Assembly: GCA_001599915.1 (NCBI GenBank)
Contig: BCIG01000012.1
Span: forward strand, 124,001 to 188,000
DNA length: 64,000 nt
Source of the DNA: Symbiotaphrina buchneri
Taxonomy: Eukaryota > Ascomycota > Symbiotaphrinales > Symbiotaphrinaceae
Direction: 5' to 3'
Positions 1 to 64,000 of this stretch are shown in pieces (position 1 is the stretch's first letter; each line of letters opens with the position of its first letter). The position numbers and the translations under genes are program-made. Under the pieces are notes generated by a model that ran no database searches, was not told the origin of the DNA, and saw only the letters and a list, made by a program, of their open reading frames with translations.

Positions 1-571
1 TCTTTATTATTGTCTGCGAAGTGGTTACAGGTCTTTCATGGGTCTGGCGGGACAAGCGGCAGCGGCAGCGGCAGCAGGGGGTGGAGGGAAGCCCGGACCC
101 CACTTCAGAGCGGACGAGCGAAAGGGCCATAGAACCGATGATGAATAAATGAATGACATGATTGGAATCATTTCAGGAATCTTTTGGCTACAGAGAATTG
201 CTTACTTCGTGCGTCTGTTTACGCTGCGTAGCCCGACAGGTGGTCGCGCCCTTCCTGCCGCGTTCGTTCGGTCTTGAATGGATGGTCGTAGACGTGCAAC
301 TGAACATGTGGGATGCTCCGGCTTCTGGATGATCACGGTGACCCTTCTCGACACCACCAGGTATGATTTGAAAATACAAGCAGATGGTTGGAAAAGACAC
401 CATCTTGAATTATGGGGTCTATGATATTGAGTCCACTGGAGATCTGTTTTTCTGAACTTGTGCAGAAAGCGAGAAACAAGCTCCACCTCCCAACGGACAC
501 CGTTCCCCAATCCGTCTCCACCGCGCGCCCGTCACCGTGTCATCAACAACCCTCAACCACAGCGGTACAAC
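1..571. other. Left-edge non-coding flank
   Basis: This stretch lies downstream of the RPL16 stop on the minus strand and presumably includes its 3' UTR. It has a short GGCAGC hexanucleotide run near 55-78. Open frames here overlap one another on both strands and show no recognisable family. Confidence 0.5.
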
Positions 572-1480
572 CTAGTATCCGTACTCTGCAAGTTGCTTCG
601 TTGTTGCCTCGTCCACGTTCGCGTTCTTCTTGGCCTCGGCCAAAGATCGGCGAGCAGCCTTCTTGCGTGCATAGTAAGCAGCGCTCTTCACCTTTCTCCT
701 CTCCTCGAGTCTGCAAAACGAGTCAGCCAGTTTTGTCCATTGTAGACTGACGATAACATACCTCTCCACGACGTCCTGGTACTTCCAGCCAACTTCGTGG
801 CTTAACCGACCGACAGTGCAGTACTTCCGTCCTGGCTTCAACCGCAACACCCTGAGGGCTTGTGGTACGACCATTCTCTTCTTGTGATCATATGGTGGTG
901 GCACACCCTCGAAGACGCGAAGACGTTCCAGAGCAGCGGCACCACGGGCAGTCTTGTGGGGGATCATTCCACGGACGGTCTTGTAGAAGATACGGGAAGG
1001 AGCGCGGAAGTGGAAAGGACCTGGGAATTGTCAGCAGGTGTATCGCGTAGAATGCTGAGGATCTTCTCTTACCTCCACGGGTAGGGTTGTAACGGGTTTG
1101 CTTGCGGAGGTATGCCAGGTACTTGACTGTGAGTATGTTAGCCACCTGGTTTCAATCGTCGTAATATCCGACTCGTAGCAGCATCCTGCAATAGGACCTC
1201 GCCTCAGGGTGAAACGTACGTTTGGCACGGAAGAACTCTCCAGAGATGTTAAGGGCCTCGCATCTCACGACAACGATCTTCTGACCTTCCAGCAGCTGCT
1301 TAGCCACTGTACTGGCCAGACGACCGAGAAGATGTCCCTTCCCATCAATAACGACCTATAATAGCGCAACTCCAGTCAGCTTTCAAAGTCCTTTTCCATT
1401 TCCCATCTTGTTGTGGGGATATCTGGCGCAGACATGCGGAGGAGGCGGGGCCCACTCACCACCTGATCGAAGGAAGACAT
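572..1480 (-). CDS. RPL16: 60S ribosomal protein L16 (uL13, L13a family)
   Basis: This is the large-subunit ribosomal protein uL13 (yeast Rpl16, human L13a). Exons are complement(572..710, 762..1020, 1073..1126, 1220..1355, 1460..1480), giving 202 aa, the usual length. All four introns are GT-AG (51, 52, 93 and 104 nt) and all phases close. The start MSSFDQ leads into [16 protein letters not shown], the family N-terminus. Further hallmarks are [42 protein letters not shown] and the C-terminal QLAEYGY. The second-exon donor GTG|GTGAGT was preferred because it gives the conserved VVVID. It is divergent from MED10 across about 410 bp, which is likely a shared promoter. High intron density for a short gene is usual for fungal ribosomal protein genes. 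Identity is secure from sequence. Confidence 0.96.
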
Positions 1481-1889
1481 CTTGCTCGTTTTGCTGCTGC
1501 AAGACAAGAAAGATTCGAGTAGCTTGCAGCGAAGTCTCCCTGACCTGCGATATGGTTAGGAGATGTCGTCGTTGGCGGTTGTCGTCGGATCGCTGGTTTC
1601 GAGATGTGCGATGGATCCTCAGGTTCGCCTATGTTGTGGATATGACGTTTCCCAATTGGGGTAAGCGAAAAGGGCTTCAGCCCTGGTGCCCTAGCCTGTC
1701 AATGATAAGAGATTATGAAGGCACGTGATTGGAAATCGATCTGGCAGAAATGGCTTACCGCCTTCGGTCATTAGTGGAGGTCTGGTAGAGTTAGCGCTCA
1801 TCCGGCTCCAGCATCATCAGAGCAACAAAGGCTCGGCTGCTCAAACTACTTCGAAGGTAGGGAAAGAGGCAGCTGACCTGTTATCCAAT
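1481..1889. promoter_or_regulatory. Divergent promoter of RPL16 and MED10
   Basis: This 409-bp gap separates two head-to-head genes. It contains a perfect 6+6 inverted repeat AGGGCT-TC-AGCCCT at 1671-1684 and a CACGTGAT E-box (Cbf1-type core) at 1722-1729. Which gene each site serves is inference; no TATA box is obvious. Confidence 0.5.
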
Positions 1890-2414
1890 ATGGCGTCGAA
1901 CGCGTTTGATGAGGTGGAAGGTAAGAAAACCGGAGCCCTTTCAACTACACCTGCTCATCAAGTATAGCGCAGTTAAAGAAAGTCATCCAACATCTTTACG
2001 AGATCATGGTTGCGATCCATGGCTATGAAGGGCCTGAGACCAACACTGCTCTCGTTACGAAAATGTAAGGGCTATTCAATTTACTGCTGGGGTTTTTAAT
2101 GGACCCTGCTAATGGTACGAAGACAAGGGATGACCCAAGACCTCAAAACTCTTTCTACTGTCGCGCCTCATCTCCCGGTGTCGATCCCGCCAGATATTAT
2201 TTGGTATGTCGAGGATGGACGGAACCCCGACATTTATACTCGAGAGTTTGTGGAACTGGTCGAAAGGAATAATCAATTATTAAAAGGAAGGGCGGAGGCA
2301 TTCGCAAGCTTTAGAGATGTCTTGGCCGAGCAAATATCGAGCGCATTGCCAGAGTTAAGAGGACAGGTGGAGAAGGTCATTGAGAATACGGGCGGAAAGG
2401 CCCCCCTTGGCTGA
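1890..2414 (+). CDS. NUT2/MED10: Mediator complex subunit 10
   Basis: This is a middle-module Mediator subunit that bridges activators and RNA polymerase II. Exons are 1890..1920, 1968..2064 and 2123..2414, giving 139 aa. Introns are 47 and 58 nt, the second with a CTAAT branch-like site. Recognisable family segments are LKKVIQHLYEIMV near residues 13-25, then IPPDIIWYVEDGRNPDIYT and REFVELVERNNQLLKG, the most conserved part of Med10. The C-terminus (LRGQVEKVIENTGG) is an amphipathic helix. The first exon is only 31 nt, and the ATG is the only one that joins in phase. It is encoded divergently from RPL16. Assignment rests on family recognition of the DGRNPDIYTREFVE block. Confidence 0.9.
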
Positions 2415-2945
2415 AGCATTTGCATTCGTGGCGTATGAGTTAGGATATTATACCCAGGGGGAGTTCGGTGTTTTGGCTTTGTTGGAAGGGATCGGAGTAC
2501 GAGTGCTCACGGAAGGGGCTAGCGTTTGAATTATCGACGGTTCTTCGGAATAACCAACGCAACCTTGAATCGTTAACTTGCAACATAACCATACCAAATA
2601 TTGCATTCTCGACCTCGGTAATAGCCTTTCAATTCAGAGAGGACAATCTGAAATCATCTGCGGTAGCACCTAAGGTAACTTGCTGCAAGGCTGTCAGCAA
2701 CGGTCCCTGTACCGCTTGATTGGCTCGCTTAAGCTCGACGCCATAGCTCGCCGTGTCATTGGCGTATCCCCAGTTGTATCGTGGCTTGGTGTCTCGAACG
2801 TCAACGGGGGAACTACCTGGCCTCCAACCGTGTAATACTATCGCTATTCTGTATCCTTGATCAAACCATCTTCAAATCCATGCCCGTCATATAGTCTCTA
2901 CTAGGGCTGAGTTGTGGCCCTTCCCTTCTCGGCCTCGCCGCCAAG
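2415..2945 (+). other. Intergenic, MED10 to NAK kinase
   Basis: About 530 bp separate two co-directional genes. This should hold the MED10 3' UTR and the kinase promoter. The open frame at 2468-2719 has no family features, and I see no other element. Confidence 0.4.
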
Positions 2946-5900
2946 ATGGCTTCCTCCTACAACCCCTCGATCCCTTCGCAAGCACTCCCTCATCGACCAG
3001 CTGTCTTCAATCCTCCAATTCCTATGGCCGTCCCAGCAGCTCCTGCCGGCACCTTTGCCCCTGGCACAAAAGTTCAAGTTGGCAATCACAGGGTCGTGAT
3101 TGAGAAATACCTGTCAGAAGGAGGATTCGCCCATGTTTACGTGGTCAGGCTATCCAAACCAGTTGACGGATCCGATGTTGCCGTCCTGAAGAGAGTGGCA
3201 GTGCCAGATAAGGAGAACCTGGCCAACATGCGGACCGAAGTTGAGACTATGAAGAAGCTCAAGGGGCACCGCCATATCGTCACATACATCGACTCTCATG
3301 CTTCACAGTTGAAAGGTGGCGGTTATGAGGTGTTCTTGTTGATGGAATACTGTTCTGGTGGAGGATTGATCGACTTCATGAATACACGCCTACAGAATCG
3401 TCTGACGGAACCGGAAATCCTGAAGATCATTTCCGACGTTGCACAGGGGGTCGCCTGCATGCATTATCTGAAGCCTCCATTATTACATCGAGATTTAAAG
3501 GTGGAGAATGTGCTGATATCCAATGGGCCTTCTTCGAGACTATTCAAACTTTGCGACTTTGGCTCAAGCGCACCTCCAAGACCAGCCGCCACAACAGCTG
3601 CGGAATGCAGATTAATAGAAGATGATGTTCAGAAGCATACAACCATGCAATACCGCAGTCCGGAGATGGTGGATGTCTATAGAAGGCTGCCGATCGATGA
3701 GAAGAGCGATATATGGGCATTGGGTGTTTTATTATACAAGTTATGCTACTACACCACACCATTCGAGGATCAAGGCCAGCTTGCCATTCTCAATGCAAGC
3801 TTCAAGTTTCCTGCCCATCCTCCTTTCTCTGATCGGTTAAAGAAGTTGATTGGTAAGTGCAGTCGTCGATCAGCAGGTAATGCCGTTTCTGACAGTTGCA
3901 GCATTGATGCTTCGGGCGAATCCTCAGGAACGGCCTAATATTTATCAAGTCGTGCGAGAAGTCTGCTCCATGAGGGGTACCGAAGTCCCAATTAAAGATG
4001 TAAGCTCGACAACCCTGTGATTGCGGTCCATGAGCTAATAATCAATAGATATACGCCACTCGCTCTCAATCGGAAGCTCGCAAGAATCAACAGTTGCCTT
4101 CCTCGCCTTCCGCTATTCCTTCCCCGCCAATGGTGGGTGCGTACAAGTCTCCTCCACAACAGGTCAAACAGACAATACCGGAGATAGCGCCGATGCGGAG
4201 AGGAAGACCTGCAGCTACATCGTCGCAGGCGCCAAGCATCAAACCAAGCCCATCAACTTCCAGAGCTGTTTCAAGCGATCCGTTTGCAGCGCTCGATTCA
4301 GGAGCTGCTTCGGCGGGGTCAATACCATCTGCCGATGAGATCTCAGCCAGGTTTCCGACCCTGGATCAATTCTCGCTGTTACACGATCGGGGCAATAAGT
4401 TCGAGTTTGGTAAAGGTCCGCCGTCGACAGAAGCCCCGAAAGGTGTGAATGAACGCCTTACAAATGCACTTGCCGATGAAGTGTTTGCAGTAGGGCATGG
4501 CACCGCTCAAGCAAAGTCTGAGACCATTCCAGCTGCGAGAATTCCCGCGAGTACAGCTCCACTAAAGTCTCCGGCTGTCGCCTCGTTCCAACAGGCCTCA
4601 GTTGCTACGAGTCAGTCTCCCGTGATACAACAGCCGACGCCTCAACGTCCAGCCATGGTATCGACAGGCATTCAGACATCGCCGTCCAGCAGCCCACCGC
4701 TTGATAGATCTAGAACCCACTCTTCCAAGGGTATACGTCGTTTTCCATCTAATGATGGTCAAAGACCACCCAGCCAACCAAGACCTCCATCAACTGGATT
4801 TTCCTCTCAACGTCGTGAAGAGATACCACAAGCCAGAAGATCAGGATTGTTCGATCTCCATCGCTCAAAATCTCAAACAAATACCCTCACCATGCCAAAG
4901 TCTCCTTCTACTCGGCCTTCTTTGGAAGGAAGACGGCCATCCGCACTGGATTTGTCAGAATCAATCAACAGGTCAAAGTCGGCTAATGCCAGACCCCGTC
5001 CTAACAGTGTTTATCTCGAATCAAATATGGATTATCTTAGGGAACAAGAAGCATCCCGTGGGAGGGATATCTCTGGTGAGAGGCTTCCAAGGCCTGACCA
5101 GCTGCCTTCTGCCATAACCGGGGAAAGTTCCGAGGAGGAGACCAACATCCGATCTAGCCTTGACTATCTACGTACAAGGGAAGATGAAGAAGCTCGTAGA
5201 AGAAACTCAAAACGGAGCTCTAGCGGATCCAAACATTCAAAACGGGCCAGTATGCCATCAATTTCTTTGACCAATACCAAATCTATATTGGCTGGCAGAT
5301 TCGGTGATGCATTTCGTCGGTTCGAAGGTGGACCTGGCCCACGTACACCAAGTCCGTCTGCTGAGCGAGAAGGGCCCAGTCTCACTCCGATAGCAGGTTC
5401 AGAGCCTACCGATCGTGATGAACGGAGTGACGATGGGAGAGTATTGGAAGAAGTGGAAACGGACATCCCTGAAGTACGGCGTGAATTAGAGAGAAGGAGA
5501 CTCTCGCAGGAAGAAAAGCGAGTTGCTCAAGCAGCGGCAGAGTATCGTCAACGATTGGCTGAAAAGGATGGTGAGAGGGGCAGGTTGGGAGTTGGTGGAG
5601 GGGTAACCCGAGCAGCTTCCATCCAAAACAGGGTCAAATCTTTGCTTGAGGAGAACGGCAAGGCATCACCAACGAAAACGGCAAGCGGTTATGGTCGGTA
5701 TACCGACACAGACAAGAGGAGTGAAGGTCGACCTCACGAGGATCCGACGCACGAACCTGCATCAAACATTGCTCTGAGAAAGCCTGCACCTGTACCAAAG
5801 GGCGCTGCACTTAGTAGCAGACCAGATGCCGCTCCTGGTCTTCAATATGCGAAAACCAGAGAGCAGCAAGGGAGACCTCCTAGTTCACCCACACGACCAG

Positions 5901-6169
5901 CTTCCAAACCAAGCGCTCCTCCTAAACCAAAGGTTTTTCAAAAGCCGGGGTTGAATGAGCTGCGTCCTCAAACGCCGCCAGCAAAACCCCACCATCTGAC
6001 TGGGCAACGGATACAAGCAGCCAAACCGGAAGCCGACATTACTGCCCTAGATGCGGATGAGTGGGAGGCTGATTTCAGCAAACGATATCCGAGTTTATCC
6101 AAGTTTGAGTTGGTCGAGACGGAGATTGAGAAGAGTGGGCCTTCTGAGATGCGCATCAGAGATGTTTAG
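2946..6169 (+). CDS. Ark/Prk (NAK) family serine/threonine kinase
   Basis: This kinase resembles yeast Ark1/Prk1/Akl1 and animal AAK1/GAK, which control endocytic coat and actin patch turnover. Exons are 2946..3852, 3902..3999 and 4049..6169, giving 1041 aa with two 49-nt introns. The kinase domain covers about residues 40-330: glycine loop [10 protein letters not shown], catalytic-lysine region [19 protein letters not shown], catalytic loop [10 protein letters not shown] (from residue 181), DFGS, and [10 protein letters not shown] with KSDIWALG. About 700 residues of Ser/Pro-rich, low-complexity tail follow, with basic Ser stretches. A short motif occurs twice in the tail: [14 protein letters not shown], and near the C-terminus [16 protein letters not shown] membership is firm. 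The specific orthologue (Ark1 versus Akl1) is not resolved. Confidence 0.92.
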
Positions 6170-7369
6170 GATAGGGTAGATGAGAATCTCGCCTCGACAG
6201 CAGGCTGTTGGCGTGACACATTGGATGGAGCTTATGGTTTGAATAATGGTGGGGCTTGGACAGCCATGGATAAATGGTTAGCATCAGCATCATCAGGAAG
6301 CATGCAAATGATATGCTATCTCCATCCTTCTACAAAATTCCTTGGCAAGGATTCTTGTAGTTGTTGTAAGCACGTTCACGATGATATTGTGAGCAATCTT
6401 GGAGATATGGTTGGCTTTCGCCCAATGATTCACGTCTTTATCTCCTCGCGCATTGTTTGGATAAAGCAAGAGCCAGGAGTATTATGAGTGCAACTTGCAA
6501 AGCATGTAAAGAAGGACCGAGGACGGATGAGGCGGGATTTCAATGGATAGCAACTGCCTATTTGAGCGTACATACGTATGCTGGAGCGTCAACACGCCGA
6601 CTAAAGATGTACCTGGAATGGCCATGTGGAGAGCAGTCCACCATCTTCCTGTCTATTGATGTTTCTTCGAGTCAAAATTTTGAAGCCTTGCGAAGGTGCA
6701 AAGGAAGTGGAGCAACAAAGCGGGCAAAGCCCCTGAAAGAGGCCCTTGATCTTTACTTTGGTCAAGGGCTTGAGGGCGTTGATGTGATTTGATTGGGATG
6801 CGCAGAAAAATATTCGCTTAAGGTTCTACTAGCGTGGAAGTCGGTAGGGGCTTCAGGGGAGCAAGCGCGAAACTAGAGGGCGAGGCGCATATAAACAGGA
6901 GCTTGATCCTCCCATGTAAAGGAGCCGCCTCGCCCACCCGATTCTTTTCCTGACCCCTCGAGAGTCGAGAATCCCTCGCTCGCATTTCTGCCGCCGGTCC
7001 CGTCTGCGCGCCCGACGCAGCAGCCCAACCCAAAACACGACGCCCGACCACACACAAATCAAAATCCAGCCATACAGCAACGACATGAAGACGATGACTA
7101 CTCCTACGCCGTCTAATCTTTTACAGCTGTGACTTTTCTACGTCACGTGCTTTGACGACTTAACGACAGTTTCCTTTTTGCGCTTTGGCTCTCTTCGTCG
7201 GTCTCCTTTGACTTTTTGACCTCTTCCTTCGACTCTTCTTGTCGTTTGAAGCCATCGTCATCACAACTTTGCTCGCTTTTTGCTTCCTTGGACTTTCGCT
7301 TGAGATCCCAAACTTGGAGATGTTGCTGCATGGGCGGTGTTTGCGCTAGAGCTTTAAAAGTCTAAAGTC
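6170..7369 (+). other. Intergenic, NAK kinase to MOT1
   Basis: About 1.2 kb should hold the kinase 3' UTR and the MOT1 promoter. A CACGTG E-box lies at 7144-7149, about 220 bp before the MOT1 ATG. Open frames on both strands (6221-6792, 6818-7086, 7143-7331) overlap and show no family features, so I reject them as genes. Confidence 0.4.
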
Positions 7370-10300
7370 ATGGCAACTTCCAGGTTGGTTCAAACGGCTC
7401 ACCCAATCATTCTTGAAACTTTGACGCTAACTCTTCTTTCAGATTAGATCGCCTGGTTACGTACGTCCATCCCCACCCAATCACAAGAGGCCACAACCAT
7501 CCCCTTCTCCGCCTTGTCCCGCCAGAGAATGCCCCCTTTTTTGTTGGAGATCGGATCAGCTGACTTTGCTGTGTTTATAGGCTCCTGGAAACAGGCAGCA
7601 CCCAGTTGATCCGTAATACCGCGGCAAAACAACTTGCCGACGTTCAGAAACAGCACCCTGACGAACTCTACAACCTCCTAACTCGAGTCCTCCCGTATCT
7701 CAGGTCAAAATCATGGGATACGAGGATAGCTGCCGCGAAAGCCATAGGTGGAATCGTCGAAAATGCAGAGAAATTCGATCCAAACGCAGGAGATGAAGCT
7801 ATCAAATCAGAAGAGAATGGTTCCATCAAACTCGAAGCCAAAGAGGAGGTCGACGTCAAGAAGGAAAAAATTGAGTCGAATCATGTGACTTCGCCCGACC
7901 AACTGTCCCTCGAGACGTTGGACATCGCCAGTATCCTCAAGTATGGGAAGAAGCTTCTTGGAAGCGCCGGCAAAGAGTATGATTTCCATTTGGCAAACAT
8001 GGATCCCGTCACGAGGCTGGCACATCAAAAGAAGAGCGTCACGGCGCGTTTGGGTTTGGGTGGTGACTATATGGAGGACGACCTTGTCAATGAAAAGGAC
8101 TTTTCTCCTGCTACCCCTTATCCCGTCGCTACTCCAGGTGTCAACCGTTTCGACTCTGCTTCACCAAATCAGTCAAGTCAGAACAGCATATCGATCTCGT
8201 CAATGTACCCGCCGACGCCTTATGATCCTACGGCATCTACGCCGAATGAGGAAGGTGCTTCTGGTCTCAGTCGGAGACAACTGAACCAACTCAAACGGAA
8301 GAACAAACTGAACGCAAAGAGCCAAGCAAACAAAGTCAGGGTGGTGGATCTTTCGATTAGACGTCCGAGCAACGACGTCCCGCAGACGCCCGCAGTACCG
8401 GAGCCTTATGCCATCAAACAAGAAGGCGAAGATGGCTCGGTAGGGCCGGGGGATTATTTTTCTCTGGAACGAGCCATTGGTGATGATACCAGCAAAGTTG
8501 TTGCCGAATTCAAAGGACCTGTGATGCCCGAGAAATCTGCGCTACAGACTGCCGCCGAAGAAGATACTAAAGGTTGGCCATATGAGACGCTGTGTGATAT
8601 CCTCATGATAGATCTTTTCGATCTCAATTGGGAGACACGACATGGTGCAGCAATGGGTCTTCGAGAGGTCATGCGTGTTCATGGGGCTGGAGCAGGCCGA
8701 GAATTTGGCAAGACACGAGCTGAGAACGACGCTTTGAATCGAAGTTATCTGGATGACCTTGCCTGTCGATTATGCTGCGTTTTGATGCTGGATCGATTCG
8801 GTGATTACATCTCCGACAATGTCGTGGCACCTATTCGTGAGACTGTTGGTCAGACTCTTGGAGCACTTTTGGTCCACCTTCCAGCACCATCTGTCGTGCA
8901 GGTCTATCGAATTCTCTATCGAATGGTGATGCAAGAAGACCTTGGACTCGATTATCCGGTTTGGGAGGTTTGCCATGGCGGTATGATCGGCTTGCGGTAC
9001 TTGGTTGCAGTCAGAAGTGACCTCCTACTGAAAGATGCGGAAATTTTAGATGGTGTTGTCAGAGCCGTCATGAAGGGGTTGGCCGACTTCGACGACGATG
9101 TCAGGTCTGTCAGTGCTGCAACGCTTATTCCGATTGCTCAAGAATTTGTGGAACAACGACCAGGAGCCTTGAACAGCTTGATCAATATCGTCTGGGATTG
9201 CTTGTCAAATCTTCGGGATGATCTCAGCGCAAGTACTGGTTCAGTCATGGATCTCCTGGCTAAGCTTTGTGGCTTTCCACAAGTACTTGAAGCTATGCGA
9301 CAAAATGCTTCTCATGATGAAGAACATTCTTTTGCTCTGCTTGTTCCTCGTCTATATCCGTTCTTACGACACACTATCACTAGCGTTCGCTCCGCCGTTC
9401 TCAGAGCACTTTTGACATTCCTCGACATCGAAGGAGAAGGCACTAGAGGATGGATAAATGGAAAGATCCTGCGCTTGGTGTTCCAGAATCTACTCGTGGA
9501 GCGGAACGAGGGTGTTTTGAAGTTATCCTTCCAGGTTTGGACCGCTTTATGTCGGCAGCTGGCCAACCAGGATCCTCATCAACTTCGCTCGGAGTTTCTC
9601 CCTCACCTCGACCCGCTTACGACTCTATCTCTCACACCTATTGGTGTCCCCCGTCATCCCATTGCTATGGATCCTTCGTTATTCCTTCGACCGTCTGGGA
9701 TGTCATATACACTTCCAGGTTTTCCGACAAGGACAGCTTCTTCACCTGTGCCTTCAGAACCTCCAGCAAAGCGAAGAAAGAGTGCAAAGAAAGAGGAAGC
9801 TCCTTCAACAACGCATAACATTGATGGCCATATGATCCAAGGCGATGTTGACCTTGTCGGTGCGGATGTATTGGTCAGGTCTAAGATTTATGCAGCTCAA
9901 GCTCTGGGATTGGTCATGAGTCTGTGGCCAAATGATGACAACTTGACAGTGTTCAGTGAACGGGTTCTACCTTCACTTCACTCTCCTTTTTCTTCAACGA
10001 GGGTCACTGCCGCAATGATCATTGAAGAATATGCCAAATCGTCGCCTACGCCAAATGCCGCTTTTGCTGCAGTTTGTTCTACTGAGCTGCACATCCTGAT
10101 TGACAATGATCTACCACCGGCATACCGAGACACAGTCAGTTATACACAGATACTCCGTGCTCAATGCCATTCCTTGCTCAACACATTCCGCGATCCTGGG
10201 AGAATTCCTTCTTCAAAGATTCCTAGCATTGCTGTCGTCTGCCAAGGTGATACGGATGCTGGTCCAGAGTCTTTCTCCATTACGCATGGCGAGAAGATCG

Positions 10301-13300
10301 TCGGTGAGGATTTTGAACGGCTAAAGAAGCTCATGACTCCTGCAGCGCGTGTTACGACCTTGAAAGCTCTCAATGACTCCAGAGAACTTGCCGAAATGGC
10401 AGTTACGGAGGCAAAAGCTGTCAAAGAAGAACGTGACATTCGCATTAGAGCTGCTGCTGCAAGTGCTTTGGTGGCTTTGAAGGATATACCGAAGAAACCC
10501 GCGCAAGTCATTCGTGGAATGATGGATAGTGTCAAAAAGGAGACCAACTCCGAGTTGCAGAAACGCTCAGCATCGGCGGTATCGTCTCTCATTCAACAAT
10601 ATGCGGCTTCTGGGCGCAGAGGTCCCGTTGATAAGATTATTGGGAATTTGGTCAAATTCTGTTGTGTTGATACTTCCGAGACACCCGAATTCCACCGCAA
10701 TGCCGAGTTGAAGACTGCCATCTTATCCCTTAGGAAGGAGGAGGACAGAAAGGAACATCCGGATGCTGCCAAGTTCGAAAGGGAGGCCAAAGAAGCTCGA
10801 ATCATGAGGAGGGGTGCCAAGGAAGCATTGGAGCAGCTATGTGAGGCTTTCGGCGGTGAACTTTTCGAAAAGGTGCCCAATCTGAAGAGCATTATCGAAG
10901 ATCCTCTTCAACAGACATTTGCTGGGGATATACCATCGAATATCGCTGACCCTCAGAACGATCTTGGACAAGAAGCAGTCGACGCTCTTTCAACAATTCG
11001 AGCGCTTGTCCCGAAGTTCCATCCAGCATTATATCCGTTTATCCTCAACTTGGCTCCTCTCATCATCAAAGCATTACATTCCGAACTGTCCGTCTTCAGA
11101 TACGCAGCGGCAAAATGTTTCGCCACTATCTGCAGCGTCATCACAGTCCAAGGGATGACCATGCTTGTGGAAAAGGTTTTGCCGTCCATCAACAACGCTT
11201 TAGACCTCAATCATCGCCAAGGGGTCATTGAGTGCATCTATCATCTTATTCACGTCATGGAAGATGATGTACTTCCATACGTCATCTTTCTCATCGTTCC
11301 TGTCTTGGGGCGTATGAGTGATTCGGATAATGATGTCCGCCTCATCGCTACCACAACCTTTGCAATTCTGGTCAAGCTCGTCCCTCTTGAAGCGGGCATA
11401 CCAGATCCTCCTGGCTTATCCGAAGAACTTCTCAAAGGAAGAGACAAAGAGCGAAAATTCATCTCGCAGATGCTTGATGTCCACAAGATCGAGCCCTTTG
11501 AGATTCCTGTTGCCATCAAGACCGAACTTCGGTCATATCAGCAAGAAGGCGTCAACTGGTTGGCGTTCCTCAACCGATATCATCTTCACGGTATCCTTTG
11601 CGATGATATGGGTCTTGGAAAGACTTTGCAGACTCTGTGTATCGTCGCTAGTGATCATCACATGAGGGCCGAAGAGCACAAAAAGACCGGAGCATCTGAT
11701 GTCCGTCCTTTGCCTTCATTGATCGTCTGTCCACCTACGCTTTCTGGTCATTGGCAGCAGGAAATCAAGCAGTATGCTCCTTTCTTGACATGTTTGACAT
11801 ACGTTGGACCTCCTTCAGAACGTCAAAGGCTCCGCAGTAGCCTCGGATCTACTGATATTGTCATTACATCCTACGATGTCTGCAGGAATGACATTGAGGT
11901 CTTGGCTCCCATTAACTGGAATTATTGCGTCTTGGATGAGGGGCATCTCATCAAGAATCCAAAGGCAAAGACCACACTCGCCGTGAAGCGTCTTTTGAGC
12001 AATCATCGCTTGATCTTGTCTGGCACCCCGATTCAAAACAATGTCCTCGAACTTTGGTCTTTGTTTGATTTCCTCATGCCTGGTTTCTTGGGTACAGAGA
12101 AAGTCTTCCTCGACAGGTTTGCCAAGCCTATCGCTGCAAGTCGATACAGCAAATCGTCCTCCAAAGAACAAGAGGCTGGTGCACTCGCCATCGAAGCGTT
12201 GCATAAGCAAGTCTTGCCATTCCTTCTTCGCCGTCTAAAGGAAGAAGTTCTTGACGACCTCCCTCCGAAGATCATCCAGAATTACTACTGCGACCTCAGT
12301 GACCTGCAGAAAAGGTTATTCGAGGACTTTTCGAAGAAAGAAGGCAAGACACTTCAAGCCAAGGCGGCTCAAGGTGACAAGGAAGCCAAACAACATATCT
12401 TCCAAGCACTCCAATATATGCGGAAGTTATGCAACTCTCCCGCTTTGGTCATGCGTCCAGATCACAAGCAGTACCCATCTATCCAAGAGTCACTTGCTCG
12501 GCAAGGATCCAATCTTCACGATCCTGCCCATGCCCCGAAGCTTACCGCGTTACGCGATCTTCTCGTCGACTGCGGCATTGGGATAAATGCTCCAGAAGGC
12601 GAGCTTACCACCGAAGCCGATTTTGTCTCCCAACACCGCGCTCTCATCTTCTGTCAGATGAAAGAAATGCTCGACATTGTTCAGAATGATGTGCTGAAGA
12701 AGATGCTGCCGTCCGTGCAATATCTTCGCTTGGACGGGAGTGTTGAAGCAAACAAGCGTCAAGCCATCGTCAACCAATTCAACAGTGACCCCAGTTACGA
12801 CGTGTTGTTGTTGACTACCAGTGTCGGAGGTCTGGGATTGAACTTGACCGGTGCTGATACCGTTATCTTTGTCGAGCATGACTGGAACCCTCAAAAGGAT
12901 ATGCAGGCTATGGATCGTGCCCATCGGATAGGTCAGAAGAAGGTCGTCAATGTCTACCGTCTTATTACGCGCGGTACTTTGGAAGAGAAGATCATGAGGT
13001 ATGCTTTTCCTTTACAATTCGCTTAGACACCGCTGACTTACTATTACAGTCTCCAACGCTTCAAAATCGACGTTGCTTCAACTGTCGTGAACCAACAGAA
13101 TGCGGGGCTCGGTACCATGGAGACGGATCAGATCCTCGACCTTTTCAATCTGGGTGAAACAGCCGATGGCACGATCGAGAAGCCCGGTGCCGCTGATACC
13201 ACTGAAGATGACGCGGTGGATGCTACTGGAGAGGTGCGTGAAAAGGGAAAGAGAGGATTCCTGGATGAACTGGGCGAGCTCTGGGATGAGAAGCAGTACG

Positions 13301-13344
13301 AGGAGTACAATCTGGACTCCTTCCTGGCGACTATGAAGGGATGA
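7370..13344 (+). CDS. MOT1: TATA-binding-protein-removing Snf2 ATPase Mot1
   Basis: Mot1/BTAF1 uses ATP to strip TBP from DNA and so redistributes preinitiation complexes. Exons are 7370..7383, 7443..7460, 7581..12998 and 13050..13344, giving 1914 aa (yeast Mot1 is 1867). The N-terminus TSRLDRLVTLLETGS is assembled from two mini-exons of 14 and 18 nt. The N-terminal two thirds is HEAT-repeat-like helical sequence with an acidic/basic insert near residues 70-240. The Snf2 core is C-terminal: DDMGLGKT at about residue 1352, DEGHLIKNPKAKTT at about 1463, SGTPIQNN, and RAHRIGQ at about 1790. The last exon holds the conserved C-terminal tail with LDLFNL. All phases close. The HEAT plus Snf2 arrangement and length are diagnostic. 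Confidence 0.97.
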
Positions 13345-13946
13345 TGGGCATGAGAGAGCGTTCAGTTCTTGGGATGTGTTACTGATACTTTTATGGCCTT
13401 GCTTTCGTTCGGCTGCACTTCATGGGTCGGGTTGTTGAAATGGGCAGAAGCAACGGAAAGCATGCATTTGCAAGGGCGTTGATTTGTGACTGTAGAATCC
13501 AATGGCTGGCGGAGGTTCTCGCGGTAGCATTGTTTGAGCTGAGCATTACTATGGCTCCAATTGAGCTGTCTTATTCCAGAACAATTAGCCTAGAACGTCG
13601 TGAGGCTATATTCACCAGCAAGTTTGCCATACGAGCTACCTGGTAGGTTTCGACAGCTGTGATGACCGCCTCTTTTACAACCAGAATGAGCTGTGCTGCT
13701 GCAGACAACCATCACGGGAGCGAGGTGTTGCGAAAGCAGTGGCGTTCGCCTCGGCTTCCCCGCATTTCTCCGTGAACCCCTGAAGGGGTAAAAAGGGGTA
13801 GAACCGAGAATGACGTATCTCGCAACCCCACTCCTCCCCACCATCTAACATCTCTCGATCTCCACATCCCTTCCATGCTTCAACCAAGCAACCCTTCAAT
13901 CAGCCAACCAGCCAATCCAGGCCATCATCACCAGGCCACCACCAAA
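13345..13946 (+). other. Intergenic, MOT1 to MAPEG gene
   Basis: About 600 bp with the MOT1 3' flank followed by the promoter of the next gene, which carries a stress-element-like cluster annotated separately. No coding sequence is supported here. Confidence 0.4.
13776..13798 (+). promoter_or_regulatory. STRE-like AGGGG/CCCCT cluster
   Basis: A perfect inverted repeat ACCCCT-GA-AGGGGT (13776-13789) is followed at once by another AAGGGG (13793-13798). That makes three copies of the pentamer bound by Msn2/Msn4-type zinc-finger stress regulators. It lies about 150-170 bp upstream of the MAPEG ATG, a usual promoter position. Stress control is inference from the motif alone. Confidence 0.45.
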
Positions 13947-14420
13947 ATGACGACCATTGCACTCGGTGTCCCCGTCCCAAAAATGCTGCCCGTCACCGGC
14001 GCCTTCGCCCTCCCATTCAGCGCGTACTTCGTCCTCCTCGGCAGTCGCATCGCCTACCTGCGTCTAAAACACGAGCAATACCTCGGCGACGCCATCGAGA
14101 CAACCAACATCTCCAAAGCCGACTCGAAGAACCCTGATCCGCTGTATCTCAACGTGCGCGCGCACGCGAACTTCCTCGAATATGTTCCCTTGACGTTCAT
14201 CCTCGCGACAATGGCGGAGTTGAATGGTGCGAATAGGAAGGCGCTGACGTGGGTTATGGGCGTGTTTTTTGCGCTTAGGGTCTTGCATGTGGAGGCGGGT
14301 TTGAAGAGGCAGAATACGTTGGGTGCGGGAAGGCCGTTGGCGTTTTATGGCACTCAGGGGATTATTGCTGGATTGGCTGCTTATTCTGCGTACTTGGTTA
14401 AGGGATACTGGGGTTTCTAA
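13947..14420 (+). CDS. MAPEG-family membrane protein
   Basis: MAPEG proteins are small four-helix membrane enzymes of eicosanoid and glutathione metabolism; fungal and bacterial members are often uncharacterised. This single-exon gene encodes 157 aa, normal for the family. Family signatures are YLRLKHEQYLGD in the first loop, NVRAHANFLEYVPL (the RxxxNxxE-type motif) and RVLHVEAG. Four hydrophobic stretches lie at about residues 10-35, 75-95, 100-120 and 132-152. The frame is open upstream to 13875 (24 extra residues, rich in Pro/His/Gln). I chose the ATG at 13947 because its context is good (A at -3) and it matches the family N-terminus. Substrate cannot be inferred. Confidence 0.85.
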   Translation: MTTIALGVPVPKMLPVTGAFALPFSAYFVLLGSRIAYLRLKHEQYLGDAIETTNISKADSKNPDPLYLNVRAHANFLEYVPLTFILATMAELNGANRKALTWVMGVFFALRVLHVEAGLKRQNTLGAGRPLAFYGTQGIIAGLAAYSAYLVKGYWGF

Positions 14421-14754
14421 GGATGGAAGGAATCTGTATAGGTCGGAAAGAGACTGATTGGGCTCCTCAAGATCTATCCTATTCGCAGTTGTACCAGAAT
14501 ATATATTCGGAAGTCGCACGATTGTCATCTGCACCTGCCTTGTTTATCATTCCCTTGATTGGGGTCCGTGGAAGATAGCCTGCACTTCTACCTATCTATT
14601 TCTGTCATCTCATTCAGGACTGTCCAACCATTTCTATTTACCCCATCCTAAAAGCCCATGATTCCACCATGGTAGTTCCGAGTTATTTCTTCCCTCATTT
14701 CTCCGTTTCAAACCTCGCGATTGCGATGGGGTCGGCAGCATTTCTGACGCACCT

Positions 14755-16246
14755 ATGCCACCTGAACCCGATGCCCCAACCTCTCCTGATGAGGAGCCTT
14801 TGTCCATGGAAAGAGGACGGAAGAGACGTCGCACATCCTCAACGACCCTCTCCGTGAACGACTCCTCCAATTCGTATACCTGCACTGTCTGCTGGCAGAC
14901 CTTCCTCACTTATCCCTCCGTTGCTTTGCCTGAGGATAGCATATCCCCTGGTGGACATGTATTCGATGACTCATGGGCTTCGAACCATGCCGATACTGCG
15001 ACTTTATGTTCCTCTTCCCGGTCCAGCAGCCCAGGCATTAACCCTCCAGCACAAACGCCGTCAGGAAGGTCTTCCGTTCCATATGATAACCTAGAAAGGA
15101 GAATCTCTCTATCGCGTGTCTTCTTGCCAGGCGGCGGCGGCCCTGCTTGTCCCAGCTGCACAAACGCGGTGGAGAACTTGTTCCAATGCTGGAAATGCTC
15201 TGAAGAGATTCTGCGAGTGGATGATTGCAGACACATTGCTTTCGGATTGACATTCTGGCATTGGGGTTGTTTTGCTTGTCTGTTGTGTCGGGTGAGTCGT
15301 GTTCTATGATTCTGTGTCGTTCCCCTCCATTGCCTCTGCTTCTTTCCCTCCTCACGTCAACAATCCCATCAGTGACCAATGAGCGTACCAGACACCGCTT
15401 CGTCCACCTACGCCATTGTCAGAAGACCGTCCAATCGAACTGTTTCTACCGCCTCTATGCAAGTGTTGCTTACTGGACGTTGGGGTCTCTGCGTCATGCT
15501 CCATAACGGACTCCTCACCATCTCCATCAGGGACAGTGACTCCAGATGGCGGGCTTTCTAAGTCACCGAGCATAAATGCAGCAATTAATACCAAGCAAGA
15601 ACACTCTGGAGCCAACCATATGACCTCAACGGATGGTACAACGGATGTGCACGACTCCGCTTCTCCCACATCTCATCCCAATGCGGCCCATAGCTCCTAT
15701 GGCGTACTATCCTCTCCTTCTTCCCCATCTCCAGCAACGCCACCTCCACCATCAGAACATCCAGCATGTCCCGAACCCATCCTACCACCGTCTCCACTAA
15801 CCCCATCCGCTGCCGCCCTCCCTCTTCCCCTCTCACCAGTCCTGTCAAACCCCTCTCCTCCGTTGTCCTCAACCACTATTCTAGGCTCTCCTCAGCTGCC
15901 TTCTCCGCCTCTGTCGGGACCGCTACCATTTGCATCGACTCGTTTTCGACTCTTCGACGCCCCACGAGCCAGGAATAGGAGAAAGAAACGTCGGCATAGC
16001 CACGAAGCTACTTCCAGCGGTGGCAGCGGCGGTCGGTCTTCTCCTCTACGGCTTTCAGAGGAACAGGATAGTGGGGATCTCAATATTCAGCACGCGAGAA
16101 GGAGATCAAGTGCGACTGGCTCTCAATCACGCTCAATCTCCTTGATCGGAGAGGATGCGCTATCAGGCTGGATGGGAAAGTCGAAGCTTCAATGTCCTCA
16201 AGCCAATCTCATGAGGAAGATGTGTGAGGCGGGGATGAAGGGATAA
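14755..16246 (+). CDS. LIM-like zinc-finger protein
   Basis: Exons are 14755..15291 and 15392..16246, giving 463 aa with one 100-nt intron. The acceptor at 15391 is preferred because it joins CR to TPL and keeps one zinc unit whole. There are two Cys-rich parts: CTVCWQTF near residue 44, and about residues 140-210 with CPSC, CWKC, the cluster HWGCFACLLC (H-x2-C-x2-C-x2-C, as in LIM half-fingers), then LPPLCKCC after the intron. The rest is low-complexity Pro/Ser sequence plus a basic patch RNRRKKRRH that could be a nuclear signal. The zinc spacing is LIM-like but not canonical, so the domain name is tentative. Partner and process are unknown. It converges on the arrestin gene. Confidence 0.75.
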
Positions 16247-16955
16247 CGCGTTGGAGGCTACGGGCAGCCAGGCGTACACGTTCACAAAATGATATGTGGA
16301 TGGTCCTTGAGATGCTCTGGTTGGCGGAAGGAGGCTACAGCAGGCCTCTCGATTGATTAGCCTGATCTTGGAGCGTTGGGCAGCTGCTTGAGCGTGATGG
16401 AGCGTGTTGCAGCCAATTCTAAGGGCTCCTTAAGGGCGTCTAACGTCTTCATGACTTACAACAATGCTGAGGTGTTTATATTCAAGTCAATGAACTCGCG
16501 ATTGTCCACCGAGAGCATGAATCATCACCATTGACCATGCCAAACATTCATTATCTATATCCATGACCACGTCAACGCTACGGACCATATGCAGAGCTCG
16601 CTCTATTTCCTGAAGTCAAACCGAAGATGAAAACGCCGAATCCATACAGTTATGAAAGCGGGGAATTGTGGATATCAGAGAAACATATGTTGATCAGGCC
16701 AAATCTAAGAACTGACGACCCAGTGATGATAGAGAAAGATATTTGAAGCATAGGGAAGTATGGAAAGAAATGAAATGACTGCATCTTTTCGCTGGAGATA
16801 TGCACCTTGGACAAGCGGAACTGGCTGAAGAGGGCAAGCAAAATAGGGACGAGGAGCGCATTGAAAAGAAATTCTGGAGAAAAAGGAAGAGCGGTTTGAT
16901 GACCACTCCTCCAGAGAAGCTCAAAAGCTCGACCGTCTGAAGCCAATCGTTCCTC
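16247..16955. other. Convergent intergenic region
   Basis: About 700 bp lie between two converging genes and probably hold both 3' UTRs. The minus-strand frame at 16650-16946 has no recognisable features. Confidence 0.4.
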
Positions 16956-19687
16956 TCAACCCCGCGATCTCGTCCTTACTGTGCCATCTCCCCTTGCGAG
17001 AAAGAAGCTGGACGCCTCACTGCCTCTCCTCAGTCTTCTTCGACCATCATGAATCTCAGCCTTGCGACCTGCAACGGGAGCTTCAAGTCCAATGCCCGGA
17101 AATCTCGACTCATCGTCATCAGTTGCCTCTGTATCACTGAACCCCAGTCCGTCGGTATCGAATCTTAATCTAGGCAAGGCCCATTCATGCGACACTGCTC
17201 GTCGTAAGTCTCCCCGTTGTTCGATCTCGTCTCCATTTGTGGTTCGACTGTATTGCCGGCGGAGACGCTCATCCCCGGTGATGCTGCGAGCTTTGCCTGC
17301 ATGTTTGCGAGGACTCTCCTCGAGCTGTCTTTGTAAATCGGCTACATCATCGGATGTCGTGGTCTCTCTCCGAAGACGTGTCAGTGAGTTCTTCAGGGGA
17401 ATCGTGAAGGCTTCACCGGCCCGGAGTTGTGAACGTCGAGCAGGCTCCCGACCGCTCCGCTTGTCTTCAATTGCGGCAGCGACTTGTGATAACGCATTCG
17501 GAACAACATCGAGGGAGTTCTAATTAGCCATCAGTCTTCGAATGCATTTTTCACCCTCCCCAACCTGCGCATACCATAGGAATGATAATCAGAGGAAGCT
17601 GCACACTGGCTAGCTTTCTGAAAGAGGTCAGCCACCATTGCCTTCCGTCGGAAGAAAAGTCATACGTGAGACTGGTGCTCACGATGATATTAACGCGATA
17701 CCGGACCTCAAAATATCTTCCTGCAAAATATCAGTATTCCACGATCCACCTCGGGGTATTTTATCATACCAGGTCTAATGGAGGCCAGGCCTCTAGGAAT
17801 TGGGAGCTCCCATGTCCTTACGTCGGTGGTATGTGCAGGTACTCCATTCCACCCAAAGGTGCCCTGTTTGATCGCCGATCTGCTTACCACGTGCATCTCG
17901 GACCCATCGGATATCCTTTGCGATGTGGCACTCTTCTCGAAAGTAAATGCTGCAGCCTAGATCCTTGTGAGAGAGTTGGATGCAGTACCTGGAACCAGAC
18001 ACTCACATGCTTGTACTGCAAGATGATCTGCTCCAGTTGCAGATGGACTTTTTTCGCAGTTTTGCTGCTCTTATTGACGATATGGACATCCACAAACATG
18101 CTAGTACCACTGACCCAGACTTGTCGATGGGTGCCTGCAGTTACACGGATGGTCTCCGCACCTCCCCCTCTTCGAGGAACATATTCATCATATGCTGTTA
18201 AAGGGCTAGAAAGAGATACCAGGGCCTTTTCTGCTATAGGAATGTTAGGAGGTGAAGAAGCATTGTATTGACAGTACTGACGGTTGAAAACAGATAGCAA
18301 TGATATCTCTTGCGTTCTCCTGACGATATTTTGCTTTCCTCCTACCCTGATAACCATTGTGACACTCAGCAAGTACTTAATCTTCGCGTGCTTTGACTGG
18401 AACGGTGGTGGACCGACATCAAGCGGCAAGTTGACTGAGAAAGGCATGGTCGCTTTGGAAGGAGCCAAAGGATAATAAGGAGGTGAAGGCAGATGTTGAG
18501 CAAAAGAAGCGACCATGATCGGCGGTGGTGGGTTATCGTTGTCGATGAGCTCACTGGCAACGCTCAAGAATATTGCTCTTTTGCTGACTGATACCTCCTC
18601 AACTCCCAGCACATCCACTGAGATTTTTCCGACTGACAATCTGGTTGTATTCCGTCTGCCAGACGCTGCCCCTCCATCGACTGTGACGTCGAGATGTCCT
18701 TCCACAGCGCTACCGCCTTGGTATAATGGAGACGAGGTCCGTAACTCAAACTCCACCCTCGAATGACGGAACACTGGTGAATCCAATATATCGACCGGGG
18801 GCGTTGTACGGACAAACGTCCTGTTTGCTCTTCTCCTGGTAGATTCAGATGATACAGGATCTTGCGCCAACACCGATGCACGAACAGGCGATTGCGAATT
18901 ACCTCGAGTGCGAATGCTAGCCCTCCCATCACCAGGTTTGATTACTCGAGGTGGTTGTGATGATTTCGGGTATGGCAATTGAGATGACGATGGTAGAGCC
19001 GATGACCTCGAATCTCGACTGGGCCGATTCCTCATACGATGCGATGAATTGCGTCGAGGAAGCATTGAAGATGGTAGTTTCGGACCGGATTCCTCCGATT
19101 TGGAGAGACGGGAGAAGTGGCCTTCATGTGTCCTTCGTCTTGCATGACCTGTTGCAATTTCATCCACACTTGGTTCGGTAATCTCCTTGATATCGGACAA
19201 GGGTCGGGAGAGTAAGTTACGATCATTGACCGTCGCCGGCCGCTGAATATTCTGACCATCAGGTTTGTTGTCAGCCTTCTTGCTGTCGTATAATACCTGA
19301 TCTGCAGATGATCTTCGTCGTACAGTTTCGGCGTCGGTGGAGGCTGCATCTGGCGAGCCTAAACATGTTCAGCGACAGCAATGGAGAATTGGGCAATCCA
19401 TAGAAACAAATATCGTACTTACCGCTTGTTCTTTCATCACTCGGAGAGGACTGATCATTGTCCGTCTCATACTGCAATTGTTCGAGAATCAAGGGTTTTC
19501 TTTTGATCTGCGCCTGAAGATTATCAGATTGGGTCGACACGCCTTGGCCGCAGCACCTTACTGGATATACCGAGACAACCGGAATGACAGGGACCAAATC
19601 TGGAGGAGGCAATTTTGAATATGGAGCACCAACCGAGCTCAAGTTGCTGGGCTGGGCTGTGGAGGATGCGATCTTTTCCTGAGCCAT
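16956..19687 (-). CDS. Alpha-arrestin (arrestin N/C domain) adaptor
   Basis: Fungal alpha-arrestins recruit the Rsp5/NEDD4 ubiquitin ligase to membrane cargo and drive endocytosis. Exons are complement(16956..17519, 17575..17617, 17666..17720, 17770..17956, 18007..19358, 19423..19687), giving 821 aa. Introns are 48-64 nt and all phases close. The N-terminal 240 residues or so are disordered. The arrestin N-like domain includes FELRTSSPLYQGGSAVEG and KIKYLLSVTMVIR. The C-like domain includes TFEKSATS, GRYFEVRYRVNII and VQLPLIIIPM. A PPYY motif (PPxY) is encoded at 18472-18483, a likely WW-domain docking site. The C-terminal 190 residues are charged and Arg-rich. Exons of 43 and 55 nt make it easy to mis-predict. 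Cargo is unknown. Confidence 0.88.
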
Positions 19688-21572
19688 GACGTTGATGCGG
19701 CGAGCAGTGGAGAAGCATCATGACGGATGACATGACGACGCGGCTCAAACAGCCAATGAAAGTTTTGATCTTGTGAGGTTATTTTCTGGGAGGAAAGAGC
19801 GTCTGATGATGACTTGTGGAGTGGAGAGCAACTGCGATACCATACGCGAACGAAGAGATGCGCAATTGGGGCAACTACAGTGCAGGAAAATATACTCGGT
19901 GAGATTCATCTTTGGACCAGCAAATTTATTCCCTAAGATACAGAAAGACATGATTATGATAGTCCAAAAAATGCGGGGCTTGTGCGCCAGTGGAAATCTC
20001 GAGGAAATCTTGCCGGATCAAATCTCGAATCGGACAATTCCTGATCATAGAATGTCGGCCTGTCAAATACTAGCGGATCAAAGCTGAGTTACTTTATCAC
20101 AGGAATATCTTGACAGACAAAATAACGACTTCGAATTCAACTACAGTATCAAGATTCCTTCTGAGTGAAGAACATCTCCATAAACAGACTTTGGAGTTTG
20201 GAGGACCCTCGGTTGCCTGTCTCTTCTGATTGGTCCGGACAACTTCGCTTTCCCATAGCCTTTCAGCCAAGCAAATATCCCCTCACGCCGAGAATCACGC
20301 ACTCCAAGCGGGTGAAGATAAGATTGTGTGAGGGGAAGAAAGGCCTTGTTCTGGCAGGTCCAAGGTCTGTTGGCGTTGATGTGTTCAGCCCCCTGAAGGA
20401 GGTCGCCGATGTCGGTTGTCGATCATCGCCTAGAGCAGGCTGCTCCGAGGAGATGCCATCTCGAAGATCTCCCACGTTCATCACATGGCTGAACGGGAAC
20501 GATGCGGAGAAAAGGCAGGGTGATCAGAATTACCTTCTGGATAGAGACACACATGACCATAATCATATCATTATTACAGTACTCTTCAAAGACCAAAGAC
20601 CAAGAGTGAGTTGCTTTGTGGGGGATAACACCCCGCAGTCTGCGGAGTCCAGTTGACCTCCGGCTAAATATTCCTACGCTGCTACGTACCTGAGTTAAGG
20701 TTCTTCCAGGCTGGAGAAAACTTCTTTCGGCAAAGCATCACCAAATCCTAGAATTGCGACGGTCGCGGGTACCTAAGGCAAGTAAGGCAGATCCGCCTGT
20801 TCCATCCCACCAATGAAACCTGCACATTCGCGAGACCGCAGAGCCGGAGGGATGCACGACGCACTGCCAAGTCCTACCAACGCGTTGAGTTTCTCCTCCG
20901 GGTTTGGCGTGACGGGAGGATCTAGACCGTAACAAGTAAAGGACTGCCGCCCAAGTCTTCGACGATTGGTCGGTTATGTTGCTCCGAATCTCCTGATCTG
21001 GGGCTGGCCAAAGATTCGGCATTTTCTTTTTTGGTGCGACGTACGTAGTATCCGCTAAACGGGTTCCTGTGGGCTGACCCGCCTGAGGAGGAGCTCCGAG
21101 TACTCGAGGTACATCATACAAGGGGAGCGAAAAATTTTCAGAGGCATGGGGACGGCAAAAAGGAAGGCCACGGATGAGGGAAGCACATCATCTACCGGGC
21201 ATAATTCGGAAGGGATGAGAGAGGAAAAGATCCTGAAGGTCAAGAATAAGAATAGGGCTGAGGGCTTTTGGCTGCTAGGGCTTTTCTATTGCGCTTACTC
21301 TCTCCTTTCTCATATCTCCTTCTCCCCTCCGCCAGTTTCCAGTTTCCATTACGAAACCTCTTACCTCACAATCAACCTCGCTGGGTTGTTGCTACACCAC
21401 ATTCACTCGATGATTTGCAAATAGATTACGCCCTGTCATCACGGAATCGCCCTGAAAACGTGCTCTAAGCGCGATAACCGCGTCACTGCCCTTGTCCTTC
21501 CGTATTGCTCGACGCTGATAGGCTCACCAACCGCGACCGTCATTCACGATTACGTTCAGTTATCAGATTGAC
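19688..21572. other. Long divergent intergenic region
   Basis: Nearly 1.9 kb separate the arrestin and bZIP starts and should hold both promoters and leaders. The longest frame (20165-20656, plus) lacks any recognisable feature. A 13-bp near-palindrome CCGCAG-T-CTGCGG lies at 20633-20645 (CCG...CGG halves, as read by some Zn2Cys6 factors). A minor upstream ATG frame starts at 21146. Nothing else is supported. Confidence 0.4.
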
Positions 21573-22996
21573 ATGGGGTCCAATATGGATGCCCCTGACT
21601 TGATGCTCGAAACCAAACATGAACCTTCGGGTGACACCAGCGATGTCTCATCCAGTCCCGAAGCGGAACTTGACGGCGAGGCTGAAACATCTCAACCTCA
21701 AGATGCTGCTCAGAAGCAGAAGAGGAAGGGCGGCCGGAAACCGGTGAGTTCATTTCCATGTATGCAATGACTTCTTGCTGATACTGACCTTCCCCAGATC
21801 TATGCTACCTCTGAAGAAAGGAAACAGCGGAATAGACAAGCGCAAGCTGCTTTCCGTGAACGCCGCACCGAATACATCAAGCAACTGGAAGCTACCATAA
21901 AACGTCAAGAGGAGCAATTGGCAGGTCTTCAGCAAAGCCAGCGGAGTGCGGCTGACGAATGTTTGATGCTCCGTTACAAGAACTCCCTTCTGGAGAGGAT
22001 ACTTCTGGAAAAAGGTCGGTGGTGTTCCCGTCTAGTCCCTACAAGATAGCTAAGTTGGAACAGGCATCGATGTCCAAGCTGAATTGCGCATCAAGCAAGG
22101 TAGCCCCAACCTGGGTCCTACCAGCGTTGCCTCCCCATTGAACATGTCCGGTCAACCGCCACTTCAACGGGCCATGATGAACAGGCAGAACCAAATCAGA
22201 AGATCTCAAATGGGTTCAAAGATGGATAGTCTTGGGGGCCCAATCACTTCATTTGGTGAAGGGCCCTTTTCAGCGTCGCCTCATACTTTCCAGCCTACTC
22301 CGCCTAGCCAGACTTCTTCTCCTTCTACTGCAACACCTCCTGGACTCACACATGGTGTCATGTCGGCTCCTACATCGGATCTCCTCATACATCAACAGCA
22401 AATCCACAGACCAGTCCAACCAAAGCGACTATCGGGGCAAATGCCTGGTCAATTCCGTCATTCGAACGCGTCCTCACCTCAGAATCAGCCACCGATGGTG
22501 GGACGTCCTTCTGGAATGGGGCAAACTGGACCTGCTACAGGATATGGTCCAACATACTATCCTCAGCTCTTCCAGTCCCAGAATTTAGATCATCTCGGCA
22601 AGCTGACCCGCCCCCTCCTTTCCCTTTTGAATAGAACTCTGTTCGTCCTAGACTGAATCCGTGAGTACAGACCAGGAGTACGATGCGCATGCGGATATGA
22701 TCGAAGATCAACCACCGAACGATCAAGCGACGGCTCAGGCCACCTACTCTCAACAGTACCAACCGATCCCATCCGGTATGCAGCAGCAGCAACAGCAGCA
22801 TCCTCGACAAACCGGGCAACAAACACAACAATCTCCTGCGTCACGTTGGAACGAAGCCGGTCCCGTATTCAATGCTGTCAATCAGTTATTCGATCCGTAC
22901 GACCCTATGCTTGATGCCGATCCGTTCGGGCTATCGGCAACGATGCAGTTTCCCAATCAATACTCCTACGAAAGAAGACCTCCTGGTTCTTCATAA
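21573..22996 (+). CDS. bZIP transcription factor
   Basis: Exons are 21573..21743, 21798..22014, 22064..22597 and 22671..22996, giving 415 aa. The basic region begins just after the first intron: ERKQRNRQAQAAFRERR holds the N-x7-R core (NRQAQAAFR). It continues into a leucine-zipper-like coiled coil (YIKQLE ... LQQSQRS ... LMLRYKNSLLERILLEKG). The last two thirds is Pro/Ser/Gln-rich with a QQQQQQQ run, typical of an activation region, and a conserved-looking block DQEYDAHADM. Intron 3 starts GC (G|GCAAGC) and ends AG. It is the only join that restores the frame, and it links DHL to DQEYD. Target genes are unknown; the basic-region type suggests DNA binding as a dimer. Confidence 0.87.
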
Positions 22997-23792
22997 TCCT
23001 GTCGTTGAAGACATTCTGGGTGGTTACATCCACTCTAAGTGTCGTACAGGTCTGTGGTTCAGTTCTTTGTATCAAATTTGTTCCGATTGCGTTTTCACTA
23101 CCTGTAATCATGGGGTTGCATTGAGATGGAGTTTGCAAGTATGGTCTCTTCTGGGATCATTGGCTATCATGGCCTAAGGTGTATGTGCATGGACCCGTGG
23201 AGTTATGGCAAGTGAGTAAGAAGCTCAGATGTGGTCTTATGGACTGGTGGTCATTTACATGGCGTCTCGTCACGTGTATCCTCGACGTCTGTTGTTTGAG
23301 TCTGGCTTCGATGATACCGTCAATCCCTTAGATTTGGGACCTTCCCGACTGCCTTGTGCAATTGAATCTCTACTTGTTCACCTTTGCACAATGACCCGTA
23401 GGACCGATACAGACACCATGATGCTGGTGAGCATCCTCACAGTTACGCTTTCCCCCTTGTAGACTAGCGTTATGGTTTAGCCCTAGAACTCCACCCAATT
23501 GAGTGGCTTGTAAGCGAGGTGACGTTGGAAACGGCCGAATTCGAGAAAGTGGTGTGTGTGCCCTGCTGCCTCGACGTCCTTAATCAACTCCCCCAACGTC
23601 ACACCTATCATCGACCAGCCTGGTCTCATCCAATAGACCGTCGTCTATCGGATCCCTCCTTCATCCTCTTCGAGAGACAAGGACCTATTCTCATAGGCTT
23701 CTTGTCTTTCTCGAATCCTCCCACACCACATAGACGAGTGAGAGCTTCTTAGGGACGGCCTTCTTGGAAGGCGCCTTTGAACGACCGGCGAT
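22997..23792 (+). other. Intergenic, bZIP to Stm1-like gene
   Basis: About 800 bp of 3' flank and promoter. The stretch before the next ATG is pyrimidine-rich. The two plus-strand frames (23229-23462, 23519-23752) are not supported. Confidence 0.4.
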
Positions 23793-25129
23793 ATGAGTAT
23801 CGCATCGAAGGTGAGATATTTCTAGATGCGCAGTTCTTGTGCAGGCATTGATATGCATTGCTCTTTAATTGATGCTTTGCCGAGCTTTGACGGATTGCGA
23901 GCTAACGATGATGAATTAGAACCTCTACGAGCTCTTGGGTACGGGACCAAAAAACCTGATCAGCGAATGCTTCGAACTGATGGATTCCCTTAGGCAATGA
24001 CCCAGAGCTGGACCCCGATAGGCCACCTTCCCCACCAGTGAACCCGGTCGACAAGCCAGCGCCGCGTCATGGCAAGCGCAATACTACAGAGGCCCCGGAG
24101 AAGGCAGCCCCAACCGGACCCCGTGCAAACAAGGGTGGTGTAATCACTGGGAACGAAGCCGGTATGTGGATGATGCAGTCGATATTCATGTGACATGGTG
24201 TCACTGGTCGATAATTTGCGCATGATTGTGTTATATGGCCATATCTCACTAACTTCTTTGGTTCATAGCCTTCAAGGACCGTACTGGTGGTAGCATCAAC
24301 AACAGGGCAAGACCTATCGACGATGGTCTTCGCCATGATCGTCACTCTGGCCGTTTGGATGGTGGTGGTCGTTTCCCAGAAGGCAGCCGAGGAGGTCGCG
24401 GTGGTCGTGGCCGTGGTGGTCGTGGTGCAGCTACTCATGACCGTCATAGCCGCACCAACGTTGCGTAAGTTAGGATGATCACTGAATGATCTCTTGTCTA
24501 ACGTTGCTAGTGACTCTGGCAAGCAAGTTTCCCAAGGATGGGGCGGTGTCGAAGGAGAGAAGGAACTGGCCGATGAACAAGCTGGTGAAGCCATCGCCAA
24601 AGAGGAAGAAAAGGAAGGTTTCGATACTGCGCCTGGCGAGCCTGTCAGTGCTGAGGGCGCTCACCCTGGAGATGGTGCCGCTGAGCCAGAGCCAGAAGAC
24701 AACAGCAAGTCTTATGCCGAATACCTAGCCGAACTCGCTGCTAAGAAACTCCAACTGGGCGGTACTCCAGAAGCTCGTAAGCCCAACGAAGGCAGCAACG
24801 GTGACAAGAAGTGGGCCAACGCCAAGCCTTTGACCCGAGAGGAAGAGGAAGCCTACATTGCTGGATCCAACGCAAAAGCAAAGCGTGAGAAGCAACGCAA
24901 GGAGAAGAACCTTCTTGACATCGACCAACAATGGGTCGAAGCACCACGTGACAGTGGACGAGGTGGACGTGGAGGCCGTGGTGGCCGTGGAGGCGAGTTC
25001 CGTGGACGTGGTCGCGGAGAGGGTTTCCGTGGACGTGGCCGTGGAGGTCCCCGTGGCGGCGGCGCTGCACCTGGAGGCTCGGTGAACCTGAAGGATGAGA
25101 GTGCTTTCCCCAGCTTGGGCAAGGCATAA
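23793..25129 (+). CDS. STM1: Stm1/SERBP1-like ribosome-associated RGG protein
   Basis: Stm1 and SERBP1/HABP4 proteins clamp idle ribosomes and bind RNA. Exons are 23793..23810, 23920..23938, 23994..24161, 24269..24464 and 24511..25129, giving 339 aa with all phases closed. Two mini-exons (18 and 19 nt) encode the diagnostic N-terminus MSIASKNLYELLGNDPE. The middle has KRNTTEAPEKAA and FKDRTGG, then an RGG/GRG block. The central acidic part ends in SYAEYLAELAAKKL, followed by WVEAPRD, a second dense RGG tract, and a C-terminal DESAFPSLGKA peptide. RGG arginines are usual methylation sites. The symbol is by family; one-to-one orthology is likely but not proven. Confidence 0.88.
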
Positions 25130-25637
25130 TCTACTCCTAGTCGCCCATTCTCTCGATTAGTCTACGAGAAGGATATCACAGTGATCGACTGGTGGCCATT
25201 TGATGGTAGTACATCCATGCGAATGGATAGGTAGCAGGGGCAACAAAAAGAAATCTCTTCAAAGCAAGGAAGCTCTGGTTTGAGCGGCTTCACAGTGTAA
25301 AATTCGAATTTTCAGCTCTGCCATCAGTCGAAATACAAGTCTTTAATATCAATTGTCCGTGACCTGCAAGTGCTTGACTCTGCAGTTACAAACTCCGGAG
25401 TTGGTGGTAGAGCGGATCATGTGACTTCGTATCAGGTTGGCGAGACGGAACACCCCACCGAGCACACGCAAGCGTGTCAGGGTTTGTTTGGCCCACCAAA
25501 ACACCAGAGGTCAACATACGTCATTCGCCCATCTTCATAACTTCCCAACTTCATTATTAAGGATCTCTTTACTGCACAAACCGCCTGCAATTGAAGTCTA
25601 TCTCTTCATATTTGCACAGGACTGAAGTGAAACAAAA
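25130..25637 (+). other. Intergenic, Stm1-like to basic Ser-rich gene
   Basis: Half a kilobase between co-directional genes. It should hold the 3' UTR and next promoter; no other signal was recognised. Confidence 0.4.
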
Positions 25638-27727
25638 ATGGAGACGCCGCGCCGTAGGTCGGCTCGCATCCGCAACAGTCCCGGGGCTTCTGCTTCCAAG
25701 GTAAACAAACCCACCTTGATCCGCATGTTCCGGCACAACAAGGCCTGTTGATTTTCATGTGGTCGTCTCTTGCTCACTTATTATAGTACGCCAAATCTGC
25801 TGTAGCAGCTCTCAAACTCAGCTCTCTTGTTGAGCGCGAAGAAACCCCGGATGAGAACTCCACCAAGACACAACCAACTCTCGACGCCATTGTTTCCTCT
25901 CCCGTAGGTCAAGAACAGACCCCGGCCAAAGTTGGACTATCACAATTCTCCCCAACGAAGTTGCATACGCCTAGCACAGCGACACGTCTCTACCCGAGCC
26001 TTGAGGAGATGCATCCGCACAACGTCCATCGAAGCACAACCAAAGAACCTGATTCGGGCTTACGGTTTGGTTTCATGGATGTCGGAGCAAAGACTGAACC
26101 AACCAAGGGGAAAGCTGGTATTGCCATTGCACAAGATACTCCCACAAAGGCGAATGTCCCGATGAAGAATCCATTCTCGTCTCCCACATTCGAATTCAAA
26201 TTCGTCAACAAAGATAACGACCTTAGCATGGAGGCTAGGAAGTTGATGGATGATCTACGGGAGGATGCTGCGCGTATCAAGGCACAATTGGCAGCAGAAA
26301 AGTATGAACAAGAGCGGAAGGATGAAGAAGCGGAATCCATGTATGGTTATGGTGGTCGGAAGATTGCAAAGCCCAAGGGAAAGGTTGGACGCTTCAGCAA
26401 TGCCCACATGGCAGAATTCAAAAAGATGGACTCTATTGCTGGACATCCTTCTTCTTTCCGTGCTCAGCCTCGTGATCAGGCAGCTGCTACGTCCGGGCTC
26501 AAGCGGAGTAAATCTCAAGCCAAGCTGGATGAACCTGATACTACACGTTCAAAATCCTTCAATCACAGCAAAGATAACAGCGGCAAAGACCCAAGCGGCA
26601 AGCGAGCAAGAAAGCATGATGGCGATGACACGTCTTCTGCACGTCCATTATCGAGGGACAGCAATACCGAGACGGGTACACCAAAATCCTCTATTCCGCG
26701 ATCAATCTCGGGTCTTCCGTCTGCTATCGTCACACCCACAAAGTCTTCTCTTGCCAGATCTGCAAGTGTGAAGCATCCTTCGACCACGATGATACCATCT
26801 TTGAGTCGTTCGGCATCGAGCAAATCTCTTCATTTGTCTCCGCCCAAGGTTTCGCCTCCAAAGGCCGAAGGAGATCACAAACATACCTCCAATTTCGGTC
26901 TAGCCCGGATGAAGTCTATCCTACGTGGCCCACAGATTCGATATTCCAACGATCCCACAAAGCAAGCTGCTGGCACACACAAAGCTCCGCCGGCATTGGA
27001 CCTCAACAAAGACCTTCCTTCAGTGCCCAACACGCCAATCGGTGGTTTGGAGCGTACTCCGACTACCAAGCGTGTCAATTTCACGCCAAATACTATCAGC
27101 AAAGCTTTAGCACAACCATCCCCCTCGAAGATCCCCTCCATCCAGAACAAGACCCAAGCTGGTACCCCCTCGGCTGTAGCCTATCCGTCACTTAACGCAG
27201 CAGCCTCTCCGAGCCCGATGAAAAAGTCTTCCATGCCAGGCGAGTTCACATTCCGCTCGGAAAAGCGTCTGGACTTCAACGCTGCAGCTCAGCTTCCAAC
27301 TGGTAGCACCATTCGTCATGTACGCCCCAGTGTTGCGCCGGCGAATAGTAGACCAGCCGCTAGCGACAAAGTCGTTGCTACCGAAGCAGGCATTGAGGCG
27401 TTGAAGAATCTTCCGGCAATACCCCATGGCATTTCGAACAAGAAGCGCAAACATGATTCATCAGATGCTGATGACGAAGACGGGAGAAAGAGTAACAAAC
27501 ACAGCAATGGCGATGCTGGTGAAGAGCGTGCGATGAAGAAAGCCAGAATCGGTCCTGGTTTGACCGACACGCAGGATGAGAATATCGGGACTGACACGAA
27601 GAAGGGAAAGAATTCCATGATCCCGAGGGCCAAACGTGGCAGAGGGATCAAGGGGCGAGGTGTGCTTAGTTTGGCTCGTTTGAATATGCTCGCGAGGCCG
27701 AAACAGAGGAAGGACGCCCCTCATTGA
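25638..27727 (+). CDS. Conserved basic Ser-rich protein, unknown role
   Basis: Exons are 25638..25700 and 25787..27727 (86-nt intron), giving 667 aa. The N-terminus TPRRRSARIRNS is a basic, nuclear-signal-like stretch. Residues about 110-190 hold the best-ordered block: a charged helix around LMDDLREDAARIKAQLAAE, then GRKIAKPKGKVGRFS and HMAEFKKMDSIAGH. The rest is disordered, with many SP/TP sites, several KRSKS or KSS patches, and a basic C-terminal tail RAKRGRGIKGRG. I recall similar proteins across Pezizomycotina, some carrying unreliable database names, but no characterised function. Many SP/TP sites and basic patches would fit a nuclear or microtubule phosphoprotein; that is inference. 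Confidence 0.8.
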
Positions 27728-28546
27728 TTCAAATTGTTGGTCGGTTTTACCCGCGCATATTTGGTGTCCTGGTTGTCATAGCATCTGGTCCGTCTTGGGA
27801 CTGGATATGGATTACGGCCATTCTCTGTTTGTTGGGGGCTGAACAGTCGGCGTCTTTCTCTACAGAACAACAACTTGCTGCATATGATGGCTTGATGCAA
27901 CGGCAATGAATTGGAATGTTACGTACACATGTCTTGATGTCAGAGTAGTGCAATAAATGCTGCGTACCTCAATGTGCATCGATGAATGCTAGCCTTAACG
28001 CAGTAACCCGGCGCCAGTGCTTTCTCCTTTTCTCTCCTGCTACTCCAGACCCTCTGCTACAGGCTACAGCACCTTCATCCTTTGGCGCGCGCCTGAAACC
28101 TAATCTCTTCTAAACTCAAGGTGCTAAGATAGAGTTGTTTCACTTAAGCTTACCCTGCCGCCTCGGGTCACTTTTATTGGCGGGTGATAAGGGCGGTAAC
28201 CTCTTTGAGGAAAGCCGCTGTTGCTCAGGGACCCGGCAAAACAGTCTGGAACCTCTGGTATGCGGGATGAGATCAGGGGAACCGTTGGTCATTCCAGGGG
28301 TCTCGGGCGAGTGAGATAGGCAGGCGATCTCGGCTCTGGGCTAAGGTGTTGTTCTTTCGAAATTTTTGCCGTCTTCTTTGTTGCTGCGTACTTATATTCG
28401 AGCCTTCGCTCATTCTTGACTTCCTTTATTGTTTGGAATTACACGCTGCAGCACCAAGCAGTCGTTACCTCGCATCACTCCTTGTCGGATCAGCTGTTCT
28501 CACTCTCGTTTCCTCAGCATCAACCGCCTCAGTGAAAATTACCGCC
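27728..28546 (+). other. Intergenic before the GPI-protein gene
   Basis: About 820 bp. It contains GC-rich, palindromic-looking patches near 28080-28280 and CT-rich leader sequence close to the next ATG. No coding sequence is supported. Confidence 0.4.
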
Positions 28547-29335
28547 ATGTACGCGTCGATCCTTCTTTCCAGCGCCATCGCGTTGCTATCCACCACCGCA
28601 TCCGCTCAAAGCACCGTCTCTCTCTTCCTCCCCGACACAGACCCCCAGAGCCTCGTCGGCAGCATCGTCGGCAGCGTACGTCCCCCGCTACATGCCCTGT
28701 TTCCCCTACTAACCATCTCCCAGGATGCCTCCGCCACAACCTATGTCATCGCCTGCGCTCCCGGCGTCGACTCCTCCGACTGCGGCTTCCCGGGCCCCGT
28801 CACCGTGACCGAAGGGCCCAGCACATTCTACTACGCCATCAACACACTGGGCCTGACCGGGACGGTGGACTGCAAGCTGGCAGGCTCTCCCACGGCCACG
28901 ATAGCCACCTGCACGGATTCCCTCGGCGGGGACGATGCGGCCGTGAGTGCTGTCAGCACGGGAAGTGGAGACGATGGCGATGATTTCACGGTCGATGGCA
29001 GCTCGGTTGTAACGACCACGTTGTCCAGCACGGATATCACCTATTTGCCGGTTGTTATTACGGCGTCGGGGAGTGCGTCTGCCTCTGGGATGGCGGCGGC
29101 TACGACGGCTTCTGGCTCCTCTTCAGGCGCTGCAAGTACTGCGTCATCTTCGACGGGAAGTGGAAGCAGCGGCGGTTCGAGCTCGCAAACCACAGGATCT
29201 GCGACAGCTGGCCAGACCGCGGCTTCGTCGAGCACCAGTACGGCTGGTGGCCCGCCCATGATGACAGCGGGCATGGCGGAGATGGCGGTTGCAGGACTGG
29301 GCCTGGTCATGGCCGTGGGTTTGGGCGTCATGTAG
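28547..29335 (+). CDS. GPI-anchored cell-surface protein
   Basis: Exons are 28547..28675 and 28724..29335, giving 246 aa. The 48-nt intron has a clear CTAAC branch site but no in-frame stop, so retention would add 16 residues. The protein starts with a signal peptide (MYASILLSSAIALLSTTASA). A compact ectodomain of about 130 residues follows, with four cysteines (ACAPGVDSSDC, DCKL, TCTD). Next is a Ser/Thr/Gly stalk likely to be O-glycosylated, then a hydrophobic C-terminus suited to GPI-anchor transfer. The frame is open upstream to 28346, but this start gives the clean signal peptide. Such proteins are common in ascomycete walls; no specific function can be named. Confidence 0.85.
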   Translation: MYASILLSSAIALLSTTASAQSTVSLFLPDTDPQSLVGSIVGSVRPPLHALFPLLTISQDASATTYVIACAPGVDSSDCGFPGPVTVTEGPSTFYYAINTLGLTGTVDCKLAGSPTATIATCTDSLGGDDAAVSAVSTGSGDDGDDFTVDGSSVVTTTLSSTDITYLPVVITASGSASASGMAAATTASGSSSGAASTASSSTGSGSSGGSSSQTTGSATAGQTAASSSTSTAGGPPMMTAGMAEMAVAGLGLVMAVGLGVM

Positions 29336-31102
29336 GTCATTTCCAAAAGTTCAAAGGTTCCGAAGCGATCGAGAGGTCATTCAGCATATACAGCATCTTT
29401 CTATACCAAGTTCTAGCCACGCAAATGAGCCACGTCTCTGAAACCTTGAACGTCCAGCCGCATCCCACGGATTGTGGAAGCTCAGTTTGAGCCGAATATT
29501 CATCTCGTACGGCTCGTTGACGAGCTCGCCCTGTCTCTGATACCGGACAATGCAGGGCTTCCGACCAAGCTTCCGGCCAATGGACTTTACCGGCTGATCA
29601 TTGCCATACTTGCTGCCCACGAAGTCCTTCACGGTGATCGAGGAGAAAAACTTGCCATTTTGCAGCGATGTTGTCGGAAGGACGAAGTCCTCGTCCTTCC
29701 CGCCAAGCGGGTCTTGTCGAAGGTGTCCATCGGACATAGCCGATGAAGTTCCCATTGCAGAAGTGACACCCCGTCTCGGGGTTCGCGGTCTTGTAGTTGA
29801 AATCCCCAAGTCGATCGAGGAGAGTTGTCATGGAGTTGCCCTGCATGTGTTCTTCCAAGGCATACCTCGAGCCTGTACAGAGCACGCTGATAGTGGAAGA
29901 CCGTATCTTCTTTGCATTTGCAGCTTGCATAATCGAGAGTCGCGTCTATTGGCTTCCATAGACCGCGGAAGAGAATTGTGCGAAGGCGAAACTTCGCAGC
30001 ATTCATCTGCTCTGAAGAGGCAATGTCAGTCAGGACTCCGCAATGGTTGACAGTGTACTCACGAATGACGCGTTGTAGGAGATACAACGCTAGTACTGAG
30101 TGGGATTCTCTTTGAAGAGGCTCCCCTTCCGGTTGTACGCCATATAGCGTGTGACGCTCGCGAACCCATGGATATGATCAAAGGTGTAACATGGGAAGAG
30201 GAGCTGCTCCGGCTCTATGGTTGGAATCATTTGACGATCATACCATCTTGCAAACCAGTCGTTAAGTGGACTTGTGCCTAGCTCGTACTTCCAACCTATA
30301 TAAAAAGACTTTCTTTTCTGTTGTACGCCATGTATGGCGTAAAGAGCCAACATCTAGGGATATTTATCGATGTTCAAGGAAATAAACGAGGTTCTAGAAT
30401 ATATACGAAGTAAAGATACCCAAATATACACCGATATATATAAATATAGCTGAAGTCACCATTCTATAGCATGCAGCGCGGAAATTGAACAAAATGCTTG
30501 TAATTGCTGATGAGAACTATCGACCTTGTGGCGTGGAAAGCGCTGTTCTTATGCGCCGCGAGAGAAGTTTGCTACAATACCGAGTTGTTTGCTAACCCCT
30601 CATTTCTGGGAGAAATTCATCAAAAATGACTCATTCTCGTTGTTTGCGCAGGAGTGAGTCATGCGCCGCAGCAAAGCGTCCGTTAATGAAGAGGAAATCA
30701 TGCCTTCACCGCTGATGGAGGTCACAACTCCGATCCGCACGCTATGGCACTTGGTATTTCGTGGCTACCGTAGGAGGATGGCAATCTGGCGAGCGCTGGC
30801 TAGGTATGCTGGGACACTTCGAGCCATGATCTCTTTGCAACTCCCTGCCCATGACTAGGGAAAGGGCAATTCCATTCTCCGGCTAAATTGCTAGTAATAC
30901 AAATACAACGAGCTGAGCATAAGAGCCAGCTATCCTCATAATCCCAGGCCTGTCAATCCTGCTCGCCCTTCAACCCAGAGACTCATGTCCAGACCGCAAT
31001 GCCTGTCACCGAAACCAGACCTTCAGACATTGGGTTCCATTGTAGGGACCTATATCATGTTAACATTATATATGGATTGCCTAGGACCAATCATACCTCG
31101 TG
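29336..31102. other. Gene-poor region with helicase relic
   Basis: Apart from the helicase relic at 29450-29735, this 1.8 kb has no gene I can support. An AT-rich tract covers roughly 30295-30480. Two related short segments, each containing TTGTACGCCAT, lie about 170 bp apart (near 30130 and 30320), inside a minus-strand frame of 87 codons with no known features. Confidence 0.4.
29450..29735 (-). pseudogene. Relic of a helicase N-terminal exon
   Basis: The minus strand encodes about 95 residues closely matching residues 137-235 or so of the SF1 helicase at 45-48.6 kb. Shared blocks are LRQDPLGGKDEDFVLPT, VKDFVGSKYGNDQP (VNDFVGSKYGHDQP in the other) and GRKPCIVRY. Similarity ends near FHNPW, where an extra base shifts the frame, although nucleotide similarity runs on for about 12 bases. 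No helicase core follows, so this is a truncated copy in opposite orientation to its relative. It is separated from that relative by helicase 1 and the SEC39 group. The region upstream (29.74-30.09 kb) keeps an open frame but no match I can see. Confidence 0.75.
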
Positions 31103-34100
31103 TCAAGTTCCAAGGAAATCCCCGTATTTGTCAACATGAGCTTGGGTACGCTCCACAGCTTCGGCATACCGCCGTTCAAGCTCCCCGACCAAGGACCTTG
31201 ACCAACCGAGCTCTCGCTCTGCTTCATAATAGGCAACGCAGGCCTCTCGGGCAGCTTTGAGCCCTTCATCGTAGCTTGGGCCATTAAGGCCAGACAGAAG
31301 AGACATCTTTTCATCGTAAAAGTTCAAGTGTTCCGTGGCAACCATCTCTTGGTCCGCCACCTGCTGCCTGAACTTCTCCAGCTCCTCATACAAGTCGGTC
31401 ACTTGGTCGTCAAGCCAGCGCTGCTCCTTCGCGGGATCCTGGCTCCGCGCTAGCTGCTCTTGCATGGCAGCCTTTTCTTCTTCTGCGGCAGCTCTTTGCT
31501 CTTCGGCGGCAGCTCTTTGCTCTTCTGCGGCAGCCAATTGCTTCCTGAGCTGTTCAATTTCCATCTGCTCCCTGCTCAGGGCCGATGGTGCAACTTCTGC
31601 CACGGAGCCTGAAGCCTGCTGCGGTGTTTGGCGCGGGACACTTACTGTCGTGGCAGGGGCGGTATCATGACGAGGAGCAGCTGGAGACGGTGTTGCATGT
31701 CGACCTTTCTCGTTCTTTTTGGCAGCCTTTGGACCCGCATGCTGTTGCGATTGAACACCAACTGCACCCATAGCGGAACCGGAGAAGGTCTGCCGAGCTG
31801 TCTGGGAACGATCAGGGATACCCGCAAGAATTGGAGCACGAGGAGGTGTCTGAACAACTGGAGCCTCTTGTCTCGGTGACTGAACGGCAGGCTTGGGCTC
31901 AGCTCGCGGCTGTGGGCGTGTAGCATTCTGATTGAAAAGCGACCTCCGTCCTGTTCCGGGATCCCGAACAATCTGTGGAGCCTTTCCACCGCGGGATGCG
32001 TTCGCACGAGTGGTCGATGAGAAGACTGGCATCCGCGGTTCTGGGATCTTGTCGATTTCTTCGTCCCTCAAAGGACTGAACGTCAAAGGCTGTGCGAGCG
32101 TCTTGATGAAATCTTTGCCCACCACGGCCTGCAGCTCAAGGAGATAGTTCCTGAAGGCGTAGGTATGGACCGGGGAGTTTTTGTTCCTATAGCTCATGAT
32201 CTCAGCCCAGTTGCCGAAGATGAAGAACGCTTCCAGAGCACGTGAGGTTCCAGTATTAGCCCTTTCAGGCCTTCCCATCATGCTGTGAGCCGGGTGGACC
32301 ATGGAAAAAATGCCAATACGAGCTTCATCGCCTTGAAAGGCGTCGATGGTGTTGATGCTGAGGGGCCCGTTGGCCTCCAACTCTTCGCTCGTCTGCCAAT
32401 TCTCGATGTACTGCAACCTTCTCAAGGCAAGAACCTGGTCTCTCCAGGGGCTATAGATCTTGATGTCGGCAGGTTTGATGCCGGGGAGGGTCAGCAACAG
32501 CCTCACAAACTGCCCTATCATCTTTCCCTCGATGAGATCGACCTTGGCAGCTGTGATGATATGACCGGCGCCGTACACGTCGATAAAGTGTGCAAAGCTC
32601 GTGAACCGGAAGCTGTGGTCTTCGTTGGCGTGTCTGCATTCCACCGCGGGCAGGAATCGCAACAGGTTCTTGAGGAAAGGTCTGTTGGCAGTGCTCTGGT
32701 GAGCCTTTAGGGTGATGCCGTGCGGCTCATAGAAGGCTCTGCTCGTCGGTCCCAGCAACCCTTGATGGCATCGATAGTTCTGGGTCATCTGGATGGTATC
32801 CCAACCTTTCTCCACAATTGTCGTGAACCAGCGGTTGTTATCGCCCCAATGAGTCTTGGTCTTCTTGTTGACATCGGCCCTGGACTACATGTGGTCTCCA
32901 ATCTCGACGAGAAGCTTGACGTCGAGATGGCTGACAATCGGAAGGAGGAAGTCTTTATGATCCAGCGAAGCCGCTTCATCACAGATCAAGACAGTTGGAC
33001 CCCATTTCTGGACAACTTGCATGGCACAGTTGTGGTTGGTCACCCCGATGATGTCTGCCTGTTTGACGAGTTGATCGGTAGCCTTGCGGCACTCTTCGGC
33101 ATACAACTTCCAAAGCCCCTCCGTCTTGATGTCACCGAACTTCTCCAGCTCTGCCAATCCCTGTTGAAGGTTCTTGTAGCGGCCTGCCTTGGCCAGGCTC
33201 ATGTACTTGGCGGGAAGGGAGAATGGATCTTCTCTGCCGGTCATGATATCCAGGATTCTGTTGTAGTTCGGCTTCGTGTCATCGGCATATTCTTCTCCAG
33301 CTACCAAGAGGTTGGCGTCGGTGTCGCTGTAGAGCTTAAGAATCTCGACCTTCCTGCCAAGCCTCCTCCTCTGTTCTTCTGACAGAGTACTCGTGCCCTT
33401 TTGGAGGATCTGATTCACAGCGTTGTGGGATGGCGCTACCATCAAGACTTTGACCCTCTCTTCGCCCTTTGTGCTACCATTTGCGACGAGGTGCAAGGCA
33501 CCCAGAGCAGCCGCCAACGACTTTCCACTACCAGCGGCTCCATGAATGAAAAGCACGCCGCCTTTGGACTTGTAAAACCGCTGGAGAATCTTCCGTCCGT
33601 CGTCGCTGAGTGGCCAGTCTTCAGGAATCTCCGGAATCTTCTTGTCGCTTCGAAAGTAGACATCATCCTTCGACGGTTCGTTTGACTTGATCAACAGGTC
33701 AGCAAGAGGAAGCTTACTGCCGAGCCCTAGAGCCTTGTCCTTATCGTCAATGATCTCCCTGATCTTCGAGAACGTGCGAATCTCCCGAGAGGAGAAGTTG
33801 GCATCATGTTTCTCCGCGGGACCTTTGCGAATCTGTAGACCGACGAAGTCCACCAAGCTGACCGTGACATCCGTCTGCAAGCTTGGAACCCAGCTTTTCA
33901 GATCTTTGACCGGGTTCTGCAGGTAACCGATCAGATGTGCGGTATCTCCTTGCTTCTTCTCATGGATTTTCATGAACCAGCCTCTCAGTTTCTTGGCCGA
34001 CGGAATGATGGGCGCAAGCTGATCGACGAACCGGTCACGGTTGGAAAGTTGAAGGTACCGTCCGGTCTCGTATGCCGAGAGAAAGCGTCTTTCTCGATCA

Positions 34101-34801
34101 TTGTCGGGGCTGACCTTCGGGAGCTCGATATGCACCTCCAAACAGTTTGTGTGGAACGTGGCTAGTTTGAAGATGGCCGTGCAACCTTTGAGGAGTTCCT
34201 GCTCTTCTTCGCCCTTGGCGATTATGCCTTGCACAAGCGAGTTTGCCAGTATCTTGCCCGCAGTAGCTTCCTTGCAAGTTTCGAGGAAGTTCTGGATTGG
34301 GTGGAAGAGTCCAGGTATCTGAAGGCGGACCCTGTGGAACTCGGCGTATGTGCGCGTCAGAGGAAATGTTGCTACATCGCTGGAGCCTGCCACTTTATTG
34401 CCCTCTGAATCATCTTGCGCGGCGACTAGAGCATCCGAAACCTTGAACGTCCAGTCCATTGATTTTTCTCCAACGATGACCGAGTTGGATTCTTGAAGCT
34501 TCCTGATGTCGTAGCAAACAGAGAAACGCTGTACTTGAAGCGGGCCCTGCCGTACCAGCTGTCGGATAACCACGTAGTGCGGTTCATAGAACTCAGAAGT
34601 CACGTTCAGCTTCTCTGCTAGCTTCATTTGTTCGAGCTTTCCCAGAGACAGCCAAGTCTCGGAGCCAGCCTTTTGGTAACTGAGCTCTGTCTTGAACCAG
34701 GCATTGCTGACTCTCTTTGAAGTCAAAGAGGCTATAGAGGCTGATTTGGCAGCCCTTGCATCGGTGCTCGGTCGAGCAGCGTTGCCAGCGTTGGACGACA
34801 T
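31103..34801 (-). CDS. SF1 (AAA_11/AAA_12-type) helicase, one in-frame stop
   Basis: This is a UPF1/SENATAXIN-like superfamily 1 helicase in one uninterrupted frame of 1233 codons, apart from a TAG at 32885-32887 (codon 639). Residues 1-400 have no domain I recognise. Walker A is GAAGSGKS (421-428) and Walker B is CDEAA (about 612). The TAG sits in motif III, where GDHxQ is expected, so it most simply replaces a glutamine codon. Beyond it, in the same frame, come QNYRCHQG, TIDAFQGDEA and TSRALEAFFIFGN (motifs IV-VI). The C-terminal 380 residues or so are Pro/Gln-rich and then coiled coil, with AAEEQRA repeated three times. The upstream cassette at 35197-35286 is shared with three other genes. 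It is either a recent null allele or a sequence error. Confidence 0.8.
31462..31545 (-). repeat. 24-nt coding tandem repeat (EEQRAAA)
   Basis: About three copies of a 24-nt unit encode the heptad-like AAAEEQRA in the C-terminal coiled coil of helicase 1. It is a likely site of length variation. Confidence 0.7.
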
Positions 34802-35688
34802 CTTCCTAGATGGGAGATGTACGTTTGACAGTTCTATGTATATCGAATTAGCCGCTTAGCCTACATCAGGACTATGAGCTCAAATACCTTTTGAAGAGAC
34901 TGTCAAGGGCAAGGGACGGTGGGAATCCTGAATAGGAATGCCGACCGAGAGATGCTGGAGATAGGCCGTTTTAAACGACCTGGAGATATGGAAGATCGGG
35001 ACTGCAGTAAGTACCGACCGACCAAAGAGGACGGGAACGAGAAGGAAAAAGAAATGAGGTGGAGCGGGGGTGGAGGTGGAGGAGGAGGAAGACGACGGAG
35101 ACGACGATCGAACCAAGCGTTACTCGACTTAAGAGGAAGAGCAACGCCGGAAAAGAAGACAGAGCTTCCTGGGAAGCGCACGCGAGAGCTTTGAACCACA
35201 ACCCCTAGGGAGCCGTATGCGAGCCAGATGATTATTCTTGCAAGTCGCCTCACAAGATAAACACTTGACTGAAGAGAGAAGAAGAGAAGAAGAGCAGAAC
35301 AAGAGGGAGAGGAGACAGTTTTGTAGGTTGGGAAACGCGCTAGTGCTCATGGCCTCAGATTCACTGCGGGAAGGGACAGTACCCACTCAGTTCAATACAA
35401 CCAACCCGAGGCCAGTGCAACTAGAAATGAGGTACCTGTTGGTATTCATACAAGTATTGCCAAAGAACGGTCCTAAGTGAATAGAGAGATCCGTGGTACG
35501 GATCTTGAAGGAATCAAGAGGCTTATAAGAGACATTCGAGTTGATACAATGCTCAAGTTCCAGATGCTCATATTTCCAGAGCAATAATGTATACCTAGAT
35601 ATCTAACATTCAACGCCTACCCATCGCTACCTTCACGTTGATGCACCGGTGTTGCTCCTGTAGGGGAACATATGTTAGGGTGGACAAC
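34802..35688 (-). promoter_or_regulatory. Leader and promoter of helicase 1
   Basis: About 400 bp of leader, pyrimidine-rich on the coding strand, lies between the ATG and the conserved start cassette. A possible 5' UTR intron donor (GTATTT) lies near 34885. The 400 bp beyond the cassette, up to the SEC39 stop, shows no gene. Confidence 0.5.
35197..35286 (-). promoter_or_regulatory. Shared start cassette, copy A
   Basis: On the minus strand this 90-bp block reads CT-rich tract, CAGTCAAGTG, then TCTGGCTCGCATACGG and CCCTAGGGG. It matches 52826-52915 (plus) at 86 of 90 positions, and all four differences are transitions. CT tract plus CAAG is a known fungal transcription-start context, so I infer the start of the helicase 1 mRNA here, about 470 nt before its ATG. 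Confidence 0.7.
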
Positions 35689-38537
35689 CTAATACAGGAC
35701 TGGAGGCTTACCCAGGACCCAACCGATACCAGACGCCAGCCCGCCTGTGACCATATTACTGACCATATCTCTTTTACGAACTCTCCCAGATTCGCTGCCA
35801 TCCGCGCTCACCATACTAGTACCGCTGACAGACCTCTGATCGCTACTGGTCGATTTCGTCCCAGAGACGACGCGGAGAGGAAATGCACTCTTCTGTATGG
35901 CGGCGGCCGCACCGCGAGCAACATCAAACAAGCCCATAGGAGCTTCCTCGGTGGCAGCTCTCCCCATTTCACGCCTACTAACATTGACAGAACCAATCGG
36001 CGCATCACTCAGGAATCCGCCAGGGACCCGACGATCACCTTTCTCATCCCATTTCTTCTCAGCTTCATTCTCTTCCGCCAGAAGAACGTTCATCTTCTCT
36101 TCACACTGACGCCATACACCCAGGATCTCCGGCAATGCAGTGGCTGGCGCAAGGAGAAGAGCCTGTGACAACAAATCCATTCGTTGATCGAGGCGACGCA
36201 ACTCCAGGTTGATGCTACCATGCCGTGGCGGAGGTTTATTGGATCTATACCGCCCAGCATTAAACGCAGCACGCCATAAGATATCATCTTTCGGTTTGTC
36301 TTGAGTCGCTTCAGATGCAGAAGGCGGCGACAGTCGATTGACAACATATGAATATGCAGTTTCAAAATCATCCTCTTTGAGAGCAGCATCAATTGCCATA
36401 CCAATTATTCGCTTCTCCGCTTGTTGGGCAAGATAATCTTCACCCATGGACGATGTGTCGACGATACCCGGTTTTGTCTTGGGGAGGCCGGCAGCGACCA
36501 GGTTCCGACCTATACCAATAAGGTCGTCGAGTTTTGTATAGCTACCTGGATTCTGTTCCAAGACCTTCTGCAAAAGTAAAATGGGATCCTGATGGATGCG
36601 GATGTTGACCGGTTGGAAGGGTACACCACGATGAAGGGTCAAAGCATAGAAAGATATCGAGTGAGTGGCAGCTATGAGAGCTTCAGTTTGTCGAAACGAA
36701 GTCGTACTTCCGAAATACGGTCGGAAGGCAGCAAGGCTTCATCCGGCTTGTCAGCATGGACTCGTATGCCAACCTGGAATAACTTACATATCGGAGGCTT
36801 TCTTGACCCCACCACGTGTCCGGTTACCATTGCTGGCATTATCATATGCGTTCAATGCAGCATCCAAGACAACTTTTTGAATATGCTCGGTCTGGAGAGG
36901 TTGTTCGGTTGCCGAAGTCTTGAGGTATAATTCTATAACAAGATGATAGTCTGCGTTCGGGGTTATCAGCTCATCCGCTCCTCTTGCATCGAGGGTCACC
37001 TACCACTTCCACTGAGGAGAGCTTTGAGAACCTCAGTCTCGACCACGCCCCGTGGCACTTTACCCAAAATCCCAGGGCCACTTTCGGATTCTGTGCCTTG
37101 CTTCCCCCAACCCCACAGCCAAAGCAATTCTTTTCTGATACGAATCCAGTCTTTGTCGTCCCGTTTCTTTCCTGTACCGAGACTGTGTGTCAACTTTTGC
37201 ATTTCGGCCAGTTGACTTTCAGCATTGCCAGTGATGTACATGTCCGTCAAGATCTTTAAGGAAGTCTTTCGCCCCAGCTTGGTAAAGATATAGGCCGAAG
37301 AGAGTAGTGCGTATAGTAGGGAGATTGATTCCTCTGTTGGTATTGTCAACACGTTTTGTGGATTTAACAACGCATTATTGAGGAGAAAAGCGGTTGAAAG
37401 ATCGTCCCGTTTCGAAAATGCCGTGCCGATGGCAGGGAGCGAGCTTTCATCTCTTGGCAGATCTGGAGGCGCAATAAGACCTAAAATATGTGCAGTCCGG
37501 ACCAGAACCCGATGAGCACCTTCAAGACTGTCCAATGAACCGTCTGAACCGGTGTATACCGCAGCTATAGCAGCTTGCCCATATTGCTGCTGGTATGCTC
37601 TCTCTGCTTCCGAATCTTCATTTTCAAACTCGCCCTCATAACCGCCCAGATCAACATCTATCGGACCATCCCATTGTTCAATAGCCTTGACAGCCAAGCC
37701 AAAGTCTTGTTGTGCAGTTGCCACCAACCAATCAAAAACTAGTGGCCAGTCACGACTCGGTGAGATTTCCCCTTGCAGTGCAATTGAATCTTCCCGAGCG
37801 ATAGATGGCACAGCTGGCTCCTCACTGAGCCTTCTTCTTTTGACCCTTGTGGCTCCGTACATCCATGGTCCTACCAATCTTTTCAGATCTCGTCCAACAG
37901 GGTCGGTTTCGGAAACAGGATGCTCATCCCTAACTTTCGATAGCAATATCTCGACCCCGGCCGCACCTTCTAGTTTTTCGAACGCTTGCAATGAATGAAC
38001 TGTCCCTTCGTTGGGGTAGTATTCATAACTCAGACGCAAAAGTGGCAAGACTGCTGAGATGAACCATGTACGAAGGTATTCGGAGTAATTGATGAAGGGC
38101 GAAAGAAGTTCGGGTAGAAGGGTCAATATACCGGTTTCGGAATCAATTCGATGTGCACGGTGGATGAGAAATTGTGTCAGAGGATCCAAATCTGTATGCC
38201 CTGCGTTTAATGGTGCGGCTAGAGGGAGGAGATGCAACTTTCGAACGGCTATTCGGGCTGCGCTCTCGTCCAGATCCCGCACGGCGGAGATGTCTAAAGG
38301 TACCGTTGCTTCACTACCCAGCTGATTCGAATTCAATGCTACCAGAAGATGGGTATAGATGGAAGGTTCAAGGGATTCGGGCAGAAAGGTCAGAAGAATC
38401 CTCAGGAGTGGTTCCTTAGACAGCTCTTGGGGTCGCAAGGCGATGAGTGTCTGCAATGACGGGACATCATTGTCTGTGGCGTACTGAACAGCCAGAAGAA
38501 TAACCTTGGCCTTTGATAGCTCCGCAACAGCGGCCAT
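35689..38537 (-). CDS. SEC39: Sec39-domain ER tethering protein (Dsl1 complex)
   Basis: Sec39 (related to animal NBAS) is part of the Dsl1 complex, which tethers COPI vesicles at the ER. Exons are complement(35689..36736, 36788..36950, 37004..38537), giving 914 aa. Introns are 51 and 53 nt and phases close. Family features are the N-terminal helical run starting ELSKAKVILLAVQYA, then LLRILLTFLPES, and tail segments YHLVIELYLKTS and LDDLIGIGRNLVAAG. The protein is all-helical with no membrane segment. An in-frame ATG at 38639 would add 34 residues; I chose 38537 because family similarity begins there. The C-terminal 120 residues are Ser/Arg-rich and less conserved. No frame defects, unlike its accessory neighbours. 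Confidence 0.88.
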
Positions 38538-38909
38538 TGGTATTGAGGCCGTTGGTTGCACTCGGTACGGTAGATTTTGAAGATGGTGATGATGCCCGAC
38601 GTTTCCCTTGATGTCAGAAGCTTGGACCACCCGGCACATGGCTCCACACGTAGCTTGCTCGGCTTCTTCCGAACCTAAAGACGGTGAAGCATTGCAGAAC
38701 GTGCTCCTACGAAATACTCCTTATCTTACGGCACTTGGTTTCTACCCGCTACCGTAGCCCTTTCGGACTGGGCCTTTGTCGGTGTCTTCCTCTATTGCTT
38801 CGGAGAGCTGTCGATGGTTTTATGAAGTATGCCGACAGAAGTCGTCATATCTGTACATTTCTTCTATCTGCGATATGAACCATTTTCATCTATCCCCCGA
38901 GCTGCATAG
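38538..38909 (-). other. Short intergenic, SDR to SEC39
   Basis: About 370 bp between two minus-strand genes. It must hold the SDR 3' UTR and the SEC39 promoter; nothing else is recognised. Confidence 0.4.
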
Positions 38910-39709
<800 letters not shown>

Positions 39710-41416
39710 ATTTCGATATGAATGAGCAGCATCTGCCAAAGAATCAATTGCCTCAGATTGAGGACATCATGAGAAAGCGATCAGATGCTCAGCGAAAGGC
39801 TACACGGCCTCATTTCAGTCATTGACTCAGCCTGGCTCCACTACGTAGGGGCGGGGTATGGTTTTCCGGATATTATGCCGTAGTGTTCGGATATACTTAT
39901 CCGTCTGGTCCCGAAGCAACTTCCCTCCGCGTTCATAGGTGCGCATATAAGTGCGATCCATGATCTCCAGCCAAAAGAAATCAGGCTAGAATATAGCACA
40001 CGATCTGATGATCTGATATCTCCGAATTTCTGATATGATTCACGAAGCTTGGGGCACGGTCAGACACAGTACTCCGCAAAGTGGGGAATAGGATGAGTCA
40101 GCGCACTGACCTTAGGCCAACGTCAGGGGTTACCCCTTTCTTCTTCCGTAGACATTACAAAGCTTTTTGGCAGCCCTGTCTGCTTGTAATGAGAAACCCT
40201 TGCGAAGACGTTATCGTGCTTGAACTTTCATGTAGTCACTTGTGACGACATTCTTCCGGAATCCTTGGTACCGGAAACTGAAGAGGCTGTCGTACAGCAA
40301 CCACATGGCTACTCCGTGGCTTACCCTTCAGGCAGTGGCTAGAAATGTCCTTCTTCTCTTGAATCTCGGAGATCTTCTATTCATCTGGACTCCTGCCGTC
40401 GGTTCTCTGTATACTCTGGGGATGATGTCTTCCATCGTGATCCCATTCTTGAAGCATTCATTTTCTGTGATAGTTTTCAACCACTGTGTCTGTTTGCTGA
40501 AGTTCCTACTGTCTTTCCTGCATTTCTGCGTCCTTATGAGACAATCAAATGCCTGATGGTGTCGAGTGTGCTGTTCCTTTCTACCGTCAACACCTGGGCG
40601 TATGCATGCCAGTCAGATATTGCACGGTTGCAAACGTTGCTGGCTCCGGTGGCCATTGACCGAGTATAGCACACGGTCCTTGCAGAGTTCTCTGCCAGAC
40701 TCCAGGTCACGTGGTCTCTGGAACAAAAGTTAACATATAGGGGTCAATAGAGAGGTCCCCAATAACAAACCGACCGAATGGTCACGACTTCTGCGGGCGA
40801 CTATTAGTTGACCGGCGCTAACCCGTTATACAGTCTCGTCGCTCAAACACCTCAGCATGTTGCTTTGCTTTGCTTTGCTTCTCCTTGCTGCCCGGCGTCG
40901 TCTAGCTAATATGAGTGCTCAGGTTGTCTTGGTTGCTTCGCTCTGGTTGCTTTCTTGGTTAATTCCCGCCTTTGCTCCTCCTACTGTAAGTTCTCCTCCC
41001 AATTCCTTATCCGGTCGCCCCAGAAGTCTTTTTTTTTCTTTTTTTCTTTTGCCCTCATGTTACTCTTTTGGTGCCAGGCGGCGATGACATCCAGAGGAGT
41101 ATAATGCCCGTATGGAGGAGTATGGTGGCCATTGTCGTCATCTTGAAAAATTGGACCAAGCTGGTTTCGAACCCTTGACCTCTGCACAAAGAGGTGGTCG
41201 CTGATTGGCCTGGATGGTGTCGTTTGGTGTCTTCTGCTGTGAATTGACGTTGATGGTTTTGCTGAGATTGGGTTCGGCGGATGCCGACCCTTCGGTGTTG
41301 ACTTCCGCGACCTCTTGTACTTTTCCCTGCCAGCCAACGTTACGTCCCCTTCTCTTTTAAACTTCAACCAAATCTTCTTGACCTCATGCCAGCTGGTAAC
41401 AGTTATTGCCATCAAG
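39710..41416. other. Long divergent intergenic region
   Basis: This 1.7-kb gap lies between divergent genes. It contains a TTTGC pentamer run at about 40860-40880 and a T-rich tract at 41029-41050. The frames at 40242-40556, 40857-41087 and 40981-41526 (minus) show no family features. No functional RNA is supported. Confidence 0.4.
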
Positions 41417-43333
41417 ATGCCGACATATCGTTCAATAACCATCTCTCTTGTCTCACAGTTCGATATCTTGACAATCCCAGAGTACCAACCTCCTAAGACA
41501 ACCGATCCTGACAAGCCAAGGCTCATTGACCAGTCAAACTCTCTCGTGTCTGTCTACATCCCCACGTATTCATCCTCACAGTTCTGGATCTCGTACAGCA
41601 TCTCCCAACCTGTCGCTCCTGGCCAACAGTTCTATTTCAAGTTATTCTTGAATGGCGTACACGTCGTCAGCTGGGGCTGTACTCAGGAGGATGGATACAA
41701 GGGTAAGACGATGTTTGGCCTATATGACAAAGGAACCAACTGAGCCGGTGAGAGAATCGTTGAAAGACGTATGCTGTGTTTTCCGGAAGAGGGCGAAGGT
41801 TCAATGAAGAAAGAATGGAGTGGTATGATGGAAGTTCGTGATCATGCATGTTTCCATAGTTCGCCGGCGCCGTTGACGACTTGCAGATCAAAGTGTATCG
41901 CAGCAAGGGAAGTAGGCGGATCCCCAGAGACCTGGAGAGATATACAGGCAAAGAAATGGTCCTTCCAGAAGGAGGAATCAGGTTAGTGACATGACTCAAA
42001 CAACAAGGATAACTGCTTACCAGGCATAGCTTGGTAAAAGGAGGCATGCTCAGGACCCATCACTCGCAACGGTACTATCAATACATGTTGGTTGATCCAA
42101 TCGGTCGACCATTCGCCAGGTTTCGTTACTACTATCGTACCTCTGGTATTTCCGCCTCGCCATACGTGTCGCCCCCTGCTGACCTGAACCGCAGCGCAGC
42201 TAGAGAGTCTCGGCATCGGTCTAAAGCCATCACCTGAACCTGCGCCTACTCGTGCTCTTCCTCCCGAACCGTTCTCTGCCTTTGACTCTGATACCTCAGA
42301 CAGTGACTCTGAGGACGAAGAAGCCGGCCCCGAATCACATAATCCATTCCAAAATCATCCATACATCGCTCCACGTTCATTATCGCATACTGTGCAACGA
42401 ACGACTCCGTCTCCTACAACTCTAGAGGATAGGGCTATTTCAACACGTCATTCTCACCGACGGTCAGCTTCCGACACTTCCCTCAGACCTCTCCGCTCAC
42501 CATTCGGGTGGCTGGCACCAAGTGCACCCAAATCAGATAGGGGTCTTACGGCGCTCAGTCCATCGAAAAGCTCTCCATCACGAGATACGACACCACAAGG
42601 CTCACCCTCAAAGCCAAAGAAATTACGGAAACTAAATCTCGCAATGTCATCACCTACACGCAATACCGCATCTCCGACTATGCGTCGCTCTCCTTCTATG
42701 CTAAACATCCACCAAGAGGCCACTGGGGCCAACGAAAGCCCAGTTGCAGATCAAAGCACTACCGGGGGTCAAGACCCTGCCGAGGAGCAGAACCTAGCTA
42801 CCGACCAGAAAAGGGATCATACTAGACCCAGCACTCCCGAAATGCCTGCCGAAGTGGCTACGTCCCCTTCTGCTGCACGTGAAACGAGGAGGACCTTCAT
42901 CCATAGTCTTGTCGATCTTGCGACCCGCCGCCGTGCTAGTACGTCTGCTGCTAAAAATCCTCCCCCTCTTCCGCTAGTTTTCGGTCTCGATGACCCCGAA
43001 CCTCCTCGTGGCCGCCTCCGGGAACGTGTGGGAAGTGGACATGCTCGTGGTATTGGTAGTCTTGGCGGCAAGGGCGTTTCTACTAACAGCGAAGGTGCTG
43101 GGACTGGGGACGAAGGCGGCGCTTCTCAGAAGGAGGGTGGGACTGGTTACCTGGGCAAGACCTGGTCCGAATTGAGCGAAGAAGAGAAGAAGGCACGCCT
43201 TCTCGCTCTGCAAGAGATGATCAATGATCATGGGGACGAACATCAAGGCGAGGTGTCCAATGGCAAGGATGCCGGCGATGAGGACGATGATGGCAATGAA
43301 GCGGGAGGGTCAGGTGTCGGCATTGCCTTGTGA
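41417..43333 (+). CDS. Conserved Pezizomycotina protein of unknown function, one in-frame TGA
   Basis: Exons are 41417..41833, 41887..41981, 42030..42145 and 42195..43333, 589 codons with introns of 48-53 nt and all phases closed. Residues 1-215 form a compact domain I recall from many filamentous ascomycetes: MPTYRSITISLVSQFD, VSVYIPTYSSSQFWISYSI, GKTMFGLYDKG, MEIKVYRSKGSRRIP, RYYQYMLVDPIGRPFARF and YYYRTSAQLESLG. A disordered Ser/Pro-rich tail ends with a TWSELSEEEKKARL helix and an acidic C-terminus. Codon 109 (41741-41743) is TGA in the first exon, while similarity continues after it. From memory of the family a Trp is usual there, so TGG to TGA is likely. A 42-nt GT-AG segment (41703-41744) could splice it out but would remove MFGLYD. 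Confidence 0.72.
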
Positions 43334-44424
43334 ATGGCCGCAATGGATAGGTCTCAGATTAAACGCGTTCTGAATGTCGTCGGTGGCATCATCAATTTGT
43401 CTTTACTGGCACAACTGTTACTATCCCTCCTTCGCATCCATAGTATTGATCTCTGGTCGAGTAAGATGTAAGGTTTTAGGTGCTAGGCTGGGAGCTACAC
43501 GCTTTATCTGTTGCGATACGGTTGCGCTCCCAGTCTCTCTCTTCCAGGTACCGTAGATGAGTGCAGCCCGTCTCTATCACATCCATAGGAGATACCTAAG
43601 GTAAGTGCAGGTGATAATCGTGCCAAGCCTCGACGTCTCACAGCACATTATTGAAGGCCAAGTCTCTGACATCACGTGATATGGCCCGTCTGGCTACGAT
43701 ACTTGGCAGCTCCTTTGAGGTCCCGACTACACTTGGGCACATCCCACGGCCGTGATGCAATAGGCCGAACGCTTAGGGTTCATGGCCAACGGTATGGGAC
43801 TTCAAGCTGCATATGGGGCTTGTGATAGCTTGTTGATTGCACACAATTCAGTCCAAGAACTCAGGGTTCCCAAGTATCATACAAGCATTGTTACTATGGA
43901 ATTGTTTGGGATCATCTTTTCTTCGCAGTTGACAGGACATCCCAACCACGGGCGTCTCTTCGAGACCATCGCGCGTTGCGGTAGCGGGTTTCATCATCTG
44001 GATACACCCTCCAGACACCACGTTGACTCTACAATTCTTGATAGATCAGCTTGTAGGCAGTGTCTTTGCTTGCTTTCTCAGCTTATACGGTATTTGTTAC
44101 TAGCCTCTAGTTGTTGTCTTGCCTACATCGAAACGAGTTCAATGGCTCTGAAAATGATCATTCTGTATTACTATTTCCAAAGGTCTCAATGTTCGATTTC
44201 ACTTGAATTTCTACTGCCTAACCATGCCGGGGGCTGCTCTAGTGATTTCGCGAGAGTAACGACCGTGAATCCCTGAGGAGGTCAACAATCTAGGCCCGGC
44301 CATCACCGCTTTGGTATCGATGAATAGAAGGTTGCTTTGGCACAGGGCCTTTGTGGCCTCGATCGCGTGTGGAAGACGTGATGTGAATGGGCGCGACGGG
44401 TAAGTGACCGGGAAGTGTCCCAAG

Positions 44425-44540
44425 TATAAAACTCGCTGCCCCCCCACGAATCTTTCCTCTTCTCTCTTCTCTCCTTAGTCAAGTGTTTGTTAAGATTTTA
44501 TCTGAAGCATTCGTCTGGCTCCGTGGTCTCCTAGAGGCTG
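44425..44540 (+). promoter_or_regulatory. TATA box and shared start cassette, copy D
   Basis: TATAAA at 44425-44430 is followed by a long CT-rich tract, then TTAGTCAAGTG (CAAG at 44480-44483) and, 30 bases on, TCGTCTGGCTC and CTCCTAGAGG. Order and spacing match copies A and B, though this copy is more diverged. It is the only copy with an obvious TATA box. The predicted mRNA start is about 500 nt before the helicase 2 ATG. Confidence 0.62.
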
Positions 44541-44740
44541 CACCTGTCCAAAATCTCCGCTCGCGCTACACCTCGTAGACGTCTCGTTCCGTCTTCGGGG
44601 GGTGAACTCTAGAACGTCTCTCCTCTTCGCCGCCCTCCTGACGCGTCTCGTCCCTCGTCTCCCTTCTCGCGTCTCCCTTCTCCCTCCGACCCTCACGGGT
44701 CTCCACCTCTGGCTCGATACCACCACGGTATCGTTCCAGA

Positions 44741-44892
44741 TCTCACCTCCGGTCGTCTCTCTCACCAGAACGGCCCTCTTTACCAACTTCACTGCCTTCC
44801 GAGACAGTGGGTGGTATCTCACCTCCGGTNGTCTCTCTCACCAGAACGACCGTCTTTAACCAACATCACTGCCTTTCAAGACAGGACCATCT
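44741..44892 (+). repeat. Two-copy 76-bp tandem duplication in the helicase 2 leader
   Basis: The unit starts TCTCACCTCCGGT and recurs exactly 76 bp later; the copies differ at roughly ten positions. The only ambiguous base in the window, an N at 44830, lies inside the second copy, so copy number and sequence here may be poorly resolved. Confidence 0.8.
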
Positions 44893-44981
44893 GGTAAGTT
44901 CTTTCGTCTGTACCTTCCAGTTATACCTCTTATCCAGGATTCATTGGCTAATATCTGGTGCTGGTCCAGCTGTCAGTCAAA

Positions 44982-47900
44982 ATGGTCGACACTGGAAAAG
45001 GCAAAGAGCGCGCCCAAGACGACATCGAGTCTGGGCAACCCATGGTCCATGACAGCACCGTCCCTCGGCCGTTTACATTTGATGACGTCGCCTATGACCT
45101 TGCCATCCTTGATTTGGCAAAGGACACGGCGTTACCAGAGGATGACACGGACCTCATTGACTACAGCGATGCGGAAGAGGTCGGTTTTCACTCCCGCTCC
45201 AAGTGGAACTTCAGGACTAAACATCTCACAGGGTCCAAATGTCGAAGAGCCGCCCCTCCCTCCGCAGTCCATCCGCAAAGCTGGCGACCCTTCAGCCAGC
45301 GCTGCCACTGTGAGTAATGCCGTCTTTTTGGTCCTGAGCGTTCATGTTAATAGATGTTAGGCTCCTGGTCAAGACAAGACGCTTCCGAGTGCCGCGGGCC
45401 CCACCCTCTCTGCGCATAAGATGGATGTGGACGAGACGACGCAGCAAGCCACCACCGCGTCCGACAAGGGTGGCCCTGCGGATGAGTCTATGGACCTTCG
45501 ACAAGACCCACTTGGCGGAAAGGATGAAGACTTCGTCCTTCCAACAAGTTACAAAGCCTCGCTGAACGATAGCACGTTCCACTCCGGGATGACCGTGAAC
45601 GACTTCGTGGGCAGCAAGTATGGCCATGACCAGCCCACCAAGTTTCTCGGCCAAAAGCTCGGTCGGAAACCGTGCATTGTCCGATATGAGAGTCAGGGCA
45701 AACTCGTCAACGTGCCTCACGAGATGCATTACCGGCTACAATTGAACTTCCACAATCCGTGGGTGCGGCTGGAATCAGGATTGACGGGTGAGAGTACCGC
45801 ACTCGTCATTCCCTTGACCTCGAAATTCGTGGACATGAAGGGCATTCAGATCTACCATCCGTGGCTCCGGCTCGATAAACCTCAGAGGCAGAGATATGAG
45901 ACTTTGAGGCTGAAGACACGCTACCATCGGGCAATCATCGAGCTGCCATTGAGTGGTGAACTTCATCCGGTCATGACTGGGGCTCCCCTCTCAACATTTC
46001 CAGAGAACGTGCGAAGGGTACATACCGCCCTCCAAGGAGCCGATAAGATCGTGATCTATGTCGTAGTCGCGAATTATGTCCTCCATCACCTGGACTGGCT
46101 CATGAAATTGGTCCGTCGCCCTCAGCCTGACCAGTTCGAATGGTACTATCAACAGATGGACAACGGCAAAGGCTGGGACACCTGGCACACCTGGTCCAGC
46201 GTTCCTGAGAAGCCCTTGTGGATGATCGAGAAGAGTACAATAGGGAAAGCCAAGCTGGCCATCACCAACGAGGATCTCAGGCTTGTTTCGGTCCCTGCTC
46301 AAACCTCCTTTGCGCACCGACTTCAAATTGAAGCAATCTTCGGAGTGGCTCTGCGTCGTGAACGTTATGTGCAAGCCAACGATATGGAGCAGCTTCTCAA
46401 GGACGTTCTCAGCTTCACAGTCAGATGGGAGCAAAGTCAAGTTCACCCGGTGATTTGGTACGCCCACGTCACGATGATAACTGAGCCCGGTGTGAAAGCT
46501 CCTGCCGTGCCCCCAAGGACGATGGTGTCCATCGGAATCACAGCCGAAACTGGAGACGACGGCAACATGAGGTTCGACGGCGTCGTGGCTCCATCCACCA
46601 GTGACGCAGGTCAGTCCTTCGATGTTGTGCTTCGACCCGAGGCCAACCTGGACGCACTCAAGGACTATGTGAGGGCCTTTCCTTTCGGTTGCGCGCAGGA
46701 CATCAGCCTCAATACATCAACGGCCAGCATTGACAGGCAGATACAAGGCCTGCATGCTCTTTCGAGCTACGGTGGCCCCCGGAACCTGGCGTACCTGAAC
46801 GTGGCATCCCTTCTTCTTGGAAACGGCCATGGTCACCTGAAGAGGCCGGCTGATGAGCCGCGGGTTGACATGGCTATGCTATGTGGTGCTGCTGTTACTG
46901 ATGAGCAGAGGAAGCTCGTGGATTTTGTACTGAAGGTGGCCTCATTGGATGAGAGTCAAATGGAAGCCTTCAAGGGAAGCTTTGAGGCAGAGAAAGGCCT
47001 GCTCCTGATCCGAGGACCGGGTGGTACGGGAAAATCTCGCGTTGCCAGTGTCATCATCGTCATCTGCGCCGTGCTCAATGTCAAGGTCCTCGTCAGTGCA
47101 CCTTCCAACGGGGCCTGCAACAACCTCCTCCGCGCCATTGATACGTTCCTGCGGCACCTACTCCGGGTTGCGGAAGACAAACAGGTGTTTCAAGATATCG
47201 CCGATCGGACGATCCGCTTCACCTCACCTGCCATGACGAAGACAGAGATCAAGGACAGCATCCCGGACCACATCCAGAAGCTCCTCGCCATTTCTGGTGT
47301 AGAAGAGCTCGACAGCAACCTGGACGTCTCCCTTCGCGGACTTGGTCAATATACCATCGGTTCGCATGTCATGAAGCGGATCCATGGAGGATCAGGAGCC
47401 TACCAGGAGATGAAAGAACTCATCCAAGCCATCCATAGCGGCAATGAGCTTACCGGGAAGGAATGGAGGAAGTTCAACAAGGACCTCGAATCGATCGGCG
47501 GTGACTGCGTTTCCGAGGCCCTCATCTGCATATGCACCTTGAACACTTGCTCCAGTGAGACTGTGCGCATCAATTTCGAGGCGAAATTTCTTCTCATCGA
47601 CGAGGCCGGACAAGCGATGGAGGCGGACCCTATCCTGGCGCTTCTGGGCTTCTCCCTCCGTACCTGCGTCATGATGGGAGATCCCTCACAGCTCCCTCTA
47701 ACGGTCATCTCCAAAATGAAGAACGAGTTTGCCGATCAGCTTGGGCTACCCTTGTTCACCCGGCTCTGTGAATCGGGGTGTTACTATCCTAAGGTCACCC
47801 TGAAGTTCAATTATCGCCAGGCTCCTGCACTTGCCAAGTTTCCCAGCGCCGAGTTCTACTCGGGTGAACTGCTGTCAACAGCGGGTGCGACTGCCCTTAC

Positions 47901-48626
47901 GCCTGCGGACCTGGTCTTTGAGGAATGGGCTCAGTCTGCCAGCACGTTCGGTGGGGCCCTGTTCGCACATGCAACGAAAGCTCGCATTGGCTTGATGGTC
48001 GATGGAGATTCCACCATGAACGCGTCTTTCTCGAAGCACAACCTCATCGAGGGCAACTTCGTCGTTGAATTGGCAAAGTCCCTCCTGTCCTTTGTGCCCA
48101 AGGGTGATGGTGTAAAACCACTGGAAGCGACGCAGATTGTGGTCATTACACCTTATGCCGCCCAGAAGAACTACATCATCACTAGTCTTCACCGGAGGCC
48201 GAATAGTCATGGCGACCTGGGCAGGATCCACGTTTCGACCATCGATACGTACCAGGGCCAAGAAAATGACATTGTCATCTGGAGCATGGTCATTGCCAGC
48301 AGGAACCAGGGGAAGGTGGTCGGTTTCGCCGGTGACCCAGCACGCGTCTGGTAGCCCTCGGGAGAGCCAAACGGCGGTTGCTGGTCGTGGGGAACTTTGG
48401 CAGGCTGGTGCCTTTCGCGAAGAATTTCGAAAGCAAGGGTAAACACTTCGGTAACCTTCTCCTCGACATGCAGAGGCAACAAGACATCGTCACCATCGCC
48501 AAATCCTATTACCCAACTAGGGCATGGGATCTCCAATTTGAACGTGGGCCTGAAACGGGCGATAAACGGACACAGTCCGCCACGGCGGATGGTGAAGGCT
48601 CTGGGTCAAAGCGGCCAAGGAGGTGA
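44982..48626 (+). CDS. SF1 (AAA_11/AAA_12-type) helicase, one frameshift
   Basis: This is a second UPF1-like SF1 helicase. Exons are 44982..45179, 45232..45309 and 45361..48626, about 1180 codons; introns are 52 and 51 nt. The N-terminal 630 residues begin with an acidic region (DDTDLIDYSDAEE). They include LRQDPLGGKDEDFVLPT, the block also found in the relic at 29.5 kb. Walker A is GPGGTGKS (644-651), Walker B IDEAGQAME (about 838), motif III GDPSQLP, motif IV FNYRQAP and motif V STIDTYQGQE. The frame then stops at 48354. Motif VI continues one frame over as VALGRAKRRLLVVGN, running to a stop at 48626. A one-base deletion near 48350 explains this exactly. The C-terminus is basic (GSKRPRR). 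No frame defect lies elsewhere. Confidence 0.8.
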
Positions 48627-49802
48627 TTTTGCACGGCTCCCTGACGCTTTTCTTGAAGGTACGTCCATCACCATTGTGCAAAGTCGATCTCGAACTAATA
48701 AGACCAAGACCAATAGGATCTTCGTGTTGTCCGTGGTTTAGCCCGGTATGTTTTCGTGTGGTTTTTGCTTGGGTTTTCATGTAAATGGAACTCCGGCTTC
48801 TGTGTGCTTGAAGTAAGCAATAGATGTTACTTTTACTAGCCTCATCCACTAACGAAGTGACCAGATGGGAGTTAGGAGTGGACAGATTTGGCTGTACAAT
48901 AATACGAATGCTTTACAATAGGAAAAATTGATGAGATGCATCTCACTTTTTATTCATTTGCGTGACCATGGTTCCCGGCGGGAAACTACGCCATCTCTCC
49001 ATCCTTGATCTGTGACCTGGAATCGTACTCCATGAGACATCATATTACATGGTGCCCGCAGTGATGGCGACCTGGAGAAGAATCCGCCTCTGTCATGATT
49101 GAGTCAGGAGCTTCGCAGTGTCCTCTTCCATTTCCTTGGCTTAAGTCCCTTGTGTCCCTCTGTGTATGTATACAATGGTATCAAATGTGGGTGATAGCTG
49201 AAGGTTTATAGGCCATCTGTGTATGTATGCAATGGTATCAAAGGTGGGTGATAGCTGAAGGTTTATAGGCCAAGGTAGCACGGCACAGATGCGGAGAAGA
49301 AGGGTGCAGATGATACATGGGAACGAGTACAGCGAGAGCTTTTATTGAGCATCGACTGCTCTGGAAAGTAGAAACGCATGGCTCCTTGCTAACAATGGTA
49401 TTATGTGTAGCTAAGGAATGGATCTCAGCAGTGACTCATTCAGGCTCATTCACCAGATGGTGCTGGGATGGCCAAAGGGTTTGTAGAAACATCAAACAGC
49501 AAACTCAGAAGGCTTTATAAGCGACCATACCTCCCTAATCCTGCCATTGACGATCCATATTAATGCCATAAAGAAATCCCTACTCTTCAAACTCCCCTAT
49601 CAGCTATCCATCTCAGACCTTTTCCATAGCGCTGACGGATGATTATATACAGTCTATAAGGTCATTGTCAACTATACTTCCCGTCAAGTTATATATGAGG
49701 AACATACATCCACGAAGACGGGCTTCAGGAAGAGCTATGAAACTCTGTCAGTCAGAGGCTATCACGATAACAAGATATTGGCTCACCCGGGCTTATAATA
49801 AC
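48627..49802. other. Convergent intergenic region
   Basis: About 1.2 kb lies between the converging helicase 2 and GIY-YIG-like genes. It holds a 57-bp tandem duplication (listed separately) and otherwise unremarkable sequence. Short plus frames at 49317-49520 and 49665-49883 are not supported. Confidence 0.4.
49160..49273 (+). repeat. Two-copy 57-bp tandem duplication
   Basis: The unit starts CTGTGTATGTATACAATGG and ends GGTTTATAGGCCA. It is repeated directly with about two differences. It lies in non-coding DNA between convergent genes. Confidence 0.85.
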
Positions 49803-51513
49803 TCAGCGCTCGTCTTCCTCCTGCAGAGACAAAATTCTTTCAACAACTTCCATCTCTGGACTCATCCGCTCCAACGTGGCTAAACTCCTCTCAGCTTGCT
49901 CATCAACGGCTGCATCAGCACGTTCGGCATCTTCCAGCTCCTTTTCCAGATCCGCAATCCTTCTTTCATTTTCTGCAATGCTTGATATCTGCTTCCAGCG
50001 AGCCGTCTCCTTTTGCATGTTATCCCGGAAAGGAGTATTCAAGCCTCTATAACTTTCAAAGTGATAACGATCAGTCTGCTGTATGCAAAGGGCTGTCTGA
50101 TTGCTTAAACCGGCTGAGACATTCGCGAAACCACCGCCTCCGTTGACGTAGGCCTGGCAAAGGCGGCTGAACAATATATCGGCGATGATTGCCTCCATAG
50201 GCTGGACGATCAAGGATATAACAAAAGCGCGCATTTTGTATTTCTTTTCTCTGAAAAAGTGGCTGCACATTGACTCGGTGAGACACATGACGTAGTTTGA
50301 TCCTACATGGTCTTCATGGGTTTTCAGTCTTGTCGCAGCATCGCGAGCATAGCCGACGTAAACCAATGGCGCTTCCAGCGGCTCATCCTTTTTGGCCGGG
50401 TCCGAGGAACAGATATTATCGAGCCGGTTTGTTAATTCGTTACAGAACTTTGCCAACCGGGACTTCCTTGTCGAGGAATTGCCTTCTTTACCCTGGTTCT
50501 TCTTGGTCCGGAGATAATGACGGTGGCCCCGACGACTGTCATCTAGAGTCACTGTACCGGTCTTAATGAGATTGTCAATCTTGTAGGCAAGCTCGTGGTC
50601 CTGAGGTCCATTTGGTTCGCCGTATCGTCGAAGCCCACGATTGACCTCGTACAGTTGCCGTGGAGTGGGGGATCGACCTTGATTATTAACCAGTAGACGC
50701 ATGTATATCACCGGCTGTCTCAACTTGTTCTTCCTCAGTTCCGTCAATGCATTTCTGACGGAGACATTCTCAAGGCGAGAAAGAGCCAAATTCCCATTCA
50801 AGATGGCCTGCAGCAGTGAACCCCGCATTGTGCAGATGATAGCTACGCAAATGTTCGATGAGGGCGGTCTCAGGTAGCTTGACAAGAGTCTGAAACTGTA
50901 GTCTTTCGTCGTCAATCACAGCAGTCACCAGTTCATATACACCCCTTCGTAATCCATTGGCATACTTTGTTCTGGCAGCGTCATTTATATTAAGCTGACC
51001 CTCGAAGGTTATGATGTCTTGGCGAGCCTCCTCTAGGGCGGGATCCCTTTGAGTTGCTTCTTCTACCGCCTGAAGGAAATCGTCTTCGTCGTCGAACGCA
51101 GGTGTTATACCGTCGGCCATGGCATATTGTTCCTCGTCGTCGAAAAGCGATTCAACATCTTCGCCATCTTCCAAGGTGTTTTGGAGTAATTGACGCAGAC
51201 CAAGGCTATACTCCTCGGCGGTCTTTACTTGACATCGAAGGGCTTCCTGCTCCTCTATACGTTTCTGGACTCCCTCATCTGAGTCGTCTGTCGGTTCAGG
51301 AGACGACCTTGCCGAATGGCGGCCCTCGTTTTGTTGCTCAGCACCCGCTGCCGTGGCGTCATGGTGTGGGATAGTCTGTTCCTGGTCGTCGGCGATTCTG
51401 TCGTTGGGGTCTTCATTTGCTCTGGTTTCCTCCCCGATGCGGGCCCAAGGGACACGATTGGACGACCGTCTTGTATTGCTCTTCAACTGTCGACCTCGGT
51501 GCCGATCAGGCAT
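49803..51513 (-). CDS. GIY-YIG-like domain protein, one frameshift
   Basis: Two overlapping minus-strand frames form one protein of about 569 aa. The first runs from 51513 to a stop at 50770, the second to a stop at 49803. Removing one base near 50810 joins ...HNAGFTAA to ILNGNLALSRLENV, so a single-base insertion is the simplest explanation; no intron fits. The N-terminal 130 residues are acidic and disordered. A helical middle includes NLALSRLENVSVRNAL. About residue 390 onward YVGYARDAATRLKTHE resembles the GIY-YIG nuclease start (tyrosine, glycine, then RLxxH). It is followed by SNYVMCLTESM, QPMEAIIADILFSRLCQAYV and NGGGGFANVSAG. A coiled coil (residues about 490-560) ends it. Nuclease activity is unproven, and the fold call is weak. 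The upstream cassette C is shared with three neighbours. Confidence 0.7.
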
Positions 51514-51785
51514 TTTGGCAGTTATGGCTGCTGATCAAGACAGTGATACAAACGAAGAGAAGATGACTGGAATATGGGGTTGAAAGTGTGCTTCGCAAGA
51601 AGGAACGGGACAGGGGGAATTGAGGGGAGGTGTTGAAGAAGAGGGCGGAAAAGGGGGACTGGAGAGGGGCGAACTGGAGACAGTGACTGGAGACGGCGGC
51701 GAGGACACGCTATGATCTCGCAAAGAGAACCCTTTTGAGAGACGGCTGAAAGCAGACTTTCACGATGTTTGATAATAGGCAACCC

Positions 51786-51869
51786 AGCTTTAGGCCAGAC
51801 CGCATGCGAGCCAAGAGAGGTCGATGAAGTTTCCCTCGTCGAAGACCCTTGACTGAGGAGAGAAGAAGG
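51786..51869 (-). promoter_or_regulatory. Shared start cassette, copy C
   Basis: On the minus strand: CTTCTTCTCTCCTCAGTCAAG, a 34-nt spacer, then TTGGCTCGCATGCGG. The first part is identical to copy B through TCAAG and the second keeps TGGCTCGCAT; the spacer has diverged. The predicted mRNA start is about 335 nt before the GIY-YIG-like ATG. Confidence 0.58.
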
Positions 51870-52825
51870 AAACAGTCCAACCAAAGGAACGCGAGAATCC
51901 AGATGTACCAACCCCCAGCGAAGCGACCACCCCTCTCACCCTGACAACACCACCATCCCGAATAATGCTGGATTTACCTACCAAAAGAGATACCTCCACG
52001 AGGTATTGTTTGTCTGGTAAGAGAAGGCAAAATGCAGCATCCTTTTTCTTACCTCGCAGCTCGATCGAAATCCGTCAACTTCGCCAGCCCGGAGTACCGT
52101 CCGCTCGGTAGCAGATAACTCCCCTCCCGTCCAGGCATCAATTGAAGAAGATACAATGATATGGTAGGAGATAATCTAATTAAACACTCACTATATTCAA
52201 TGTTGCTAATAAAAAGGGTGGGACAGGAAGAGATTTCCATGAGCAAAGTTCAAGCAGCATCGTCGGACAGGAAATACCACATCTCAGCTCTCTTCTTTGC
52301 AAAGGTTCTTTTTTTCCCTTCATATGATCGATACTTACGGCATGATCGCACCCTAGTACCACTGAGCTCGCCTTCTTTCACTTCGTCAAAGCAATAGTTC
52401 ATGTCTTCGCCCATGAAATACATACAATATCTCGGGAGACATGTCAATCATTGTATCCCAGCAATATCCAAGACCAACAAGCCAGCGTGTAAGGATATGG
52501 GTGAATGTTCGTTCTCGATATGGGGACATATACGCCAGATCAGAAGCAGTTGATATTGTAGGACTGTCTTTGTATCATTCTCCTAGTGCTCCAGACATCA
52601 GCGAACGAGCGCCGTCCAGGATATGTCCTAACAGATATATCATCCACCATTGTTTTCAAGGAGGAGAGTAGTAGAAATTAACATTGAAGGAGAGCAATAT
52701 ACCTGAACATGACGCCCTATCCAATACGCCCCTATCGTACCTGACTGGGGTTTGATGGACCCGCGGGGAAGGAGCGCTAAGCGATGAGTTCATATCCACC
52801 TTCCTGCTCATCTCTGGCACGCCTT

Positions 52826-52915
52826 CTCTTCTTCTCTCCTCAGTCAAGTGTTTATCTTGTGGGGCGACTCGCAAGAATAATCGTCTGGCTCGCATACGGC
52901 TCCCTAGGGGTTGTG
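52826..52915 (+). promoter_or_regulatory. Shared start cassette, copy B
   Basis: This is the best-preserved form: CT-rich tract, CTCAGTCAAGTG, then TCGTCTGGCTCGCATACGG and the palindrome CCCTAGGG. It differs from copy A at 4 of 90 positions; in each case A has T or A where B has C or G. It lies about 710 nt before the coiled-coil ATG. Confidence 0.7.
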
Positions 52916-53257
52916 AACCAAAACCTTCGAACGCAACTGCGTGTCTCTGCTGGGCGACTGGGTGGAAACCCATTGCCGCTCTCCACGACACCATCTCCCC
53001 GCGTTGTCTTTCCTGCTCCTCCTTTCCCATTCCCTTTCCGCTCTTGCTCTTCCTCCCCTCCTTGTCTCCCTCTTCCTGTCCCTCTCTTCCATTCCTCTCC
53101 CTTCCCGTTTGTTGTCCTTTGAGCACCTCCCCCTGCTCAGTCTCTACACCTTCCCCGGGTCCAATTGCATGCTCTTTCGTCTGCCCCGTCTTTGGTCGTC
53201 ACCAGATCGATCGGGCCTTCTTTCTCCCTTTTCGCTGGCTCAAACTGACGCCAGTAT

Positions 53258-53435
53258 CCATCATTTTCCTCGGTCAGCATCGATTTTCGATCGTTCTGGC
53301 CATTACTATATACTTTTTCTGTCTTCCGGGATCTCGCAGTGCCGAATCCCCATCACCTTCCTCGGTCAGCATCGATTTCCATCGTTCTGGCCATTACTAT
53401 ATACTCTTTTTGTTTCCGGGATCTCGCAGTTCCGG
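53258..53435 (+). repeat. Two-copy 92-bp tandem duplication in the coiled-coil gene leader
   Basis: The units begin CCATCA..TTCCTCGGTCAG at 53258 and 53350 and end near TCTCGCAGT. They differ by several substitutions and short indels. Like helicase 2, this gene therefore has a duplicated leader segment, although the two units are unrelated in sequence. Confidence 0.8.
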
Positions 53436-53547
53436 AGACGAAGCCTTCACTTGCTTGACTTGTCGAGTCATTCGTGAAGGTATGTGATTGCTGTCCAATT
53501 GGAATATATACTTGTGTAAGAAACCGTACTGATTGCCTTAGTTCAAG

Positions 53548-56500
53548 ATGCCACGACCAGGTGGAGGTTCTGGGAGCCGACGGCCCCATCAACAGAATCT
53601 AGAAGAATATCTCGCTCCTGGGGAGGGCCGAAAACGGGGTCTCCTGAACCAAGCCATGGACGAGCTAGAGAACCACTCAGTCACCCGCGAGATGACGGTT
53701 GCAGCCGGACATGCACTCCACGAGGATCGGCGTGGCTTAGGCGTCCGGGAACGACGATATGAGCCTGACGAGCTGAAGCAAAGGGGCGTTGATACCCTTC
53801 AGAAGGTACGAGAGTTGGAGGCCAAGCTTGCTCAGAAGAGGAAAGATACAGCGACCAAGTTCCGAGCGGTTGCCCTGACCAGCGAAGCCGACGATAAGTT
53901 ACGTCAACTTCGTCAGGATTTCCTTGGCTATGATAATTCATGTCAGGACAAACTCACGACGGACTTGCAGAAAGACAAAGAGAGGTTTCGAAAGGAGACC
54001 GAGGATCTCAGGCGAACCATAGACACAAAGGACGCCGAGCATGTGGCTTCAAAGGTCGAAATGGCGAAAATGCAGCAGGAGATCAAAAGTTTGAACCAGA
54101 TGCTCGAGACCGCCAAAGCCGATAAAGAGAGACTCATGTCACAGCTCCAGAACTTGGACTTGGCCGGTCAGGCCCGGAAGATCACTGATCTCAAGCAGAC
54201 TCTTCAAAGCGAAAGGGAGACTGGAAAGTCGGCTCGAGCAAGCATGGACGAGGAGTTTCAGAAGATGCAGAAGGAAAATGAGAGCAATCTCCAGGAGATC
54301 TCGAGGCTGCAAGATTCTTTGAACTCCGTGCGTCAAGAGCTCGAGCAGGCGGTAAACGCTCGAGATGCCGCCGAACGTGAAAAGCTCCAGACCCAGAAAG
54401 AGCGCGATCTTGCTCGGACTGAGCTTATTGCCGCCAAGGACCTCGAGGCAACTTTACACCAGAAGGTCACCGATGCCGAACAAGAGCGAGACACGGTCGA
54501 TAGAGATCTCCAGGCTGCCTGTACTGCTCTCCGCGGAGAGAAGGAAAGTATGGAGTGGCAGCTTAAGTGGTACCTGGATCAGCTCAATGATCATGAAACA
54601 GCACTGGATGTAGAGCTGGCAACCTCAAAGAGGGACCTGGAAGATAAGGAACGTCAACTTCAGCAGACCTCTGAACTTCTGGAGAGGGCAAAGGCAGATG
54701 CAGAGGACACTCTGGAGAAGGCAAAGGAAGATGCAGAGGACGCTCTGGAGAGGGCAATGACAGATGCAGAGGACACCCTGGAGAGGGCAATGGCAGATGC
54801 AGAGGACACCCTGGAGAGGGCAATGGCAGATGCAGAGCACACTCTGGAGAGGACAAAGGCATATGCACAGGGAAATCTGAAGAGGCAAAACGCACTGGCA
54901 GAGTCACAAATCGCCCGCTTGAAAACCCAGCTTGAAGATGCTGCCAGGGACTTTGAGCATCGCTTTTCCCGCCGGAGCAAAAGTCTTCAACGGGCAGAAT
55001 GTCAGAACAAAAGGTTGAAGAGCATGCTTCATTCCTCCACTCAAACGGTTACAAGTTTGAGGACTCGGTCGGCGAAATGGAGCCGGACGGTTAAGGACAA
55101 CCGCGAAAAATTCCAACGTGCCGCGGCATTGGTGTCAACCCTCAGACCGCAATTGGAGACCTTGACCTCGGAGCTCCGTGAAAATCAATGTACGCTCAGG
55201 CAAACATTGGTGGTTCTGGACAGCACTAAAGCCGAGGTGGTCAGACTGGAAGGTCGAGTGGATTTCTGGCGGTCCTCACATGGAGAGCTCTTGGACGACA
55301 TCCGAAGGCTTGAAGCTGATAAAAGTCAATCAACTCAGGTTGTGGAGCAGCTGAGACTTGAGCTGAGGGACGCTGACCAAAGGACGTTTGATCTGCAAGA
55401 ATCTCTGAACGATTCTGAGCAACATTTCCAGGGCGCCATGGAATTGATGGCCAACGAACAAGATGTCAACCGCACAGTGACCGCCCAACTTCAAGCGAGC
55501 CTGCAAGCCGAGGCGGCCGGTCGCATCATCACCTTGGCCATTCACGTCTTCTCGACCTTCTCGGCTAATGCCAGGATAAACCAGGACCAGCAGAGGATCT
55601 GGATCCTGCTCGTGGTGGTTGCTCGCCTTCAAGCAGCGCTCAAAGTTCAGAGAAGACGAGGCATCATAGCTCTAATCCGGACGGAAGCCAAAGAACGCCA
55701 ACACCGCGAGCGTCGTAAGGTGTTGCGTAAATGGGCTACCGAGCTCCTTGAAGACCTCGAGAGTCAGAGGAAGGGTCGCGCTACAGACGCCGAAGACCAT
55801 CAGACGGCACTTGGTCAATTTCAAGCTCTGATGGAGGAGAAGGAACAGGAGATCCAAACTCTGCAGTCAAGGATCACTGAGCTGAAAACCGACGGCGACA
55901 TGCTGCAGACGACAAAGACCCGATTGGACTCCGAGATCCAAACTCTGCAGTCAAGGATCACCGAGCTGGAAACTGACGGCCAAGCCCTGCAGACGACAAA
56001 GACCCGATTGGACTCCGAGATCCAAACTCTGGAGACCAGGATCACCGAGCTGCAAAATGACGGCGAAGCCTTGCAGACGACAAAGGTCCAATTGGACTCC
56101 AAGATCCAAACTCTGCAGTCAACGATCACTGGACTCGAAACTGACGGCGAATCTCTGCAGTCGACAAAGGCCCAACTGGAGTCCAAGATAGAAGATCTGG
56201 AAGTAAGACTCAGTTGGAAAGACAATTTCAATCTCTGCAGTTGACCAAGGCCGAGTTGGATTGCAAGATACAAGATCTGGAGACAAGCAAGACTCAGTTG
56301 GAAACAACAGTCCAATCTCTGCAGTTGATAGAGGTCCATCTGGATTCCCAGATAGAAGATCTGGAGACAGAAGGCCAGTCCCTGCAGGCGACAAAGACAG
56401 AACTGGATTCAGAGGTCCAACGTCTGAAGACAAGGAACACTCAGCTGGAAACAAGTGTCCAAACTCTGTCGTCGATAAAGACCCGACAGGGCTCAAAGAT

Positions 56501-58628
56501 CAAAACTCTGCGGGAGGAACGCAACGCGTCTCGACAGAAAGTCAATGAGCAGCATGCCAGGAACGTAGATGTGCGACAAAGATTCCTATCCTTGGAACAA
56601 GAACACTTCCAGCTGGAATCGGATGTCCAAGTCTTGCAGACAACGATTACCCAGCTGCAGTCCGAGGTGGACGATGTCCAGGCAATGAACACGCAGGTCA
56701 ACGCGGACCTTCAAGTTCACGCAACGCAACGGTTCATAGCAGTTGTCGGCCGCGTCAGAGCTGAGGCGAGGCTTCAACGTATGCGCTCCGGACATGCAAC
56801 GGAGGTTACTGCTCTGAGAAATGCCCAGGATGAGACCGTCAACCTCTACACCTCCAAAGTCCAGGGTCTGGAGCAAACCATCGCTGATCTTAGGGAAGCA
56901 GTGCAAGGTCGCGACGACTCGTTGGCCAAACTTCAAGAGACTCATCAAAATGTCAAGCAGCAGCTGCATGACAATCTCGGGACAGCCGTCGAAGCCAATC
57001 GTGTAGCCGTGGAGACTCTTGCTTCGATGAGGGCGCAGAACCGAACCTTGACTCAGACGTGCTCCACTCTGACTCAACAGTTGGAAGAGACCCAGGATGC
57101 TCTGACTCGCGCTGAAGAAGACCTGGCGCGTGTTGAAGAAGACCTGACGCGTACTGAAGAAGAACTTTCCACGTCACGCTTCCTGCGCAAGGAAATGCAA
57201 AAGGAACGTGAGACCGAGACTTTGAGGTTCAAACAAGCGTTCCACAGGCTGGATAGGTCCCGGAGTAACATCTGTAAGGTGTTGCTTCGAGTATACGTCC
57301 CGATGGTGTTAGAAAAGGAGGACACCAGCAGACGACTGGGCAAGATGGCGCTAAGAAAGGAGAACACCATCGGACAACTGGGCAAGATGGTGCTAGAAAA
57401 GGAGAACACCATCGGACAACTGGGCAAGATGGTGCTAGAAAAGGAGGACAGCATCAGACAACTGCGCAATAAGACGGACCAGGACCGTGTCAGTCTCTCC
57501 CAGTCGTCGACCGGTCGCTCTCAAGAGACAGTAAATGTCAAGGACCGGGGTATCAACCATCCGAATGATATCCTCAGAGGTGGCTCGTCGTCTCCGTCTC
57601 TGGCTCTTGCAGGTCGGAAACGCACGTGGGAAGGGGAGGTGATCCCACCGGTGATCCAGACTGGAGACAGGCCAAGCTTGGCCCAAAATCCATCATCGGC
57701 CATCGTGTCCTCACCTCAAGCTCCAGCTCCTACAAGCCAGTCGACGGTGCCTTGTAGTGGGATCACTGATTTGGGATCAGACAAGGCCGCCACGTCCATC
57801 GAATCTCAGACATCGATGGAGGAGGCCCAGGACGCCCATTTGAGTGATGTTGACGACTGTGATTCCGTGGATCTCTTGGACGTCGGACAGTTTGAAGACT
57901 CGTTGGATCTCCTACACGACCATGATGACGACATGACGACGCCTGAAGGGAATACCGAGCCATGCTCTGAGTTGCCCGAATCTGGTGGACAAGGCACAGC
58001 AAGTAGTCCTGAACCTCTGCAGCAACCAGCACCGGTCCAGCAACTGGCGCCTGCCCAGCCACCCGCGCCCGTCCAGCAACCCGCGCCAGTCCAGCAACCG
58101 GCACCCGTCCAGCCACCGGCGCCTGTCCAGCAAACAGCGCCCGTCCAGCCACCGGCGCCTGTCCAGCAAACAGCGCCCGTCCAGCAACCCGCGCCTGTCC
58201 AGCAACCGGCCGTTCCGCCGACCCCTCAAGGTCTCCCGCCGACGCATGATTATGACATCCTCATCTCGGGAAACAAGACAACCGGCGAAAAGAGATCCTG
58301 GCGTGACCTCCCGGCTACGGTCCGAACAGCCGTCAATGAGACATTCAGCGTACTGGATAAAAAGCTGACGCCTGCCTTGAAGGATGGAACCAGGGAAATC
58401 CAATGGCTTAGGGGTAACAGGTCGAACAAATGCGCTTGGATGCAAGTCGTGAAGAGGTCGGCATCGAGGTGGCCTGACGATGAGGATGCCGCCTGCAAAG
58501 ACTGCACCAACGGCAAGCGGCCTTGTATATGGAAGGAGGATCAAAATGCGAAGGCTTTGCTGCTTCCATTACCCTCCGCGATAAGGGGTGACGCAGACCC
58601 GTCCCAGCCCGGGTACTGGATCTCTTAG
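53548..58628 (+). CDS. Giant coiled-coil protein with C-terminal Cys motif
   Basis: The protein is about 1680-1694 aa. Exons 53548..56201 and 56240..58628 fit if a 38-nt GTAAGA...CTGCAG intron is used. Otherwise the same spot is a 4-nt deletion within a repeat. The N-terminus is basic (GGGSGSRRPHQQ). Residues about 75-1300 are almost continuous coiled coil. They include an 11-residue repeat (DAEDTLERAMA), a 28-residue repeat (IQTLQSRITEL...) and a 14-residue repeat (VLEKENTIGQLGKM). A short hydrophobic helix-rich insert (IITLAIHVFSTFSA) interrupts at about residue 655. Then come a disordered acidic/Ser region, APVQQP repeats, and a conserved-looking C-terminal domain with SWRDLPATVR, WLRGNRSNKCAWMQ and CKDCTNGKRPCIW (possible zinc site). 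Function is unknown; a scaffold is likely. Confidence 0.78.
54683..54865 (+). repeat. 33-nt coding repeat (11-residue units)
   Basis: About five and a half copies of a 33-nt unit encode ADAEDTLERAM-type hendecads. Some units differ by one or two bases, which suggests recent expansion. Eleven-residue periodicity favours a slightly right-handed coiled coil. Confidence 0.85.
55849..56480 (+). repeat. 84-nt coding repeat (28-residue units)
   Basis: About seven to eight degenerate copies of a 28-residue unit (IQTLQSRITEL, a short linker, LQTTKTRLDSE). The frame problem at about 56200 falls inside one unit. Comparison with the next unit shows four missing bases (GACA) at GAAGTAAG. Confidence 0.8.
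58020..58212 (+). repeat. Pro/Gln-rich coding repeat (APVQQP)
   Basis: About a dozen short units of 15-18 nt encode PAPVQQ or PAPVQP. It forms an extended linker ahead of the C-terminal Cys domain and is a likely length polymorphism. Confidence 0.8.
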
Positions 58629-58703
58629 ACATGAGTCCGTCCCGATTCTTGCGAAAGCTGCTGTTGGCATTCCGGCGAAATGTGGTATGAGGTAATCTGT
58701 TTT

Positions 58704-58925
58704 GGAAGGCCTGTATATCAATGAAAGATGTATGAGGAGATTCCGAGTTGCTTGAAGAGTTTTTGAAAGGGCCTGTATGACATTTGGCATGTAAGAAGAG
58801 GATTGGACTTGCTTAAAGAGCTATATGAGAAGGGATCTGCTTTAGAAGGAGCTGTATATCATTTGGCAATGTACGAAGGAGACAATGTACGAGGGAAACG
58901 GAAATGCTTGAAGAGCTGATATTTG
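58704..58925 (+). repeat. Degenerate tandem repeat after the coiled-coil gene
   Basis: About three imperfect copies of a 70-80 bp unit containing CTGTATATCATTTGGCA and TTGCTTGAAGAGCT. It probably lies in the 3' UTR or just downstream. Confidence 0.6.
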
Positions 58926-59589
58926 CAGGATCAGGAGAAAGGACAATTAACTACTCGCTATGTGATGAACCAGAATAAAGTCTACATTACCCTCATAAAT
59001 TGCGCGCAGTGTATGGGTACATGAGTAGGCGATGAACCCATTTTGAAAGGGACACAAATAGGCCAGCCATTTTGCCTTCCCCGTCACCGTCTAGATCCGG
59101 TGAATAGGGTCAGGGAGCTGAGGCTTCATGTCCCTGATAACTTGTCTCGACTCTTCCAGCTTGCGGCCCCCGGTACCCCTGACGCCGATGAAGTATCCGG
59201 CAAGTTCGCATGTAGCCTATGAGAGGGAATTTTTACTCGCAGGATGTGTAAAGACTGTACAGATTGGGTGCTGCTAGACACGAATAAGATCCATTGGGTT
59301 CCAGGTTGTGGCATGAGTATGGAAGTGGAAGTGTCGTTGGATTTGAGGATAATGAACCAAGTCCGCACTAAAGTGCTGGTTCAGTGCTGGTCAGTGCTGC
59401 TTAGGGCGCGGGCTCTGCAGAAGAGGGGTTCCTTCAGCCGGATCTCATCCACTTCAGGCAAATCCTTGAGGGCATAATCTCAGATGCTTTGATTGCTCAA
59501 TCCCAAGGTCCACCACTTCTCTATTCATAAAGCAACAAGCATGATATGCGCAAGCATTGTTGTCGCTCAATGATATGTTGGCCCGCATG

Positions 59590-59785
59590 TATTCTTAAAA
59601 AGCGATGGGCCTTTTTTGTATGCGACAATATTCTTCTAGAGCGACGATATACTTATGTAGCGACGATGTTACTTGTACAGCGACGATGTTACTTGGCAGA
59701 CGCATATACTCTAATATAGCGACGACATTCTTAAAGCGCGTCGACTATTCCTACAAAAGGGACTATATTACTTCTAAAGCGACAA
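59590..59785 (+). repeat. GCGACGA minisatellite array L1 (forward)
   Basis: Degenerate units of about 20 bp with the core AGCGACGA(C/T). The outer end begins TGTATTCTTAAAAAGCGA, a motif that also ends arrays R1 and R2 on the other strand. Confidence 0.8.
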
Positions 59786-60089
59786 GCCCAACCTAGCAAG
59801 GGGTCCGAAGGCGCGACACACAGGTTCTTCCCCATCCATCTCTTGTATGGAGTCAGCCTTCGACGGCGGAGGTAAGGCTTCGATTCTTGAGATTGACGAT
59901 AGCTGGAGCTCGGTCCAGAAGCGGTAGTCCAGAGTTGATTCTTCTGGGATACAGCGTACGGGCTCATGACGGTGGGATTGAGCCACTCAGCCACTCTGCT
60001 CTGCCCAGCTGTAGGCTCGATGAAGATACCTTCAGTTGCACAGAAGTCATATGGTGCCTTACTGAACAGTTACCATTTTTCTGGTCGAC

Positions 60090-60356
60090 CCATATATTCT
60101 TCTATGGCGACGACATTCTTATGTGGCGACGACATTTCCTAGAACAGGGACGATATTCTTCTATCGATATTTCCTAGCGGCCCCATATATTCTTGAAAAA
60201 GCGACGATATTCTTATGTAGCGACGCTTATTCCTTAAGTGGCGACGACAATTGCTTGTAGGGCGACGCTAAGCTTATATCCTTCTATGGCGACGACATTC
60301 TTATGTAGCGACGACAATTCCTACAATAGGGACGATATCACTTCTAAAGCGACATT
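60090..60356 (+). repeat. GCGACGA minisatellite array L2 (forward)
   Basis: About a dozen 19-27 bp units in a higher-order pattern: GCGACGACATTCTTATGTA, GCGACGCTTATTCCTTAAGTG, GCGACGACAATTGCTTGTAG, GCGACGCTAA. Positions 60181-60271 pair as an inverted repeat with 62565-62654, with only about seven differences. Confidence 0.85.
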
Positions 60357-61032
60357 TTCTCCATTCCGCCGCACTTTGCAGGCAGGACGAGCTTAACAAG
60401 TCTCATTCTCGCATTTATCAGTGTGGATTATATGCGGGAAGATGTTATGTTCCCTTCCAGTGACTCCTGCGGGTTTGAGACCGGATTTGGGTGCGGTTAT
60501 GGGTGTACAGGGTGGAGAGACGGGGTGAGGATGTTGCGCCGACTTGCTAGTATGAGGCAGTGCTGCCCCTGCCAGCAATCTGGACGGAGTCTAGAACTAT
60601 GGCATGATCTGGCTACAGAGCTACAGGACTTGACGGGATCAGTGTCACAGAAATATCTTTGTGTTTACTATACTAGAGAAAGAAAGTGCCAATCATTCTC
60701 TCACACCGAGACTCTGCTCCCCATACGGTGTTACTCTCTCGAGAAACTCGATAGGTATGAATAAGCCCAAGGAACTGCGAGGCATGCCCCGTCTAGAAGA
60801 CTTTGCTCATGCCTCCGAGGGTTTCTCCGCAGTGTGTCGTGTAAGCAAAGGTTGATCGGCCAAATGATACGCTTCTATTGCTCTCAATTCGGCGTTGGAG
60901 GTCTAGACTTCAGCGCCGGACAAGTGATCGAAGATGAGTTCAATTGGTCATTAACCAATCTTTCTCAAGTACAATGATGCCGCAGTGCCTGGTTCCGCCC
61001 ATCTCGTTCCTGATCCTCGGCGCGCGCATTCA

Positions 61033-61184
61033 AATAAGCGTCGCTACATAAGAATGTCGTCGCTTTTCAAGGATATATGACTAGCGTCGCCCTATAAGCA
61101 ATTGTCGTCGCTACTTAAGAAATAAGCGTCGTTTTAAGAGGATATTATCGCATACAAAAATTGTCGTCGCCTTTTAAGAATACA
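61033..61184 (-). repeat. GCGACGA minisatellite array R1 (reverse)
   Basis: The same unit family in reverse (GTCGTCGC on the plus strand). About 98 bp (from 61033) match 62519-62617 as a direct repeat with about six differences. Confidence 0.85.
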
Positions 61185-62476
61185 CGGGTACCAGGAAATA
61201 CCGACGCCTTTCACATCAACATTTTACGGAAAAGGTCGATGGGAAGCTCCAAAATGATTGGCGACTGTATTAAATTAATGCAGCGAGTTCTTATGATGCT
61301 ACTCAAGTGCCAGTGCATCGGCTCTATGAATCAAGGTGTCTCGTCAAGCACTCTGATAAGAGAACCGACTACCAGTCCTGGTGACCTCGGTCAGTAGTAT
61401 CGGACTGCAATCAATTGTCTCTCCCGGGGTGAAAGTTTGAGGATGCAGAGTTGGATGGGAGAGACTTAAAACCAAGGTTGAAGCTAATTGTGACCAGCAG
61501 CCGCGGAGATCTCATAGCTGCCGTACGGTCTCGAGTCAGCCTACAGGATAAATCAAAATACAGCTTTACGGCCGCAGGAATCTGTCGCAACTGTAGATGT
61601 CCGCCCCGACTTATCTCTGTAGCATTCTCTGCCTCATTTGTGCGTGATGATTCTATTCTACTAGAATTAAGGAGCAGGAACTTGCACCTCCAGGTGATGT
61701 TGGAGTCTAGTAATCCATAGCTTACTGCACCGCTGGGCAAAGCTGCGACGAACTCACAATCACCACCGAATAACCCTCCCTGCTCACCCCCGGGCCTGCT
61801 GGCTGTTGATACCGACCAGTCTCCCATTAGAGTACATCAGCGGAATGATACATGATATATTCTATACGAGAATTTAAAGGCTCTCGAGAATATCTTAAAG
61901 GGGCCCTTTATTGGTCGGGCCAGGGGTGCCCCAATGGCCTCAGCAGAAAGATCTTATACGCAGCAGCCGGGCTTAGAGAAACGCTCCTATCTCCTCTATG
62001 TGATATATTTGAAGACAAGGGGAAAGCATCAAGGCGGACCTCACCCATAATGTCATTGCGGAGTTATCTCTATTTTACTTGATACTATAGCGGGGTAGCC
62101 GGATTTCAGGGGCCTCAGTCAGGTTTCTTGACAGCGATCAGGATTTGAAAGGAGAGCTTCATTTCACCTTCTGGTTAGTTAGGCAACCAACTACCTTCTT
62201 TCTGCTACATGCTTGCCTTCCGTGATATTTTATCCAGGTGGTGCGCTGCCACCGTCAGTTCCCAATCCCTGAACCTCCTATCCTCCTCCGCCGTATCCCA
62301 GAGTGAGCAGGGATCAAGCTCCACTCCTTCTATAACACCTCCAGACACCTCCATCATAGCTACCTTGCATGGTCAAGAAAGCATGCCCAGATGCCTGTAA
62401 CAGTAAATTATCATTAATATCCGTATCCATCAAGGCTTAAGATCCCTAAGCATACCCTAACTTGTAGTGCTAGCAG

Positions 62477-62772
62477 ATATCGACGCCTTATAAGCAATTG
62501 TCGTCGCCATTTAAGGAATAAGCGTCGCCACATAAGAATGTCGTCGCTTTTCAAGGATATATGGTTAGCGTCGCCCTACAAGCAATTGTCGTCGCTACTT
62601 AAGGAATAAGCGTCGTTACGTAAGAATGTCGTCGCTTTTGAAGAATATATGGCGCCGCTAAGAAATATCGTCGCTCTACAAGCAATTGTCGTCGCCACTT
62701 AGGAAATAGTCGTCGCTTAATAAGAATATTGTCGCATACAAAAAAAATGTCGTCGCTTTTTAAGAATATCGC
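62477..62772 (-). repeat. GCGACGA minisatellite array R2 (reverse)
   Basis: The longest array, about 14 units in reverse orientation and in the same higher-order order as L2. It ends outwardly with TTTTTAAGAATATCGC, the complement of the motif that begins L1. Confidence 0.85.
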
Positions 62773-64000
62773 AACTTCGCATGCCGTGATCCTTGAGAGA
62801 TCAGGACATTTCAGGTCTCTATAGTTCTCGATCTCGCTCCAGTACGCGGCGCGGGAAGAATTCAAGGCTTTTATGCAATTTTTGTAGATTTCACTATCAC
62901 AGATGAATGACCAATCATTATTGGAGCCTTCCATGCATACCAGCCGCATGTCCCTCCTGCACTATGGTCTCAAGCTTCCCCGACGCCTGCAACCAGCTTG
63001 AGATTTGGGCGCTGACACCAAAATGACGGACTCGTTGCCCGCTGCTCGTCGAGAACCTCCTTGCCCTCAATGCACGGGTATTTTCCCAGTGCTCAGAGAT
63101 GGAAGCCGAACTCATTAGTCCTAGGATCTCGATGCGGAAAGGCTCCCACGGGACTGTCAGCGGTGTGGGTCCTGTCGCTGAGAGCTGTGGCAGTGAGTGG
63201 AGTCGCGGTGGTGCTTGGAGAAGAAGGGGCTAGGTGAGGAGGGACAGGGGGCGTAGTATGAAGAACTCGACCGATGGTTGCAAATGACTGCGAGAGGCAC
63301 ATTCGCACTCTGAGGAAGATTGGCATGCGGGCGACAGGCATGTCGTAGAGGCCATGACTGTCTCAAAATGCAACGGGACTCCACTCTGGACCACTTGGAT
63401 GCCATGGTTGCTGCGCGGCGGGCAGACGCATTGAGGTCCAGCTTCTGACGAGTTGACGCACAATGAGGCGGCCAAGGTTGAACTCGTGTATCGTGGTATG
63501 CAATCCAGGCAAGGTGAGCTTCAATGAGGGTCGCTGCCGATGCAGGACTGGCGGTGGCCAGAAGAAATGCGCTGTAACATGGTCATGGGACCTCGATACA
63601 GGGAAATGGATGCTGTCAAGGGCCGCTGGGAGGAGCATGAAATGGCAACACCAGCGGACCAGTAACTTGGCCGGTGATCCGCTATCCATGGACAGCTCGC
63701 TGCTGCCATAGCCAAAACAAGAATCTGCCGGTCTCCCCGGTGACACTCCACCCACAAGGGTCTTAACTTGGGCAAGGTGCTGGCTAGGGCGGCCCTGAAT
63801 GAAACCGCTGTCGAGGATGTCGGCCAGTAGTAACGCATGCTGTACAATGCTGCCATTGCAGAAAACGTGGACTCCATCGAGTCAGAGAGTTGGAAGTCAC
63901 GGCGATCATTCCCCAGATATGCGTCCGGTTGAGGTGGAACATATTCTCAAGGGCCAGGACATCATCTGATATCCCTGGCCCTCCAGTTGACTCTGACTCC

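Follow-up and report, generated by a model that had tools for sequence, protein, structure and literature searches.

In Fusarium oxysporum, the mimps found upstream of SIX effector genes are transposable elements, and they were dispensable for expression at two loci tested, according to the available portion of the source (PMC3599309). In the yeast HAC1 mRNA, cap-proximal pairing represses initiation, and the repression is relieved by eIF4A (PMC8881652, likewise available in part). Core promoters of Aspergillus nidulans, as described in the accessible part of PMC4046813, have a pyrimidine-rich stretch ahead of a CA start at -1/+1, a pyrimidine-rich leader, and an A/T-rich TATA region at -45 to -30. 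Here, a cassette comprising a pyrimidine tract, the motif TCAAG and a downstream TGGCTC box, repeated ahead of four genes, was analysed within a window of 64 kb (the whole stretch of DNA under study) and across the 23.4 Mb genome. As judged from one match, the host appears to be an ascomycete. No description of this gene set with a shared cassette was found in the open-access literature.

Cassette copies and the genes that they head

All four copies were located within 17.7 kb: cassette A (35197..35289, minus strand; predicted +1 at 35266, at CA) upstream of helicase 1, cassette C (44455..44540, plus strand; predicted +1 at 44481) upstream of helicase 2, cassette D (51786..51869, minus strand; predicted +1 at 51850) upstream of a GIY-YIG-like gene, and cassette B (52823..52915, plus strand; predicted +1 at 52846) upstream of a coiled-coil gene. 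An earlier note on this DNA had reported four copies, each oriented with one downstream gene, and this was confirmed for all four. The agreement that it gave for A and B also held, with the figure corrected from 86 of 90 bases to 89 of 93 (a block that spans -23 to index +69; beyond it, 12 of 25 bases agree). Identity between these two copies collapses at both edges, and the 3' edge lies one base past hairpin 2 of the leader described below (which ends at index 68); the block of near-identity thus ends where the fold ends. Weak homology runs about 25 bases beyond the 3' end given in the note.

Upstream regions of 11 genes were compared in 55 pairs, with 60 dinucleotide shuffles per pair. All six pairs of cassette genes exceeded z 4 (range 4.1 to 49.0), as against one of the other 49 (z 5.4 over a TCC-rich run, for helicase 1 versus the C7 helicase). 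The genome-wide cassette search had been named beforehand as a check: the exact 20-base core gave four matches in 23.4 Mb, which were the four copies at this locus, each ahead of a gene rather than scattered. With up to two mismatches allowed, TTCTCTCYTYAGTCAAGKGT gave seven matches in the same 23.4 Mb (the four exact ones and three with two mismatches) and its reversed-pattern control none, while the pattern GTCAAGKGT-N20..45-YTGGCTC found the four copies and two others, the control pattern also giving two. A 98-base query from B matched only B and A in the genome. A covariance model built from the four copies and run over 154 kb (the window and nine further loci) recovered its four source copies and one extra match at E 3.3; since nothing else was returned, this search found no copy at Sec39, SDR or the ORF at 42392-43333, the three conserved genes in between, in line with the claim that these lack the cassette. 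The C7 and C8 paralogues yielded no cassette in the upstream comparison or with the covariance model, and the exact core had no match in viral and prokaryotic contigs, a set from which records near this genome may have been left out. At the sensitivity used, which could miss very diverged copies, the cassette is restricted to this locus.

Helicase 1 (31103..34801, minus strand) is interrupted by a single in-frame TAG (32885-32887), which divides it into two open frames and falls between AAA_11 and AAA_12. Helicase 2 (44982..48354, plus strand) has an approximate 3' end, and its ATG, as well as two short introns upstream of 45361, were placed by eye. Both scored above the gathering score for AAA_11 and AAA_12, as UPF1-like SF1 helicases, and are 23-25% identical to each other over about 440-470 residues. 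The four genes had been called unrelated, which is wrong for these distant relatives, so that three protein kinds are represented, not four. A helicase tree from aligned fragments placed helicase 2 with helicase 1 at a support of 0.67, which is not relied on here. The label of the GIY-YIG-like gene (49803..51513, minus strand; two overlapping open frames) is unproven, the Pfam match (E 0.082, 13.7 bits) falling below the cutoff of 22.6 bits; the AlphaFold model of its protein was too poor for a structure search (mean pLDDT 39.9), and no viral relatives were found in a set that may have left out records near this genome. The coiled-coil gene (53548..58628, plus strand) is likewise made up of two overlapping open frames, with a leader intron (53480-53541) placed by eye and a cysteine-bearing C terminus, for which a search for further relatives gave one weak match (E 0.004, with internal stops). 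Foreign origin by codon bias was rejected, because GC3 in the cassette genes (0.51-0.66) falls inside the background span (0.47-0.66 in 18 frames of at least 300 codons from 14 other loci).

Promoter-like half and predicted folded leader

The composition of the upstream half is promoter-like. In the four copies, pyrimidines make up 79-93% of the 29 bases from -30, and all four have CA at the predicted start; the predicted ATGs lie 337-702 bases downstream of the predicted starts. TATA-like boxes are present in two copies, TACAAAA (35319..35325, minus strand) some 59 bases ahead of A's predicted start, and TATAAAA (44425..44431, plus strand) some 56 bases ahead of C's, where the flanks can be aligned with A. 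Both positions (-59 and -56) are farther from the start than the -45 to -30 range given for A. nidulans, and no such box is present in B or D.

The downstream half is probably an RNA structure, a fold that the earlier note had missed. Two hairpins are predicted in the leader of copy A (35198..35267, minus strand), the first at its 5' end and the second after the GCTC box, and likewise in copies B (52845..52914, plus strand) and C (44480..44543, plus strand). Unguided consensus folding gave 13 pairs on the sense strand (-8.44 kcal/mol), 5 of them changed on both sides, and 0 pairs on the antisense strand; compensatory pairing is thus sense-only. The segment limits were picked after the folds had been seen. 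The proportion of paired cells was 86.6%, versus 38.5-47.4% when slid, and none of 500 shuffles was as high; for the unguided structure the values were 86.5% and 38.5-47.1%, with 2 of 500 shuffles as high. Compensatory changes are seen in C, where 11 of 12 changed pairs still pair, including all five double changes (P 0.0003), and weak in D (51782..51851, minus strand), which has a strong hairpin 1 of its own and keeps the common fold only partly (15 of 24 pairs, 10 of 19 changed pairs and 2 of 10 double changes kept, P 0.095). Pairing was preserved in all three differences between A and B in the transcribed block, but B is nearly identical to A (P 0.34), so that few independent copies count for the fold. 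The number of further pair types was not above that of shuffles (398 of 500; 200 of 500 on the unguided structure). Taken singly, none of the leaders stands out in stability (z -0.80, -1.35, 0.46 and -1.19 in the four copies). Hairpin 1 was matched in stability by 1.4, 0.4, 18 and 1.8% of dinucleotide shuffles in A, B, C and D, respectively, and hairpin 2 was in no copy more stable than shuffles (16-70% of shuffles being as stable).

One likely start module with an apparently folding leader on four neighbouring genes suggests joint control at the RNA level. We hold with about even confidence that every cassette joins a core promoter to the opening ~70 nt of the mRNA leader. Transcription would be directed by the pyrimidine tract to start at the CA of TCAAG, and the nascent RNA would form hairpin 1 at its extreme 5' end, from CAAGKG and the six bases just ahead of the GCTC box, enclosing an inner stem; hairpin 2, of about eight pairs, would form after the box. 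The cap-adjacent fold may restrain translation until it is opened by a helicase or binding protein, and the genes would therefore have both a start signal and an mRNA-level control in common. A more far-reaching version, which we regard as improbable, is a self-contained RNA regulon. A structured leader specific to the locus, and homogenized by gene conversion, would label the messages of the accessory set; one or both helicases of that set would recognize or open it, making the cluster self-regulating, and paralogous loci would have leaders of their own.

Leader stability was also compared with that of paralogues. Among the cassette genes, z was -2.56 for the coiled-coil gene, -2.28 for helicase 2, -1.60 for helicase 1 and +0.88 for the GIY-like gene, and six controls ranged from -0.90 to +1.16. 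At the paralogous loci, the C8 GIY-like leader was unusually structured (z -4.11), as the regulon reading would lead one to expect, but the leaders of the C7 and C8 helicases were not (+0.33 and +1.05). Structured leaders as a rule of the gene family were rejected because z spans -4.11 to +1.05, being positive for the GIY-like gene and both paralogous helicases.

Alternative explanations

A common promoter acting as DNA only, with an initiator tract and the protein-binding boxes TCAAG and TGGCTC, would make the hairpins incidental. We consider this possible, if unlikely: the best-conserved parts are indeed short blocks (the tract, TCAAG and TGGCTC), present even in D with its partial fold, whereas sense-only pairing with compensatory changes, including G-U pairs, is unexpected for DNA sites. 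Local duplication and gene conversion could also have spread the 5' end of one gene to its neighbours without any common function, and the close spacing of the copies, the sharp-edged 93-base block common to A and B, and a nearby helicase 2 fragment (79% identical), which shows that the locus duplicates, are all in keeping with this. C and D, however, are widely diverged, but their tract, TCAAG and TGGCTC still occupy the same place ahead of a gene, and pairing is kept in C, which makes this explanation rather improbable.

The acceptor-like sequence CTCTCYTYAG raises the question of a 3' splice site, a pyrimidine tract followed by (C/T)AG, with a common second leader exon from TCAAG. No common upstream exon was seen, and no CTRAY branch motif was found in the 71 bases upstream in any of the four copies, a weak test because only one of three introns placed by eye has CTRAY; we regard this as very unlikely. 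Still less probable is a dispersed mobile element that brought these genes along and has left the copies as relics. Recurrence of a short module next to accessory genes would be expected from it, but a fifth copy was not found in the genome at the sensitivity used, and no terminal inverted repeats common to the copies were found: A has no end repeats, B one 10-base direct repeat, and C and D a single weak inverted pair apiece, all of them different. The proposal in the earlier note that the genes are cargo of one dispersed element is consequently not supported, the four copies lying at one locus with no further copy detected; its other part, a start cassette under common control, would fit the pyrimidine tract and CA. 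Equally improbable is a family of small stand-alone non-coding RNA genes lying ahead of the genes by chance, to which the compact two-hairpin fold would be suited; all four copies point the same way as the gene that follows, no Rfam family reached the gathering threshold in the whole 64 kb window, and in relaxed searches B, C and D had sub-threshold matches only.

Comparison with known systems

If the promoter-leader reading is true, a start module that extends into the transcript and folds there would give a fungus an operon-free way to couple different genes into one unit, in transcription as well as in translation. The cassette would then be a small, concrete RNA element, and a handle on accessory helicases and companion genes of no assigned role. 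Its upstream half resembles an Aspergillus-type core promoter, being pyrimidine-rich before the predicted start, with CA at -1/+1 and a pyrimidine-rich leader, but differs from A. nidulans promoters in that the TATA-like boxes are farther upstream and in two copies only, and in the predicted common structured leader, which is absent from the promoter description in the available part of the source (PMC4046813). As with the mimps and SIX genes of F. oxysporum, one upstream module is common to accessory genes of one region; unlike mimps, as far as these are covered in the accessible text of PMC3599309, the cassette is without sign of mobility, spans the predicted start and enters the predicted transcript. 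The likeness to HAC1 lies in predicted pairing close to the cap, but according to the portion of PMC8881652 available, HAC1 pairs its leader with its intron in one gene, whereas the cassette is a predicted local fold common to four genes.

Distribution of the cassette copies

All four copies of the cassette were found by sequence comparison in the orientations given by the earlier note: A (35197-35289, minus strand, upstream of helicase 1), C (44455-44540, plus strand, helicase 2), D (51786-51869, minus strand, a GIY-YIG-like gene) and B (52823-52915, plus strand, a coiled-coil gene). The near-identity of A and B was borne out, the figure of 86 of 90 bases being replaced by 89 of 93. The likeness of the cassettes goes beyond chance. 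In 55 pairwise comparisons of 11 upstream regions, all six pairs of cassette genes had z above 4 (4.1 to 49.0), as did one of the other 49 pairs, helicase 1 and a helicase on another contig (C7), which share a TCC-rich run.

The core TTCTCTCYTYAGTCAAGKGT had four exact matches in the whole genome (23.4 Mb in 82 contigs, among them the 755,137-base contig C12, whose bases 124001-188000 form the window), every one at a cassette locus, and three more with two mismatches (none for the reversed-pattern control). A looser gapped pattern gave two extra matches genome-wide beyond the four copies, equal to its control (two). The genome search for dispersed copies that had been proposed returned, with a 98-base query, B and A alone. 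A model built from the four copies recovered all four and one chance-level match in the 154 kb searched; genome-wide searches used the core, the gapped pattern and the 98-base query, so very diverged copies could escape. Upstream comparison and the model found no cassette at the helicase and GIY-like gene of contig C8, nor any at the helicase on C7 that is related to helicase 1.

Promoter-like features and predicted leader fold

From -30 to the CA of the predicted start, 79-93% of bases were pyrimidines in each copy. In an A. nidulans study (PMC4046813), CA occurs at 49% of tight starts and pyrimidine enrichment begins at -50. A TAYAAA box with alignable flanks is common to A (-59) and C (-56), somewhat farther upstream than the TATA-type position (-45 to -30) in that study; none was seen upstream of B and D. 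The predicted start lies 337-702 bases upstream of the predicted ATG (that of helicase 2, at 44982, is one base closer than the value used). By sequence, a reading as a splice acceptor is possible. CTRAY is missing upstream in all four copies, a weak test in that only one of three introns picked by eye has it.

From the four cassette sequences alone, RNAalifold predicted a sense-strand structure with two hairpins and 13 pairs (-8.44 kcal/mol), five of them changed on both sides; for the antisense strand it predicted no structure. In this structure 86.5% of cells pair, versus 38.5-47.1% when slid, and two of 500 shuffles were as high; in a more complete structure of 26 pairs, based on copy A, 86.6% pair, versus 38.5-47.4%, reached by none of 500 shuffles. 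Further pair types did not outnumber those in shuffles (398 and 200 of 500 as high for the A-based and RNAalifold structures, respectively). Changed pairs were kept at 11 of 12 in C (P 0.0003), 3 of 3 in B (P 0.34, too few to judge) and 10 of 19 in D (15 of 24 paired overall, P 0.095), which has its own end-to-end hairpin at the same place (6/6 end bases paired).

Stability in single sequences varied between hairpins and copies: with segment limits set after inspection, dinucleotide shuffles folded as well as hairpin 1 in 1.4% (A), 0.4% (B), 18% (C) and 1.8% (D) of cases, and as well as hairpin 2 in 16%, 29%, 24% and 70%, respectively. The window has 83 CAAGKG segments; a fold of -12 kcal/mol or lower with at least two end pairs is reached by five, three of which are A, B and D. 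Whole leaders near the start showed no unusual stability in single sequences. No Rfam family reached threshold anywhere in the window, and searching B, C and D with relaxed settings brought up sub-threshold matches only.

Genes and repeats at the locus

Helicases 1 and 2 are both UPF1-like, with 23-25% identity across roughly 440-470 residues, so the description of the four genes as unrelated does not hold for this pair. The gene behind D has a weak GIY-YIG likeness, and that behind B encodes a product with coiled coils and a cysteine-bearing end. The GIY-YIG-like gene has a relative on C8 (30-33% identity) adjoining another UPF1-like helicase (C8:738899-745815), so that helicase and GIY-like gene stand side by side at two loci, in differing relative orientation. 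A tree of aligned fragments did not place helicase 2 closest to the C8 helicase. Helicase 1 carries one in-frame TAG (32885-32887, minus strand), although cassette A is nearly identical to B; because this codon separates its two helicase domains, helicase 1 may be inactive. The window also encodes a Mot1-like protein, for which PDB chains such as 7zb5_E (entry name 'helicase-like protein'), from Chaetomium thermophilum, score 2500 bits; the host is therefore probably an ascomycete of the Pezizomycotina.

A fragment at 29453-29724 (minus strand) resembles the coding sequence for the helicase 2 N terminus, with 79% DNA identity, and lacks a cassette. Tandem repeats occur in the leaders of helicase 2 (about 69 bases, 44740-44884), the coiled-coil gene (about 87 bases, 53258-53434) and the C8 GIY-like gene (90 bases; leader at locus L030, 400-1060, minus strand, itself unusually structured, z -4.11), and within the coiled-coil coding region (55849-56480, step about 84 bases). 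A repeat family at 59590-62770 lies in both orientations, with more copies on contigs C4 and C9.

Candidate account and known systems

The best account is that the cassette is a promoter plus structured leader that would tie the four genes together at transcription start. Its main rival is a promoter acting as DNA only, followed by duplication without function. With position 0 set at the A of CA, copies A and B are identical at 11 of 27 positions from -50 to -24, at 22/23, 28/30 and 39/40 in successive blocks from there through 69, and at 12/25 and then 13/40 beyond. Hairpin 2 of A ends at 68, and the near-identical block would thus comprise the initiator tract and two hairpins, with hardly anything besides. 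This pattern would be accounted for by gene conversion, by selection acting on the fold, or by the two together. That the genes were cargo of one dispersed element, one of two options in the earlier note, is unlikely, the genome searches having given no clear further copy.

No description of the cassette set was found in the open-access literature searched. A shared upstream module on fungal accessory genes, as in the cassette set, is already known from mimps on SIX genes (PMC3599309). A cap-proximal repressor structure is likewise known, on a single gene, HAC1; by analogy with HAC1 (PMC8881652), a structured leader would also tie the cassette genes at translation initiation.
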